Assembly: GCA_016867135.1 (NCBI GenBank)
Contig: VGKH01000005.1
Coordinates: forward strand, 1-44,332
Length of the DNA stretch: 44,332 nt
Source: Candidatus Omnitrophota bacterium
GTDB taxonomy: Bacteria > Omnitrophota > Gorgyraeia > VGKH01
Reading direction: 5' to 3'
Shown here: piece by piece, positions 1 through 44,332 of the stretch
Position numbering within the stretch: position 1 is the first letter of the stretch
How the letters are laid out: each line of letters starts with the position of its first letter
Notes under the pieces: model-generated
The model's input: only the letters and a program-made list of their open reading frames with translations
The model's database searches: none
What the model was told of the DNA's origin: nothing
Translations under genes and position numbers: made by a program

Positions 1-1
1 G

Positions 2-1642
2 TTCCAGGCAAATGTCATTCCGCTTGAAATTCCGATCGGCGCAGAAGATAATTTCCGCGGGGTAATTGATTTATTGGAAATGAGAGCATGTATTTACGAT
101 GAAGAGTCCCAGGGAAAAGAAGTCAGGATTGAAGAGATCCCTGAAGATTTGAAAGAGACAGCAGATAAATATCGTCACCTTTTAATTGAGAAAATCGCCA
201 CCCACGACGACGCATTAATGCAGAAATATATGGAAACTAAAGACGCGATTTCTAAAGAAGAGATTGTCGCGGCGTTAAGGCGCGGCACAATCGCCAATAA
301 AATGGTGCCGCTTCTTTGCGGGGCAGCGCTGAAGAATAAGGGCGTGCAGAATCTTTTGGATGCAGTGGTGGCGTATCTTCCGTCGCCGGTGGATTTGCCG
401 GCAGTCAAGGCGCACGACGCCGAAGATCTCAATACGGAAATTGAAGTCCCGCCGGATTATAAAAATACCTTTGTAGGATTTGCCTTTAAGGTGCAGGCTG
501 ACCCGCATATGGGAAAATTGGTTTATGTCAGGATATATTCCGGTTATTTGCGAAACAGCACTTATATACTGAATGCCCGCAAAGATAAAAAAGAAAGGGT
601 CTCAAGAATTTTCCGCATGCACGCCAATCAGCGCGAGGCGATAGAGACGGCATTTGCCGGGGATATCGTGGCATTGATCGGAATGAACCATACCATAACC
701 GGAGACACGCTTTGCTCATTAAAAAAGCCTTTGCTTTTAGAGGCGATAGAATTTCCTACGCCGGTTGTCTCAATCAGCATTGTTCCGCAGAGCCGTTCAG
801 AACAGGACAAACTTGGTAAAGGCCTGGCTAAACTTATGGAGGAAGATCCTACGTTCCTGGTGCGCACCGACGAGGATACCAAGGAAACCGTGATTATGGG
901 CATGGGTGAATTGCATCTTGAGATTATCGTAGATAGATTAAAAAACGAATTCAATGTGCAGCCGGAAGTAGGCAGGCCCAAGGTTGCCTACAAAGAAACT
1001 ATTCTTGGTTCAGTGACCGAGGAATATAAACATGTGAAACAATCCGGCGGCAGGGGCCAATATGGGCATGTGGTCTTTGAGATTTCTCCGGGCGCGCGCG
1101 GGACAGAATTGGAATTTATCGACAGTATCAGAGGCGGGGCGATCCCCAAAAATTTTATTCCCTCGGTGGAAAAAGGGCTTAAGGAGCAGATGCTGCGGGG
1201 AGTTTTGGCGGGATATCCGGTCACCGACGTGAAAGTCAATCTGGTTGACGGTTCTTATCATGAAGTTGATTCAAGCGACATCGCATTTAAACTTGCGGCA
1301 ATGGGCGGCTTTAGAGCCGGGTTTATGAAATGTAATCCTGTGTTATTAGAACCGACTATGGCGCTTGAGATAAATGTCCCGGAAGAATATGTCAGCAATA
1401 TATCAGGGTATATCTTTTCCCGCAGGGGTAAGGTTATGAACATGGAGACAAAAGGGAATCAGAAACTGATTTTGGCAGAGGCGCCATTGTCTGAGATGTT
1501 CGGTTATGCCTCGGCATTCCGCTCCTTAACCAGCGGACACGTGCACGCTTCAATGCGTTTTGATAAATATACCCAGGTCCCGCAGGAAATCACTAATCGG
1601 ATTATAGAAGAGAAGCAGAAGGAAAAGGATAAGGCGAAATAG
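2..1642 (+). CDS. fusA: Elongation factor G, C-terminal part (cut by window start)
   Basis: This is the ribosomal translocase EF-G, a cytoplasmic GTPase that moves tRNA and mRNA after peptide transfer. The frame is open from base 2 and already reads as the end of the G domain (PIGAEDNFRGVIDLLEM), so the 5' part with the GTP-binding motifs lies outside the window; the TTG at 74 is internal and not a start. About 546 codons are present. Domain II is seen around FVGFAFKVQADPHMGKL, domain III around SISIVPQSRSEQDKLGKGL and GMGELHLEII, domain IV around KQSGGRGQYGHV, and domain V follows with EPTMALEINVPEEY. All blocks match ordinary EF-G with no visible disruption. The gene ends in a lysine- and glutamate-rich tail and is followed by an AT-rich spacer with a palindrome. 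The family call is secure; whether it is the main or a second EF-G copy cannot be told from this part. Confidence 0.96.
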   Translation, partial: FQANVIPLEIPIGAEDNFRGVIDLLEMRACIYDEESQGKEVRIEEIPEDLKETADKYRHLLIEKIATHDDALMQKYMETKDAISKEEIVAALRRGTIANKMVPLLCGAALKNKGVQNLLDAVVAYLPSPVDLPAVKAHDAEDLNTEIEVPPDYKNTFVGFAFKVQADPHMGKLVYVRIYSGYLRNSTYILNARKDKKERVSRIFRMHANQREAIETAFAGDIVALIGMNHTITGDTLCSLKKPLLLEAIEFPTPVVSISIVPQSRSEQDKLGKGLAKLMEEDPTFLVRTDEDTKETVIMGMGELHLEIIVDRLKNEFNVQPEVGRPKVAYKETILGSVTEEYKHVKQSGGRGQYGHVVFEISPGARGTELEFIDSIRGGAIPKNFIPSVEKGLKEQMLRGVLAGYPVTDVKVNLVDGSYHEVDSSDIAFKLAAMGGFRAGFMKCNPVLLEPTMALEINVPEEYVSNISGYIFSRRGKVMNMETKGNQKLILAEAPLSEMFGYASAFRSLTSGHVHASMRFDKYTQVPQEITNRIIEEKQKEKDKAK

Positions 1643-1696
1643 AGGAAAAAAATGAAAGGAAAAAGTGAGAAGTAAAAAGGAAAAAGCACAAGTTAA

Positions 1697-1723
1697 AATT
1701 CAAAAGTTTTGTACTTTTGAATT
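1697..1723. repeat. AT-rich hairpin of the AATTCAAAAG repeat type
   Basis: Arms AATTCAAAAG (1697-1706) and CTTTTGAATT (1714-1723) are perfect inverted 10-mers with a 7-base loop. The same AATTCAAAAG word recurs at 24734-24832 and inside valS near 39251-39280, so this is probably a member of a dispersed repeat family and not a dedicated terminator; there is no T tract after it. The rest of the 143-bp spacer between fusA and gatC is AT-rich with no convincing promoter. Confidence 0.6.
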
Positions 1724-1785
1724 AAAACAAAAATAGGCAGAAAAAATCTACCCAATTTTTATAACCTATGATATAGTAAAACGAT

Positions 1786-2070
1786 ATGATTACGAAAAAA
1801 GACGTAGAATATGTGGCAAAGCTGGCAAGAATCGGCTTTAGCGAAAGCGAAATTGAGCAGTTTACCAAGCAGCTGGGAGCAATCCTGGAATATATCGGGA
1901 AATTGAACGAGCTGGATATATCTAAAGTTGAGCCGACCAGCCATGTTTTGCCGATTAAGAATGTCTACCGGGAAGATGTTTTGAAGAAGTCCCTACCCGT
2001 AGAAGAAGTAATGAAAATAGCAGTGGCAAAGGATAAGAATCAGTTTAAAGTGCCGAAAGTAATTGAATAG
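1786..2070 (+). CDS. gatC: Asp-tRNA(Asn)/Glu-tRNA(Gln) amidotransferase subunit C
   Basis: GatC is the small clamp subunit that stabilises the GatA-GatB complex; GatCAB converts misacylated Glu-tRNA(Gln) and/or Asp-tRNA(Asn) to the cognate amide forms. The 94-residue protein has the usual length and the family pattern: an N-terminal helix (DVEYVAKLARIGFSESE), a second helix (LGAILEYIGKLNELDISKVEPTSH, read in two parts) and the C-terminal segment with LREDV-like sequence (YREDVLKK) and KVPKVIE. The ATG at 1786 is the natural start; no strong ribosome binding site is visible. gatA and gatB follow in order, separated by copies of a palindromic repeat at 2088 and 3620. Confidence 0.95.
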   Translation: MITKKDVEYVAKLARIGFSESEIEQFTKQLGAILEYIGKLNELDISKVEPTSHVLPIKNVYREDVLKKSLPVEEVMKIAVAKDKNQFKVPKVIE

Positions 2071-2087
2071 AAGAAGGAAAGTTTTTG

Positions 2088-2172
2088 AACGCAGATAGTC
2101 GCAGATTGCACGCAGATGGTCGCAGATAAGATATCTGCGTAAATCTGCGTTAGATTTGCGTTAATCTGTGTT
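2088..2172. repeat. CGCAGAT palindromic repeat, copy 1 (gatC-gatA spacer)
   Basis: An 85-bp element made of about four CGCAGAT-type units in the left arm and four ATCTGCG-type units in the right arm, spaced by about 3-4 bases, so the transcript could fold into a long interrupted hairpin. It fills nearly the whole spacer between gatC and gatA. It is most similar to the copy at 40777-40861 (same length and mostly identical). No open reading frame of its own. Confidence 0.9.
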
Positions 2173-2186
2173 AAGAAAATGATTAA

Positions 2187-3608
2187 ATGAATCTACACGA
2201 ATTAACTGCCCACCAAATTATTAAAGACAAAGTCAATCCGAGAGAGCTGCGCAAAGCTTTAGAAGAACGCATCAGTGCGGTTGATAAAAGGGTCAAGGCT
2301 GTTTTGCGCCTTTGCCCTGATAAAGGCGAAGTAGGCAAAGGCGTATTATCCGGAGTTCCAATTGCCATCAAAGATAATATTTGTATCAAAGATCACCTTA
2401 CGACTTGCGCTTCTCATATTTTAGACGGATTTAAACCGCCGTATGATGCGACCGTTATTACTAAATTACGCAACGCCGGGGCCAATCTTCTTTGTAGCAC
2501 CAACATGGATGAGTTTGCCTTTGGTTCATCGACGGAAAATTCATTCTACGGGCCGACGCATAATCCCTGGGATTTGGAGCGTGTCCCGGGCGGCTCAAGC
2601 GGAGGTTCAGCTGCAGCCGTGGCATCAGATCAAGCCACGATGGCTTTAGGTTCCGATACTGGCGGCTCAATCAGGCAGCCGGCTTCATTTTGCGGTGTGG
2701 TGGGATTAAAACCGACTTATGGAAGAGTTTCCCGCTACGGATTAATCGCTTTTGGCTCAAGCCTTGATCAGATCGGTCCATTGACCAAAGACGTCGAAGA
2801 TAGCGCCTTGCTTTTAAATGTGATTGCCGGATATGATCCCAATGATTCAACTTCCGTGGATACTCCGGTTCCGGATTATACCAAATCATTAATTAAAGAT
2901 GTTAAAGGATTGAAAATTGGGATTCCCAAGGAATATTTTATTGAGGGAATTGATAAAGAAGTAAAAGATGCAGTTTGGGCTGCAATTAATCTTTTAAAAA
3001 AGTTGGGCGCGGATTATAAAGAGATATCGCTGCCGCACACCGAATACGCCGTGCCGACATATTATATCGTGGCAACATCCGAGGCAAGTTCCAATTTGGC
3101 TAGGTTTGACGGCGTGCAGTATGGATTAAGAAGCAAGGCTGCCAAAAAAGAAATCTCCGATTTGATTGATATGTACTTTGCCTCGCGAGAGGCTGGATTC
3201 GGAAAAGAAGCAAAGCGCAGGATTATGCTCGGGACTTATGCTCTTTCCTCAGGATATTATGAAGCATATTATTTGAGGGCGCTAAAGGTGCGCACGCTTA
3301 TCAAGCGCGATTTTGATGAAGCCTTTAAATCGGTAGATTGTATTATCACTCCGACATCGCCTACGGGCGCATTTAAGATCGGAGAAAAAACCGAAGATCC
3401 GCTCTCCATGTATTTATCGGACATATTTACTATCTCCACAAATCTGGCGGGAATTCCCGGGATTTCCATTCCTTGCGGATTTATGAAAAATAATTTGCCC
3501 GTAGGTTTGCAGATTTTAGCCAAGCCATTCGCTGAAGAGGCATTATTTAAAGTCGCCTATACTTATGAGCAAAATACCGAATGGCATAAACAAAAACCGA
3601 AATTATGA
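2187..3608 (+). CDS. gatA: Asp-tRNA(Asn)/Glu-tRNA(Gln) amidotransferase subunit A
   Basis: GatA is the glutaminase of the tRNA-dependent amidotransferase and releases ammonia that is channelled to GatB. The 473-residue protein is an amidase-signature enzyme. The catalytic triad is visible: Lys62 in IAIKDNI, Ser137 in the GGSSGGSA loop and the nucleophile Ser161 in TGGSIRQPA; the spacings (75 and 24 residues) equal those of characterised GatA. The downstream signature [14 protein letters not shown] and the C-terminal [11 protein letters not shown] block are intact. The ATG at 2187 follows the repeat closely, with only a weak Shine-Dalgarno-like TAAGAAAA. Together with gatC and gatB it implies that this organism makes Gln-tRNA and/or Asn-tRNA by the indirect route. 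Confidence 0.97.
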
Positions 3609-3619
3609 TAAAAATGTTT

Positions 3620-3701
3620 AACGCAGATAATCGCAAATCAAACGCAGATACACGCAGATTTATCTGCGACCATCTGCGTGAAATCCGCGAAAATCTGCGT
3701 T
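3620..3701. repeat. CGCAGAT palindromic repeat, copy 2 (gatA-gatB spacer)
   Basis: An 82-bp element of the same architecture as the one at 2088, but in sequence detail closest to the copy inside valS (39426-39507): both share the AATCAAACGCAGATA core on the left and the GACCAT motif on the right. It occupies most of the gatA-gatB spacer. Confidence 0.9.
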
Positions 3702-3718
3702 AAGAAAGTATTTTGATT

Positions 3719-5131
3719 ATGCAATACGAAACAGTTATCGGATTAGAAGTCCACGTTCATCTTAAGACCAAGACCAAGGCATTCTGCGGTTGCTCGACGG
3801 AGTTCGGGCAGGATCCTAATAGCCAGACTTGTCCGGTCTGCCTGGGTTTGCCGGGGAGCTTGCCGGTTTTGAATAAGAGGGCGCTTGAGCTTACGATCAA
3901 GACCGCGCTTGCATTAGATTGCAAAGTGAATAATTATCTGAAATTTGACAGAAAGAATTATTATTACCCGGATTTGCCGAAGAATTATCAGATTTCTCAA
4001 TACGATATGCCGATTTCATCAAATGGATTTATAATTTTATCCAGCGGAAAGAAAATCAAGATTAGGCGCGCGCATCTGGAGGAGGATGCGGGAAAATTAA
4101 TCCATGAAACAGATTCAAGTCTGGTAGATTATAATCGCTCGGGCATGCCGCTTCTGGAGATTGTCAGCGAGCCGGATATCAATTCCCCGGATGAGGCTTA
4201 TGAATATCTAACTAATCTGAAATTGATTTTACAATATATCGGCGTTTCGGATTGCGATATGGAAAAAGGGACTCTTCGCTGCGACGCCAATATCTCATTA
4301 AGAAAAATGGGAGATAAGGAGTTGGGCGTTAAAACCGAACTTAAGAATATGAATTCATTTAAGGCGGTAAAAGAGGCTCTACAGTTTGAAATTAACCGTC
4401 AGGCCGAGGCTTTAAATAACGGCGAGCGCATAATTCAAGACACGCGGCTTTGGGATGGCCAGAAAGAAATCACTGTTTCAATGCGTTCAAAAGAAGAAGC
4501 GCACGATTACCGGTATTTTCCCGAGCCGGACTTGGTGCCGTTTAGCATTGAACAGAATTTTATCGATCAAATTAAAAAAGAAATTCCTGAGTTGCCGCAG
4601 GCAAGAGCATCGCGTTTTATAAAAGATTTACAGCTTAGCGAATACGATGCAAATGTAATTATCCAAGATAAGGCGCTCGCCGATTATTTTGAAGAATGCG
4701 CCAAGCTTTATAAAAATGCAAAAAATATTAGCAATTGGCTCTTGGGTGCTGTATCATCAGAGATCAACTCGCGTAAAGCGAGCATCCAGGAATTAAAATT
4801 AAAGCCTGAGGATTTAGTTGGCTTAATTGAAGAAGTAGATAAGGCAACGGTCAGCAATCTAGCGGCCAAGGAAATCTTAACCCTTATGATTGACTCCGGA
4901 AAATCCGCCAGCGCGATTATTAGCGAAAAGGGGCTGGCCCAGGTTTCTGATGAGGGCGAGCTGGGGAGATTGGCCGATGAAGCAATCAAAGAGAATTCCA
5001 AATCTGTCGAGGATTATAAGGCGGGGAAAGAAAATGCGCTCATGTTTTTGGTGGGCCAGGTAATGAAAAAATCAAAAGGAAAAGCAAATCCAAAAGTCGT
5101 GGGAGAAATATTAAGGGGGAAATTAAAATGA
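3719..5131 (+). CDS. gatB: Asp-tRNA(Asn)/Glu-tRNA(Gln) amidotransferase subunit B
   Basis: GatB binds the misacylated tRNA, phosphorylates the acyl group and transfers ammonia from GatA. The start is set at the ATG at 3719 (MQYETVIGLEVHVHLKT), six bases inside the longest open frame, which would need a TTG. The cradle domain carries zinc-ligand cysteines (CGCSTEFG and CPVCLGLPG) and the family signatures DLPKNYQISQYDMPI and LEEDAGKL...YNRSGMPLLEI. The C-terminal third (from about residue 320) is the helical and YqeY-like tRNA-binding region ending in KVVGEILRGKLK. Its length of 470 residues is normal. The stop overlaps the ATG of the following protease by four bases (ATGA), implying translational coupling. 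Confidence 0.96.
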   Translation: MQYETVIGLEVHVHLKTKTKAFCGCSTEFGQDPNSQTCPVCLGLPGSLPVLNKRALELTIKTALALDCKVNNYLKFDRKNYYYPDLPKNYQISQYDMPISSNGFIILSSGKKIKIRRAHLEEDAGKLIHETDSSLVDYNRSGMPLLEIVSEPDINSPDEAYEYLTNLKLILQYIGVSDCDMEKGTLRCDANISLRKMGDKELGVKTELKNMNSFKAVKEALQFEINRQAEALNNGERIIQDTRLWDGQKEITVSMRSKEEAHDYRYFPEPDLVPFSIEQNFIDQIKKEIPELPQARASRFIKDLQLSEYDANVIIQDKALADYFEECAKLYKNAKNISNWLLGAVSSEINSRKASIQELKLKPEDLVGLIEEVDKATVSNLAAKEILTLMIDSGKSASAIISEKGLAQVSDEGELGRLADEAIKENSKSVEDYKAGKENALMFLVGQVMKKSKGKANPKVVGEILRGKLK

Positions 5132-6399
5132 AGCTTAGGAGAATTTTTACTTGGGTGCTTGTAGTCGGTATCACCATGTTTGTAACCGCGGTGGCGGTTT
5201 CGGAAATAGAAAAGAAGCAGAGAGACGAGATCTATAAGCAGATAGAATTATTTACTTATGCTTTTTCCGTAATCAAATCTGAATATGTCAGCGATCCGGC
5301 TCCGAAAGACCTGATATATGGGGCATTAAAAGGGATGCTTGCCGGATTGGATTCTCATAGCCAGTTTATGGATCCCGATACATATAACGAATTAAAAGTT
5401 GAGACCGAAGGAAAGTTCGGTGGATTAGGAATCGAGATTTCTATCAAGGATTCATTACTTACGATTATTACTCCCATAGAAGACACGCCAGCCTGGAAGG
5501 TTGGGCTTAAGGCCGGGGACAGGATAGTGAAGATCGGCGATGAGCTGACCAGGGATTTTACTCTAACCGATGCAGTTAAAAGGTTGCGCGGCAAGCCGGG
5601 GACGAGCGTTACTATCACCGTGCTTCGCGAGAGCGAGGGAAAGCTTCTACCTTTTACAATTGAGCGCGCAATTATAAATATCAAAGATGTAAAAGAAGCA
5701 AAGATCCTAGAGGACAATATCGGATATATACGTTTGGTGGAATTCCGCGAGAACACCGAGAAGGCGATGGATAAGGCGCTAACTGAACTTAAAAAACAAA
5801 ATGCTAATTGCGTAATCCTTGATTTACGTAATAATCCCGGCGGGCTATTGGATTCCGCGGTAAAAGTGACTAATTTTTTCATCGAACCGGGGAAAACCAT
5901 TGTTTACACCAAGGGGAGAAAATTGCTCCAGAATATTACCTTTAAATCAAGTTCCGATAAACCTATCCTTGACTGGCCAATGGTGGTTTTGGTAAATGAG
6001 GGCAGCGCTTCGGGGAGCGAGATCGTCGCCGGAGCTTTACAGGATTACAAAAGGGCGATAATCTTAGGGGCCAAGACATTCGGCAAGGGCTCGGTGCAGA
6101 CAGTGATCCCTCTTGCCGACGGTTCGGCACTCAGGCTTACCACCAGCGAATATTTTATCCCTTCGGGCAAAAACATAAATAAAGAGGGCGTTACTCCTGA
6201 CGTCAAGGTAGATCAAAAAGTTGTAGAACTAAAAGATGCAACGGACACAGAGACATTATTTAAAGAAATCCTTGATGGCAAGACCCCGGCAAAGGATGAG
6301 AAGAAAGCAGATGCGGATTATAAATCTGATTATCAGCTGGTCAGGGCAATTGACCTTTTAAAAGGTATACGCGTATTTAAACAGCAAGATAAAAAATAG
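5128..6399 (+). CDS. S41-family C-terminal processing peptidase (CtpA-like) with PDZ domain
   Basis: A periplasm-facing serine protease of the CtpA/Prc type, which trims or degrades envelope proteins from their C-termini. Residues 6-26 form a hydrophobic N-terminal anchor or signal (RRIFTWVLVVGITMFVTAVA). A PDZ domain spans about residues 90-175 (KFGGLGIEIS...GLKAGDRIVKIG), followed by the S41 core with LDLRNNPGG. The catalytic pair is visible: nucleophile Ser295 in NEGSASGSEIV and Lys320 in TFGKGSVQ, 25 residues apart as in Prc. The 423-residue length is typical. It overlaps gatB by four bases and is followed 11 bases later by an envelope deacetylase-like gene, a pairing common in Gram-negative-type genomes. 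Confidence 0.93.
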   Translation: MKLRRIFTWVLVVGITMFVTAVAVSEIEKKQRDEIYKQIELFTYAFSVIKSEYVSDPAPKDLIYGALKGMLAGLDSHSQFMDPDTYNELKVETEGKFGGLGIEISIKDSLLTIITPIEDTPAWKVGLKAGDRIVKIGDELTRDFTLTDAVKRLRGKPGTSVTITVLRESEGKLLPFTIERAIINIKDVKEAKILEDNIGYIRLVEFRENTEKAMDKALTELKKQNANCVILDLRNNPGGLLDSAVKVTNFFIEPGKTIVYTKGRKLLQNITFKSSSDKPILDWPMVVLVNEGSASGSEIVAGALQDYKRAIILGAKTFGKGSVQTVIPLADGSALRLTTSEYFIPSGKNINKEGVTPDVKVDQKVVELKDATDTETLFKEILDGKTPAKDEKKADADYKSDYQLVRAIDLLKGIRVFKQQDKK

Positions 6400-6410
6400 A
6401 CCTCCATTTT

Positions 6411-7193
6411 ATGAGAAAGAAATCTAGCCAAATCTTAATTATCGTACTTTGCTCCATTGTGGCAATCCAGGCGGTTTTTATAGTCGTCTTATTAAAAAAA
6501 GAGAGAAAGCCGGTTGTGAAAATCAAGAAGGCGAAAGTAGCCATAGTCCTGGATGATTGGGGCTACAATCTTAAACACATAAACTTTATAAAAGAGTCAA
6601 AATTACCGATGACCATTTCGATTCTTCCTTTTTTACCTTACTCTAAACAAATCTCCGAAGAGGCCGAAGGAAATAATCTGGAAGTCATTGTGCATTTGCC
6701 CTTAGAGCCTCATAATTGGCGAAAGGTAAACGTAGAAAAAAAGGTAATCCTTGGCTCGATGAAAAAAGACGAGATTTTGAAAATTCTTAGCGATTCGTTC
6801 AAAAGTGTCCTTCACGCGAAGGGAATCTCTAACCATATGGGGTCAAAAGCCACAGAGGATAAAGATTTGATGAGCGTTATTTTTGGCGAATTGAAGAAAA
6901 AAAGATTGTATTTTCTGGATAGTTTCGTGACGCCTAAAACTGTCTGCGAGGATTTGGCAGCCGATATGAATGTTGCATTCGCCCAGAGGACGATATTCTT
7001 GGATAACGAGGCGGATAGTGAATATATACACGGACAGTTAATGTCGCTTCTAGACCACGCTTCAAGGCACGGAGAGGCAATCGGCATTGGCCACGACAGG
7101 GACATGACCCTAAAAGTTATCAAAGAATTCTTACCTAAGATAAATAAAGAGAAATACGAAGTTGTTTTTGTTTCCGATTTGGTAAATAGATGA
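6411..7193 (+). CDS. Divergent polysaccharide deacetylase family protein (DUF610/YibQ-like)
   Basis: The family belongs to the divergent NodB-like polysaccharide deacetylases found beside S41 peptidases; the substrate is not established. An N-terminal hydrophobic segment (about residues 7-28, ILIIVLCSIVAIQAVFIVVL) anchors the protein or exports it. The catalytic-like fold begins at KVAIVLDDWGYN (a double Asp, as in NodB enzymes), continues with MTISILPFLPYS, VIVHLPLEP, ISNHMGSKATED, LYFLDSFVTPKT and ends with GIGHDRDMTLKVI. These blocks match the family well and the length (260) is normal. The stop overlaps the tsaD start by four bases. Confidence is high for the family, low for any particular substrate. 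Confidence 0.88.
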   Translation: MRKKSSQILIIVLCSIVAIQAVFIVVLLKKERKPVVKIKKAKVAIVLDDWGYNLKHINFIKESKLPMTISILPFLPYSKQISEEAEGNNLEVIVHLPLEPHNWRKVNVEKKVILGSMKKDEILKILSDSFKSVLHAKGISNHMGSKATEDKDLMSVIFGELKKKRLYFLDSFVTPKTVCEDLAADMNVAFAQRTIFLDNEADSEYIHGQLMSLLDHASRHGEAIGIGHDRDMTLKVIKEFLPKINKEKYEVVFVSDLVNR

Positions 7194-8152
7194 TAGTTTT
7201 AGGTATCGAGACTTCTTGCGACGAGACTTCAGCCTCAGTGGTAAAAGACGGCAGGAAGATTTTATCCAATATTGTAGCTTCCAGTCTTTCGCAACATAAG
7301 AAATTCGGCGGGATAGTCCCGGAGATCGCATCCAGGGCGCACCTTGAGTCGATTAATTTTGTGGTTAAAGAGGCGCTGGCGCAATCAAAGAAGCAATTAA
7401 AAGACATAGATCTGGTTGCAGTGACGTCTGATCCGGGGCTTATCGGTTCTTTGTTGGTCGGAATATCATTTGCCCGGGCGTTAAGTTTTGCGATAAGGAA
7501 GCCGATCGTAGAAGTTGACCACGTGTTAGCGCACCTTTATTCGGTTTTTTTAGAAGAAGATGTACCTAGGTTTCCTTTTGTGGGGATGGTTATCTCCGGA
7601 GGGCACACCAATCTTTATAAGGTTAAGGACTTTTGTTCTTTTAAGCTTTTAGGTACGACTTTAGATGACGCGGCAGGAGAGGCTTTTGATAAGGTGGCAA
7701 AGATTTTGAAATTAGGCTTTCCCGGAGGCCCGATAATTGATAAAGTATCTGGCAACATCAAAGATTTTAAAATAAAATTCAATTACTCAAAACTTCCAGG
7801 TACTTTTAATTTTAGTTTTAGCGGGCTTAAGACTACAGTTTTGTATTACGTGAATAAAGACTGGGATAAGAAAAAAATAAGCGCCAAAGACATCGCGGCT
7901 GGTTTCCAGGAAGCAGTTGTCAATAATCTTGTCGAGAAATCGTTATCTGCTTGCAGGAAACTTAAGATCAAAAGATTGGTTTTAGGCGGCGGAGTCGTGG
8001 CCAATTCAAGATTAAGAGAAAAATTATTGAGCGAGGCAAAAATACAAGGCGTAAAAGTTTATTTTCCTCAAAAAGCTTTATGCCTTGATAATGCTGCCAT
8101 GGTAGCTGGATTAGGTTACCGGGTTTTCAAAAAAGGAGGTGGCGTTTGTTAG
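7190..8152 (+). CDS. tsaD: tRNA N6-threonylcarbamoyladenosine (t6A37) transferase TsaD
   Basis: TsaD transfers the threonylcarbamoyl group to A37 of ANN-decoding tRNAs, working with TsaB, TsaC and TsaE. The 320-residue protein starts MIVLGIETSCDETSASVV (the ASKHA phosphate-1 motif), has the metal-binding HxxxH at His111/His115 (VDHVLAHLYS), the GMVISGGHTNLY block, the LGGGVVANSRLRE block and the C-terminal CLDNAAMVAGLGY. Nothing essential is missing. The gene is tightly packed: it overlaps the upstream deacetylase by 4 bases and the downstream MgtC-like gene by 7. Confidence 0.96.
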   Translation: MIVLGIETSCDETSASVVKDGRKILSNIVASSLSQHKKFGGIVPEIASRAHLESINFVVKEALAQSKKQLKDIDLVAVTSDPGLIGSLLVGISFARALSFAIRKPIVEVDHVLAHLYSVFLEEDVPRFPFVGMVISGGHTNLYKVKDFCSFKLLGTTLDDAAGEAFDKVAKILKLGFPGGPIIDKVSGNIKDFKIKFNYSKLPGTFNFSFSGLKTTVLYYVNKDWDKKKISAKDIAAGFQEAVVNNLVEKSLSACRKLKIKRLVLGGGVVANSRLREKLLSEAKIQGVKVYFPQKALCLDNAAMVAGLGYRVFKKGGGVC

Positions 8153-8577
8153 GCTATCAAGAAGTGTTATTGCGCTTGCTGGCGTCGGTTATCCTGGGTG
8201 GACTTATAGGTTTAGAGCGCGAACTAAGGCACAGAGGTGCAGGTTTTAGGACTCATACCTTGGTCAGCATCGGTTCGGCATTGATTATGTTGACATCGCT
8301 TTATGTTTTTGATATATATAAAGATGTAGCAAGTGTCGATCCAACGCGTATCGCTTCGGGAGTCATTACCGGCATTGGTTTCTTGTGCGCCGGGGCCATC
8401 ATGCGTTACGGCGGTTCAGTGAGGGGCCTGACAACAGCGGCTTGCCTTTGGGTTACCGCGGCAGTCGGTTTGGCTTGCGGTTGCGGTTTTTACTACGCGG
8501 CAATTGTCTCTACAATAATAATATTAATAGTTTTACAGGTGTTTCGCAAATTCGAAAAACATTTAGGCAAAGAATAA
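8146..8577 (+). CDS. MgtC/SapB family membrane protein
   Basis: A small inner-membrane protein of the MgtC family; members are linked to magnesium limitation and, in pathogens, to ATP synthase control, but the role here is unknown. The start is TTG at 8146, decided by a perfect AGGAGG at 8134-8139 with six-base spacing; it lies inside the end of tsaD. The 143 residues contain about four membrane helices and the family motifs GGLIGLERELRHRGAGFRTH (conserved Arg/Glu-rich loop), GSALIMLTS, TGIGFLCAGAIM and VRGLTTAACLWVTAA. The large C-terminal ACT-like domain of MgtC proper is absent, so it belongs to the short SapB-type group. Confidence 0.9.
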   Translation: MLGYQEVLLRLLASVILGGLIGLERELRHRGAGFRTHTLVSIGSALIMLTSLYVFDIYKDVASVDPTRIASGVITGIGFLCAGAIMRYGGSVRGLTTAACLWVTAAVGLACGCGFYYAAIVSTIIILIVLQVFRKFEKHLGKE

Positions 8578-8595
8578 TGAAAGGAGGGAAGAAAA

Positions 8596-9099
8596 ATGGC
8601 TTTTAAAGAGAAAAAGACAGATGATAAGATTCTTGACGTTGATGCAAGTATGCAGGGTACTTTATCTTTTAAAGACCCGGTGAATCTGCGCATTAACGGT
8701 CACTTTGACGGCACTCTTGAGACGAAAGGCAATTTGACAATCGGGGAGACTGCTAGCGTGACTGCTCATATCGTTGGCGAGAATATTATCATTGCAGGCA
8801 GAGTCAAGGGTGATGTTGTAGCGATGACAAGGTTGGTGTTTCTTCCGACGGCGGTATTTCACGGAGATATCAAAACACCAAAACTCAACATTGTTGAAGG
8901 CGCAGTATTCCAGGGCAAATGCAATATGATCCAGGATCTTTTGGATGCGGATGAAGTATCAAGATTTCTTGAGATAGACAAGAATTCTCTTCTTGACTGG
9001 GCAAATTCCGGAAAGATACCGGCAGTAAAGGAAGGCAACAGCTGGAGATTTGAACGCACAAAGATCGAAGAGTGGGTGGCATCAGGTAAGATCCGTTAA
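8596..9099 (+). CDS. Bactofilin fused to excisionase-type HTH DNA-binding domain
   Basis: Residues about 10-110 are a bactofilin (polymer-forming cytoskeletal) domain: a right-handed beta-helix with the repeating glycine/hydrophobic rhythm seen in NLRINGHFDGTLETKGNL, IGETASVTAHIVGENIIIAG and GAVFQGKCNM. Residues about 113-167 form a winged HTH of the excisionase/MerR-like type (LDADEVSRFLEIDKNSLLDW, then GKIPAVKEGNSWRFERTKIE and EWVASGKIR). Bactofilins polymerise without nucleotide at the cell envelope; the HTH would allow polymer-DNA contact, which is inference. A strong AGGAGG precedes the ATG at 8596. The next gene, only two bases downstream, has a paralogous HTH on a membrane anchor. The fusion is clear in the sequence; the function is not known. 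Confidence 0.88.
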   Translation: MAFKEKKTDDKILDVDASMQGTLSFKDPVNLRINGHFDGTLETKGNLTIGETASVTAHIVGENIIIAGRVKGDVVAMTRLVFLPTAVFHGDIKTPKLNIVEGAVFQGKCNMIQDLLDADEVSRFLEIDKNSLLDWANSGKIPAVKEGNSWRFERTKIEEWVASGKIR

Positions 9100-9101
9100 T
9101 T

Positions 9102-9398
9102 ATGGCAGAAAAATTAATTAATATCAGAGAGACAGCCGAGATATTGGGCTTGACTGAGAAGCAAGTTATTGATTTGTCTGGCGAAGGAAAAATTCCTGCC
9201 TATAAAATTGGTGGAGAATTCTTAAGATTCCGCTTGGACCAGATCCAATCCTTGAAAGATAATTTCCACCCGGAAGGCTCTCAACCAAAACAAAATTTCA
9301 GAGAACAGCTTCTAGACTTTTTTTATTTTAACGATTTTTATATTTTAACCCTAATCATCATACTGGTAGTTCTGCTTTTTATATTTAAGCATAAATGA
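9102..9398 (+). CDS. Membrane-anchored excisionase-type HTH protein
   Basis: A 98-residue protein with an N-terminal HTH of the excisionase family (INIRETAEILGLTEKQVIDL then GKIPAYKIGGEFLRFR, about residues 5-52) and one C-terminal transmembrane helix (about residues 76-95, DFYILTLIIILVVLLFIF) ending in a positive tail KHK. It therefore looks like a tail-anchored DNA-binding protein with the HTH in the cytoplasm. The HTH resembles that of the upstream bactofilin fusion, and the two genes are two bases apart, so they probably act together. It overlaps larB by four bases. No characterised homologue is recognised. Confidence 0.8.
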   Translation: MAEKLINIRETAEILGLTEKQVIDLSGEGKIPAYKIGGEFLRFRLDQIQSLKDNFHPEGSQPKQNFREQLLDFFYFNDFYILTLIIILVVLLFIFKHK

Positions 9399-10051
9399 GA
9401 TACTGCGACATTGGCTTTGCCAAAGTCGATACCGACAGGTGTAAAAGGCGCGGGTACCCTGAGGTCGTTTACTGCCCCGGTAAGACTAGGCAACAAATAA
9501 AACTGATCGCCAAAAAACTTTTAAAGGAAAACAAACAAGTTTTACTTACAAAAGTTTCGGAAGATATTTACTGCGATTTAAAAAAAGCCATTCCAAAACT
9601 CAAATACAATAAACAAGGAAAAGTCGCTTTTTTGTCACCTTTAAAAAATCCAAATAAAAATGGCCCAGTCTTAGTTGTAACCGGCGGTACTTCCGATATT
9701 CCTGTTGCCGAAGAGGCAATCGCAACCTTGGAATTCACCGGCAATAAGGTCAAGCGGCTTTATGATGTAGGGGTGGCCGGAGTCCACAGGCTATTAGATA
9801 ATAATAATTATTTAAAAAACTCTTCAGTCATTATCGTTGTTGCCGGGATGGAGGGCGCATTAGCAAGTTTGGTGAGTGGATTGGTTTCGTGTCCGGTCAT
9901 CGCAGTCCCCACTAGTTGCGGTTATGGTGCAAGCTTTAAAGGCTTATCTGCATTACTTACGATGATGAATAGCTGTTCTCCCGGGATCGCGGTTGTAAAT
10001 ATTGATAATGGATTTGGAGCAGGATATTTCGCAAATTTGATAAATAGATGA
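9395..10051 (+). CDS. larB: Nickel-pincer cofactor biosynthesis protein LarB
   Basis: LarB carboxylates the pyridinium ring of nicotinic acid adenine dinucleotide and cleaves it, the first step in making the nickel-pincer nucleotide. The protein has the LarB N-terminal signature (DTDRCKRRGYPEVVYCPGKT) and a PurE/AIR-carboxylase-like core: VLVVTGGTSDIPVAEEA, YDVGVAGVHRLL, VIIVVAGMEGALASLVSGL and VIAVPTSCGYGASFKG. Its 218 residues are slightly below the usual 240-250, the shortening lying at the N-terminus. LarC and LarE are not in the window. It sits directly upstream of a FmdE-like gene and the corrinoid branch of CODH/ACS, another nickel-linked system, so the clustering may be meaningful. 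Confidence 0.9.
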   Translation: MRYCDIGFAKVDTDRCKRRGYPEVVYCPGKTRQQIKLIAKKLLKENKQVLLTKVSEDIYCDLKKAIPKLKYNKQGKVAFLSPLKNPNKNGPVLVVTGGTSDIPVAEEAIATLEFTGNKVKRLYDVGVAGVHRLLDNNNYLKNSSVIIVVAGMEGALASLVSGLVSCPVIAVPTSCGYGASFKGLSALLTMMNSCSPGIAVVNIDNGFGAGYFANLINR

Positions 10052-10461
10052 AAAAAATAGACGAGGCAATAAAATTTCATGGCCATCTGGGCCCTTGGCT
10101 TGTTTTGGGTCTGATTTTTGGCGAGTTAGGCCTTAAGAAAATAAAAGCCAGGAAGTATTTCGGATTAAAGGTTGATGCAAGGCTTCCGTATCGGAAGCCA
10201 GTATCCTGTTTTATCGATGGACTTCAGCTTTCAAGCGGTTGCACTTTGGGCAAAAGAAATATCCGCGTAATAAACAGCAAAAATATCGCGGTTAAATTTA
10301 CAAACCTGAAAAATAGAAAAAATATGATTTTGGGCATCAATGATTCAATTCTATGTCGGTTGAATATGTTAAAGACGCATAGAGAAAGCGAAGATTTGGC
10401 TGCCAAGTTTTTAAGGATGAACCCAAATCGTTTATGCAAAATTATAAGAAAGGTATCTTAA
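10048..10461 (+). CDS. FmdE-like protein (formylmethanofuran dehydrogenase subunit E family)
   Basis: The FmdE family is named from methanogens but is widespread in bacteria, often beside metal-enzyme genes; its biochemical role is unclear. The N-terminal motif FHGHLGPWLVLG (residues 9-20) corresponds to the family's FHGHxCPG block, with Gly in place of the usual Cys. The second block GLQLSSGCTLGKRNI keeps the conserved Cys of the family's GCTxGKGN. There is no C-terminal zinc ribbon, so this is a short 137-residue form. It overlaps larB by four bases and is one base from acsC, suggesting one transcript. The family call is fairly sure; activity and ligand are not. Confidence 0.75.
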   Translation: MKKIDEAIKFHGHLGPWLVLGLIFGELGLKKIKARKYFGLKVDARLPYRKPVSCFIDGLQLSSGCTLGKRNIRVINSKNIAVKFTNLKNRKNMILGINDSILCRLNMLKTHRESEDLAAKFLRMNPNRLCKIIRKVS

Positions 10462-10462
10462 G

Positions 10463-11794
10463 ATGGCATTATCAGGATTAGATATTTATAAGCATTTAGC
10501 AAAGACAAATTGCCGCGAATGCGGATTTCCGACCTGCCTTGCTTTTGCCATGGCTTTGGCAAAAAAGCAGACTAGCCTTGATAAGTGTACTCATGTCAGC
10601 GATGAGGCAAAGATGAGATTGGAGTCGGCTGCGCTTCCTCCGATAAGATTAATAAAGATAGGATCCGGGGAGAAAGTCGTGGAACTAGGCAACGAAACGG
10701 TAATGTTCCGGCATGAAGAAAAATTCCATCATCCGGCGGCAATAGGCTTTCTATTAGAGGATAGCCTTGAGGAGAACAAGCTTAAAGAAAAGCTGGAGAA
10801 GATAAATAAATTAAGATTTGAGCGAGTCGGGCAATTAATCGAGGTTAATGTTGTTGCCGTTAAACAGACTAAAGACGATAATAATTTTATCAACAAAGTA
10901 AAATTGGCTAGCCAATCAACCGATTTGGCCTTGATGTTGATGAGCGGAAGCGTCAATGCCTTAACTAAATCTTTGGAGATATTGAAAGATAAAAAGCCGA
11001 TAATTTATTCGGCTAATAAAACTAACTTTGAGGATTTTGCCAAGTTGGCAAAAGAATTTAGTTGCAATATTGTGGTTTCTGCTGAAAACCTGGAAGAGTT
11101 AGCTGATCTCTCAGGTAAGGTCAGTTCTTTGGGAGCCGCAGATATTATTTTGGATACTGGCATTAGACCACTGGCCAAGAAAATTGCTGATTTCACCCAG
11201 CTTAGAAGACTGTCTCTTTTGAGGAATTTCCGTCCTTACGGTTATCCGAACATTGCTTTTATTGAAGAGAGCGATTTATTCAGGGAGTTAAGCGTCGCTT
11301 CAAGCTTGCTAGCAAAATACGCCAATATCCTGATACTAAGAAATATCGAGTCATGGGAAGTGCTTTCGCTTCTTACCTTGAGGCAGAATATTTATACCGA
11401 TCCACAGAAACCTCTGCAGGTAGAGCCGAAGATTTATCCGGTTGGCACGCCCGACGAGAAATCTCCGATTTTGGTGACGACGAATTTCTCATTAACTTAT
11501 TACACTGTTTTATCGGAAGTTGAATCAAGCAAGATATCTTCATACATTATGGCGGTAGATACTGAGGGCATGTCGGTCTTGACTGCTTGGGCGGCAGAAA
11601 AGTTTACCGCGGAGGTCATTGCCAAAACTCTGGAAAAACAGAATGCAAAGGATGTCGTTAAGCATAATCAGCTTGTAATTCCAGGATATGTTGCGGCGAT
11701 GAGCGGGGATCTGGAAGAAAAATCAAACTGGAAGATTTTAGTTGGGCCCAGAGAGGCCGCAGGCATAACAAATTTTTTAAGGAATTTAGGGTAG
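10463..11794 (+). CDS. acsC: CO dehydrogenase/acetyl-CoA synthase gamma subunit (corrinoid iron-sulfur protein, large)
   Basis: AcsC is the larger subunit of the corrinoid iron-sulfur protein that carries the methyl group from methyl-tetrahydrofolate to acetyl-CoA synthase. The N-terminal 4Fe-4S domain shows Cys17, Cys20, Cys25 and Cys42 (TNCRECGFPTCLAFAMALAK ... KC). The TIM-barrel region follows (about residues 90-310), then the C-terminal cobamide-binding region with VTTNFSLTYYTVLSEVE, VDTEGMSVLTAWAAEKF and LVIPGYVAAMSGDLEE. Its length of 443 is normal. acsV begins on the base after its stop. It is the first of five adjacent Wood-Ljungdahl genes. Confidence 0.94.
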   Translation: MALSGLDIYKHLAKTNCRECGFPTCLAFAMALAKKQTSLDKCTHVSDEAKMRLESAALPPIRLIKIGSGEKVVELGNETVMFRHEEKFHHPAAIGFLLEDSLEENKLKEKLEKINKLRFERVGQLIEVNVVAVKQTKDDNNFINKVKLASQSTDLALMLMSGSVNALTKSLEILKDKKPIIYSANKTNFEDFAKLAKEFSCNIVVSAENLEELADLSGKVSSLGAADIILDTGIRPLAKKIADFTQLRRLSLLRNFRPYGYPNIAFIEESDLFRELSVASSLLAKYANILILRNIESWEVLSLLTLRQNIYTDPQKPLQVEPKIYPVGTPDEKSPILVTTNFSLTYYTVLSEVESSKISSYIMAVDTEGMSVLTAWAAEKFTAEVIAKTLEKQNAKDVVKHNQLVIPGYVAAMSGDLEEKSNWKILVGPREAAGITNFLRNLG

Positions 11795-13726
11795 ATGAAA
11801 TTCAAAGTAAAATTTTATCCAGAAAATAAAGAGATTGAAGCTGAGCAGGGAAAAAGCGTGCTCGCGGCAGCGATTTCCGCCGGATTGCACATAAATTCCA
11901 GTTGCGGTGGCGACGGAGTCTGCGGAAGATGCAAGGTGATTATAAGAAAGGGTACAGTCCACACGCAGCCTTCGGGAAGAATATCGGCCGAAGAAAAAGC
12001 CAAAGGATATTATTTGGCCTGCCTTAGCACGGTTGAAAGTGATTTGGAAGTCGAGGTCCCTCCGGAATCAAAAATTGATTTAGATAAGATTTCAGACGAA
12101 GAGGCCTATCTTTCCCGCCTAAAAGGAATTTTTACGGAATCGGTAGAAATTGATAAGGCCGAGACAATTATCGGTGAAGAGCTTTTTTTACATTCTCCGT
12201 TAGCCTCAAAAATCTTCCTTGAATTACCCAAGCCCGACCTGGAAGATAAAATCAGTGACCTGGAAAGAGTTTATAGAGAAATACGCAAAAAAGAAAATCT
12301 TCCCATTATGCAGATGGGCCTGTCTAATGTACGAAGGCTGGGGAATCTTCTTCGTTCCAGTGATTGGAAAATAACGGTCACCTTAGGCAAGAGAAATGAT
12401 ACCGTTGAGGTAGTTTTGGTCGAGCCGGGAGATACTCAAGACAGGAGCTTTGGCTTTGCCTTTGATATAGGCACCACCACAATTTCCGGAGAGCTGATAA
12501 ATTTAAATACCAAAAAGATTCTTAGCGCAAAAGCAACCTTTAATAAGCAGGCCAGTTTCGGAAGCGATATTATCACAAGGATTATTTTTGCCCATGAGCA
12601 GGATGGCCTTGAACGTCTTCATCACGCTGTCATTGATGGGATGAATGCGATGATTAGGGAAATGGTTGCCGAGAATAATATCGATTTAAACGATGTTACG
12701 TGCTGTCTTTGCGCGGGTAATACTACAATGATTCATTTGTTGCTCAAGGTAGATCCTTCTTTTATCCGTAGAGAACCATACGTCCCCACGGCTAATTTTG
12801 TCCCCGTAGTCAGGGCTTCGGAGGCAGGGATAAAGATCAATCCTCGGGGGCTGTTGGCTTGCGTGCCGGGAGTTTCCGGTTATGTGGGCGGGGATATTAC
12901 CGCGGGAGTTCTGGCAAGCGGAATTTCAGATGCGGAGGAATTAAGCATCTTAATAGATATCGGCACAAACGGAGAAATTGTTTTGGGTAATAAAGACTGG
13001 CTGATAGGATGCGCTGCTTCCGCCGGACCGGCATTTGAAGGAAGCGGAGTTGTTTGCGGTATGAGAGCCACCAAAGGCGCCATCCAGAGATTTGAGATAG
13101 ACCCTAAAAACTTGAAAGTTAATTACGTTACAATCGGCGAAGTCTTACCGATTGGAATATGCGGTTCAGGTTATATTGATATCATTTCTGAGTTGTTAAA
13201 GACTCATATTATTGATAAAAACGGAAAGATCAATACTAGCATAAATGACAGCCGGATAAGGCAGGGGGAGTTTGGCAAAGAGTTTGTTTTGGTTGACAAA
13301 AAAGATACCGGGCATAAACAGGATATCGTTATCACCGAGATGGATTTGGATAATTTAAAGCGGGCGAAGGCGGCGATATTTTCCGCTACCTCAGCATTGG
13401 TCAAGCATTTGAATTTGTCATTTGAAGACGTAAGGAAGATATATATCGCCGGCGGTTTCGGAACTTATCTGGATATCGAGAAAGCAATCACTATTGGTTT
13501 ATTGCCGGATTTGCCCCGTAAGAAGTTTGTTTTTATCGGCAATAGTTCTTTGGCAGGTGCAAGAGAGATCCTTTTGTCTGTTGATGCGTTCCGCAGGGCA
13601 GACCAGATTGCAAAGAAGACTACTTACTTTGAATTATCCGTCGAGCCAGGTTATATGGATGAATATGTAGCAGCCTTGTTTTTCCCGCATACGGATAAAG
13701 AAAGATTCCCTTCAGTAATTAAATAA
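11795..13726 (+). CDS. acsV: Corrinoid protein reductive activator (RACo-like, 2Fe-2S plus ASKHA domain)
   Basis: RACo/AcsV reductively reactivates the corrinoid iron-sulfur protein when its cobalt is oxidised to Co(II), using ATP. The N-terminal 2Fe-2S ferredoxin domain has Cys37, Cys43, Cys46 and Cys76 (SSCGGDGVCGRCKV ... ACLS). A linker domain follows (residues about 90-205), then the ASKHA ATPase: FAFDIGTTTISGELINL (phosphate-1), CLCAGNTTMIHLLLK, DIGTNGEIVLG and KIYIAGGFGTYLDIEKA. The 643-residue length fits the family. Related activators serve methyltransferases (RamA/DUF4445 types), but the position between acsC and cooC/acsD supports the CFeSP role. Confidence 0.93.
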   Translation: MKFKVKFYPENKEIEAEQGKSVLAAAISAGLHINSSCGGDGVCGRCKVIIRKGTVHTQPSGRISAEEKAKGYYLACLSTVESDLEVEVPPESKIDLDKISDEEAYLSRLKGIFTESVEIDKAETIIGEELFLHSPLASKIFLELPKPDLEDKISDLERVYREIRKKENLPIMQMGLSNVRRLGNLLRSSDWKITVTLGKRNDTVEVVLVEPGDTQDRSFGFAFDIGTTTISGELINLNTKKILSAKATFNKQASFGSDIITRIIFAHEQDGLERLHHAVIDGMNAMIREMVAENNIDLNDVTCCLCAGNTTMIHLLLKVDPSFIRREPYVPTANFVPVVRASEAGIKINPRGLLACVPGVSGYVGGDITAGVLASGISDAEELSILIDIGTNGEIVLGNKDWLIGCAASAGPAFEGSGVVCGMRATKGAIQRFEIDPKNLKVNYVTIGEVLPIGICGSGYIDIISELLKTHIIDKNGKINTSINDSRIRQGEFGKEFVLVDKKDTGHKQDIVITEMDLDNLKRAKAAIFSATSALVKHLNLSFEDVRKIYIAGGFGTYLDIEKAITIGLLPDLPRKKFVFIGNSSLAGAREILLSVDAFRRADQIAKKTTYFELSVEPGYMDEYVAALFFPHTDKERFPSVIK

Positions 13727-13727
13727 T

Positions 13728-14474
13728 ATGGGACACACGATTGCAATTTGCGGAAAAGGAGGGACTGGCAAAACGACGATCTCAAGCCTTCTTATCGGCT
13801 GGTTGATTAAAAATAAGAGGGGTAAGATTTTGGCAGTTGATGCTGACCCCAATTCGAATTTAGCCCTGAATCTGGGGTTTAAGCCTACGGCCAATATCGG
13901 CGAGATGTTGGATGAGGTCTCAAAGAATCCTGCGATGATTCCGCGAGGGATGAGTAAGCCAGAATATATTGAATACAGGATTCAGACTGAAATGGTAGAG
14001 GCAGACTCTTTTGATGTTTTGGTTATGGGTAGGCCCGAAGGCCCGGGTTGCTACTGTTATGTCAATAATCTTTTAAGAGATATCGTCAAAAGATTGGTCA
14101 GTAGCTACGATTATATCGTTATTGATAACGAAGCGGGCTTAGAGCATCTTTCCAGGAGGACAATGCGCTCTGCGGATTTGGTGCTTATTATTTCCGACGA
14201 CACATCCGTGGGCCTGCGTTCTGCAAAGCGGATTGATGATTTGATCAAAGAATTAGATATCAAAGCCAAAAAAAGTTTCTTGGTTTTGAATAGAAGCGAT
14301 AACAATTCCGTTACTAAGGAATTAAAAGATTTGGGAATTGAATACCTTGATTCAATCCCGGTAGATAAGGAAATCTTAGAATTAAGTATAAAAGGAAAGC
14401 CTTTGACAGAATTGTCTGAGGGCTCGGCAGCATTAAAATCAATAGAAAGGATTTGCAAGAGACTATGGCAGTAG
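13728..14474 (+). CDS. cooC: CooC/AcsF-type ATPase for CODH/ACS maturation
   Basis: A MinD-type P-loop ATPase with the deviant Walker A GKGGTGKTT (residues 9-17), VDADPNSNLALNLGF and a central GRPEGPGCYCYVNNLLR stretch whose CxC motif is typical of CooC, which inserts nickel into CO dehydrogenase (AcsF does so for acetyl-CoA synthase). The 248 residues and overall fold match. It overlaps acsD by ten bases. Whether it serves CODH or ACS cannot be decided; neither catalytic subunit is in the window. Confidence 0.9.
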   Translation: MGHTIAICGKGGTGKTTISSLLIGWLIKNKRGKILAVDADPNSNLALNLGFKPTANIGEMLDEVSKNPAMIPRGMSKPEYIEYRIQTEMVEADSFDVLVMGRPEGPGCYCYVNNLLRDIVKRLVSSYDYIVIDNEAGLEHLSRRTMRSADLVLIISDDTSVGLRSAKRIDDLIKELDIKAKKSFLVLNRSDNNSVTKELKDLGIEYLDSIPVDKEILELSIKGKPLTELSEGSAALKSIERICKRLWQ

Positions 14475-15430
14475 AATTCTTGAAAATGAAATGGGCCAAT
14501 GCGATTAATGAAGTAGTTATCGGCGCAACAAAACAGGACGGAGGCAGCCGTTCTTCGGTTATAAAGGTTGGCGGCCAAACCACGCTGCCGTATCTATCAG
14601 ATGAGGGCAGCATTCCGAATCCTCCGGTGATTGCTTATGAAATCTGGGATGCCACACCAGGCGATTGGTCGGAAGTATTAAAAGAGCCTTTTGGCAACTG
14701 CTTAGGCAAGCCAGTTGAATGGGCGAAGAAATGCGTGAATGAATTCAAGGCAGATTTGCTTTGTTTGAGGCTTATGGGTGCGCATTCTGATTATGGCAAT
14801 AATTCGGCAGAAAAAGAAGCCGAAGTAGTAAAAGACATACTTAAGGCGGTTGATAAACCTTTGATAATTATAGGATGCGGCGATGACGAGAAAGATAATT
14901 TGGTTTTGCCTAAATGTGCTGAGGCGGCAAAGGGCGAGCGTTGTCTCATCGGAAGCGCGCTCCAGGATAATTATAAGACTTTAGCTGCTTCCTGCCTTGC
15001 CGACGGGCATAATATAATCGCCGAGTCGCCGATTGATATAAACATCGCCAAACAATTAAATATTCTGATTTCAGATATGGGTTTATCGCAAGATAGAATC
15101 GTGATAAATCCGACGATCGGTGCTTTGGGCTATGGTTTAGAGTACGCCTATTCAATAATGGAAAGAGGCAGGCTTTCGGCGTTAAACGGAGATAAGATGC
15201 TCGCCATGCCTTATGTCTGTTTTGTAGGATACGAATCCTGGCGCGCCAAAGAGGCCAAGGCTCTGGAAAAGGAATTCCCAGAATGGGGCAATGAAAAAGA
15301 TAGAGGCATTGCTTGGGAAATGGTTACTGCTACTGCGCTTCTTCAGGCAGGTGCGGATATTCTAGTAATGCGTCATCCGAAAGCGGTTGGAGAAGTACAA
15401 AAAACTATTAATAAATTGTTGGAGAAATAA
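14465..15430 (+). CDS. acsD: CO dehydrogenase/acetyl-CoA synthase delta subunit (corrinoid iron-sulfur protein, small)
   Basis: AcsD pairs with AcsC to form the corrinoid iron-sulfur protein. The ATG at 14465 (MAVEFLKMKWANAINEVVIG) is preferred over the TTG at 14453, which would lengthen an already extensive overlap with cooC. The TIM-barrel protein of 321 residues has the family blocks VGGQTTLPYLSDEGSIPNPP, LLCLRLMGAHSDYGNN, DRIVINPTIGALGYGLEY and the C-terminal ATALLQAGADILVMRHP. Length and order are normal. It is followed one base later by acsE. Confidence 0.94.
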   Translation: MAVEFLKMKWANAINEVVIGATKQDGGSRSSVIKVGGQTTLPYLSDEGSIPNPPVIAYEIWDATPGDWSEVLKEPFGNCLGKPVEWAKKCVNEFKADLLCLRLMGAHSDYGNNSAEKEAEVVKDILKAVDKPLIIIGCGDDEKDNLVLPKCAEAAKGERCLIGSALQDNYKTLAASCLADGHNIIAESPIDINIAKQLNILISDMGLSQDRIVINPTIGALGYGLEYAYSIMERGRLSALNGDKMLAMPYVCFVGYESWRAKEAKALEKEFPEWGNEKDRGIAWEMVTATALLQAGADILVMRHPKAVGEVQKTINKLLEK

Positions 15431-15431
15431 T

Positions 15432-16220
15432 ATGTTTATAATTGGAGAACTTATTAACGGAATGTATAAACAGGTAGGGAAGGCAATTGCCGAGAAAAAT
15501 AAAAAGGTAATTCAGGACCTAGCGAGAAAACAGGTTGAGGCCGGGGCAAGCGCGCTTGACGTTAATTGCGGCCCTTTGTCAAAGAATCCCGTTTCTGATA
15601 TGCAATGGTTGGTTGAGACCATTCAGGAATCCGTTGATGTCTCTTTGTCTTTAGATAGCACCAAAGCAGAAGTAATTGAGGCAGGATTAAAATTAGCCAA
15701 GAAAAAAGCAGTTATTAATTCCACCACTGCCGACCAAGAGAAGCTAGAAAAGTTAATCGGTATGGCCAAACAGTATAAAACTTATTTAATCGGATTAAGC
15801 CTCGATAAAAAAGGAGTACCTCAGGATAAAGATAGAAGAATTGAGTTAGCTGCGACTATTGCCGCCGCAGCGCAGGACGACGGTTTTCCCGTCGAGGATT
15901 TATTCCTGGATCCAGTGGTTTTGCCGGTTAACGTGGCACAATCCCAAGGCATAAATGTTATCGAGGCAATAAGAGAATTCAAATTATTGGCAAGCCCACC
16001 GCCAAGGGCAATTGTGGGCTTAAGCAATGTTTCGCAGGGCACCTGTGAAAGAAACCTGATTAACAGGATATTTTTGATAATGTCGGTAGGCGCTGGGTTG
16101 GATGCCGCGATTTTAGATCCTCTGGATAAAGAATTAATGAATTCGTTGATTACGGCAGAGTTGATTTTAAATAAGCAGATTTACTGCGATTCTTTTCTTA
16201 ATGCGTATAGGAAAAAATAA
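15432..16220 (+). CDS. acsE: Methyltetrahydrofolate:corrinoid iron-sulfur protein methyltransferase
   Basis: AcsE moves the methyl group of 5-methyltetrahydrofolate to the cobalt of AcsCD, linking the folate branch to acetyl-CoA synthesis. The start is the ATG at 15432 behind GGAGA, one base after acsD; a longer frame from 15387 has no suitable start. The pterin-binding TIM barrel shows GASALDVNCGPLSKNP, SLDSTKAEVIEAGLKL, INSTTADQEKLEKL, LFLDPVVLPVN and IVGLSNVSQGTCERN, all characteristic of AcsE and related to dihydropteroate synthase. The 262-residue length is typical. No methylene-THF reductase gene is present nearby. Confidence 0.94.
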   Translation: MFIIGELINGMYKQVGKAIAEKNKKVIQDLARKQVEAGASALDVNCGPLSKNPVSDMQWLVETIQESVDVSLSLDSTKAEVIEAGLKLAKKKAVINSTTADQEKLEKLIGMAKQYKTYLIGLSLDKKGVPQDKDRRIELAATIAAAAQDDGFPVEDLFLDPVVLPVNVAQSQGINVIEAIREFKLLASPPPRAIVGLSNVSQGTCERNLINRIFLIMSVGAGLDAAILDPLDKELMNSLITAELILNKQIYCDSFLNAYRKK

Positions 16221-16225
16221 CTCCC

Positions 16226-16594
16226 ATGACGGAAAGACAAGATAATATCCCGGAAAGAAGAAAATTCATCAGGCTTAATTCTTCTGTGGAAATCCAGTAT
16301 ACTGTCTTGGATGAGGGCGCTAACCAGGGGATAAAGGCTAAAAGTAGAAATATCAGTTCTGGTGGGATGGGTTTTGTAACTAGTCAGAAACTTGAAAATA
16401 ACAAAGTTTTAGGTTTATCTATTTATATGCCGGGAGAGTTGATGCCGATTATTGCAAAAGGCAGAGTTGTCTGGGCTAGCCCTTTTGAGAGCGCCAAGAC
16501 CAAAGGTTTTGATATCGGTTCGGAGTTTCTTGAGATCGCCCCGGAAGACAGAAAGAAAATAGATAACTATATACACTCTTTAAGAAAAAGTTAG
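16226..16594 (+). CDS. PilZ-domain protein (putative c-di-GMP receptor), first of three
   Basis: A single-domain PilZ protein of 122 residues. The c-di-GMP-binding signatures are present: the arginine cluster RRKFIRLNSSV (RxxxR, residues 11-16) and the NISSGGMGF motif corresponding to (D/N)xSxxG (residues about 44-52). The rest is the expected beta-barrel with a short C-terminal helix. It starts five bases after acsE, so it is probably read on the same transcript, but nothing shows that it acts on the acetyl-CoA pathway. Motility or pilus control is the usual role; a pilin gene lies just downstream. Confidence 0.87.
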   Translation: MTERQDNIPERRKFIRLNSSVEIQYTVLDEGANQGIKAKSRNISSGGMGFVTSQKLENNKVLGLSIYMPGELMPIIAKGRVVWASPFESAKTKGFDIGSEFLEIAPEDRKKIDNYIHSLRKS

Positions 16595-16616
16595 TTTTGA
16601 TAAAATAGACTTATGT

Positions 16617-16693
16617 GGCGGAGTAGCTCAGCCTGATAGAGCACGCGGCTCATACCCGCTTGGTCGGTGGTTTAAATCCACTCTCCGCCACCA
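16617..16693 (+). tRNA. tRNA with CAT anticodon (elongator Met, or Ile2)
   Basis: A full cloverleaf of 77 bases with encoded CCA. Acceptor GGCGGAG pairs with CTCCGCC, the D stem is GCTC/GAGC and the anticodon loop CTCATAC gives CAT. It is not the initiator: positions 1:72 pair and the three consecutive G-C pairs of the initiator anticodon stem are lacking. Elongator Met is the default; tRNA-Ile2, whose C34 is modified by TilS, is an alternative, and tilS lies 0.5 kb downstream. The D loop lacks the usual GG (it reads AGCCTGATA) and the T loop is TTTAAAT instead of TTCRANN; these two changes could compensate through an A19-U56 pair. Confidence 0.93.
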
Positions 16694-16710
16694 GAAATTT
16701 TAATGAGCCA

Positions 16711-17166
16711 ATGAATTGTTTCGAATTCCCCAGAAAAGTGGAAAAGGCCAGAAAAGGGTTAACCCTTATAGAACTTACAGTGGCTGTTTTGATTTTAGGC
16801 ATTTTGGGCGCTGTAGCCATACCTAGATTTCAAATCGCAACAGAAAAGGCAAAAGCCGCTGAGGGGGTTAATCTTTTGATGAATATACTTGCTGCTCAAA
16901 AGAGATGTTATGCGGATAATGGTTACTATCAGTGGGATCCTGCAAAATTAGATATTGATTTTCCGGCTCTTCAATATTTTAGTGTTTATGGTATTCAAAC
17001 TGGTGGTCTGCAAGATTACGTAGGAAGAGTAGATAGAGTGAGTCCTGATCCGAATCTGCTATATTTTTTAGTTATTCGCGTTAACGGTCAGATTGAATGT
17101 TCTAACCGTGGCTACCCAATAATCTGCGATCAGCTGGGTTTCTCTGCATATGGCGGAGAAGAATAA
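16711..17166 (+). CDS. Type IV pilin-like protein (prepilin)
   Basis: The start is the ATG at 16711, 17 bases after the tRNA 3' end; the longer frame would begin inside the tRNA. The N-terminus carries a class III signal: a basic leader ending KARKG, cleavage before LTLIELTVAVLILGILGA, with the conserved Glu at +5 and a hydrophobic helix of about 20 residues. The C-terminal part (about 110 residues) has a Tyr-rich stretch (QKRCYADNGYYQWDP) and two late cysteines (Cys in IECSN and IICDQ) that could form a disulfide. The protein is 152 residues before processing. It is a pilin or pseudopilin; which filament or secretion system it serves cannot be told. Confidence 0.88.
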   Translation: MNCFEFPRKVEKARKGLTLIELTVAVLILGILGAVAIPRFQIATEKAKAAEGVNLLMNILAAQKRCYADNGYYQWDPAKLDIDFPALQYFSVYGIQTGGLQDYVGRVDRVSPDPNLLYFLVIRVNGQIECSNRGYPIICDQLGFSAYGGEE

Positions 17167-17197
17167 ATCTACGCCTTAATCCCGTTTAATTTAAAGA

Positions 17198-18193
17198 ATG
17201 CCTACCATCACTAAGATAGAATCAATTATTAGAAAAGACCGCTTACTAAAATCCGGCGATAGAATTATTATTGGAGTTTCGGGCGGGCCTGATTCATTGG
17301 CTTTGTTATTTATTTTGAATTCATTGAAAGTAGAATATGGCTTGTCTTTATGTGTCGCGCATTTAAATCATCAGTTAAGGAAGGAAGCAAAAGCGGATCT
17401 AATGTTCGTCAAGAATATTTCAAAAAAATTGGGTTTACCCTTTATTTCCTACGAGGTTAATATCAATAAACTTGCGAAAAAAGGCTCAATCGAGGAGGTC
17501 GCGAGAGAAGAAAGATTAAAATTTTTATTTAAGGCTGCTAAGAAATTCAGGGCAGATAAAATTGCCTTAGGCCATACCAGGGATGATCAGGCAGAGACAG
17601 TATTAATGCGGATTTTGCGGGGAACAGGGCTTTATGGCTTGCGGGGGATTTTGCCTAAAAGAGAGATTGACGGTTTTACAATTATCCGCCCCCTAGTTGA
17701 GATAGACAGAAACAGTATCAATGACTATCTTAGGCAAATAAAAGTCAAGCCCAGGATTGATAGCTCAAACTCTGAGGATATCTATTTCAGGAATAGGATT
17801 AGAAATAAGCTGCTGCCTTTGCTTAAGAAAGATTATAACGGAAATATTAAACAGATACTAAGCGACATGGCGGAAAATGCGGGTTTTGATTATGACTATC
17901 TTTTTAATATTGCTTCATTATCAATGAAAGAATTAGGGATCAGGCGAAAAGGCAGAAATTTAATGTTTCATATTGATAAATTCAAAAAATTGCATTCTGC
18001 TATCCAGAGAATGATTATCCGTTCGCTGCTTCATGATATTATAGGTAGCATGCGCAAACTGAACTTCAGGCATTGGAAGGAGTTAGAGGATTTAATTTTA
18101 AATAGGCCCTCAGGTTCAATAGTTGATTTGCCTCACCAAATAAAAGCCTCTAAAAACAAAAATCAAATTATCATATCTTTAAGAAACGCTTGA
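17198..18193 (+). CDS. tilS: tRNA(Ile)-lysidine synthase
   Basis: TilS converts C34 of tRNA-Ile2 (CAU) to lysidine so that it reads AUA. The PP-loop IIGVSGGPDSLALLF (SGGPDS at residues 28-33) and the downstream blocks VAHLNHQLRKEAKAD, ALGHTRDDQAETVLMRILRG and YFRNRIRNKLLPLL are diagnostic. The 331-residue protein has a shortened C-terminal region, as in several bacterial TilS without the full tRNA-binding extension. It precedes ftsH, an arrangement (tilS-ftsH-folP) found in many bacteria, but here the usual hpt between them is missing and ftsH has its own promoter. Confidence 0.95.
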   Translation: MPTITKIESIIRKDRLLKSGDRIIIGVSGGPDSLALLFILNSLKVEYGLSLCVAHLNHQLRKEAKADLMFVKNISKKLGLPFISYEVNINKLAKKGSIEEVAREERLKFLFKAAKKFRADKIALGHTRDDQAETVLMRILRGTGLYGLRGILPKREIDGFTIIRPLVEIDRNSINDYLRQIKVKPRIDSSNSEDIYFRNRIRNKLLPLLKKDYNGNIKQILSDMAENAGFDYDYLFNIASLSMKELGIRRKGRNLMFHIDKFKKLHSAIQRMIIRSLLHDIIGSMRKLNFRHWKELEDLILNRPSGSIVDLPHQIKASKNKNQIIISLRNA

Positions 18194-18217
18194 TTTTATC
18201 TATTATTTTGTTATAAT
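18190..18217 (+). promoter_or_regulatory. Sigma-70-type promoter upstream of ftsH
   Basis: TTGATT (18190-18195) and a perfect TATAAT (18212-18217) are separated by 16 bases, placing transcription start near 18224, before an AAGGA ribosome site (18236-18240) and the ftsH ATG at 18251. The -35 box lies at the tilS stop codon, so ftsH and the genes after it can be expressed independently of tilS. Confidence 0.75.
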
Positions 18218-18250
18218 CAAAAGCTAGAGTTTAGAAAGGAATGTTGAGCT

Positions 18251-20119
18251 ATGAATTTGCAGAAAAAGAACAATAAAGCTAAGAAAAACAACAAGTTAAC
18301 AAAAAGTATCCTTCTAGGATTAGGGTTGGCTCTGATTACTCTCTATGTGTATAACCTTGCTACCTTTACTATGGGTATTGCGCCCAAGGAATTAAGCTAT
18401 AGCGAGTTCTATCAGAAATTGAGCAATAATCCCAAGACAAAAGAGATTAAAAGTTTATTTAAGACCGATTCGGTATTACAGGGAGAACTTAGCGACGGCG
18501 CCAAGTTTTTTGTTAACATACCGGAAGAAGACAAAGATCTCATAGTGTTGATAAGGACAAATGTCGATAACTTCAGCGTAAAGCCTGCAAAGACATTATT
18601 GGCGAATATCTTTATTTCGCTTGGCCCGATGGTCTTATTTATCGTATTTCTTTGGTATTTTGCTTATCGGGGAACCCAGGCGGGCAATAAGATCTGGTCG
18701 TTTGGCAGATCCAAGGCCAGAGTTATCACGGAGATTGAGGCAACTAAAATAACATTTGATGATGTCGCTGGGGTGGACGAGGCAAAAGAGGAACTCAAGG
18801 AAGTTATAGAATTTCTTAAAGATCCGAAAAGGTTCCAGAAGCTCGGCGGAAAGATTCCCAAAGGAGTCCTGCTTATCGGTCCTCCTGGAACGGGAAAAAC
18901 GCTTCTTGCCAAGGCAGTAGCCGGCGAAGCAAAGGTCCCGTTTTTTTCAATAAGCGGTTCTGATTTTGTGGAGATGTTCGTCGGCGTCGGAGCATCGCGC
19001 GTCAGAGATTTATTTGAGGAAGGAAGAAAAGCAGCTAAGATCCACGGGAAAGGCGCGATAATTTTTATTGACGAGATTGATGCCGTAGGAAGGCTTAGGT
19101 TTTCCGGCATCGGCGGAGGACATGACGAACGCGAGCAGACGCTTAATGCGTTATTGGTAGAGATGGATGGATTTGATACCCAGGAAGGAATTATCCTCAT
19201 TGCTGCCACTAACCGTCCGGATACGCTGGATCCGGCGCTTCTTCGGCCTGGTCGCTTTGATAGGCGTATCGTCGTCAATCTTCCTGATATAAAGGGCAGA
19301 GAAGATATCTTGAAGGTCCACACAAGAAAAATTAAACTCTCCCCAGATGTGGATTTAAAATCTATTGCGCGCCAGACAGTGTATTTTTCCGGAGCTGATA
19401 TCGCGAACCTTTGTAATGAATCAGCGCTTTTAGCTGCCCGCAGAAATAAAGCTACCGTAGAAACAAAAGAGATGGAGGAAGCCATCGAACGCGTAATCAT
19501 GGGGCCGGAGAAAAAGAGCAGGACAATTTCCAAACGAGAAAAAGAGCTGACGGCTTATCATGAAGCCGGCCATGCCTTAGTTTCTTTGTTGATTCCTGAA
19601 GTCGACCAGGTCAGCAAGGTTTCCATAATCCCGCGAGGCATGGCGGGTGGTTACACCCTGACTCCTCCCATAGAGGATAGGCATTTTTTCAGTAAAAAGG
19701 AATTGACCGGCAGGATTGTCGTGACTTTGAGCGGTAGGGCATCAGAGGAGGTAAACCTCGGAGAAGTTACTACCGGGGCAGAAAATGATTTGGCCGTAGC
19801 TACATCTATCGCCCGGCAGATGGTCTGCGAATATGGAATGAGCGAAAAGTTAGGCAATCTTACTTTGGGCAGAAGGCACGGGCCGGTATTCTTGGGCAGA
19901 GACATCGTTGAAGAGAAGGATTATTCTGAGGAGACGGCCAAGGCAATTGACCAAGAAGTAAGCAAAATAGTAAACGAAGCCTATTCATTTGCAAAACAAC
20001 TTATTTCTGAGCGCAAGGATAAGCTTAAAATTATCGCAGATAAATTATTAGAAAAAGAAGTATTAGACGGTGAAGAAGTAAAAAAGATTTTAGGAATAGA
20101 AGGGCCTTCCTCGGCTTAA
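18251..20119 (+). CDS. ftsH: ATP-dependent zinc metalloprotease FtsH
   Basis: FtsH is the membrane AAA+ protease that extracts and degrades membrane and regulatory proteins as a hexamer. Two membrane helices (about residues 18-40 and 121-140) flank a small periplasmic domain. The AAA module has Walker A GPPGTGKT (210-217), Walker [10 protein letters not shown] (270-278), pore motif [15 protein letters not shown] and the arginine-finger region [19 protein letters not shown]. The zinc site HEAGH is at 437-441, with the third ligand in the [11 protein letters not shown] block. Length 622 is normal. The gap in the periplasmic domain is typical of the short bacterial type. folP starts three bases after the stop. 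Confidence 0.97.
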
Positions 20120-20122
20120 TCG

Positions 20123-21349
20123 ATGAATATAAGAATGTTATCTCTAGAGTTTCCTCGTGAAATAGAAAAGTTCATGCGGCAGCTTGATGTTTACAACGAC
20201 GGAATAAAAATAATGAGCCCTAAGGCAAATTGTTTTTTAGTTAATCTTGAAGGCATATCTTCGGTCGCCGCCAATATCTTAAAACAAGAAATGCTTTCTA
20301 TTTCCGGAGAAGTAGCTGTGCCCAGGGATGTTATTATCGGAAAAAGCCGAGATACCCGTTGCATGATTATGGGGAATTTAAACCAGCTCAGGCAATTATC
20401 CGGCAAATTACAGAGACAACCTTTCGGATTAAGTCTGCTTTCTTTAAGATTGAACGAATTGATAGATAATTATCTTCGCGATAAGTTTACAATTGAGGCG
20501 GGAAGCCACAGGATAAATTTAGGCAGGCGGACGTTAATAATGGGGATAGTTAATCTTACTCCCGATTCTTTTAGCGGCGATGGTTTTTATGCTTTCACCG
20601 GCAATCATCGCAGCCGACAGCTGCAAGACTTAATCGTTAGGGATATTGAGAAAATGGTTAAAGACGGTGCCGATATCATTGATATCGGAGGCGAATCCAC
20701 ACGGCCAGGATCAAGGCCCGTAAAACCCAAAGAAGAAATAGAAAGAGTTGTCCCTATCATAAAAAGGATTTCAAAAACTCTTAAGGTTCCGATTTCTATA
20801 GATACCTATAAACCAGAAGTCGCTAAAGTTGCTTTGGGTGCGGGGGCATGTATTGTTAATAATATTATGGGCATCAAAAATGATTCTAAGCTTATAAGGG
20901 TTGCTTCTAAATATCGCGCAGCGCTGATTTTGATGCATATAAAAGGCAATCCCCGTTCGATGCAGAAAAAACCGCAATATAAATGCCTTATGGGAGAGAT
21001 AATAGATGGCCTCCAAAAATCGGTTGATTTTGTTATCAGCCAAGGAGTAAAGAAAGAGAAAATTATTATTGATCCCGGGATAGGATTTGGCAAGACTTTA
21101 GAACATAATCTGGAAATCCTGAAAAGATTAAGCGAATTAAAGACTCTAGGCCGCCCCATACTTGTAGGCCCATCTAGAAAATCATTCATCGGGAAATTGC
21201 TTGATCTGCCCGCTACCGAGAGGCTCATGGGTACGGCAGCAGCAGTTACAGTTGCCGTAAAGAATGGAGCGCATATTGTAAGAGTCCATGAAGTAAAGAA
21301 GATAAGGGAAGTAATAAAAATAACCGACTCAATTTTAAATTTAAATTGA
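20123..21349 (+). CDS. folP: Dihydropteroate synthase with N-terminal extension
   Basis: DHPS condenses p-aminobenzoate with hydroxymethyl-dihydropterin pyrophosphate in folate synthesis, which also feeds the tetrahydrofolate used by acsE. The catalytic TIM barrel starts near residue 133: LIMGIVNLTPDSFSGDGF, DGADIIDIGGESTRPGS, PISIDTYKPEVAKVAL, IIIDPGIGFGKTLEHN and LVGPSRKSFIGKLL are all intact. Residues 1-130 form an extra domain seen in a subset of bacterial DHPS proteins; it resembles no cofactor domain I can name. At 408 residues it is clearly longer than the 270-280 of the minimal enzyme. It lies between ftsH and cdaA in a tight cluster. Confidence 0.95.
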   Translation: MNIRMLSLEFPREIEKFMRQLDVYNDGIKIMSPKANCFLVNLEGISSVAANILKQEMLSISGEVAVPRDVIIGKSRDTRCMIMGNLNQLRQLSGKLQRQPFGLSLLSLRLNELIDNYLRDKFTIEAGSHRINLGRRTLIMGIVNLTPDSFSGDGFYAFTGNHRSRQLQDLIVRDIEKMVKDGADIIDIGGESTRPGSRPVKPKEEIERVVPIIKRISKTLKVPISIDTYKPEVAKVALGAGACIVNNIMGIKNDSKLIRVASKYRAALILMHIKGNPRSMQKKPQYKCLMGEIIDGLQKSVDFVISQGVKKEKIIIDPGIGFGKTLEHNLEILKRLSELKTLGRPILVGPSRKSFIGKLLDLPATERLMGTAAAVTVAVKNGAHIVRVHEVKKIREVIKITDSILNLN

Positions 21350-21362
21350 GGGAGGAAAAGAA

Positions 21363-22148
21363 ATGACTTCAGATACTCTTAAAAACATTTGGTACGGCTT
21401 GAAGCCAGTGCTTGAAATTGGCATACTTTGGTTTGTCTACTACAGAATTCTTGTATTTTTTCAAGGAACCAGGGCCTTCCAGGTTTTAAAGGGAATAATA
21501 TTTTTGGTCGTGGCTTTTTTTGCTTTTCAGATATTTGGGCTGGATACCCTTGATTGGTTGTTGACAAAGATTTTTGCGATTTCTGTCATAGCCTTCTTGA
21601 TAATCTTTCAGCCGGAATTGCGTCAAGGCTTGGCTAAGATCGGGCAGCACCATCTTTTTTCTTTATTTTTGAAAGAAGAAGAAATAATTGCTCTTATCGA
21701 CGAGATTGCTTCTGCGGCAGAGACGTTATCCAAAAAGAAAATCGGCGCGATTATCGCCATAGAAAGGGCCAATGGGCTTAAAACTTACGCTGAAAGCGGT
21801 ATTATTTTGGATTGTAAAGTTTCCGCCGAGATAATACAGACGATATTCGAACCAGGTTCTCTTCTTCATGACGGAGGAATAATAATCCAGGGCGATAGGG
21901 TTGCTTCAGCTGTTTGCCTTTTTCCTCTTACTGAGAATCCTAATATAGCTAAGACCATAGGTACTAGACACAGGGCCGCTGTCGGCTTGACGGAACAAAC
22001 CGATGCGATAGTTGTAGTTGTTTCCGAAGAATCGGGCAGTATCTCTTTTGCTTTAAACGGAAAATTGCATAGCGTTGATGAAAAAGTTAATCTCATAAAA
22101 CTTCTTAAGAATAACCTTATTATTCAGCAGCAAAAAGGTAAGAAATGA
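21363..22148 (+). CDS. cdaA: Diadenylate cyclase CdaA (c-di-AMP synthase)
   Basis: CdaA makes the second messenger c-di-AMP at the membrane. Three hydrophobic helices occupy about residues 15-85, followed by the DAC domain. The catalytic motifs are LLHDGGIIIQG (Asp170-Gly-Gly, where the textbook motif is DGA) and GTRHRAAVGLTE (RHR at 202-204). The segment FQPELRQGLAKIG joins membrane and catalytic parts as in other CdaA proteins. The 261-residue length is typical. An AGGA ribosome site precedes the ATG. The stop overlaps the start of a very short CdaR-like frame by four bases. The Ala-to-Gly change is conservative and activity is expected. Confidence 0.94.
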   Translation: MTSDTLKNIWYGLKPVLEIGILWFVYYRILVFFQGTRAFQVLKGIIFLVVAFFAFQIFGLDTLDWLLTKIFAISVIAFLIIFQPELRQGLAKIGQHHLFSLFLKEEEIIALIDEIASAAETLSKKKIGAIIAIERANGLKTYAESGIILDCKVSAEIIQTIFEPGSLLHDGGIIIQGDRVASAVCLFPLTENPNIAKTIGTRHRAAVGLTEQTDAIVVVVSEESGSISFALNGKLHSVDEKVNLIKLLKNNLIIQQQKGKK

Positions 22149-22258
22149 ACCTTAAAGCATTATTCACTTATAATTTCTTGCTGAAATTAGTTGCGCTTAT
22201 TCTGGCCGTGATTACTTGGCTTTATGTTAACGGCGAGCTGGCAAGAGAATTTTTTTAA
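22145..22258 (+). CDS. 37-residue CdaR-like membrane stub
   Basis: A short frame that overlaps the cdaA stop by ATGA and encodes 37 residues: a polar start, one strong membrane helix (LLKLVALILAVITWLYV, residues 12-28) and a short tail NGELAREFF. This is the N-terminal segment typical of CdaR (YbbR-domain protein), the regulator encoded next to cdaA in Firmicutes and elsewhere, but the extracytoplasmic YbbR repeats are entirely missing; pdxJ begins 12 bases later. It may be a deliberate membrane micro-partner of CdaA or the remnant of a deletion. The intact reading frame, the coupled start and the lack of any YbbR debris favour a retained small protein, though this is not proven. Confidence 0.65.
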   Translation: MNLKALFTYNFLLKLVALILAVITWLYVNGELAREFF

Positions 22259-22270
22259 TCGACTAAGATT

Positions 22271-22987
22271 ATGGCTAAGCTTGGTGTTAACATAGACCAT
22301 GTCGCGACTTTAAGGCAGGCGCGTGGTGGAATAGAGCCCGATCCTATAAAGGCTGCCTGCCTTTGCGTTAAGGCGGGGGCCGATAGTATAGTCGCGCATC
22401 TCAGGGAAGATCGGCGGCATATCCAGGATAAGGATTTAATTAAGCTAAAGGCAACAATAAAATCAAGATTAAATCTGGAGATGTCAATCAACCCCGGAAT
22501 CGTTGATATCGCTTGCAGGCTTAAGCCGGACCAAGCAACGCTTGTGCCGGAAAAAAGGCAGGAGTTGACAACTGAGGGCGGCTTGAACGTCGCGCTATAC
22601 AGAGATAAGATTAAGAATGTAATTGAAAGGCTTAAGAGTAAGGATATCGTTGTAAGCTTGTTTATTGACCCGGAAAGAAAACAGATTGAGGCTTCAAGAA
22701 AAGTTGGATGCGAGTTTATAGAATTTCATACGGGTAGATATGCCGATAGTAAAACCGAAGCCTGGCGAAAGTTCCATCTTAAAGAAATCGTTGAAGCTAC
22801 TAAGCACGCTTTAAATATAGGCCTAAGAGTAAATGCCGGCCATGGACTGAATTATCGCAATGTTTCTAGTATCGCCGGAATCCCCGGGGTTGAAGAATTG
22901 AATATCGGCCACTCAATAATTTCTTATGCAGTTTTCGTGGGTTTAGAAAGAGCAGTAAAAGAGATGCTGGAGTTAATAGAAAATTAA
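22271..22987 (+). CDS. pdxJ: Pyridoxine 5'-phosphate synthase
   Basis: PdxJ condenses 1-deoxy-xylulose 5-phosphate with 3-amino-2-oxopropyl phosphate in the DXP-dependent route to vitamin B6. The 238-residue TIM barrel opens with LGVNIDHVATLRQARGG and has DSIVAHLREDRRHIQD, LVPEKRQELTTEGGL, VSLFIDPERKQIEAS, EFHTGRYAD and VNAGHGLNYRNV, all family signatures. It forms a run with acpS and nnrD, a combination common in bacteria. Confidence 0.96.
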   Translation: MAKLGVNIDHVATLRQARGGIEPDPIKAACLCVKAGADSIVAHLREDRRHIQDKDLIKLKATIKSRLNLEMSINPGIVDIACRLKPDQATLVPEKRQELTTEGGLNVALYRDKIKNVIERLKSKDIVVSLFIDPERKQIEASRKVGCEFIEFHTGRYADSKTEAWRKFHLKEIVEATKHALNIGLRVNAGHGLNYRNVSSIAGIPGVEELNIGHSIISYAVFVGLERAVKEMLELIEN

Positions 22988-22994
22988 AAATCAT

Positions 22995-23348
22995 ATGATT
23001 GTTGGCTCAGGAATTGACATAATAGAAGTAAAAAGGGTTAAAGATGCGATAAAGAAGTGGAAAGACGGCTTCTTGAAGCGGGTTTTTACCGACGAGGAGT
23101 TGGCCTACGCGAAAAACAGGCGTTTTCCGTACGAACATTTGGCTGCGCGTTTTGCCGCTAAAGAAGCGGTTATAAAGGCTTTTAGCGATCAAAAGATAGA
23201 TTTCAAAGATATCAAGATAATAAATAACGAAAATGGAAAACCTGTTTGCGAGCTCAAAAGTAAACGAAACGGTGTCCAGATAACGATTTCCATTTCCCAT
23301 ACAAAAGATTATGCGGTTGCCAGCGCAATTATTACGAAGAAAAACTGA
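22995..23348 (+). CDS. acpS: Holo-[acyl-carrier-protein] synthase
   Basis: AcpS attaches 4'-phosphopantetheine from CoA to apo-acyl carrier protein. The 117-residue protein has the metal-binding VGSGIDIIEVKRV motif and the FTDEELAYA...LAARFAAKEAVIKAF motif, plus ISISHTKDYAVA at the C-terminus. It is a normal trimeric-type AcpS. Its 3' end overlaps nnrD by 38 bases in another frame. Confidence 0.95.
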   Translation: MIVGSGIDIIEVKRVKDAIKKWKDGFLKRVFTDEELAYAKNRRFPYEHLAARFAAKEAVIKAFSDQKIDFKDIKIINNENGKPVCELKSKRNGVQITISISHTKDYAVASAIITKKN

Positions 23349-24159
23349 TTCGCATAAGCGCGATTTCGGTCATATATTTATGCTTGCCGGCTCTCGCAAT
23401 ATGCCTGGAGCAGCAATTCTGTGCGCTAAAGCGGCAATGCGTTCAGGGGCAGGATTAGTTACGGTGGGTTTACCCAAAGATTTAAGCATGGCTATTCCAA
23501 AGAAAATCTTTGAAGTGATGACAAAGCCATTAGCCCAGACAAAAGAAGGCTCAGTCAGTCTTGAGGCATACGCAGAAATAAAGAAGTTTTTATCCAAAAC
23601 AGATGTTTTAGTTGTCGGTCCGGGTCTTTCTCAAAACAGTTCCGTTAAGCATTTAGTCAGGAAAATAGTCTCTCAAGAAAACACATTGCCTACTGTGATT
23701 GACGCCGATGGATTAAATGCATTGGTTGGTTATCTTAAAAAGTTTAAGGGAATAAAGATTTTGACTCCTCATCCCGGTGAAATGGCAAGGCTTTTGGGTA
23801 CTTTGACAAATGCTGTACAAAAAAATAGAAAAGATATTGCATTAAGCTTTGCTAAAAAATATAATTGTCTAGTTGTTTTAAAAGGAAACCATACTGTTGT
23901 CGCCGACGGTAAAGGAAAGGTATATATAAACAATACCGGCAATCCCGGCATGGCTACCGCTGGTAGCGGGGATGTATTGACCGGGATTATCGCATCTTTC
24001 TTAGCGCAAGGATTAATTCCTTTTGAGGCAGCAAAATACGCCGTCTATCTACATGGATTGGCGGGAGATTTTGCGGCGAAGAAAAAGACACAGCCTGGCC
24101 TGGTTGCTTCAGACATAATTGATAATATTCCAGATGCGGTTAAACATTGTTCGAATTGA
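23311..24159 (+). CDS. nnrD: ADP-dependent NAD(P)H-hydrate dehydratase
   Basis: NnrD repairs hydrated NAD(P)H (S-epimer). The ATG at 23311 lies inside acpS, but it is needed to include the conserved N-terminal pattern LRRKTDSHKRDFGHIFMLAG that belongs to the family. Further motifs are GAAILCAKAAMRSGAGLVT, ILTPHPGEMARLLG and the nucleotide-binding GNPGMATAGSGDVLTG. The 282 residues correspond to the kinase-fold domain only; the NnrE epimerase domain, often fused at the N-terminus, is absent and not elsewhere in the window. A repeat-rich intergenic region starts directly at its stop. Confidence 0.94.
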   Translation: MRLPAQLLRRKTDSHKRDFGHIFMLAGSRNMPGAAILCAKAAMRSGAGLVTVGLPKDLSMAIPKKIFEVMTKPLAQTKEGSVSLEAYAEIKKFLSKTDVLVVGPGLSQNSSVKHLVRKIVSQENTLPTVIDADGLNALVGYLKKFKGIKILTPHPGEMARLLGTLTNAVQKNRKDIALSFAKKYNCLVVLKGNHTVVADGKGKVYINNTGNPGMATAGSGDVLTGIIASFLAQGLIPFEAAKYAVYLHGLAGDFAAKKKTQPGLVASDIIDNIPDAVKHCSN

Positions 24160-24392
24160 CACATTCGGCGACAAGCCCCAATGCTTGTCATTGGGGAGTC
24201 AGAGCCGTTCCGCTGAAGGCGGAAAAATCTTTAAAGGGCTTGTCGCTCTCAGTGTCAACACTGACCCATTCGACAGACTCAGGGTCAGTCCTGAGTGTAA
24301 TCGAAGGACTGAAGTATACCCCGTTGAGAATACAATATACAGAAGACAAGCCCCAATGCTTGCCATCGGGGTATACAAATGTGTTGACAATT
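24160..24392. repeat. Cluster of nested palindromes downstream of nnrD
   Basis: No gene is supported here. The stretch is an array of inverted repeats: GCGACAAGCCC (24168-24178) pairs with GGGCTTGTCGC (24236-24246); inside it CCCCAATG/CATTGGGG and TTCCGC/GCGGAA; then ACTGACCC (24260-24267) with GGGTCAGT (24282-24289); ACTCAGG with CCTGAGT; and GTATACCCCG near 24314 with CGGGGTATAC near 24367. The word GACAAGCCCCAATGCTTG occurs twice (24170 and 24334). This resembles dispersed palindromic repeats inserted into each other. Overlapping frames in this stretch have no protein-like sequence. Confidence 0.7.
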
Positions 24393-24473
24393 GCTGGCGT
24401 AGCTCACCTCGTGCCGAGCACACATAAATTATAGGCACTCGGTGCGAGGCAGTTGGTAGAGCAGGGGTTTTGT
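24393..24473 (+). pseudogene. 5' half of a tRNA-Thr-like gene broken by a palindrome in its D loop
   Basis: GCTGGCGTAGCTCA (24393-24406) and AGTTGGTAGAGCAGGGG followed by TTTTGT (24451-24473) together read as the acceptor strand, D arm and anticodon 5' part of a tRNA similar to the intact tRNA-Thr(TGT) 60 bases downstream. A 43-base palindrome separates them, flanked by CA on both sides. After the anticodon TGT the sequence leaves the tRNA pattern and enters another hairpin (24474-24503), so the 3' half is missing and the gene cannot be functional. Confidence 0.75.
24407..24449. repeat. 43-bp palindromic insertion within the tRNA-like D loop
   Basis: CCTCGTGCCGAG (24407-24418) pairs with CTCGGTGCGAGG (24438-24449) over 12 positions, with two G-T wobbles and a 19-base loop. 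The dinucleotide CA precedes and follows the element, and removing the element plus one CA restores a continuous tRNA D arm, which suggests insertion with a 2-bp duplication. Confidence 0.75.
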
Positions 24474-24519
24474 CCCTCGTTTTCACTCGGGATTCTTCGA
24501 GGGATCCTGAGCGACAGAG
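24474..24519. repeat. Hairpin and CCTGAGCGA-type repeat replacing the tRNA 3' half
   Basis: CCCTCG (24474-24479) pairs with CGAGGG (24498-24503), followed by ATCCTGAGCGACAGAGG. The CCTGAG(N)GCGA word recurs near 24959 and, as its complement GCTCAGG, near 25271. It begins exactly where the broken tRNA stops matching. Confidence 0.55.
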
Positions 24520-24532
24520 GAATTATACTTAC

Positions 24533-24608
24533 GCCGATGTAGCTCAGTTGGTAGAGCAGTGGTTTTGTAAACCACGGGTCGGGGGTTCGATTCCCTTCAT
24601 CGGCTCCA
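24533..24608 (+). tRNA. tRNA-Thr (anticodon TGT)
   Basis: A standard 76-base cloverleaf with encoded CCA. Acceptor GCCGATG pairs with CATCGGC, D stem GCTC/GAGC with the normal AGTTGGTA loop, anticodon stem GTGGT/ACCAC with loop TTTGTAA, T loop TTCGATT. The discriminator base is T. A broken relative lies immediately upstream. Confidence 0.97.
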
Positions 24609-24839
24609 TTTTGAAAATATTATGGCGAAGGATAAACCTCAGCTCGGAGGTTTACTTCGGCGTTGCTCAGTATGGTTCGAAGTATGGTGAGAGAAATCGA
24701 ACCACGATTCTTCTCGCCAGCTCTTTGAAAAATCAAAATTCAAAAGGCAAAATTCAAAAAGAAGCAATTCAAAATTAAAGATTTTTACTTTTGCCTTGAG
24801 TACTTTTTACTTTTGAATTTTTACTTTTGACTTTTTAAC
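24609..24839. repeat. Hairpins and AT-rich inverted repeat between tRNA-Thr and tRNA-Tyr
   Basis: No gene is supported. TAAACCTC (24633-24640) pairs perfectly with GAGGTTTA (24647-24654); TGGTTCGA (24673-24680) pairs with TCGAACCA (24697-24704). From about 24734 to 24832 the left side repeats CAAAATTCAAAA and the right side repeats ACTTTTGAATTTTT and ACTTTTGAC, so a transcript could fold into a long AT-rich hairpin ending just before tRNA-Tyr. The AATTCAAAAG word links it to 1697-1723 and to the valS insertion near 39251. Confidence 0.65.
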
Positions 24840-24923
24840 GGGCAGGTACCCAAGTGGCTAAAGGGGACAGACTGTAAATCTGTTGCACTTCGTGCTTCGG
24901 CGGTTCGAATCCGTCCCTGCCCA
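24840..24923 (+). tRNA. tRNA-Tyr (anticodon GTA)
   Basis: A class II tRNA of 84 bases with a long variable arm. Acceptor GGGCAGG pairs with CCTGCCC, the anticodon loop CTGTAAA gives GTA, and the T loop is TTCGAAT. Unlike the Met, Thr, Gly and Pro tRNAs here, CCA is not encoded: the acceptor is followed by A then TTC. The last 20 bases of the gene body (24903-24922) recur at 25353-25372 with one mismatch, and the 3' end overlaps a perfect inverted repeat. Confidence 0.96.
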
Positions 24924-24957
24924 TTCTTGCCTTTGCTTAAAATTCTGGCAAGAATGG
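24921..24957. repeat. Inverted repeat overlapping the tRNA-Tyr 3' end
   Basis: CCATTCTTGCC (24921-24931) pairs perfectly with GGCAAGAATGG (24947-24957), 15-base loop. The left arm includes the last two acceptor bases and the discriminator of tRNA-Tyr. A second hairpin, GGTCCT (24956-24961) with AGGACC (24979-24984), follows directly. Neither has a T tract typical of a terminator. Confidence 0.65.
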
Positions 24958-24995
24958 TCCTGAGGAGCGAAGCTACGAAGGACCTGGGATAAAAG

Positions 24996-25271
24996 ATGCC
25001 GTGGTGTGTTTATATTATTGAATGCAAGGATAAAAAACTCTATACTGGCATTACTAACGATCTGGTTAGGAGAATAAAAGAGCACAACAGTGGATATGGA
25101 TGTAGGTTTACACAATATCGCAGGCCAGTTAAGCTAGTTCACAGAAAAGAAGTTGCGACTAAGTCTGAGGCATTAAAATTGGAAGCAAGGATAAAAGGTT
25201 TAACAAGAGAGAAGAAAATAGGATTAATTGCGGGTCGGCGTCCTTCGGCCTTTTGGCCTTCCTTCGCTTAG
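24996..25271 (+). CDS. GIY-YIG nuclease-family small protein
   Basis: A 91-residue protein of the GIY-YIG superfamily (UPF0213/YhbQ-like). The core is visible at the N-terminus: VYIIECKDKKLYTGITNDLVRRIKEHN (seen in two pieces as VYIIECKDKKLYTG and ITNDLVRRIKEHN), with the catalytic-type Arg in LVRRIKEH, followed by a basic C-terminal part KLEARIKGLTREKK. The last residues (GRRPSAFWPSFA) come from a palindromic repeat (GGCCTTTTGGCC), suggesting the original stop was lost when a repeat inserted. The gene sits between tRNA-Tyr and a displaced copy of the tRNA-Tyr 3' end. Such proteins are usually of unknown role; a link to movement of this segment is only a possibility. Confidence 0.8.
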   Translation: MPWCVYIIECKDKKLYTGITNDLVRRIKEHNSGYGCRFTQYRRPVKLVHRKEVATKSEALKLEARIKGLTREKKIGLIAGRRPSAFWPSFA

Positions 25272-25352
25272 CTCAGGACTTTCGAATGACACTGAGATGG
25301 AGTCGAAGTGCAGGATTAAAATTTCATACGTGTGCAGCGGCGGAAATTTTAA
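25272..25352. repeat. Palindromic repeat segment before the tRNA-Tyr remnant
   Basis: No gene. It begins with GCTCAGGACTTTCGAATGAC and CACTGAGATGGAGTCGAAG, words of the same CCTGAGCGAAG-type repeat as near 24959, and ends with a perfect 10-bp inverted repeat: TTAAAATTTC (25316-25325) with GAAATTTTAA (25343-25352). The right arm stops exactly where the tRNA-Tyr 3' copy begins. Confidence 0.6.
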
Positions 25353-25372
25353 GTTCGAATCCGTCTCTGCCC
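25353..25372 (+). pseudogene. Displaced copy of the tRNA-Tyr 3' end
   Basis: GTTCGAATCCGTCTCTGCCC matches the T arm and acceptor 3' strand of tRNA-Tyr (24903-24922) at 19 of 20 bases, in the same orientation, 450 bases downstream. No 5' half of a tRNA is joined to it. It could be an attachment-site-like direct repeat or the remnant of a duplicated tRNA. Confidence 0.75.
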
Positions 25373-25433
25373 TATGAAGCCCATACCATTGTTTACCTGT
25401 TGAAGGGCGAAGCAGGGCACCATAAAAATTTTT

Positions 25434-26192
25434 ATGAATGAGAAATTGATGCAAGAACAGTTCTTAAAACCGGTCCATATTGAAGCATTTGATTTGGACG
25501 ATGCCTGGTTCCAGTGCCTTTCCGCAATCATAGAGAAGGGCCATGTATATACAATTGACCGCGGAAGTTACAAGGGGCAGAAGCGCCTGGAATTTGATTT
25601 TGCAACTGTTCGCGTAAAGAAACCAGGACATCAGATCATTCCTATTATTCCCGAAGGAATGTCTATTCCTGCGCCGACCGACATGGAATATATCAACGGT
25701 TATTTGAGCTATCTTTTAACCGGCGCCAAAACCGCAACCGAAGATTATACCTATGGAGAAAGACTTGTCGATCCCAAGGCTCGCGTCAAAGAAACTCGCG
25801 ACGGCAAAGAAATGATACGAGAAATCCCGCTTGATTGCAATCAGGTTGAAGAAGTCATCAAGATGTATAAGCGAGATGGCTTTGGCACAAACCAGGCATG
25901 TATGGAAATCGGCATGCCTTCGGATTTAAAACTTGATGATCCGCCATGCCTTCGTTTAATTGATACGCGGGTGCGTTACGGAAAATTACATTTTATTTTG
26001 TATTTTCGCTCCTGGGATTTATGGGGAGGATTTCCGTCAAACCTCGGTGGTTTGCAGCTTGTAAAAAATTATATGGCTGATGAAATCGGAGTAGAAGACG
26101 GAGAAATTATTGCGGTAAGCAAAGGTCTTCACTTGTACGATTATAGCTGGGAATTAGCAGAATTAAGAACCGGCAAGAAACGAAAAGAATAA
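25434..26192 (+). CDS. Thymidylate synthase / dCMP hydroxymethylase family protein (archaeal-like type)
   Basis: Methylates dUMP to dTMP, or a related pyrimidine reaction. Of 252 residues, the C-terminal half holds the family core: the nucleophile Cys172 in DDPPCLRLIDTRVRYG, then FRSWDLWGGFPSNLGGLQL (the Arg-Ser-x-Asp and Asn of nucleotide binding) and the SKGLHLYDY block. The N-terminal half (TIDRGSYKGQKRLEFDF, EYINGYLSYLLTG) fits the shorter, archaeal-like thymidylate synthases and not the E. coli ThyA form. The ATG at 25434 has no clear ribosome site; an in-frame ATG five codons on is an alternative. Substrate specificity (TMP versus hydroxymethyl-dCMP) is not fixed by what is visible. The gene lies in the tRNA/repeat region, possibly acquired. 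Confidence 0.82.
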   Translation: MNEKLMQEQFLKPVHIEAFDLDDAWFQCLSAIIEKGHVYTIDRGSYKGQKRLEFDFATVRVKKPGHQIIPIIPEGMSIPAPTDMEYINGYLSYLLTGAKTATEDYTYGERLVDPKARVKETRDGKEMIREIPLDCNQVEEVIKMYKRDGFGTNQACMEIGMPSDLKLDDPPCLRLIDTRVRYGKLHFILYFRSWDLWGGFPSNLGGLQLVKNYMADEIGVEDGEIIAVSKGLHLYDYSWELAELRTGKKRKE

Positions 26193-26197
26193 TAGAT

Positions 26198-26271
26198 GCG
26201 AGCGTAGTTCAATGGTAGAACGATAGCCTTCCAAGCTATTCACGAGGGTTCGATTCCCTTCGCTCGCTCCA
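26198..26271 (+). tRNA. tRNA-Gly (anticodon TCC)
   Basis: A 74-base cloverleaf with encoded CCA. Acceptor GCGAGCG pairs with CGCTCGC, D stem GTTC/GAAC, anticodon loop CTTCCAA (TCC), T loop TTCGATT. It starts five bases after the thymidylate synthase stop and ends seven bases before a PilZ gene, so it may be cut from a longer transcript. Confidence 0.97.
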
Positions 26272-26278
26272 AATTAAA

Positions 26279-26659
26279 ATGAAAACAAAAAAGAAGAAAT
26301 TCTCCGGACAAGATAGAAGGAAATTTATCCGTTTAAGTTACCAGCGGCCACTTATGTATAAGCTTTGTAAGAGAGCTACGGTGACAAAAATATTAGAAGG
26401 ATATACCAGGGATATCAGCAATTCTGGCCTTCGCTGCAATTTAAATGAAAAAGTTTCCAAAGACACCGTGCTTTGGCTAAAGCTAGACTCCGGAGCTATC
26501 GAGCTCTGCAAAGAAATTGAGAAAAATAGCGTTGTTATAGAGCAAGGAGTTCTGGGGAAGGTTGTCTGGCAGAAAAGGCTTTCCGAATCAAGTTATGATA
26601 CGGGCGTTAGATTTATAACCCGGGAAGAAAGGCCGGTTACGGGCTTGGTATATAAATAA
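26279..26659 (+). CDS. PilZ-domain protein (putative c-di-GMP receptor), second of three
   Basis: A 126-residue single-domain PilZ protein. DRRKFIRLSYQRP holds the arginine motif (residues 12-17) and RDISNSGLRCNL the DxSxxG motif (about residues 44-52). A lysine-rich N-terminus precedes it. The protein is divergent from the copies at 16226 and 28052, so these are not recent duplicates. gpsA follows after one base. The target is unknown. Confidence 0.84.
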   Translation: MKTKKKKFSGQDRRKFIRLSYQRPLMYKLCKRATVTKILEGYTRDISNSGLRCNLNEKVSKDTVLWLKLDSGAIELCKEIEKNSVVIEQGVLGKVVWQKRLSESSYDTGVRFITREERPVTGLVYK

Positions 26660-26660
26660 G

Positions 26661-27656
26661 ATGATTAAAAATATTTCAGTTATCGGTGACGGGGGATGGG
26701 GTACAACATTGGCCATTATCCTTTATAGAAAAGGATACAAAGTCAATTTGTGGGGAGCTTTTGATGATTATGTCGGGTATCTAAAGAAAAAAAGGGTCAA
26801 TGCAAAATTTTTGTCCGGAGTTAAAATTCCGGAGGGGATCCTTATAACAAACAGCCTTAAGGAAGCCGTTATCGGTGCCGATTTGATTATTTTAGCCGTT
26901 CCGTCGCAATATTTAAGAAGCGTTTTGATTAAATTAAAGATATACAATACGCCCGGCAAGATCTTCTTAAGCGTTGTTAAGGGGATCGAGACTGCTACTT
27001 TAAAACGTATGTCGGAAGTGGTTTATGACGTACTAGGGAAGGTAAGCTTAGCTGTGTTATCCGGACCCACAATCGCCCATGAAGTTGCAAGGGGCATCCC
27101 TACTACGGTCGTCGTAGCCAGCAGGGACCCTAAGCTTGCGAAGGATCTGCAGGATGTTTTAATTACCGATAGATTCAGAGTTTATACCAATAGGGATGTT
27201 GTTGGAGTGGAATTAGGTGGCAGCCTAAAAAATGTTATCGCCATCGCCTGTGGAATTTCCGACGGATTAAGGTTTGGTACAAATACTAAGGCTGCTATTC
27301 TAGCAAGGGGCCTTGCTGAAATGGCAAGACTTGGCGTAGTTTTGGGAGCAGAGGCAAAGACTTTTAGCGGGATAAGCGGTCTAGGTGACTTGGTAACAAC
27401 CTGTATAAGTCCATTTAGCCGAAATAGATTCGTAGGAGAACAGATCGGCCGTGGCAGGGAACTAAAAGATGTGTTGGAGGAAATGGAAATGATTGCCGAA
27501 GGTGTTCCCACTGCAAAATCAACACATTTCTTAAGCCAGAAGCATAAGGTTGAAATGCCAATTTTTACAGAAACGTATAAGGTCCTGTATAAGAATAAAT
27601 CTCCTAATAAAGCTGTTAGGGATTTGATGTCCAGGAAAAGAAAGAGCGAGTTTTAA
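26661..27656 (+). CDS. gpsA: Glycerol-3-phosphate dehydrogenase [NAD(P)+]
   Basis: GpsA reduces dihydroxyacetone phosphate to sn-glycerol 3-phosphate for phospholipid synthesis. The Rossmann motif is ISVIGDGGWGTTLAIIL (the first Gly-x-Gly is GDGGWG), followed by LAVPSQYLRSVL, LSVVKGIE, VLSGPTIAHEVARGIPT and the catalytic Lys region LGGSLKNVIAIACGISDGL, then GLGDLVTTC and EMEMIAEGVPTAKS. The 331-residue length is normal. Confidence 0.96.
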   Translation: MIKNISVIGDGGWGTTLAIILYRKGYKVNLWGAFDDYVGYLKKKRVNAKFLSGVKIPEGILITNSLKEAVIGADLIILAVPSQYLRSVLIKLKIYNTPGKIFLSVVKGIETATLKRMSEVVYDVLGKVSLAVLSGPTIAHEVARGIPTTVVVASRDPKLAKDLQDVLITDRFRVYTNRDVVGVELGGSLKNVIAIACGISDGLRFGTNTKAAILARGLAEMARLGVVLGAEAKTFSGISGLGDLVTTCISPFSRNRFVGEQIGRGRELKDVLEEMEMIAEGVPTAKSTHFLSQKHKVEMPIFTETYKVLYKNKSPNKAVRDLMSRKRKSEF

Positions 27657-27703
27657 AAATAATCAAGAGGTGCTTCGCCCCGACTATTCGTCGTGGCTCA
27701 GCA

Positions 27704-27738
27704 CCGAATTGCAAGATTAGAAAATTAGGGCAATTCGG
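27704..27738. repeat. Inverted repeat abutting the 5' end of tRNA-Pro
   Basis: CCGAATTGC (27704-27712) pairs perfectly with GCAATTCGG (27730-27738), 17-base spacer; the right arm includes the first three bases of tRNA-Pro. Further upstream GGTGC near 27669 pairs with GCACC near 27701 around CGAC/GTCG. The stretch from 27657 to 27735 holds no gene. Confidence 0.6.
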
Positions 27739-27814
27739 GGAGTAGCGCAGTTTGGCTTAGCGCGTTTGAATGGGGTTCAAAAGGTCGTGGGTTCAAGTCC
27801 CACCTCCCCGACCA
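27736..27814 (+). tRNA. tRNA-Pro (anticodon GGG)
   Basis: A 79-base cloverleaf with encoded CCA. Acceptor CGGGGAG pairs with CTCCCCG, D stem GCGC/GCGC with an 11-base loop, anticodon stem TTTGA/TCAAA with loop ATGGGGT (GGG), T stem GTGGG/CCCAC with TTCAAGT. Its last 19 bases up to the first C of CCA (27794-27812) recur perfectly at 27975-27993. The CCA end overlaps a palindrome, CATCCGCC/GGCGGATG (27813-27831). Confidence 0.96.
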
Positions 27815-27974
27815 TCCGCCTATGGCGGATGATCCCGAGCTGATATCTTTTTTAATTAGACAGCGAGGGACCAAAAAAAGAGATACCGGTTGAAAGTTTG
27901 CCTCGGCTTCTAGAATTTATACTAGAAGGCCTCGGCACTTCGCCGCGTAAATACGAAACGGTGGAGGCGGCTCG
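27815..27974. repeat. Repeat-rich segment between tRNA-Pro and its displaced 3' copy
   Basis: No gene is supported. It holds TCCGCCTATGGCGGA (27815-27829; the same core as in valS at 39882), an imperfect TATCTTTTTT / AAAAAAGAGATA pair (about 27844-27886), and GCCTCGGC in direct repeat (27900-27907 and 27929-27936) on both sides of a TTCTAG / CTAGAA palindrome. Confidence 0.65.
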
Positions 27975-27993
27975 CAAGTCCCACCTCCCCGAC
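27975..27993 (+). pseudogene. Displaced copy of the tRNA-Pro 3' end
   Basis: CAAGTCCCACCTCCCCGAC is identical to tRNA-Pro positions 27794-27812 and lies 181 bases downstream in the same orientation. No tRNA 5' half is attached. This mirrors the tRNA-Tyr case at 25353. The remaining bases to the PilZ gene at 28052 contain only its ribosome binding site. Confidence 0.8.
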
Positions 27994-28051
27994 TTTAAAT
28001 AACAATAAAATTCAACCGTGCTAGGACAATCTCTGAAAAGGAGGTTGAGAA

Positions 28052-28420
28052 ATGGCTGATGGAAAAGAACGCAGGGGTCATGAAAGAATAAAACGGCAGT
28101 TCGTAGTTACCTACAAGGTGAAGAATAAAGAAGGTAAGCGCGAAGTGTCGCAGATTAAAGACATCTCAGAAGGCGGAATGTTTTTTACTACCTCCGAAGA
28201 TTTCTTGCCCGGCACGATTTTAGAGGTCGAATTGAAAACCCCAATTTCTGTAATGGGGATTAATCTTGAGGCCAAGGTAATAGAGTCAAAACTTGTGGTG
28301 GAAGGACTAATTTACAACACTCGTGTAATCTTTATAGAATTAGATGAATCTTCCAAGGTTCTGCTTAAAGAAACAGTTGATTTTTTTGTCAGAAAAACTA
28401 AAGGAGAAGGCTGGAAATGA
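28052..28420 (+). CDS. PilZ-domain protein (putative c-di-GMP receptor), third of three
   Basis: A 122-residue PilZ protein with ERRGHERIKRQFVVTY (arginine cluster) and KDISEGGMFFTT (DxSxxG, residues about 46-54). A near-perfect AAGGAGGT precedes the ATG at 28052, suggesting strong translation. Its stop overlaps the start of hom by four bases (ATGA), so it leads the long amino-acid operon. This coupling is unusual for a second-messenger receptor, but no direct effect on amino-acid enzymes can be inferred from sequence. Confidence 0.87.
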   Translation: MADGKERRGHERIKRQFVVTYKVKNKEGKREVSQIKDISEGGMFFTTSEDFLPGTILEVELKTPISVMGINLEAKVIESKLVVEGLIYNTRVIFIELDESSKVLLKETVDFFVRKTKGEGWK

Positions 28421-29718
28421 AAAAGATAAATATTGGCCTCGTCGGTTTCGGTACGGTCGGAGCCGGCCTGCTTAAAATCCTGAAAGACAAGAGGTCTCTG
28501 ATAAAAGAAAAGACCGGCTTTGAATTTGCCGCTAAAAAAGTCTGCGACAAGGATTTTATTACTCGCCGGCCGATAAAATTAGACAGATACATAAAGACCA
28601 AGAACGTAAACGACATCTTAAACGATCCGGATATAGATGTGGTTGTAGAATTAGTCGGAGGCATACATCCTGCCAAAGAAATAATTATTAATTCTTTGGC
28701 GAAAAAGAAGCATGTGGTCACGGCAAACAAAGCTCTCATCGCCCAGGAAGGTAAGGATATCTTTAAGGCAGCAAGGCGATATAAGAGGAATATATATTTT
28801 GAGGCTTCTGTCGGCGCCGGAATCCCGATCATAAAAACATTAAGAGAATCATTGATTGCAAATAAAGTTGACGGGATCTTTGGCGTTATTAACGGCACTT
28901 CTAATTTTGTCTTGACCAGGATGTCTGAGCAGGAGTGTTCCTTTAACAGCGCCATCTTGGATGCTAAGAAAAAAGGATTCGCCGAAAGAAATCCTTCTTT
29001 AGATATAGACGGGATAGATACTGCTCATAAATTGTTAATCCTGGTTTATCTGGCTTTTGGGAAGCTCTTTAAGATGGAAGATATCTATATTGAAGGAATT
29101 TCTAAAATTTCTTTAGCCGATATCAAATTCGCGGAAGAATTGAATATGGTGATTAAGCTGTTGGCAATCGCAAAGAAAGAAGGAGTCGCCTTGGATGTCA
29201 GGGTGCATCCGACTATGGTTCCCAAAGAGAACCTTCTTTCATCGGTAAGCGGGATTTTTAACGCGGTTTATATCAATACGGATTTAATGGGAGACTTGCT
29301 TCTTTACGGCCAGGGCGCGGGAGCACTTTCTGCTGCCTCAGGAGTCGTCAGTGACCTGATAGATTTGGCCAGAGACTTACAGTCTACCAGCAATACTTTT
29401 AGCGAAAGGCTGTTTTTAAGAAAACCCCTCTTGCAGAAGTTGGTAAAAATTTCTGATATCCAATCAAAATACTATATCAGATTCATGGCGATAGATAAGC
29501 CTGGCGTGCTGGCCAGAATCTCCGGCGTTTTGGGGCAATACGGTATAAGCATATCTTCAGTTACCCAAAAGGGAAGAAGGCGCGCAAAGATAGTGCCTAT
29601 CATTATGCTCACACATGAAGCTACAGAAAAGAATATGAGGTTAGCGTTGGAAAGAATTTATAAATTAGCGGTTATCAGAGATTATCCGGTGGCTATCAGG
29701 ATAGAAAAGGAGCTTTAA
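28417..29718 (+). CDS. hom: Homoserine dehydrogenase
   Basis: Hom reduces aspartate semialdehyde to homoserine, the branch point to threonine and methionine. The 433-residue protein has the NAD(P)-binding [19 protein letters not shown], the catalytic-domain blocks [29 protein letters not shown] and [12 protein letters not shown], and the [12 protein letters not shown] region (usually D-x-x-G-x-D-x-x-x-K). A C-terminal ACT domain (about residues 350-430, [20 protein letters not shown]) predicts feedback control, normally by threonine. It overlaps thrC by one base. Confidence 0.96.
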
Positions 29719-30776
29719 TGATTTATAAAGGCGTAATCGATAGATACCGCGAGTATCTTCCGATTAGCGAAAAAACTCCGGTTGTCAGCCTGCAGGAAGG
29801 AAATACTCCGCTTATTCTCTCGGAGAATTTATCGAAACTATTAGGAGACAATTTTGAAGTTTATTTAAAATACGAGGGTTTAAATCCTACCGGTTCGTTC
29901 AAGGACAGGGGTATGACCTTGGCAATATCCAAGGCAAAAGAGGAAAATTCTCAGGCCGTCATGTGCGCATCAACGGGAAATACATCAGCCTCGGCTGCGG
30001 CCTATTCTGCCAAGGCAGGATTAAAGTGCATTGTGATAATCCCTAAGGGCGCGATTGCTTTGGGAAAGCTTGCTCAGGCGCTTATCCATGACGCCAAAGT
30101 TCTGGCAATTGACGGAAATTTTGATGACGCCCTGAATGTCGTTAAAGAAATAACTGCAAAACATCCGATTACCTTGGTGAATTCACTTAATCCTTACAGG
30201 ATTGAAGGGCAAAAGACTGCTGCTTTTGAGGTCTGCGATTATCTGGGCGTGGCTCCGGATTACCAGTTTATCCCCGTGGGAAACGCCGGCAATATAACCG
30301 CATATTGGAAAGGTTATAAGGAATACCAGAGGATTGGGAAGATCAAGGTATTGCCAAAGATGATGGGGTTCCAAGCAGAGGGCGCGGCTCCGATTGTAAG
30401 AAAGAAAGTGATACGAGACCCCAAGACCATTGCCACTGCAATCAAGATTGGCAATCCTGCCAGCTGGAAATACGCAGAAGCAGCGCGCGATGAGTCCGGC
30501 GGTATCATTGATATGGTTTCAGATGATGAAATTCTTCAGGCCTACAAGTTATTAGCCAAAGAAGGGGTTTTTGTTGAGCCGGCATCAGCTGCTTCTGTTG
30601 CCGGATTGATTAAGCTAAACCAAAAAGGTTTCTTCCATGTTGTTTCCGGTAAGATTCGTATCGTTTGCATTCTGACCGGTCATGGCCTGAAGGATCCGGA
30701 CAGGGCGATACAATCAGTCAAGAGCCCGAAGGTTGTTAAGCCAAAGATAGAAGCTATATTAAAAGAGATTCTTTGA
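29718..30776 (+). CDS. thrC: Threonine synthase
   Basis: ThrC converts O-phosphohomoserine to threonine with PLP. The 352-residue protein is of the shorter, class II fold type found in many bacteria: [20 protein letters not shown] Lys62 in [34 protein letters not shown], and the phosphate-binding [15 protein letters not shown]. It starts on the last base of the hom stop (TAATG). Its substrate requires a homoserine kinase, for which the best candidate here is the phosphatase-superfamily protein at 31411. Confidence 0.96.
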
Positions 30777-31414
30777 TGAGCCTCAAGAAAAAGAAGATAT
30801 TGATTACTGCCGGCCCGACATGGGTTGCGATCGATAAGGTTAGGGTTATAAGCAATATCGCTTCGGGAAAAACCGGGTTGCTCTTGGCGCGCCAGGCAAA
30901 GAAGCTCGGGGCTGACGTTACCCTGCTTATGGGTCCGACGGAAAATTCTTTTAGCAATAACTGCATAAAAGTAAAACCGTTTAAATACTTTGATGATTTT
31001 AAAGATTTATTTACCAAAGAAATAAATAAAAATTACGCTGTCTTGATACATTCAGCCGCAGTTTCTGATTATCAGCCAAAAGAAAGCTCCTCGGATAAGA
31101 TTAGGTCCGACCTTAAGAGGTTGTCGCTGGATTTGGTTTTGACTCCGAAGCTCGCTGACAGGGTAAAGAAGAAAAATCCAAATGTATTCTTGGTTTTATT
31201 TAAATTAGAACTGAATGTTTCTAAATCTGCGCTTATTGACCGCGCTTTCGGATTATTAAAAAATACTAAAGCAGATTTAGTCATCGCTAATACCTTTAAA
31301 GACAACCATTATCGGGCATATATAGTGGATAAAAATAAGAAAATAATCGGTCAGGCCACAGATAAAAACAGGCTTACAAGATTATTAATAAGAAGGATTG
31401 AAGAGAGAATATGA
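30776..31414 (+). CDS. Stand-alone CoaB-type phosphopantothenoylcysteine synthetase domain
   Basis: The DNA/pantothenate metabolism flavoprotein (DFP) C-terminal domain, which joins 4'-phosphopantothenate and cysteine in CoA synthesis. The start is the ATG at 30776 in a TGATG overlap with thrC. Family blocks are ILITAGPTWVAIDKVRVISN, IASGKTGLLLARQAKKLGADVTLL (in parts), IHSAAVSDYQPK, and LTPKLADRVKKKNP. At 212 residues it lacks the flavin-binding CoaC domain normally fused upstream, which is not elsewhere in the window. Separate CoaB and CoaC proteins occur in some bacteria, so this can be functional. Confidence 0.85.
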   Translation: MSLKKKKILITAGPTWVAIDKVRVISNIASGKTGLLLARQAKKLGADVTLLMGPTENSFSNNCIKVKPFKYFDDFKDLFTKEINKNYAVLIHSAAVSDYQPKESSSDKIRSDLKRLSLDLVLTPKLADRVKKKNPNVFLVLFKLELNVSKSALIDRAFGLLKNTKADLVIANTFKDNHYRAYIVDKNKKIIGQATDKNRLTRLLIRRIEERI

Positions 31415-32613
31415 AATACGTTGTTCTAGTCCCCGATGGGATGTGCGATTATCCTTTGGAAGAGTTGCAGGGCAGGACTCCCTTGGAGGTCGCGCATAGA
31501 GATAACATAAACTTCATCGCCAAAAACGGACAGGTGGGGATGGTCAGCACTATCCCGGCTGGGATGTCTCCGGCATCGGACGTGGCTAATCTTTCAATTT
31601 TAGGATATGACCCAAAGGTTTATTATACCGGTCGTGGGCCGCTGGAAGCAGCCAACTTAGGGGTTAAGCTTTCCGAGAGCGATGTGGCCTATCGCTGCAA
31701 TCTTGTAACTGTTGAAAACGAGCAGATGATCGATTATAGTTCCGGCCATATCACCAGCAAAGAAGCAGGGATACTTATAGACTCGCTTGATAAAAAATTA
31801 GGCAGCAAAACGATCAAATTTTATCCCGGCGTAAGCTATCGGCATCTGATGGTAATAAAAAATGCTGGCGATATTGATTTTGCAAAGATTTCCTGTACTC
31901 CTCCTCATGATATCCTAGGCAAAGAGATATCTAGGTATTTGCCTAAGGGCAAAGGCTCAGAAGAATTAATTAATCTTATGAACGCGTCCAGAGAAGTTCT
32001 GCTTAGCCATGAAATAAATCATGTCCGGATTGACCTTAAGGAAAACCCGGCAAACATGATTTGGCTCTGGAGCCCGGGTAAAAAGCCCAACATCCCCAGC
32101 TTCAAAGAAAAATTCGGCGTCACCGGCGCAGTCATCTCTGCCGTTGATCTAATCAAGGGAATGGGAAGGACCATGGGCTTGGAGGTAATAGATGTTCCGG
32201 GAGCCACAGGTTATTACGACACTAATTACAGGGGAAAGGCTGAATATGCCATCAAAGCCCTGGAGGATAAAGATTTCGTTTTTATTCACGTTGAAGCAAC
32301 CGATGAGGCGGGACATAACGGGGATCTTAGGATGAAGATCGCCTGCTTTGAAAGGATTGACCGCGAGATAATAGGCCCTATATTAAAACATTTTGAAGGG
32401 AAGAAAGATTTCAGGATCATGGTCGTCCCTGACCATGCCACTCCCATTGCGGTCAGGACACATGTAGCCGATCCGGTTTATTTCGCAGCTTACGGGACAG
32501 ATATACCCGCCGGGACAATCGCAACCTTTGATGAAAAAAGCGCCAAAGATACCGAGTTTAAGTTTGAGCACGGCTACCAATTGATGAACTATCTTATAAA
32601 TGGCATAAAATGA
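31411..32613 (+). CDS. Cofactor-independent phosphoglycerate mutase-like protein; probable homoserine kinase
   Basis: An alkaline-phosphatase-superfamily protein of 400 residues, related to archaeal-type phosphoglycerate mutase (ApgM). Visible motifs: metal ligand Asp9 in VLVPDGMCDYP, the nucleophile-type Ser56 in GMSPASDVANLSILGYDP, GRGPLEAANLG, FIHVEATDEAGHNGD and VPDHATPIAVRTHVADP. Family knowledge includes a subfamily (TIGR02535) proposed to be homoserine kinase because it sits in threonine operons that lack thrB. Exactly that context is present: hom and thrC upstream, lysC and cimA downstream and no GHMP-type thrB. I infer it phosphorylates homoserine; true mutase activity remains the alternative. 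Confidence 0.85.
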   Translation: MKYVVLVPDGMCDYPLEELQGRTPLEVAHRDNINFIAKNGQVGMVSTIPAGMSPASDVANLSILGYDPKVYYTGRGPLEAANLGVKLSESDVAYRCNLVTVENEQMIDYSSGHITSKEAGILIDSLDKKLGSKTIKFYPGVSYRHLMVIKNAGDIDFAKISCTPPHDILGKEISRYLPKGKGSEELINLMNASREVLLSHEINHVRIDLKENPANMIWLWSPGKKPNIPSFKEKFGVTGAVISAVDLIKGMGRTMGLEVIDVPGATGYYDTNYRGKAEYAIKALEDKDFVFIHVEATDEAGHNGDLRMKIACFERIDREIIGPILKHFEGKKDFRIMVVPDHATPIAVRTHVADPVYFAAYGTDIPAGTIATFDEKSAKDTEFKFEHGYQLMNYLINGIK

Positions 32614-34208
32614 ATTCGTTGTTAATAATAGTTAGCGCTTTCGTTTTATTTTTTATCGGATATAAATATTACGCCCGTAAGTTTGAAAGGCTTTGGGAAG
32701 TCGATCCAAAGCGTCCCACTCCTGCAAACACGAAATTTGACGGAGTAGATTATGTCCCGGCCAGGCACTGGCTGGTCCTTTTTGGGCATCATTTTGCATC
32801 TATTGCCGGCGCCGGACCGATTATCGGACCGGTAATTGCTTGCGTTTTATGGGGGTGGTTGCCGGCTTTAATCTGGATAGTATTGGGCACGATTTTTATC
32901 GGCGGAGTTCATGATTTCGGATCTTTGATAACTTCGGTGAGAGAAGGCGGCAGTTCTATCGCTGAAATGGCGCAGAATACAGTTTCTCGCAGGGCAAAGA
33001 TTATATTTTCCTGTTTTATCTGGCTTGCCTTGGTTTTGGTGATTGCGGTATTCGTCTATTTTTGCGCCGACACATTCGTTAAGGAACCCAAGATTGTTTT
33101 ACCATCTTTGGGCCTTATACCGGTTGCCATGGTCGTGGGTTTTATGTTGTATCAGCTTAAGACCAATACTGTTTTGGCAACGGTCATCGGTTTGGTTTTG
33201 TTAGTGGGATTGATTTTTTTAGGAGAATTATTTCCTGTGAATTTACCAGGCAACTCTTTGATAATCTGGTCTATAGTTTTATTGGTCTATTGCTATATTG
33301 CTTCGATCTTGCCAGTAACTATACTTTTGCAGCCGCGCGATTATCTTTCTAGTTTTTTACTTTTTGCCGGATTGATCTTTGGATATTTAGGAATATTTAT
33401 TTTGCGTCCTACCATATCCACCGGAATGTATGTTTCCTGGAAGTCCCAGGAAGGATTATTGTGGCCGATGATGTGCGTTACGGTCGCCTGCGGCGCCATT
33501 TCAGGATTTCATTCTTTGATTGCCTCAGGCACAAGCTCCAAACAAATAGCCACAGAGGCCGACGCAAAAAAAATCGGTTATGGCGGTATGGTTGCTGAAG
33601 GAGTTGTTGCGGTATTGGCGGTTATTGCGGTTACTGCCGGTGTCCGCTCAACAAATCTTGCGGCAGCATTAAAGGAGATGGGGCCGGTAAGATTATTCGG
33701 CGTAGGTTATGACGGGATCGCCAAGCCGGTTTTGGGCCCGTACGGCGGTTTTATCGCAATTACAATTTTAAATGCCTTTATTTTAACCACGCTTGATACG
33801 GCAGCGCGCATCTGTCGCTACATAACTCAGGAATTAACCGGGGTTAAGAACCGTTATTTTTCTACTCTTTTAGTAGTATTGGCCGGTGGCGGCCTGGCTT
33901 TATCGGGAAAATGGAATAAGCTTTGGCCGGCTTTCGGTGCGTCAAATCAGTTGGTCGCCGCTTTGGCATTGATAGTCCTCAGCGCCTGGTTATTGTGCAA
34001 GCATAAAACCCTGCGCTACACCATTATCCCGGCGATATTCATGATCATTACCACTATTGCGGCCTTGGTGTATCAGTCTATAAATTATCTCAAAGGCGGG
34101 AATTACGGCCTTTTGATTATCTCAATTTTATTGATTTTCTTAGGTTTGTTTATGGTAATTGAGGCAAGAAGAATTTTTAAGAGAGGAAAACTATGTCGAA
34201 AGGTTTAA
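32610..34208 (+). CDS. cstA: Carbon starvation protein A family transporter
   Basis: A polytopic membrane transporter of 532 residues; characterised relatives (CstA, BtsT) carry peptides or pyruvate. The diagnostic N-terminal block DGVDYVPARHWLVLFGHHFA then SIAGAGPIIGPVIACVLWGW is intact, as is IWIVLGTIFIGGVHDFGSLI. About 14-16 hydrophobic helices follow, with GFHSLIASGTSSKQI and ILTTLDTAARICRYI. It overlaps the preceding gene by four bases and lysC by 16. Its place inside an amino-acid operon with citramalate synthase, a pyruvate-using enzyme, makes pyruvate uptake a reasonable guess. Confidence 0.92.
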   Translation: MNSLLIIVSAFVLFFIGYKYYARKFERLWEVDPKRPTPANTKFDGVDYVPARHWLVLFGHHFASIAGAGPIIGPVIACVLWGWLPALIWIVLGTIFIGGVHDFGSLITSVREGGSSIAEMAQNTVSRRAKIIFSCFIWLALVLVIAVFVYFCADTFVKEPKIVLPSLGLIPVAMVVGFMLYQLKTNTVLATVIGLVLLVGLIFLGELFPVNLPGNSLIIWSIVLLVYCYIASILPVTILLQPRDYLSSFLLFAGLIFGYLGIFILRPTISTGMYVSWKSQEGLLWPMMCVTVACGAISGFHSLIASGTSSKQIATEADAKKIGYGGMVAEGVVAVLAVIAVTAGVRSTNLAAALKEMGPVRLFGVGYDGIAKPVLGPYGGFIAITILNAFILTTLDTAARICRYITQELTGVKNRYFSTLLVVLAGGGLALSGKWNKLWPAFGASNQLVAALALIVLSAWLLCKHKTLRYTIIPAIFMIITTIAALVYQSINYLKGGNYGLLIISILLIFLGLFMVIEARRIFKRGKLCRKV

Positions 34209-35416
34209 TCGTTCAAAAATATGGCGGCTCCTCGGTCGCCAATCCCGAAAGGATAAAAGAGGTTGCCAAGCGAGTAGCTTCTTACAAAAAGGAAGGATAT
34301 GACTTGGTGGTTGTGGTTTCAGCTCTTGGTGATACCACTGATGAATTAATTGAGCTGGCCGGCCAGATCTCCCAGGATCCTCCCGAGCGCGAAATGGATA
34401 TGTTGATGTCAACCGGCGAGCAGATTTCCTGCGCGCTTCTAGCTATGGCAATTGAAGAGCTAGGCCATGACGCCATATCTTTTACCGGTGGCCAGGTGGG
34501 GATTATTACTGATTCAACCCATACCAAGGCGCGTATCGTAAGGATCGACGCCAGAAGAATCCATAATGCCCTAAAAGAAAATAAGGTGGTTATCGTTGCC
34601 GGTTTTCAAGGTGTAACTAAAAACGAAGATATTACTACCCTTGGCCGCGGCGGCTCGGACCTGACCGCTGTCGCTTTAACAAAAACCTTAAACGCGAAAA
34701 TGTGCGAAATCTATACCGACGTGGAAGGGATCTTTACCTCTGATCCCCGCGTAGATAGAAAAGCAAAAAAGATTGATTCAATTACTTATGATGAGATGCT
34801 GGAGATGGCGTCTCTGGGCGCCCAAGTCATGCAGGCGCGATCCATAGAAGTTGCCAAAAAATTCAAGATTCCAATTCATGTCAGATCATCTTTTTCCACT
34901 AAGGAGGGGACAATGATCGTTAACGATTCAAAAAAGATGGAAGGCGTTTTTGTAAGAGGCGTAACCTTAAACAATAAAGAGGCAAAGCTAACCATATGTA
35001 ACGTTCCGGATAAGCCCGGCATTGCCGCCAAGATATTTGAAGAGATATCCAAAGTCGGCGTCAATGTGGATATGATCGTCCAGAACGTCAGCCACACCAG
35101 GCAGACCGATATCTCATTTACCGTCCCCAGAAGCGAGCTTCCTCAGGCATTGGCTATGACTAAAAAGGTCGCGCGCCAAATCAAGGCCGGCGATGTCTTA
35201 AAAGACGCTCATATCGCCAGGGTTTCTATTATCGGAGTGGGTATGAAGTCACATCCGGGCATTGCCGCCAAGATGTTCAAGGTTTTAGCGGAAAACAAAA
35301 TCAATATTGAGATGATTTCTACTTCCGAAATCAGCATTTCCTGCATTGTAAAACAGAAGCTTGGTAAATTAGCCGTAAAGGCATTAGATAAGAAATTCAA
35401 TTTGATCAAGAGGTGA
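34193..35416 (+). CDS. lysC: Aspartate kinase
   Basis: LysC phosphorylates aspartate, the first step to lysine, threonine and methionine. The kinase domain has [62 protein letters not shown] and [16 protein letters not shown]. Two ACT domains fill about residues 265-405 ([20 protein letters not shown] and [17 protein letters not shown]), predicting feedback control. The 407-residue length is typical of monofunctional type. The ATG at 34193 lies inside cstA, preceded by AGAGAGG. Confidence 0.96.
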
Positions 35417-35421
35417 AGAAA

Positions 35422-36987
35422 ATGAAGGTAGAGTTATACGATACCACGCTTCGCGATGGCTCGCAGACCGAAGGGATTTCCTATTCGGTAAACGACAAAT
35501 TGCGTATCGCCAAAAAACTTGATGAATTAGGTATTCATTACGTTGAAGGCGGATGGCCGGGCTCTAATCCCAAAGACAGGGAATTCTTTAAAAAGATGCA
35601 AAAGGTGCATCTTAAGACCGCTAAACTTGTCGCTTTTGGTTCTACCCGTCGTGCAGGAATAAAGGCCAGCCAAGATAAGAACCTAAGAGAAATCGTGGCA
35701 TCTAAGGCTAAGCTTGTTACAATTTTTGGTAAAAGCTGGGATTTTCACGTCACGGAAGTTATTAAGACCACTTTGGATGAAAACCTGAATATGATTTCCG
35801 ATTCAGTATCGTTTCTAAAATCCAGCGGCCTAAGAGTTTTTTATGATGCCGAGCATTTCTTTGATGCCTACAAAGAGAATCCTGAATACGCCATAAAGAC
35901 CTTGCAGGCAGCAGCGAATGCCGGTTCCGAGGTCCTGGTGCTCTGCGATACTAACGGCGGCACATTGACCGATGAGCTCGTCGGTATTCTTGAAGATGTA
36001 AAATCTAAAGTCAAAGCGCCGTTAGGAATCCATACCCATAACGATTTGGATTTGGCAGTGGCAAATAGCATTGCTGCGGTTGATTCCGGCTGCGTCCAGG
36101 TACAAGGCACCTTTAACGGGCTGGGAGAAAGATGCGGTAACGCTAATCTCTGCACGATTATCGGAATTCTTGCCACCAAAACCAAAATTGAGTCTATCCC
36201 TAAAACAAAACTTAAGGATTTGACACAAGTATCCTATTTTATCAGCGAGGTCAGTAATGTCAAACACGATGACAACCAGCCGTTTGTGGGCAGGTCTGCT
36301 TTTGCCCATAAGGCCGGGGTGCATATTGACGCAATGATGAAAAGCCCTAAGACCTATGAGCATATTGACCCGCATTCCGTGGGTAATAAACGCAGATTCC
36401 TGGTTTCAGAATTGGCAGGAAAGACGCCGATTGTTTTGAAAGCCCAGGAATTGGAGCTTGAGTTAAACAAAAAATCTCCCAAGACGAAAAAGTTCTTGCA
36501 ACTTTTACAGGATTTGGAGCACAAAGGTTATCAATTTGAAGCTGCTGATGGCTCATTTGAGATCCTCATGAAAAAGGCTTTCAGAAAATATAAGAAATTT
36601 TTTGAGTTGGAAGGTTTTAAGGTCATGGTGGAAAAAAGAAAAGATAACCGCGTTTTCTCCGAAGCCACTATTCGGCTGAAAGTCAAAAACAAAGAACATT
36701 ATTCTGCTGCCGAAGGCGATGGCCCGGTGAATGCCCTTGATAACGCGTTAAGAAAAGCCTTAAAGGAATTTTATCCCAACATTTTGAATATGCGCCTATC
36801 AGACTTTAAGGTCCGCGTGCTTGACGCTGAGGCAGGAACTGCTGCCAAGGTGCGCGTCTTAATCGAATCCCAGGATGAGACCGATTCCTGGACCACTGTC
36901 GGCGTGCATGAAAATATTATTGAGGCCAGCTGGCAAGCTTTGGTGGATAGCGTCGAGTACAAGTTATTAAAAGATCAAACAAAATAA
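35422..36987 (+). CDS. cimA: (R)-citramalate synthase
   Basis: CimA condenses acetyl-CoA with pyruvate to citramalate, giving 2-oxobutyrate for isoleucine without threonine deaminase. The start is the ATG at 35422 behind AGAGGTGA, preferred to the GTG nine bases upstream. [20 protein letters not shown] and [14 protein letters not shown] are typical of the CimA branch (TIGR00977), as distinct from isopropylmalate synthase; metal-binding [15 protein letters not shown] and [15 protein letters not shown] are present, and the C-terminal regulatory LeuA-dimer domain occupies about residues 385-520. Length 521 fits. Acetyl-CoA for it could come from the acetyl-CoA pathway encoded upstream. Confidence 0.94.
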
Positions 36988-37006
36988 CAAGCCATAAGGA
37001 GTCGAG

Positions 37007-37930
37007 ATGGAGCTAAAAGGAAAAATTGTTTTTTCTTCAGGTAAAACTGGAGATTATGATATCTGGACCCTCGATTTAACCAGTAAGGAATTAAAACAAT
37101 TAACATTTGGCGATTTTTGGAACGATTGCCCCAAATGGTCTCCTGATGGTAAAAAAATAATCTTTGTTTCTAATCGGACCGGAACGCCTGAAATATGGAT
37201 GATGGACGAAGATGGAAAAAACGAAATGCGGATTACGGATACAAACCGTTGGCATAATACTCCTGATTGGTCTCCCGATGGAACCAATATTGTATTCTGC
37301 GCCAACTACGACGGGAATATCGATATCTATACCAAGAATATCGATGGTTCAAATCTTGAGAAGATAACCGACTATGAAGGGATGGATTTTACGCCTCATT
37401 TTTCTCCGGATGGTAAAACCCTAATCTTTACATCACAGCGCTCCGGAAATGATGATATATGGACTTATACCTTCGTAACAAAAGAACTAAAACAGCTTAC
37501 TACTTACAAAGAAAAGGATTATTTTCCAATTTATTCTCCTGACGGCTCTCAAATTGCTTTTGTTTGTGGCGAAACTTCTCTTTCGGGAGGAGAAAACTTA
37601 GAAATTTATCTTATGGATAAAGACGGTCAAAATAGAAGGCGGATTACTAGAAACTCTGGGGCTGATAGATATGTAGCATGGTCTCCAGATGGAAAATTAT
37701 TGATTTATGCTTCTAGTCGTCCAGGTGCCCTTGATGAGAAACTGATGGTTATGGATTTGACCCAAATTAGGGAAAGTAAAATTAACTTTGATCGTAGCCC
37801 GTTAGAAAAAGAAATAGATGTCGAAGTGGTGGGCTTTGGTCTTCTTAAGGTTTTACCAAAAAGTTTTCTTCGTAACGCATATCCTAGTCATTATTTTGGT
37901 ACAGAAAGATACCCTGATTGGAAATTTTAG
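37007..37930 (+). CDS. Cytoplasmic TolB-like beta-propeller (PD40 repeat) protein
   Basis: A 307-residue protein built of about six WD40-like PD40 repeats, each with a (W/Y/F)SPDGxxI(I/V)F core: PKWSPDGKKIIFVSNRTG, PDWSPDGTNIVFCANYDG, PHFSPDGKTLIFTSQRSG, PIYSPDGSQIAFVCG and VAWSPDGKLLIYASSRPG. There is no signal peptide, unlike periplasmic TolB, so the propeller is probably cytoplasmic. It starts 19 bases after cimA behind AAGGAG, at the end of the amino-acid operon. It is a binding scaffold of unknown partner. Confidence 0.85.
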   Translation: MELKGKIVFSSGKTGDYDIWTLDLTSKELKQLTFGDFWNDCPKWSPDGKKIIFVSNRTGTPEIWMMDEDGKNEMRITDTNRWHNTPDWSPDGTNIVFCANYDGNIDIYTKNIDGSNLEKITDYEGMDFTPHFSPDGKTLIFTSQRSGNDDIWTYTFVTKELKQLTTYKEKDYFPIYSPDGSQIAFVCGETSLSGGENLEIYLMDKDGQNRRRITRNSGADRYVAWSPDGKLLIYASSRPGALDEKLMVMDLTQIRESKINFDRSPLEKEIDVEVVGFGLLKVLPKSFLRNAYPSHYFGTERYPDWKF

Positions 37931-37965
37931 CTCACTTAACTTAAAGATTATTAATATATATCCAC

Positions 37966-40761
37966 ATGACAGAACTCGCCACACGTTATAATCCCAAAGA
38001 AGCGGAAGATAAAATCTACGATTTTTGGCAGAAAAATTATCTATTTTCTACCAAAGCTAATTCTAAAAAGAAACCGTTCTGTATTGTAATCCCGCCGCCG
38101 AATGTCACGGGAATCCTGCATATGGGCCACGCCCTAAATAATACTTTGCAGGATATCATAATCCGCTATAAAAAGATGCAAGGTTTTGAGTCTTTGTGGA
38201 TGCCGGGAACCGACTATGCCGGAATCGCCACCCAAAACGTCGTCGAGCGTGAACTAGCGCAAGAAGGTAAGACCCGCGAGGATTTAGGTAGAGAAGAATT
38301 TATCAAGCGGCTTTGGCAGTGGAAGGATAAATATGGCGATACCATAATTCATCAGTTAAAAAAGCTTGGATGTGCCTGCGACTGGTCGCGGCTTCGTTTT
38401 ACCATGGATGATGATTATTCGAACGCGGTCAAAGAAGTTTTTGTTCATCTCTATAAAAAAGGATTAATCTATCGCGGAAAATACATTATCAACTGGTGCC
38501 CGCGTTGCCAGACTGCATTGTCAGATGAAGAAGCTCAGCATAAAGATTTAAAAGGTAAACTCTATTATATAAAGTATCCTTTCAAGGATGAGCCTAGCAA
38601 ATTCGTAGTAGTTGCCACAACCCGTCCGGAAACTATGCTTGGAGATACCGCAGTTGCAGTTAGCCCCAAAGATAAGCGCTATAAGAATCTTATTGGAAAA
38701 ACTTTGACTCTGCCTTTGATGGAGCGTCCGATTAAAATTATCGCTGATTCTACTGTAGACCCTAAATTCGGCACCGGTGCGGTAAAAGTTACGCCAGCCC
38801 ATGATCCCAATGATTTCGAAATCGGCAAGCGCCACAAATTGGAATTTGTAAATATCATGCAGCCTGATGCCAAATTAAATGAAAATGCCGGACAATTTAT
38901 GGGCATGGATAGATTTGAGGCTCGTGAGGCTATTTTGGAGGAATTAGAGGAAAGAAATCTCCTCGAAAAAACCACTGATCATGATCATGCGGTCGGCCAT
39001 TGTTATCGCTGCCATACAATTGTCGAACCATATTTGTCCAAGCAATGGTTTGTGAAAATGAAGCCGTTGGCCAAGCCTGCGATTGAAGTGGTTAAAAAGG
39101 GCGAAATAAAATTCACTCCCAGCCGTTGGACCAAAGTCTATTTAAATTGGATGGATAATATCCAGGATTGGTGCATTTCGCGCCAAATCTGGTGGGGCCA
39201 TCGGCTCCCTGTTTACTATTGTCAAAAATGCTCAGAAACAGGAAGCCTAAATTCAAAATTCAAAAGTCAAAATGCAAAAGCCCAAGATGGAATAATAGTC
39301 TCCAAGACTAAACCGGAAAAATGTCCTTATTGCGGCTCAACTGATTTAGTTCAAGATGAAGATGTCCTGGATACATGGTTCTCTTCGTGGTTATGGCCGT
39401 TTGCAATATTTGGATGGCCTTTTTCAACGCAGATAAACGCAAATCAAACGCAGATAAACGCAGATAAATCTGCGACCATTAGCGTGCAATCTGCGAAAAT
39501 CTGCGTTCAAAAAGAAGATTTAAATTATTTCTATCCTACTTCAGTTCTGATTACCGCCCCGGAAATCATTTTTTTCTGGGTAGCGCGCATGATTATGGCT
39601 GGCCTGGAATTTATGAAGGAAATCCCGTTTTCTGATGTCTATATCCACGGAACAGTTCGCGATGCCAAAGGCTTAAAGATGTCAAAGTCTCTGGGCAATG
39701 CCATTGATCCGCTAAATATCATTGAAGAATTCGGCACCGATGCTTTGCGTTTCAGTCTGATTATAAACAGCGGCCAGGATTTGTTTTTATCAAAAGAAAA
39801 ATTTGAAGTGGGACGAAACTTTGCCAATAAAATCTGGAATGCCTCGCGATTTGTGTTGATGAACCTTCAGCCGAAGGCTGATCCGCCTACGGCGGAAAAG
39901 AAAAAAGTCTCCGAATTTGATTTATGCCAGATTTATCAAAAAGAGAAGTTGGATTTGCCTTCACGCTGGATTTTATCGCGGCTTTACACTACTATTGATA
40001 AAATCAATAAGGCTATAGATAAATATTCCTTTAACGAGGCGGAAAACCTGGTTTATGAATTTTTCTGGCATGAGTTCTGCGACTGGTACCTGGAAATTGT
40101 TAAGGATAAAATCTCGGATAAAAATATCCAGATTTTGATCTATAAGGTGCTAGAAAAGTCTATACGGATGCTGCATCCGTTTATGCCTTTTATTACCGAA
40201 GAGATTTGGCAGAAGCTTGCTCCTGAGACTGGTTCAATTATGAATCAGTCCCTGCCGCATGTGCAAAAGCAAATGATTGATAAGAAAACTGAATTGCAAA
40301 TGCAGGTAATTATTGATTTGGTAAGCTCCCTAAGAAATATCCGGGCTGAATGGAACATCCCGCCATTAGAGAAGATTGATGTCATCTTAAAAGTTACTGA
40401 TCATCAGGCCATCAAATTACTTGATGAGAATCAGGCGATTATCAAGAACTTATCCAGGATTAATAATTTTAATATAGTAGAGGAAATCGCCCGTCCCAAG
40501 GATTCAGCTTCAGCTGTAGTGGGAAGAGTAAGTTTCTTTGTTCCTTTAACCGGTCTAATTGATATCCCCAAAGAAAAATCCCGCATTGAAAGTCAAATCT
40601 CGCAAAACGAAAACATCCTAAAAAGTCTCAACGCTCGTCTTAAAAACAAGCAATTCTTATCCAGGGCTCCCAAAGAAGTTGTGGCAAGCGAGAAGCAGAA
40701 GTCATTGGAAATAGCTGATAAAATAGAGAAGCTGAAGAAAGTAATTAAAGAGTTAAAATAA
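37966..40761 (+). CDS. valS: Valyl-tRNA synthetase with three repeat-derived in-frame insertions
   Basis: ValS charges tRNA-Val and edits threonine. Class I motifs are intact: PPPNVTGILHMGHALNNT (HIGH) and GLKMSKSLGNAIDPL (KMSKS). Editing-domain blocks (TTRPETMLGDTAVAV, AHDPNDFEIG), the anticodon-binding domain and a C-terminal coiled coil (about residues 870-930) are present. Three insertions are odd. Residues 428-438 (LNSKFKSQNAK) come from an AATTCAAAAG-type repeat and lie in the zinc-knuckle loop between CQKC and CPYC. Residues about 487-515 come from an 82-bp CGCAGAT palindrome. Residues 634-644 come from two adjacent hairpins. All keep the frame, so the 931-residue enzyme is presumably active. 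Confidence 0.95.
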   Translation: MTELATRYNPKEAEDKIYDFWQKNYLFSTKANSKKKPFCIVIPPPNVTGILHMGHALNNTLQDIIIRYKKMQGFESLWMPGTDYAGIATQNVVERELAQEGKTREDLGREEFIKRLWQWKDKYGDTIIHQLKKLGCACDWSRLRFTMDDDYSNAVKEVFVHLYKKGLIYRGKYIINWCPRCQTALSDEEAQHKDLKGKLYYIKYPFKDEPSKFVVVATTRPETMLGDTAVAVSPKDKRYKNLIGKTLTLPLMERPIKIIADSTVDPKFGTGAVKVTPAHDPNDFEIGKRHKLEFVNIMQPDAKLNENAGQFMGMDRFEAREAILEELEERNLLEKTTDHDHAVGHCYRCHTIVEPYLSKQWFVKMKPLAKPAIEVVKKGEIKFTPSRWTKVYLNWMDNIQDWCISRQIWWGHRLPVYYCQKCSETGSLNSKFKSQNAKAQDGIIVSKTKPEKCPYCGSTDLVQDEDVLDTWFSSWLWPFAIFGWPFSTQINANQTQINADKSATISVQSAKICVQKEDLNYFYPTSVLITAPEIIFFWVARMIMAGLEFMKEIPFSDVYIHGTVRDAKGLKMSKSLGNAIDPLNIIEEFGTDALRFSLIINSGQDLFLSKEKFEVGRNFANKIWNASRFVLMNLQPKADPPTAEKKKVSEFDLCQIYQKEKLDLPSRWILSRLYTTIDKINKAIDKYSFNEAENLVYEFFWHEFCDWYLEIVKDKISDKNIQILIYKVLEKSIRMLHPFMPFITEEIWQKLAPETGSIMNQSLPHVQKQMIDKKTELQMQVIIDLVSSLRNIRAEWNIPPLEKIDVILKVTDHQAIKLLDENQAIIKNLSRINNFNIVEEIARPKDSASAVVGRVSFFVPLTGLIDIPKEKSRIESQISQNENILKSLNARLKNKQFLSRAPKEVVASEKQKSLEIADKIEKLKKVIKELK
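39249..39280. repeat. AATTCAAAAG-type repeat inside valS
   Basis: AAATTCAAAATTCAAAAG followed by TCAAAATGCAAAAG, directly comparable to the repeated CAAAATTCAAAAGGC words near 24734-24760 and to the hairpin arm at 1697. It encodes LNSKFKSQNAK in the zinc-knuckle loop. Confidence 0.7.
39426..39507. repeat. CGCAGAT palindromic repeat, copy 3 (inside valS)
   Basis: An 82-bp copy with the same arms as 3620-3701, read in frame as part of valS (TQINANQTQINADKSATISV and the following eight residues). It lies between GWPF and EDLNYFYP, where other ValS proteins have only a few residues. Confidence 0.9.
39867..39896. repeat. Double hairpin repeat inside valS
   Basis: Two adjacent 15-base palindromes, TCAGCCGAAGGCTGA (39867-39881) and TCCGCCTACGGCGGA (39882-39896). 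The second matches TCCGCCTATGGCGGA next to tRNA-Pro (27815-27829) at 14 of 15 bases. It is read in frame as part of QPKADPPTAEK. Confidence 0.75.
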
Positions 40762-40776
40762 AAGAAAGAATTCTTT

Positions 40777-40861
40777 AACGCAGATAGTCGCATATTGCAC
40801 GCAGATGGTCGCAGATGAAACATCTGCGTAAATCTGCGTTAGATTTGCGAGAATCTGCGTT
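40777..40861. repeat. CGCAGAT palindromic repeat, copy 4 (downstream of valS)
   Basis: An 85-bp copy nearly identical to copy 1 at 2088, placed in the spacer between valS and the cyclophilin gene. With copies 2 and 3 it shows two subfamilies (1/4 and 2/3). Confidence 0.9.
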
Positions 40862-40902
40862 CAAAATATAGTTCTTTATTGATTAAACGAAAGGAGCTCA
40901 AG

Positions 40903-41457
40903 ATGTTCAAATTATTTCTTATTTTAATAGCAACAGCATTCATCACCAGCTGCGCCCAGAATGCAGGCGAAGGGGAAAAAGGAGGAGTAGTGCAAAACGT
41001 GATTTTAGAGACCAACCAGGGGAATATTGAATTAAAACTTATGCCCGATATTGCACCTAAGACCTGCGAGAATTTTATTGGACTTGTTAAAAAAGGCTAT
41101 TATAACGGAATTATATTTCACCGGGTAATAAAGGGTTTTATGATTCAGGGCGGCGATCCCACGGGCACAGGACGCGGCGGAGCCTCACTTTGGGGAGGAA
41201 AATTTGAGGATGAAGTCTCATCAAGCGTTAAGTTTGACAAGCCGGGACTTTTGGCCATGGCAAATGCAGGGCCAGGCACCAACGGCAGCCAGTTTTTTAT
41301 TACCACCGTTCCCACGCCGCATCTAAACATGAGACACACGATCTTCGGCGAAGTAGTATCTGGCTACGATGTGGTCGAGAAGATAGAGAATACGGCAGTA
41401 GGCGCCAATGACCGTCCGATTCAAGAACAAAAAATTATAAAAGCGTATTTGAAATAA
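40903..41457 (+). CDS. Lipoprotein peptidyl-prolyl cis-trans isomerase (cyclophilin)
   Basis: A cyclophilin that speeds proline isomerisation during folding of exported proteins. The start is the ATG at 40903 with AAGGAG at 40891. The N-terminus is a lipoprotein signal: [14 protein letters not shown], with Cys17 as the lipidated residue. The mature 168 residues hold the cyclophilin core: [72 protein letters not shown]. Active-site Arg (FHRV), Phe, Gln (MIQGGDP) and His (RHTIFG) are all present. The lipid anchor and the following surface-polysaccharide genes point to a periplasmic role. Confidence 0.94.
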
Positions 41458-41552
41458 AAGTGAGAGACTGCTGTATAAATATTTTAACCTTACGGGCGGT
41501 ATGCAGCCAAATAAGGCAAGAATATTTGCTCTAAATTATTAAGGAGAATGAA

Positions 41553-42698
41553 ATGAAATATATTCCTTTAACCATTCATACAATTGATTCAGGGGATATA
41601 AAACAGGTATCGGATGTATTAAAATCAAGTCGTCTCACGCAAGGTCCAAAGATTAAGGAGTTTGAGCAGGCTCTTTGTAAATATACCGAAGCAAAATATG
41701 CGGTTGCAGTGTCAAATGGGACAGCCGCGCTGCATGCCGCCTGTCTTGCCGCCGGAATCGGCAAGGGCGATGAGGTTATTGTTCCGTCGATAAGTTTTGT
41801 GGCTTCGGCAAATTGTGTTTTGTATTGCGGCGCAAAACCAGTTTTTTGCGATATCAAAGCCGATTCGGCAAATATTGATCCCAGAGACATTGAGAAAAAG
41901 ATCACCAATCGGACCAAGGCAATTATACCGGTGCATTTTTCGGGCAATCCCGTTGATTCGCAGCAGATATACAACATCGCCAAGAAAAATAAGTTGTTGG
42001 TTATCGAAGATGCTGCGCACGCTCTGGGTGCAGTATATAGAGGAGCCAAGATCGGTTCCTGCAGATATTCAGACATGGCAACCCTTAGTTTGCATCCTAC
42101 AAAATCAATCACCACCGGCGAGGGTGGGGTAATATTAACTAATGACAGAATACTTTACCAGCGGCTTTTATTGTTTAGGAGCCATGGGATAACTAAAGAT
42201 GCACAGCTTTTGAAAAATAATCCTGGCCCCTGGTATTATGAAATGCAAACCTTGGGTTTTAATTATAGAATGACAGATTTCCAGGCGTCACTGGGAATAA
42301 GCCAGCTTAAGAAGATCGATAGATTTATTTTGAAGCGAAAAAATATCGCAAAAATTTACGATAAGGCATTTGAAGATACATCTTGGATCAAGCCGTTAAA
42401 AATAGAAAACAACAGAAAATCTTCCTACCATCTTTACGTAGTCAGGATAGATTTTAGGAAAATAAAAAAAACAAGAAAGCAGGTCATGGAATATTTATTA
42501 CGAAATGGTATTGAAACACAAGTTCATTATATCCCAATATATGAGCAGCCCTACTATAAAAACGAATTGAGGTATAGAGTCAATTGCTCTAAGGCAAAAC
42601 AATATTATCAGCAGGCGTTGTCTTTGCCTATTTTTGTAAAGATGACGCAGAAAGAAATAGTTTGCGTGGTGAGAAGCCTGCTTAAATTAGGAGAATAA
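41553..42698 (+). CDS. DegT/DnrJ/EryC1 sugar aminotransferase (PseC-like)
   Basis: A PLP aminotransferase of the nucleotide-sugar type, 381 residues. Lys184 in SLHPTKSITTGEGGVILTND binds PLP; AVSNGTAALHAACLAAGIGK, PVHFSGNPVDSQQI and VIEDAAHALGA are the other signatures. The pattern HPTKSITTGEGG and overall length are closest to PseC, which aminates UDP-4-keto-6-deoxy sugars for pseudaminic-acid-like glycans, though related DegT enzymes cannot be excluded. An AAGGAG site precedes the ATG. The 95-base spacer before it contains no clear promoter. Confidence 0.88.
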   Translation: MKYIPLTIHTIDSGDIKQVSDVLKSSRLTQGPKIKEFEQALCKYTEAKYAVAVSNGTAALHAACLAAGIGKGDEVIVPSISFVASANCVLYCGAKPVFCDIKADSANIDPRDIEKKITNRTKAIIPVHFSGNPVDSQQIYNIAKKNKLLVIEDAAHALGAVYRGAKIGSCRYSDMATLSLHPTKSITTGEGGVILTNDRILYQRLLLFRSHGITKDAQLLKNNPGPWYYEMQTLGFNYRMTDFQASLGISQLKKIDRFILKRKNIAKIYDKAFEDTSWIKPLKIENNRKSSYHLYVVRIDFRKIKKTRKQVMEYLLRNGIETQVHYIPIYEQPYYKNELRYRVNCSKAKQYYQQALSLPIFVKMTQKEIVCVVRSLLKLGE

Positions 42699-42699
42699 A

Positions 42700-43281
42700 G
42701 TGTTAGTGTTTAAAGCAATCATGAAAAGAAGAAGCATCAGGCGATATAAGCAGATGCCGGTTGCTTTGTCAGTTTTGAAAAAATTAGTCGATGCCGCCCG
42801 GCTTGCGCCGTCGGCCGGGAATTTTCAGCCGATTGAGTATATTCTTCTTAACAAGAAAAGCGTGGTGAATCAAATTTTCGAGCATCTGCGTTGGGCAGTA
42901 TATCTTAAAGGTAAAGGCACGCCGTCAAAAGACCAAAGGCCGGTGGCAATTATTGTCATCCTGATCAATAAAAAACGCGCCAAGTTCCCATTTTATACCC
43001 AGGTGGATATGGGAGCTGCGATTGAGAATATTTTATTAGCGGCAACAGAAAAAGGATTGGGGAGTTGTTGGTTTGGTTCGATTGATCGGCCAAAGATCGC
43101 CCGTGATTTATCTGTTCCTAAAAGCCATTCCGTGGAATATGTGGTGGCTTTGGGTTATCCCGATGAAAAATCTGTGGTTTTCCCCATGAAAAAAACGCAT
43201 AAATACCATAAGGATGAAAAAAACGTTATCCATGTGCCTAAACGCACGCTTAAGAGCATTCTGCATCTAAATAAATATTAA
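42700..43281 (+). CDS. Nitroreductase-family flavoprotein
   Basis: An FMN-dependent oxidoreductase of 193 residues. The N-terminal [20 protein letters not shown] and [20 protein letters not shown] are the FMN-binding blocks; [26 protein letters not shown] (in two parts) and [11 protein letters not shown] close the fold. The start is a GTG at 42700, eleven bases after an AGGAG; the substrate is unknown. The gene is one base after the aminotransferase and two before the YjbQ gene, so all three probably share a transcript. Confidence 0.88.
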
Positions 43282-43283
43282 TT

Positions 43284-43700
43284 ATGAAATCATTAACCGA
43301 GCACCTATGGTTTAATACCAAGAATCGCCAGGAATTTATCAACATTACCCCCAAAGTCGAGGATTTGGTCAAGAAAAGTGGGGTAAAAGAGGGGTTATGC
43401 TTGGTAAACGCTATGCATATAACTAGTTCGGTTTTTATCAACGATGACGAGATTGGGCTGCATCAGGATTTCTCCAAGTGGCTGGAAGGATTAGCGCCTT
43501 ACGGCAAGGATAAATATAAGCATAATTTATCCGGAGAAGATAATGCCGATAGCCACCTCAAGCGTACAGTTATGGGCAGGGAAGTAGTTGTGGCGATAAC
43601 CGGTGGCAAGCTGGATTTTGGCCCTTGGGAGCAGATATTTTACGGTGAATTTGACGGCCAGCGAAAGAAGCGGGTTTTGGTCAAAATAATCGGGGATTGA
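43284..43700 (+). CDS. YjbQ/UPF0047 family protein (secondary thiamine-phosphate synthase-like)
   Basis: A 138-residue protein of the YjbQ family; E. coli YjbQ has weak thiamine-phosphate synthase activity, but the physiological role is unclear. The motifs [54 protein letters not shown] and [20 protein letters not shown] (each a conserved block) agree closely with the family. The 3' end is followed by an operator-like inverted repeat and a strong terminator. Confidence 0.9.
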
Positions 43701-43705
43701 GCAAC

Positions 43706-43720
43706 GTTCAAAAACTGAAC
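43706..43720. promoter_or_regulatory. Operator-like inverted repeat GTTCA-N5-TGAAC, upstream copy
   Basis: GTTCA AAAAC TGAAC with one further pair on each side (CGTTCA/TGAACG). Its arms and 5-base spacing are identical to the repeat at 43844-43858. It lies between the YjbQ stop and the terminator. Confidence 0.6.
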
Positions 43721-43766
43721 GATTGAATTGATCTAAGCGTAAAACTTATTAGTAAATAGCGGGTTA

Positions 43767-43799
43767 GGGCGGATTTCCTTTAGGAAATCCGCCCTTTTT
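43767..43799 (+). terminator. Rho-independent terminator
   Basis: A perfect 12-bp stem GGGCGGATTTCC / GGAAATCCGCCC (43767-43778 and 43783-43794) with a TTTA loop and five T residues. It ends the aminotransferase-nitroreductase-YjbQ transcript and isolates the next promoter. Confidence 0.93.
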
Positions 43800-43815
43800 G
43801 CATGTTAAAAATATA

Positions 43816-43843
43816 TTGACAAAAACTAGCTAAAAGATATAAT
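43816..43843 (+). promoter_or_regulatory. Near-consensus promoter of the MarR-type gene
   Basis: TTGACA (43816-43821), 16 bases, then TATAAT (43838-43843). Both hexamers are perfect. The expected start of transcription near 43850 leaves only 0-4 bases before the GTG start codon at 43853. Confidence 0.85.
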
Positions 43844-43858
43844 GTTCAACTAGTGAAC
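43844..43858. promoter_or_regulatory. Operator-like inverted repeat GTTCA-N5-TGAAC, promoter copy
   Basis: GTTCA ACTAG TGAAC directly follows the -10 box and covers the predicted transcription start and the GTG codon. It repeats the arms and spacing of 43706-43720. A bound dimer here would block initiation, so it is a likely autoregulatory site of the following MarR-family gene; this is inference. Confidence 0.65.
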
Positions 43859-44254
43859 GCACCCCACCTAGACAGGGAGGAAGTTCTAAAACTCCTTGAA
43901 AAGATTCACGCTACAAACGAAACCTCGCAAAGAGTGCTCTCGCGCGACCTCAATATCAGTCTGGGTAGAATCAATTTCCTGATCCATGAATTAATCGATA
44001 AAGGCCTTGTTAAAATCAAGCGGTTTAAGAACTCGCGTGCCAAAAGCTCTTATCTTTACCACCTTACCCCTTACGGACTGCAACAAAAAACACTTTTATC
44101 TTACAGGTTTTTTAAACGAAAGATTGATGAGTATGACCGTTTAAGCAGGGAAATTCGTCAATTAAAGGAAGCAATACAGGACAATCCCGAATATGTGGAA
44201 TTAATTAAATCAGAATCCAAGTTTTTGTTAGATTTTGATAATGAGATAAAATGA
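43853..44254 (+). CDS. EPS-associated MarR-family transcriptional regulator
   Basis: A 133-residue winged-helix regulator of the group found at exopolysaccharide loci (TIGR04176-type). The HTH reads SQRVLSRDLNISLGRINFLI and HELIDKGLVKIKRFKNSRAK, with the wing and YLYHLTPYGLQQKTLL, then a C-terminal helix (FKRKIDEYDRLSREIRQLKE) that should mediate dimerisation. The GTG at 43853 is the only usable start; no ribosome site precedes it and the promoter lies immediately upstream, so the mRNA is almost leaderless. It probably controls the polysaccharide gene that begins at 44304 and, through the overlapping inverted repeat, itself. Confidence 0.85.
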   Translation: MNAPHLDREEVLKLLEKIHATNETSQRVLSRDLNISLGRINFLIHELIDKGLVKIKRFKNSRAKSSYLYHLTPYGLQQKTLLSYRFFKRKIDEYDRLSREIRQLKEAIQDNPEYVELIKSESKFLLDFDNEIK

Positions 44255-44303
44255 TGTATTTAATCTTTTATATAGTGGATTTTATCGATTTTGGGGAGAA
44301 AAT

Positions 44304-44332
44304 TTGAAAAAAGCGTTAATTACCGGAATTAC
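44304..44332 (+). CDS. Start of a Rossmann-fold sugar-nucleotide dehydratase/epimerase (cut by window end)
   Basis: A TTG at 44304, five bases after GGGGAG, opens a frame MKKALITGI continuing to the window end. This is the beginning of a short-chain NAD-binding fold, and the wording is typical of GDP-mannose 4,6-dehydratase (LITGITGQDG), but only nine codons are visible. The 49-base gap after the MarR gene has no terminator, so the two may be co-transcribed. Confidence 0.55.

Follow-up and report, generated by a model that had tools for sequence, protein, structure and literature searches.

A threonine tRNA gene with anticodon UGU, lying in a 44,332-nucleotide stretch of Candidatus Omnitrophota DNA (all of which we call the window), is interrupted by three separate inserts, one per hairpin loop (D, anticodon and T). 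The anticodon-loop insert carries a second, intact tRNA-Thr with the same anticodon. The locus is a tRNA gene within a tRNA gene. We favour, with a probability of about 0.55, the reading that it reflects a recurrent process in the Omnitrophota in which small mobile units insert into the loops of tRNA genes and leave a whole tRNA gene beside or inside the broken copy. This reading builds on the positions of the inserts, their products, an enrichment and the presence or absence of units between congeners; cutting by a nuclease and insertion during repair would be the reaction that links them.

Excision of positions 24407-24451 (45 bp), 24473-24632 (160 bp) and 24653-24704 (52 bp) restored a 72-nt tRNA-Thr(UGU) with 7/7 acceptor pairs, as judged by ARAGORN (Table 1). 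An earlier note on this DNA had described a 43-bp palindrome with CA on either side that splits the D loop, and the letters are as it claimed. Its 12-bp stem was also recovered as 12 pairs, two of them G-T, and the element folds better as DNA than shuffled sequence does (z = -3.3). The letters at 24450-24473, directly 3' of the palindrome, read CAGTTGGTAGAGCAGGGGTTTTGT. The earlier note went wrong in having the tRNA stop just after the anticodon TGT at another hairpin: the 3' half is present at 24633-24652 and 24705-24721, which rules out a truncated tRNA, and what had been taken for the end of the gene belongs to the outer shell of a nested pair with the replacement tRNA-Thr(UGU) inside the anticodon-loop insert. 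Within this insert, which we call the cassette, the sequence TATACT resembles a -10 element and may be part of a promoter; a comparable right end (TATGGCGARGGA) is found in a genome of the same genus, G001. Searches of the assembly, which is 91.8% complete, found no tRNA-Thr(UGU) besides the inner gene, so the inner gene presumably does the work. tRNA-Thr(GGU) was not found in the assembly either, perhaps because of the same incompleteness, and all of the genomes used here are drafts. A cmscan of the window against Rfam at the gathering threshold matched five tRNAs only and no intron family.

Table 1. Features of the interrupted tRNA-Thr locus and of neighbouring units in the window, with the loci of a second group of GIY-YIG genes
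Feature	Position	Strand	Basis or remark
Outer tRNA-Thr(UGU) nt 1-14, acceptor 5' strand to D loop	24393..24406	+	GCTGGCGTAGCTCA; spliced copy folds in ARAGORN; G001 orthologue uninterrupted
E1 palindrome in D loop, 43 bp, 12-pair stem, 19-nt loop	24407..24449	+	member of repeat family
CA, second copy of 2-bp duplication	24450..24451	+	first copy at 24405-24406; empty site with single CA
Outer tRNA-Thr nt 15-35	24452..24472	+	GTTGGTAGAGCAGGGGTTTTG
Anticodon-loop cassette (160 bp), left part	24473..24532	+	begins TCCCTCG; short hairpin; -10-like TATACT
Intact inner tRNA-Thr(UGU), cassette cargo	24533..24608	+	ARAGORN; Rfam 72 bits
Cassette right part	24605..24632	+	end GGCGAAGGA complementary to cassette left end
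Outer tRNA-Thr nt 36-55	24633..24652	+	TAAACCTCAGCTCGGAGGTT
T-loop insert, 52 bp, weakly palindromic	24653..24704	+	
Outer tRNA-Thr nt 56-72	24705..24721	+	CGATTCTTCTCGCCAGC; G001 orthology runs on through spacer to tRNA-Tyr
Intact tRNA-Tyr(GUA), left end of second unit	24840..24923	+	
91-aa GIY-YIG nuclease ORF, UPF0213 type	24996..25271	+	PF01541 E 5e-20; matches to 1zg2 and 1ywl
Small palindrome TTAAAATTTC..GAAATTTTAA, adjoining orphan tRNA-Tyr end	25316..25352	+	read from sequence
Orphan tRNA-Tyr 3' end (nt 64-83)	25353..25372	+	19/20 identical
Intact tRNA-Pro(GGG)	27736..27814	+	
Orphan tRNA-Pro 3' end (nt 59-77)	27975..27993	+	followed in G001 by another GIY-YIG unit
Second-group GIY-YIG loci	L177 1460-1746, L180, L187, L188, L185, L186, L178; L201, L216, L219		

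Comparison with the congener G001 supplied the uninterrupted orthologue that the earlier note had proposed to look for in relatives. On contig C18 of G001, a tRNA-Thr gene reading TTGACAATT, GCTGGCG...CGCCAGC and TCTTTGAAAA is 63/72 identical to the outer gene and is collinear with it through the spacer to tRNA-Tyr, with 86% identity over window positions 24705-24923. The inner gene matches the outer tRNA-Thr of G211, a genome of another family, at 65/72 positions, the congener's gene at 61/72 and its own outer gene at 58/72. These values hint weakly that the inner gene may have been imported, a signal that rests largely on the acceptor stem. The two congeners also differ at tRNA-Pro(GGG), where G001 has a GIY-YIG unit of approximately 400 bp between repeats of the tRNA 3' end and the orthologous site in the window's genome lacks it. 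The flanks of the two congeners agree, and the differences between them are clean insertions.

The earlier note held that tRNA genes are repeated targets in this region, and broken copies do lie beside many tRNAs. In G001, a tRNA-Thr(CGU) gene is broken in the anticodon loop and holds an intact tRNA-Thr(CGU), with its D loop uninterrupted; at the orthologous locus in the window's genome, on contig C55, the anticodon-loop break is joined by two E1-type palindromes in the D loop. Nested or adjacent tRNA-Thr pairs with the same anticodon were found in the window's genome (G000; two loci), in G001 and, in other families, in G211, G355, G106, G363 and G369. The window's genome further contains broken or orphan pieces beside the same tRNA for His, Leu(UAA), Leu(CAA), Leu(GAG), Tyr, Pro(GGG), Arg(CCU) and Gly(CCC), and tRNA-Leu(CAA) is nested as tRNA-Thr is. 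Overall, broken copies stood next to intact ones for Thr, His, Leu, Tyr, Pro, Arg, Glu, Ser, Ala, Lys and Asn tRNAs. Fragment ends touched a hairpin loop in 40 of 56 cases compared with 39% expected (p 7e-7), a count in which ends from one genome are not independent. Because the patterns used in the survey derive from tRNA-Thr and favour particular inserts, the counts are lower bounds. Survey matches in G193 and G311 (L126, L127 and L129) lay away from any tRNA and resemble coding sequence; the 22-mer GTTGGTAGAGCAGCGCATTCGT, part of the tRNA-Thr(CGU) of G363, occurs at two of the G193 places (L126 and L129) without a nearby tRNA. Separately, an orphan tRNA 5' half in the window's genome (G000:C52:8238-8300; L015 338-400) breaks off within the anticodon loop, at the hairpin GCGCGAGCGAAGCGAGCGC, and a search for its partner gave none.

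Several of these units contain small GIY-YIG ORFs. The window's own tRNA-Thr unit has none, which counts against the favoured reading; the tRNA-Tyr unit that follows has one (Table 1). The window's genome gave 17 matches to PF01541, one of them with a UvrC-sized frame (421 aa) and one a fragment. A tRNA lay within 300 bp of the GIY-YIG ORF in 6/16 cases in this genome and in 17/29 in ten relatives, the latter including a few contig-edge cases with unreliable distances, giving 23/45 in total. Proximity expected by chance was about 2.7% (p about 1e-6 with n=15 and 1e-21 with n=25), and at Y1 transposase (Y1_Tnp) loci, taken mostly from the same genomes as a control, 0/20 were within 300 bp of a tRNA. 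The units take two forms. In form A, an intact tRNA is followed by the ORF and an orphan 3' end that starts in the T loop (Tyr, Leu(UAA) and Lys); the repeat at Lys is approximately 65 bp and runs through a hairpin. In form B, one or more orphan 5' parts precede the ORF and the intact tRNA (His, Arg, Glu, Ser, Ala and Asn), often with palindromes in the D and anticodon loops as well. One tRNA-Glu gene (L214) is broken in all three loops, the third of which holds the ORF and an intact tRNA-Glu. The small ORFs are of the standalone UPF0213/Slx1-like type, in that the domain makes up the whole protein and the motif residues are kept in 33 ORFs. The UPF0213 type has been grouped with the Slx1 structure-specific nucleases (PMC1564403).

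The D-loop palindrome belongs to a dispersed family of its own, E1. The further copies that the earlier note had proposed searching for exist: the core pattern matched four times in the window's genome (on C5, on C20 and twice in tandem on C55) and occurred in six of 384 class-wide genomes (G369 has 21 copies, G273 has 8), and the reversed control pattern had zero matches in the 384. Scanning 84,980 genomes, each representing one species, returned 39 stretches, nearly all from Omnitrophota, bringing the family to about 40 known copies; a single Nocardia match looks like chance. The proposed 2-bp target duplication also held up. The empty site has one CA, and among 38 distinct copies the flanks were CA/CA in 36, CG/CG in one and TA/CA in one. 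The CG/CG copy favours reading the dinucleotide as a target duplication and not as part of the element. The five bases to the left were GCTCA in 20 copies, ACTCA in 9 and ATTCA in 5, and GG followed the element in 26, giving a preferred target of (G/A)CTCA^GG. tRNA D arms fit this target because they contain GCTCA^G. With dispersed copies, inverted-repeat ends and a short target duplication, E1 is MITE-like. Being small, palindromic and dispersed, with few duplicated target bases, and occurring also in intergenic DNA and inside other repeats, it resembles REP/REPIN and MITE-like repeats, Rickettsia palindromic elements and cyanobacterial small dispersed repeats; it differs from them in its (G/A)CTCA^GG target and in its presence in tRNA gene loops, and neither a tag nor a link to a Y1 transposase was seen.

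Several identities for E1 were considered and set aside. At 47 loci, no E1 arms surrounded a GIY-YIG ORF; E1 is thus not a short form of the GIY-YIG unit, and may be unrelated to these units. Nor does it behave as a REP element mobilized by a RAYT: across the class, Y1_Tnp is frequent whether E1 is present or not, and none of the 20 Y1_Tnp loci had an E1 copy. Loop-seeking by E1 gained no support either: folding placed 3/38 of its sites in a loop compared with 131/948 control CA sites, although a minority (7/38) fell where loop meets stem in another palindrome of stem length at least 6. Most E1 copies sit outside tRNAs, and E1 is probably an independent palindrome that takes advantage of dead tRNA copies. 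At C55, a paralogue of the window's locus, the D-loop elements came after the anticodon-loop event, because G001 has the anticodon-loop break without a D-loop element, and by analogy the E1 copy in the window probably landed in a tRNA copy that was already dead. Upstream of the window's tRNA locus, a 27-bp direct repeat (24170-24196 and 24345-24371, 93% identical; GACAAGCCCCAATGCTTG...GGGG) is possibly another palindromic repeat family.

In the process that we propose, complete units would encode an Slx1-like GIY-YIG nuclease, and the whole tRNA gene that remains would keep the cell alive. The nuclease would cut or nick a tRNA gene at a loop, and repair would then join the unit at the cut together with a duplicated or imported part of the tRNA. 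Such a reaction would yield the products seen: an intact tRNA, the unit and an orphan 3' end; an orphan 5' part, the unit and an intact tRNA; or a nested pair. The dead outer copy would then be free to accept further palindromes, for instance E1 at its observed target. A broader proposal, which we put forward tentatively and at slightly less than even odds, is that these units form a mobile class that uses neither introns nor integrases: Slx1-like GIY-YIG units that settle in tRNA hairpin loops and bring or regenerate a replacement tRNA, sometimes a foreign allele. An essential single-copy RNA gene could in this way be invaded without host death, and repeated rounds could give nested tRNA-in-tRNA arrangements.

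Group I introns interrupt bacterial tRNA genes, often in the anticodon loop, and may carry homing endonucleases. The loci described here share with group I introns (PMC3984707) the interruption of tRNA genes, often at that loop, but here a second gene takes over from the broken tRNA in place of splicing; given the cmscan result for the window, we rejected a group I intron in the insert. The closest precedent for the proposed mechanism is SegB of phage T6: this GIY-YIG enzyme causes tRNA-Tyr and its own gene, segB, to be amplified in tandem (PMC13096335). This free-standing homing endonuclease of T-even phages is likewise a GIY-YIG nuclease beside tRNA genes with no intron involved. It differs in being a phage enzyme of the homing-endonuclease kind, whereas the ORFs here are short, UPF0213/Slx1-like and located in bacterial chromosomes, beside tRNAs broken in their loops. 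Among open-licence papers, none that we found describes GIY-YIG elements of bacteria breaking up tRNA genes.

The most serious alternative, although in our judgement an unlikely one, is that ordinary tandem duplication produced spare tRNA copies and that unrelated palindromes and GIY-YIG genes then accumulated in unconstrained DNA, with no targeting of tRNAs. Some observations would sit well with this. In G211, the inner and outer tRNA-Thr are near-identical (71/72), and E1 is found mostly away from tRNAs. In G106 (L217, 210-860), a broken tRNA-Ser 5' end and a palindrome form two tandem copies with no ORF between them just upstream of an intact tRNA-Ser(GCU), following a unit with a GIY-YIG ORF and an intact tRNA-Ser(UGA). 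Tandem duplication alone, however, does not place inner genes inside outer ones, and it leaves unexplained why breaks concentrate in loops and why GIY-YIG ORFs are associated with tRNAs when Y1_Tnp is not. The window's inner tRNA is also closer to the G211 gene than to its own outer copy. We prefer insertion of mobile units into tRNA loops over tandem duplication.

An intact tRNA, an insert and an orphan 3' end make up the textbook att arrangement, and the breaks in the anticodon and T loops fit known integrase sites. The units could accordingly be decayed tyrosine-integrase islands that recombined at these loops and rebuilt the tRNA by supplying a copy of its end, and att-like repeats of tRNA ends are indeed present. 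Like such islands, the units have an intact tRNA on one side and an orphan tRNA end on the other, and tRNA function in the host is kept. We nonetheless regard this origin as very unlikely: the units are 0.15-0.5 kb long, they include GIY-YIG genes, no integrase was visible in the stretches read, breaks in the D loop and orphan 5' parts occur often, and complete tRNA genes are nested. We see a very slim chance that the outer copy is functional, as a processed split or hairpin-extended tRNA or as a regulatory tRNA-like RNA. Extensions of the same three loops occur in several families and the outer cloverleaf pairing is often still intact, but several genomes (C55 and G355) have outer copies that are truncated or have decayed, the congener has none at its TGT locus, and the loops hold whole genes. 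Misassembly is hardly credible. Draft genomes with short tRNA repeats can mislead assemblers, yet the same anatomy recurs in more than ten genomes of several families, with inserts bounded at loop positions and congener flanks that agree around clean insertions.

If insertion of units into tRNA loops is correct, the small UPF0213 GIY-YIG genes, which are common and mostly unexplained in these genomes, would be parasites of tRNA genes, and a route by which DNA enters essential single-copy RNA genes would be to leave or carry a working copy. Such a process would account for duplicated tRNA genes, replaced tRNA alleles and tRNA pseudogenes in genomes of this kind, and it would serve as a warning that annotation misses broken tRNA copies. 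For these standalone Slx1-like nucleases, a defined substrate would then allow a direct test of their cutting target.

Other GIY-YIG ORFs, forming a second group, lie away from tRNAs, each within inverted repeats of 15-20 bp (ACCCCCACACCAATTAT, ACCCAGCACTAATTT, ACCCCGCCCTTTTGGCG and others; Table 1), and their existence speaks against the favoured reading. These look like small transposons with terminal inverted repeats, because two of the ends are common to different genomes. At tRNA-Leu(GAG) in the window's genome (G000:C29:9006-11407; L189 and L190), a GIY-YIG ORF is apparently split by about 2 kb of other DNA, and an orphan tRNA-Leu 5' piece lies beside its first part.

Follow-up and report, generated by a model that had tools for sequence, protein, structure and literature searches.

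Most known cases of repeats lodged within conserved genes come from Rickettsia or involve the ends of genes. The Rickettsia palindromic elements (RPE; Ogata, 2000), in the account given of them in PMC2229807, are 105–146 bp long and were reported in 19 reading frames. Heptanucleotide tandem repeats include the cyanobacterial STRR, the TAACTGA repeats of Beggiatoaceae (PMC4679880) and the GGGAATC-type repeats of Xanthomonas and Nostoc (PMC4692102), and they were reported mainly between genes or at protein ends (PMC4679880, PMC4692102).

The stretch analyzed here (the window, 44,332 nt) carries palindromic and heptamer repeats inside valS (37966..40761, + strand), an uninterrupted ORF of 931 aa encoding valyl-tRNA synthetase (Pfam tRNA-synt_1, Anticodon_1 and Val_tRNA-synt_C; PDB 1gax, E 2.5e-219). 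In the codon alignment with valS of the same-genus genome G001 (86% amino acid and 80% nucleotide identity), we observed exactly three internal gaps, of 45, 84 and 30 nt, with one repeat in each. The three corresponding inserts, all on the + strand, are insert 1 (39232..39276, 15 aa, residues 423–437, SETGSLNSKFKSQNA), between the two CxxC pairs of the zinc knuckle; insert 2 (39421..39504, 28 aa, residues 486–513, FSTQINANQTQINADKSATISVQSAKIC), between GWP and YFYP; and insert 3 (39868..39897, 10 aa, residues 635–644, QPKADPPTAE), in the linker preceding the anticodon-binding domain. Stretches of insert residues include STQINANQTQINADK and LNSKFK. The original prediction of three different repeats in frame in valS, the first in the zinc-knuckle loop and the second before YFYP, was thus borne out, as were the 28 and 10 residues that it assigned to the last two, but the first insert adds 15 residues and not 11. 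In the AlphaFold2 model of this ValS, whose best PDB match was again 1gax, the Thermus thermophilus enzyme, the mean pLDDT was 88.7 and values below 50 were confined to the three inserts (427–429 and 432–434 in insert 1, 488–505 in insert 2, 637–649 in insert 3), which are predicted to be disordered.

All three repeats had been described as palindromic, which suits the last two. At the first site, the AATTCAAAAG segment forms no hairpin (fold z +1.7), ruling out a palindrome there; it is a tandem array of about 4.4 units of the heptamer AAATTCA (39249..39279, + strand; period-7 score 15), located in and slightly past insert 1. The CGCAGAT element pairs over 96 nt as a full-length hairpin (39419..39514, + strand; −34.9 kcal/mol, z −7.2), rather than over the 82 bp first proposed. 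The third repeat is a double hairpin, TCAGCCGAAGGCTGA-TCCGCCTACGGCGGA (39867..39896, + strand; −17.9 kcal/mol, z −3.8). With these hairpin z-scores, and with no heptamer arrays in shuffled sequences, chance is excluded for the valS repeats.

Copies of all three were found elsewhere in the genome. The CGCAGAT element occurs at about 10 places (15 matches over both strands), with copies 88–91% identical outside valS, and intergenic copies fold likewise (z −8.9 and −9.6). Three intergenic copies lie in the window, at 2082..2180 (− strand), at 3617..3708 (+ strand, 88% identical to the valS copy) and, directly downstream of valS, at 40771..40869 (− strand). Among the copies examined, the one in valS was the sole copy within a gene, the others being intergenic or touching predicted ORF ends; one of its six frames is open, and this is the frame in use. 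The sister genome G001 has the element at one place, against about 10 here, which therefore indicates recent amplification. Together with the terminal inverted repeats, this suggests that the CGCAGAT palindrome is a mobile element. No target-site duplication was evident at the CGCAGAT insert, the empty site of G001 differing around the junction, and neither a clear target-site duplication nor a mobilising enzyme was identified for the palindromes or the heptamer arrays. A literature search on the CGCAGAT repeat found nothing relevant.

The AATTCAAAA family, to which the first array belongs, gave 41 matches in the genome versus 8 with the reversed control; among the 30 matches examined, valS contained the only clear interior array, and another match formed the C-terminal tail of a deaminase. 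In the window, AATTCAAAA-type heptamer repeats are present outside any conserved gene at 24729..24773 (+ strand) and an inverted, intergenic heptamer array at 24801..24835 (− strand). The intergenic AATTCAAAA arrays (G000:C19, C6 and C18) often have an inverted copy next to them, forming small hairpins, and the valS copy corresponds to a single arm. The double hairpin gave 12 matches versus none with the reversed control and was in frame in three genes: valS, dnaK, and an ORF with a Hint domain. In DnaK it forms part of the C-terminal tail, KSAKGGSASGGE (G000:C43:1406-4422, ORF 1450-3015, − strand), and in the Hint-domain (PT-HINT) ORF (G000:C79:409-3425, ORF 1-1617, + strand) it is found immediately ahead of the C-terminal motif. 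We also observed two copies of a 27-nt repeat, GACAAGCCCCAATGCTTGTCATTGGGG, 175 bp apart downstream of nnrD (24170-24196 and 24345-24371 of the window).

The presence of empty sites in the sister genome, and the rarity of longer loops in distant ValS, show that these segments originated by insertion. The second loop was 10–13 aa long in all 80 ValS of other phyla, versus 40 aa here, and was at least 5 residues above the median in 0/80 of them versus 17/56 ValS of the class; the first loop was at least 5 residues longer in 3/80 versus 43/55. Since long loops are rare in these 80 sequences, the same segments are not a feature of most distant ValS. Among five control stretches of ValS, four were without such length changes and the fifth had only rare ones, in both sets. 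The alternative that the longer second loop was ancestral and then lost in the sister genome was rejected because G001, the 80 outgroup sequences and G032, the next relative in the tree, which is without the first two inserts, all lack the second insert. We thus consider it likely that the three repeats entered valS by separate insertions after the split from the same-genus relative. The genome is a draft of 105 contigs and assemblies fail at repeats, which could point to an assembly or binning artefact; we regard this as scarcely credible, as the flanks at the three sites align to one ValS with the frame kept and arrays recur in these loops in independent genomes, the single-contig G055 among them.

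The 56 distinct ValS genes of the class contained 34 arrays of period 7 and at most 4 of any other period, and codon shuffles produced none at period 7. All but three of these heptamer arrays (31/34) fall in three loops, at residues 206–213, 423–440 and 486–517 in the numbering of this ValS, and about a third of the genes (20/56, counting the detected period-7 arrays plus a few repeats assigned by eye, with site labels also partly assigned by eye) have at least one repeat there. On the tree, built with FastTree and with 28 of its 61 inner branches starred, the minimum number of presence/absence changes was 7, 10 and 5 at the three loops, at least 22 in total. The heptamers differ between lineages, even between sister genera: ACCACGA (four times) and GCCTGCA in G045, CAGCCAT and CAGTCCA in G038, CAGCCAT in G046, AAATCCC and ACGAAGG in G008, ACAAGCG in G009. 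G002 has a palindrome, GTCATTGCGAG, in the same set of loops. The two in-gene cases among the outgroups, from a Saganbacteria and an Omnitrophota record, also sit in these loops; the single Omnitrophota record of the tree grouped with the class, with weak support. Near residue 207, in the same loop, a Cloacimonadota ValS of the outgroup reads SVILSGVEG, which we take to resemble a widespread GTCATCCTGAG-type repeat.

The reading frames of the arrays bear the mark of a sieve. Among intergenic array strands, 40% had no open frame and 22% (16/72) had all three open, whereas all three frames were open on the coding strand of 21/32 ValS arrays (p 4e-5, the intergenic set being dominated by this AT-rich genome). 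Successive copies of a 7-bp unit are read in each of the three phases, so a unit free of stop triplets is open in any frame; heptamer arrays therefore suit in-frame insertion, the requirement left being a total length divisible by three. The class ValS matches, among those listed, were ORFs without internal stops. With open frames and no internal stops, the inserts therefore appear to be read through and filtered by selection, and we infer that their residues are present in the ValS protein. Non-coding repeats thus appear to turn directly into pieces of protein, and the original prediction that repeats create new protein segments here holds only as far as sequence and reading frame are concerned. 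The strong hairpin of the CGCAGAT insert could be taken as a sign that inserts are skipped or removed, by ribosome bypassing of the hairpin or by RNA removal, and never reach the protein. This is highly improbable: if inserts were skipped or removed, neither frame nor stops would be constrained, whereas the inserts of the class keep the frame and are stop-free, which rules out hairpin skipping, and arrays without hairpins show the same behaviour.

Heptamer arrays are also found outside ValS. Statements at genome scale draw on pattern searches and on two sets of samples, 415 kb from this genome (about 29% of it) and 387 kb from relatives, in which genes were called as ORFs of at least 100 residues. 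These samples contained 16 and 29 arrays of period 7, respectively, and at most 3 of periods 5, 6, 8–13 and 15 (period 14 being the double of 7); shuffles gave none at period 7. In this genome, 11/16 arrays were outside ORFs; in the relatives, 16/29 were in ORFs, a share biased because some contigs were sampled for carrying valS. Nine of these 16 were in ValS, and the other seven, mostly internal to conserved genes, included ThrC twice, FolP, NnrD and NadC. One ThrC loop contained heptamer arrays in four families among the 29 relatives read, differing from one another, three of them clear and one degenerate; the loop is 32 residues long in three families (L251, L258 and L262; the fourth locus is L270), 7 above the shortest relatives. 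In G045 an identical heptamer was found in valS and thrC. Two further observations concern in-frame arrays: an AACCAGT array in the gene for PyrK, the dihydroorotate dehydrogenase electron transfer subunit (16456-16482 of the G000:C1 sample), and a cluster of arrays in FolP, NnrD, ThrC and the start of a SurA-like ORF within one 20-kb stretch (G003:C26, sample 2103-16203).

The recurrence of inserts at the same loops in many lineages, and the position of insert 1 within the zinc knuckle, could suggest that inserts are retained for a benefit to ValS, by modulating its stability, tRNA binding or partner binding. We find this improbable, as insert sequences are unrelated between lineages and missing from close relatives, the inserts are predicted to be disordered, and the same pattern was observed in unrelated enzymes.

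The origin of the arrays is less clear-cut, and it is solely on this point that two of the readings differ. Heptamer arrays have a preferred length, with a peak at 24–35 nt (69/127 in the samples; 27/39 at 28–35 nt in ValS), whereas arrays of other periods decay in length as in shuffles. This goes against simple slippage, which predicts decay without a mode. Dispersal favours copying and was seen for several families: AATTCAAAA in this genome, the AAATCCA type in G050, and CAGCCNT in both G010 and G046. As a counterpoint to a pure copy-paste of dispersed repeats, AAATCCC of G008 and CAGCCAT of G038 were found nowhere else in their own genomes besides ValS (whole-genome pattern search, up to one mismatch), and this favours local writing. 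The arrays could indeed be made in place, for instance through slippage of the polymerase or a 7-nt template that is copied several times over, each locus thereby acquiring its own heptamer, with palindromes forming a separate mobile class. The two unmatched heptamers are consistent with such an origin, as are the finding of a copy elsewhere for only 2/20 ValS arrays (in samples of 13–60 kb, so small that this donor search is weak), the unit length of 7 in nearly all arrays regardless of sequence, the favoured array length, and the polymerase-footprint idea for 7-mers, as cited in PMC4679880 and PMC4692102. The dispersed families and the heptamer common to valS and thrC in G045 argue against it, and the mode in array length does so for simple slippage. 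We thus hold local writing to be possible but less probable than not, and the confidence that we place in it overlaps with that placed in the preferred reading, that of repeats arising or landing across the genome, since the two differ in array origin and in nothing else.

In that preferred reading, which we consider probable for the class as a whole, selection keeps the in-frame, stop-free repeats in disordered loops. Repeat units, mostly arrays of about 30 nt of a 7-bp unit and sometimes palindromes, would arise or land genome-wide, presumably either by moving to a site or by being written there. Copies that shift the frame, bring in a stop or strike a folded part would be lost; in-frame, stop-free copies in disordered surface loops would persist and be translated, their residues being probably neutral or slightly harmful. 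Direct support comes from the inserts and their empty sites, the recurrence of different repeats at the same loops, the open-frame sieve and the predicted disorder. A bolder version, which we consider unlikely, would have a dedicated process write heptamer arrays of set size (about 31 nt, 4–5 units) at sites where a donor match is not required, with the loops of essential enzymes as a regular sink and repeat insertion followed by decay as a main route to new protein segments in the class.

Dozens of separate insertions, all in frame and in the same loops, are thus recorded in ValS, an essential and well-studied enzyme, so that the rate of repeat-to-protein conversion, the loops that tolerate it and the speed at which the repeat signature is lost become measurable. 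The fixed 7-bp unit and favoured array size also offer a way into a puzzle noted long ago, the unexplained excess of heptamer repeats in bacteria.

Compared with known systems, the likeness to RPE proposed by the original prediction stands for the CGCAGAT element and does not extend to all three repeats, one of them being a heptamer array. Like RPE, the CGCAGAT element is a long stem-loop palindrome of similar size, present in several copies that lie between genes and, in frame, within a conserved gene, where it is tolerated in a loop; it is slightly shorter (96 nt vs. 105–146 bp), and one of about 10 copies is in a gene, vs. 19 reading frames. It works like RPE but is not placed among them, as the relatives of its host genome are not Rickettsia but uncultured bacteria of one class, probably within the Omnitrophota. 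The inserts of the class as a whole are mostly heptamer arrays and not palindromes. The repeats here also resemble bacterial MITEs with open frames (ERIC/RU-1, RU-3, NEMIS; PMC2229807, PMC2759123) in being small, non-autonomous, with inverted ends (the CGCAGAT element, CTTTTTCAACGCAGAT ... ATCTGCGTTCAAAAAG, pairs end to end) and fused in frame to genes, although neither a target-site duplication nor a parent transposon was identified. The double hairpin, short and GC-rich, is similar to REP elements with RAYT (Y1_Tnp) transposases (cf. PMC3733652), and the genome has two RAYT-like Y1_Tnp (PF01797) matches over the cut-off (G000:C35:11505-11885 and G000:C3:24061-24396, one with an internal stop); unlike in REP elements, no GTAG/CGTC tag was seen in it. 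The arrays of the class, in which period 7 dominates, share with STRR and the other known heptanucleotide repeats the 7-bp unit, the few copies per array and the dispersal (of one family in this genome). As for location, the arrays lie mostly outside ORFs in this genome's sample, which fits STRR-type repeats, and more often within ORFs in that of the relatives, where nine of the arrays in ORFs come from contigs chosen for valS. In contrast to the known repeats, they are found mid-gene and in frame in conserved housekeeping genes, where they recur at certain loops with many different units. As far as the literature searched shows, what is new is that many unrelated heptamers have come to occupy, time and again, the same internal loops in essential enzymes.
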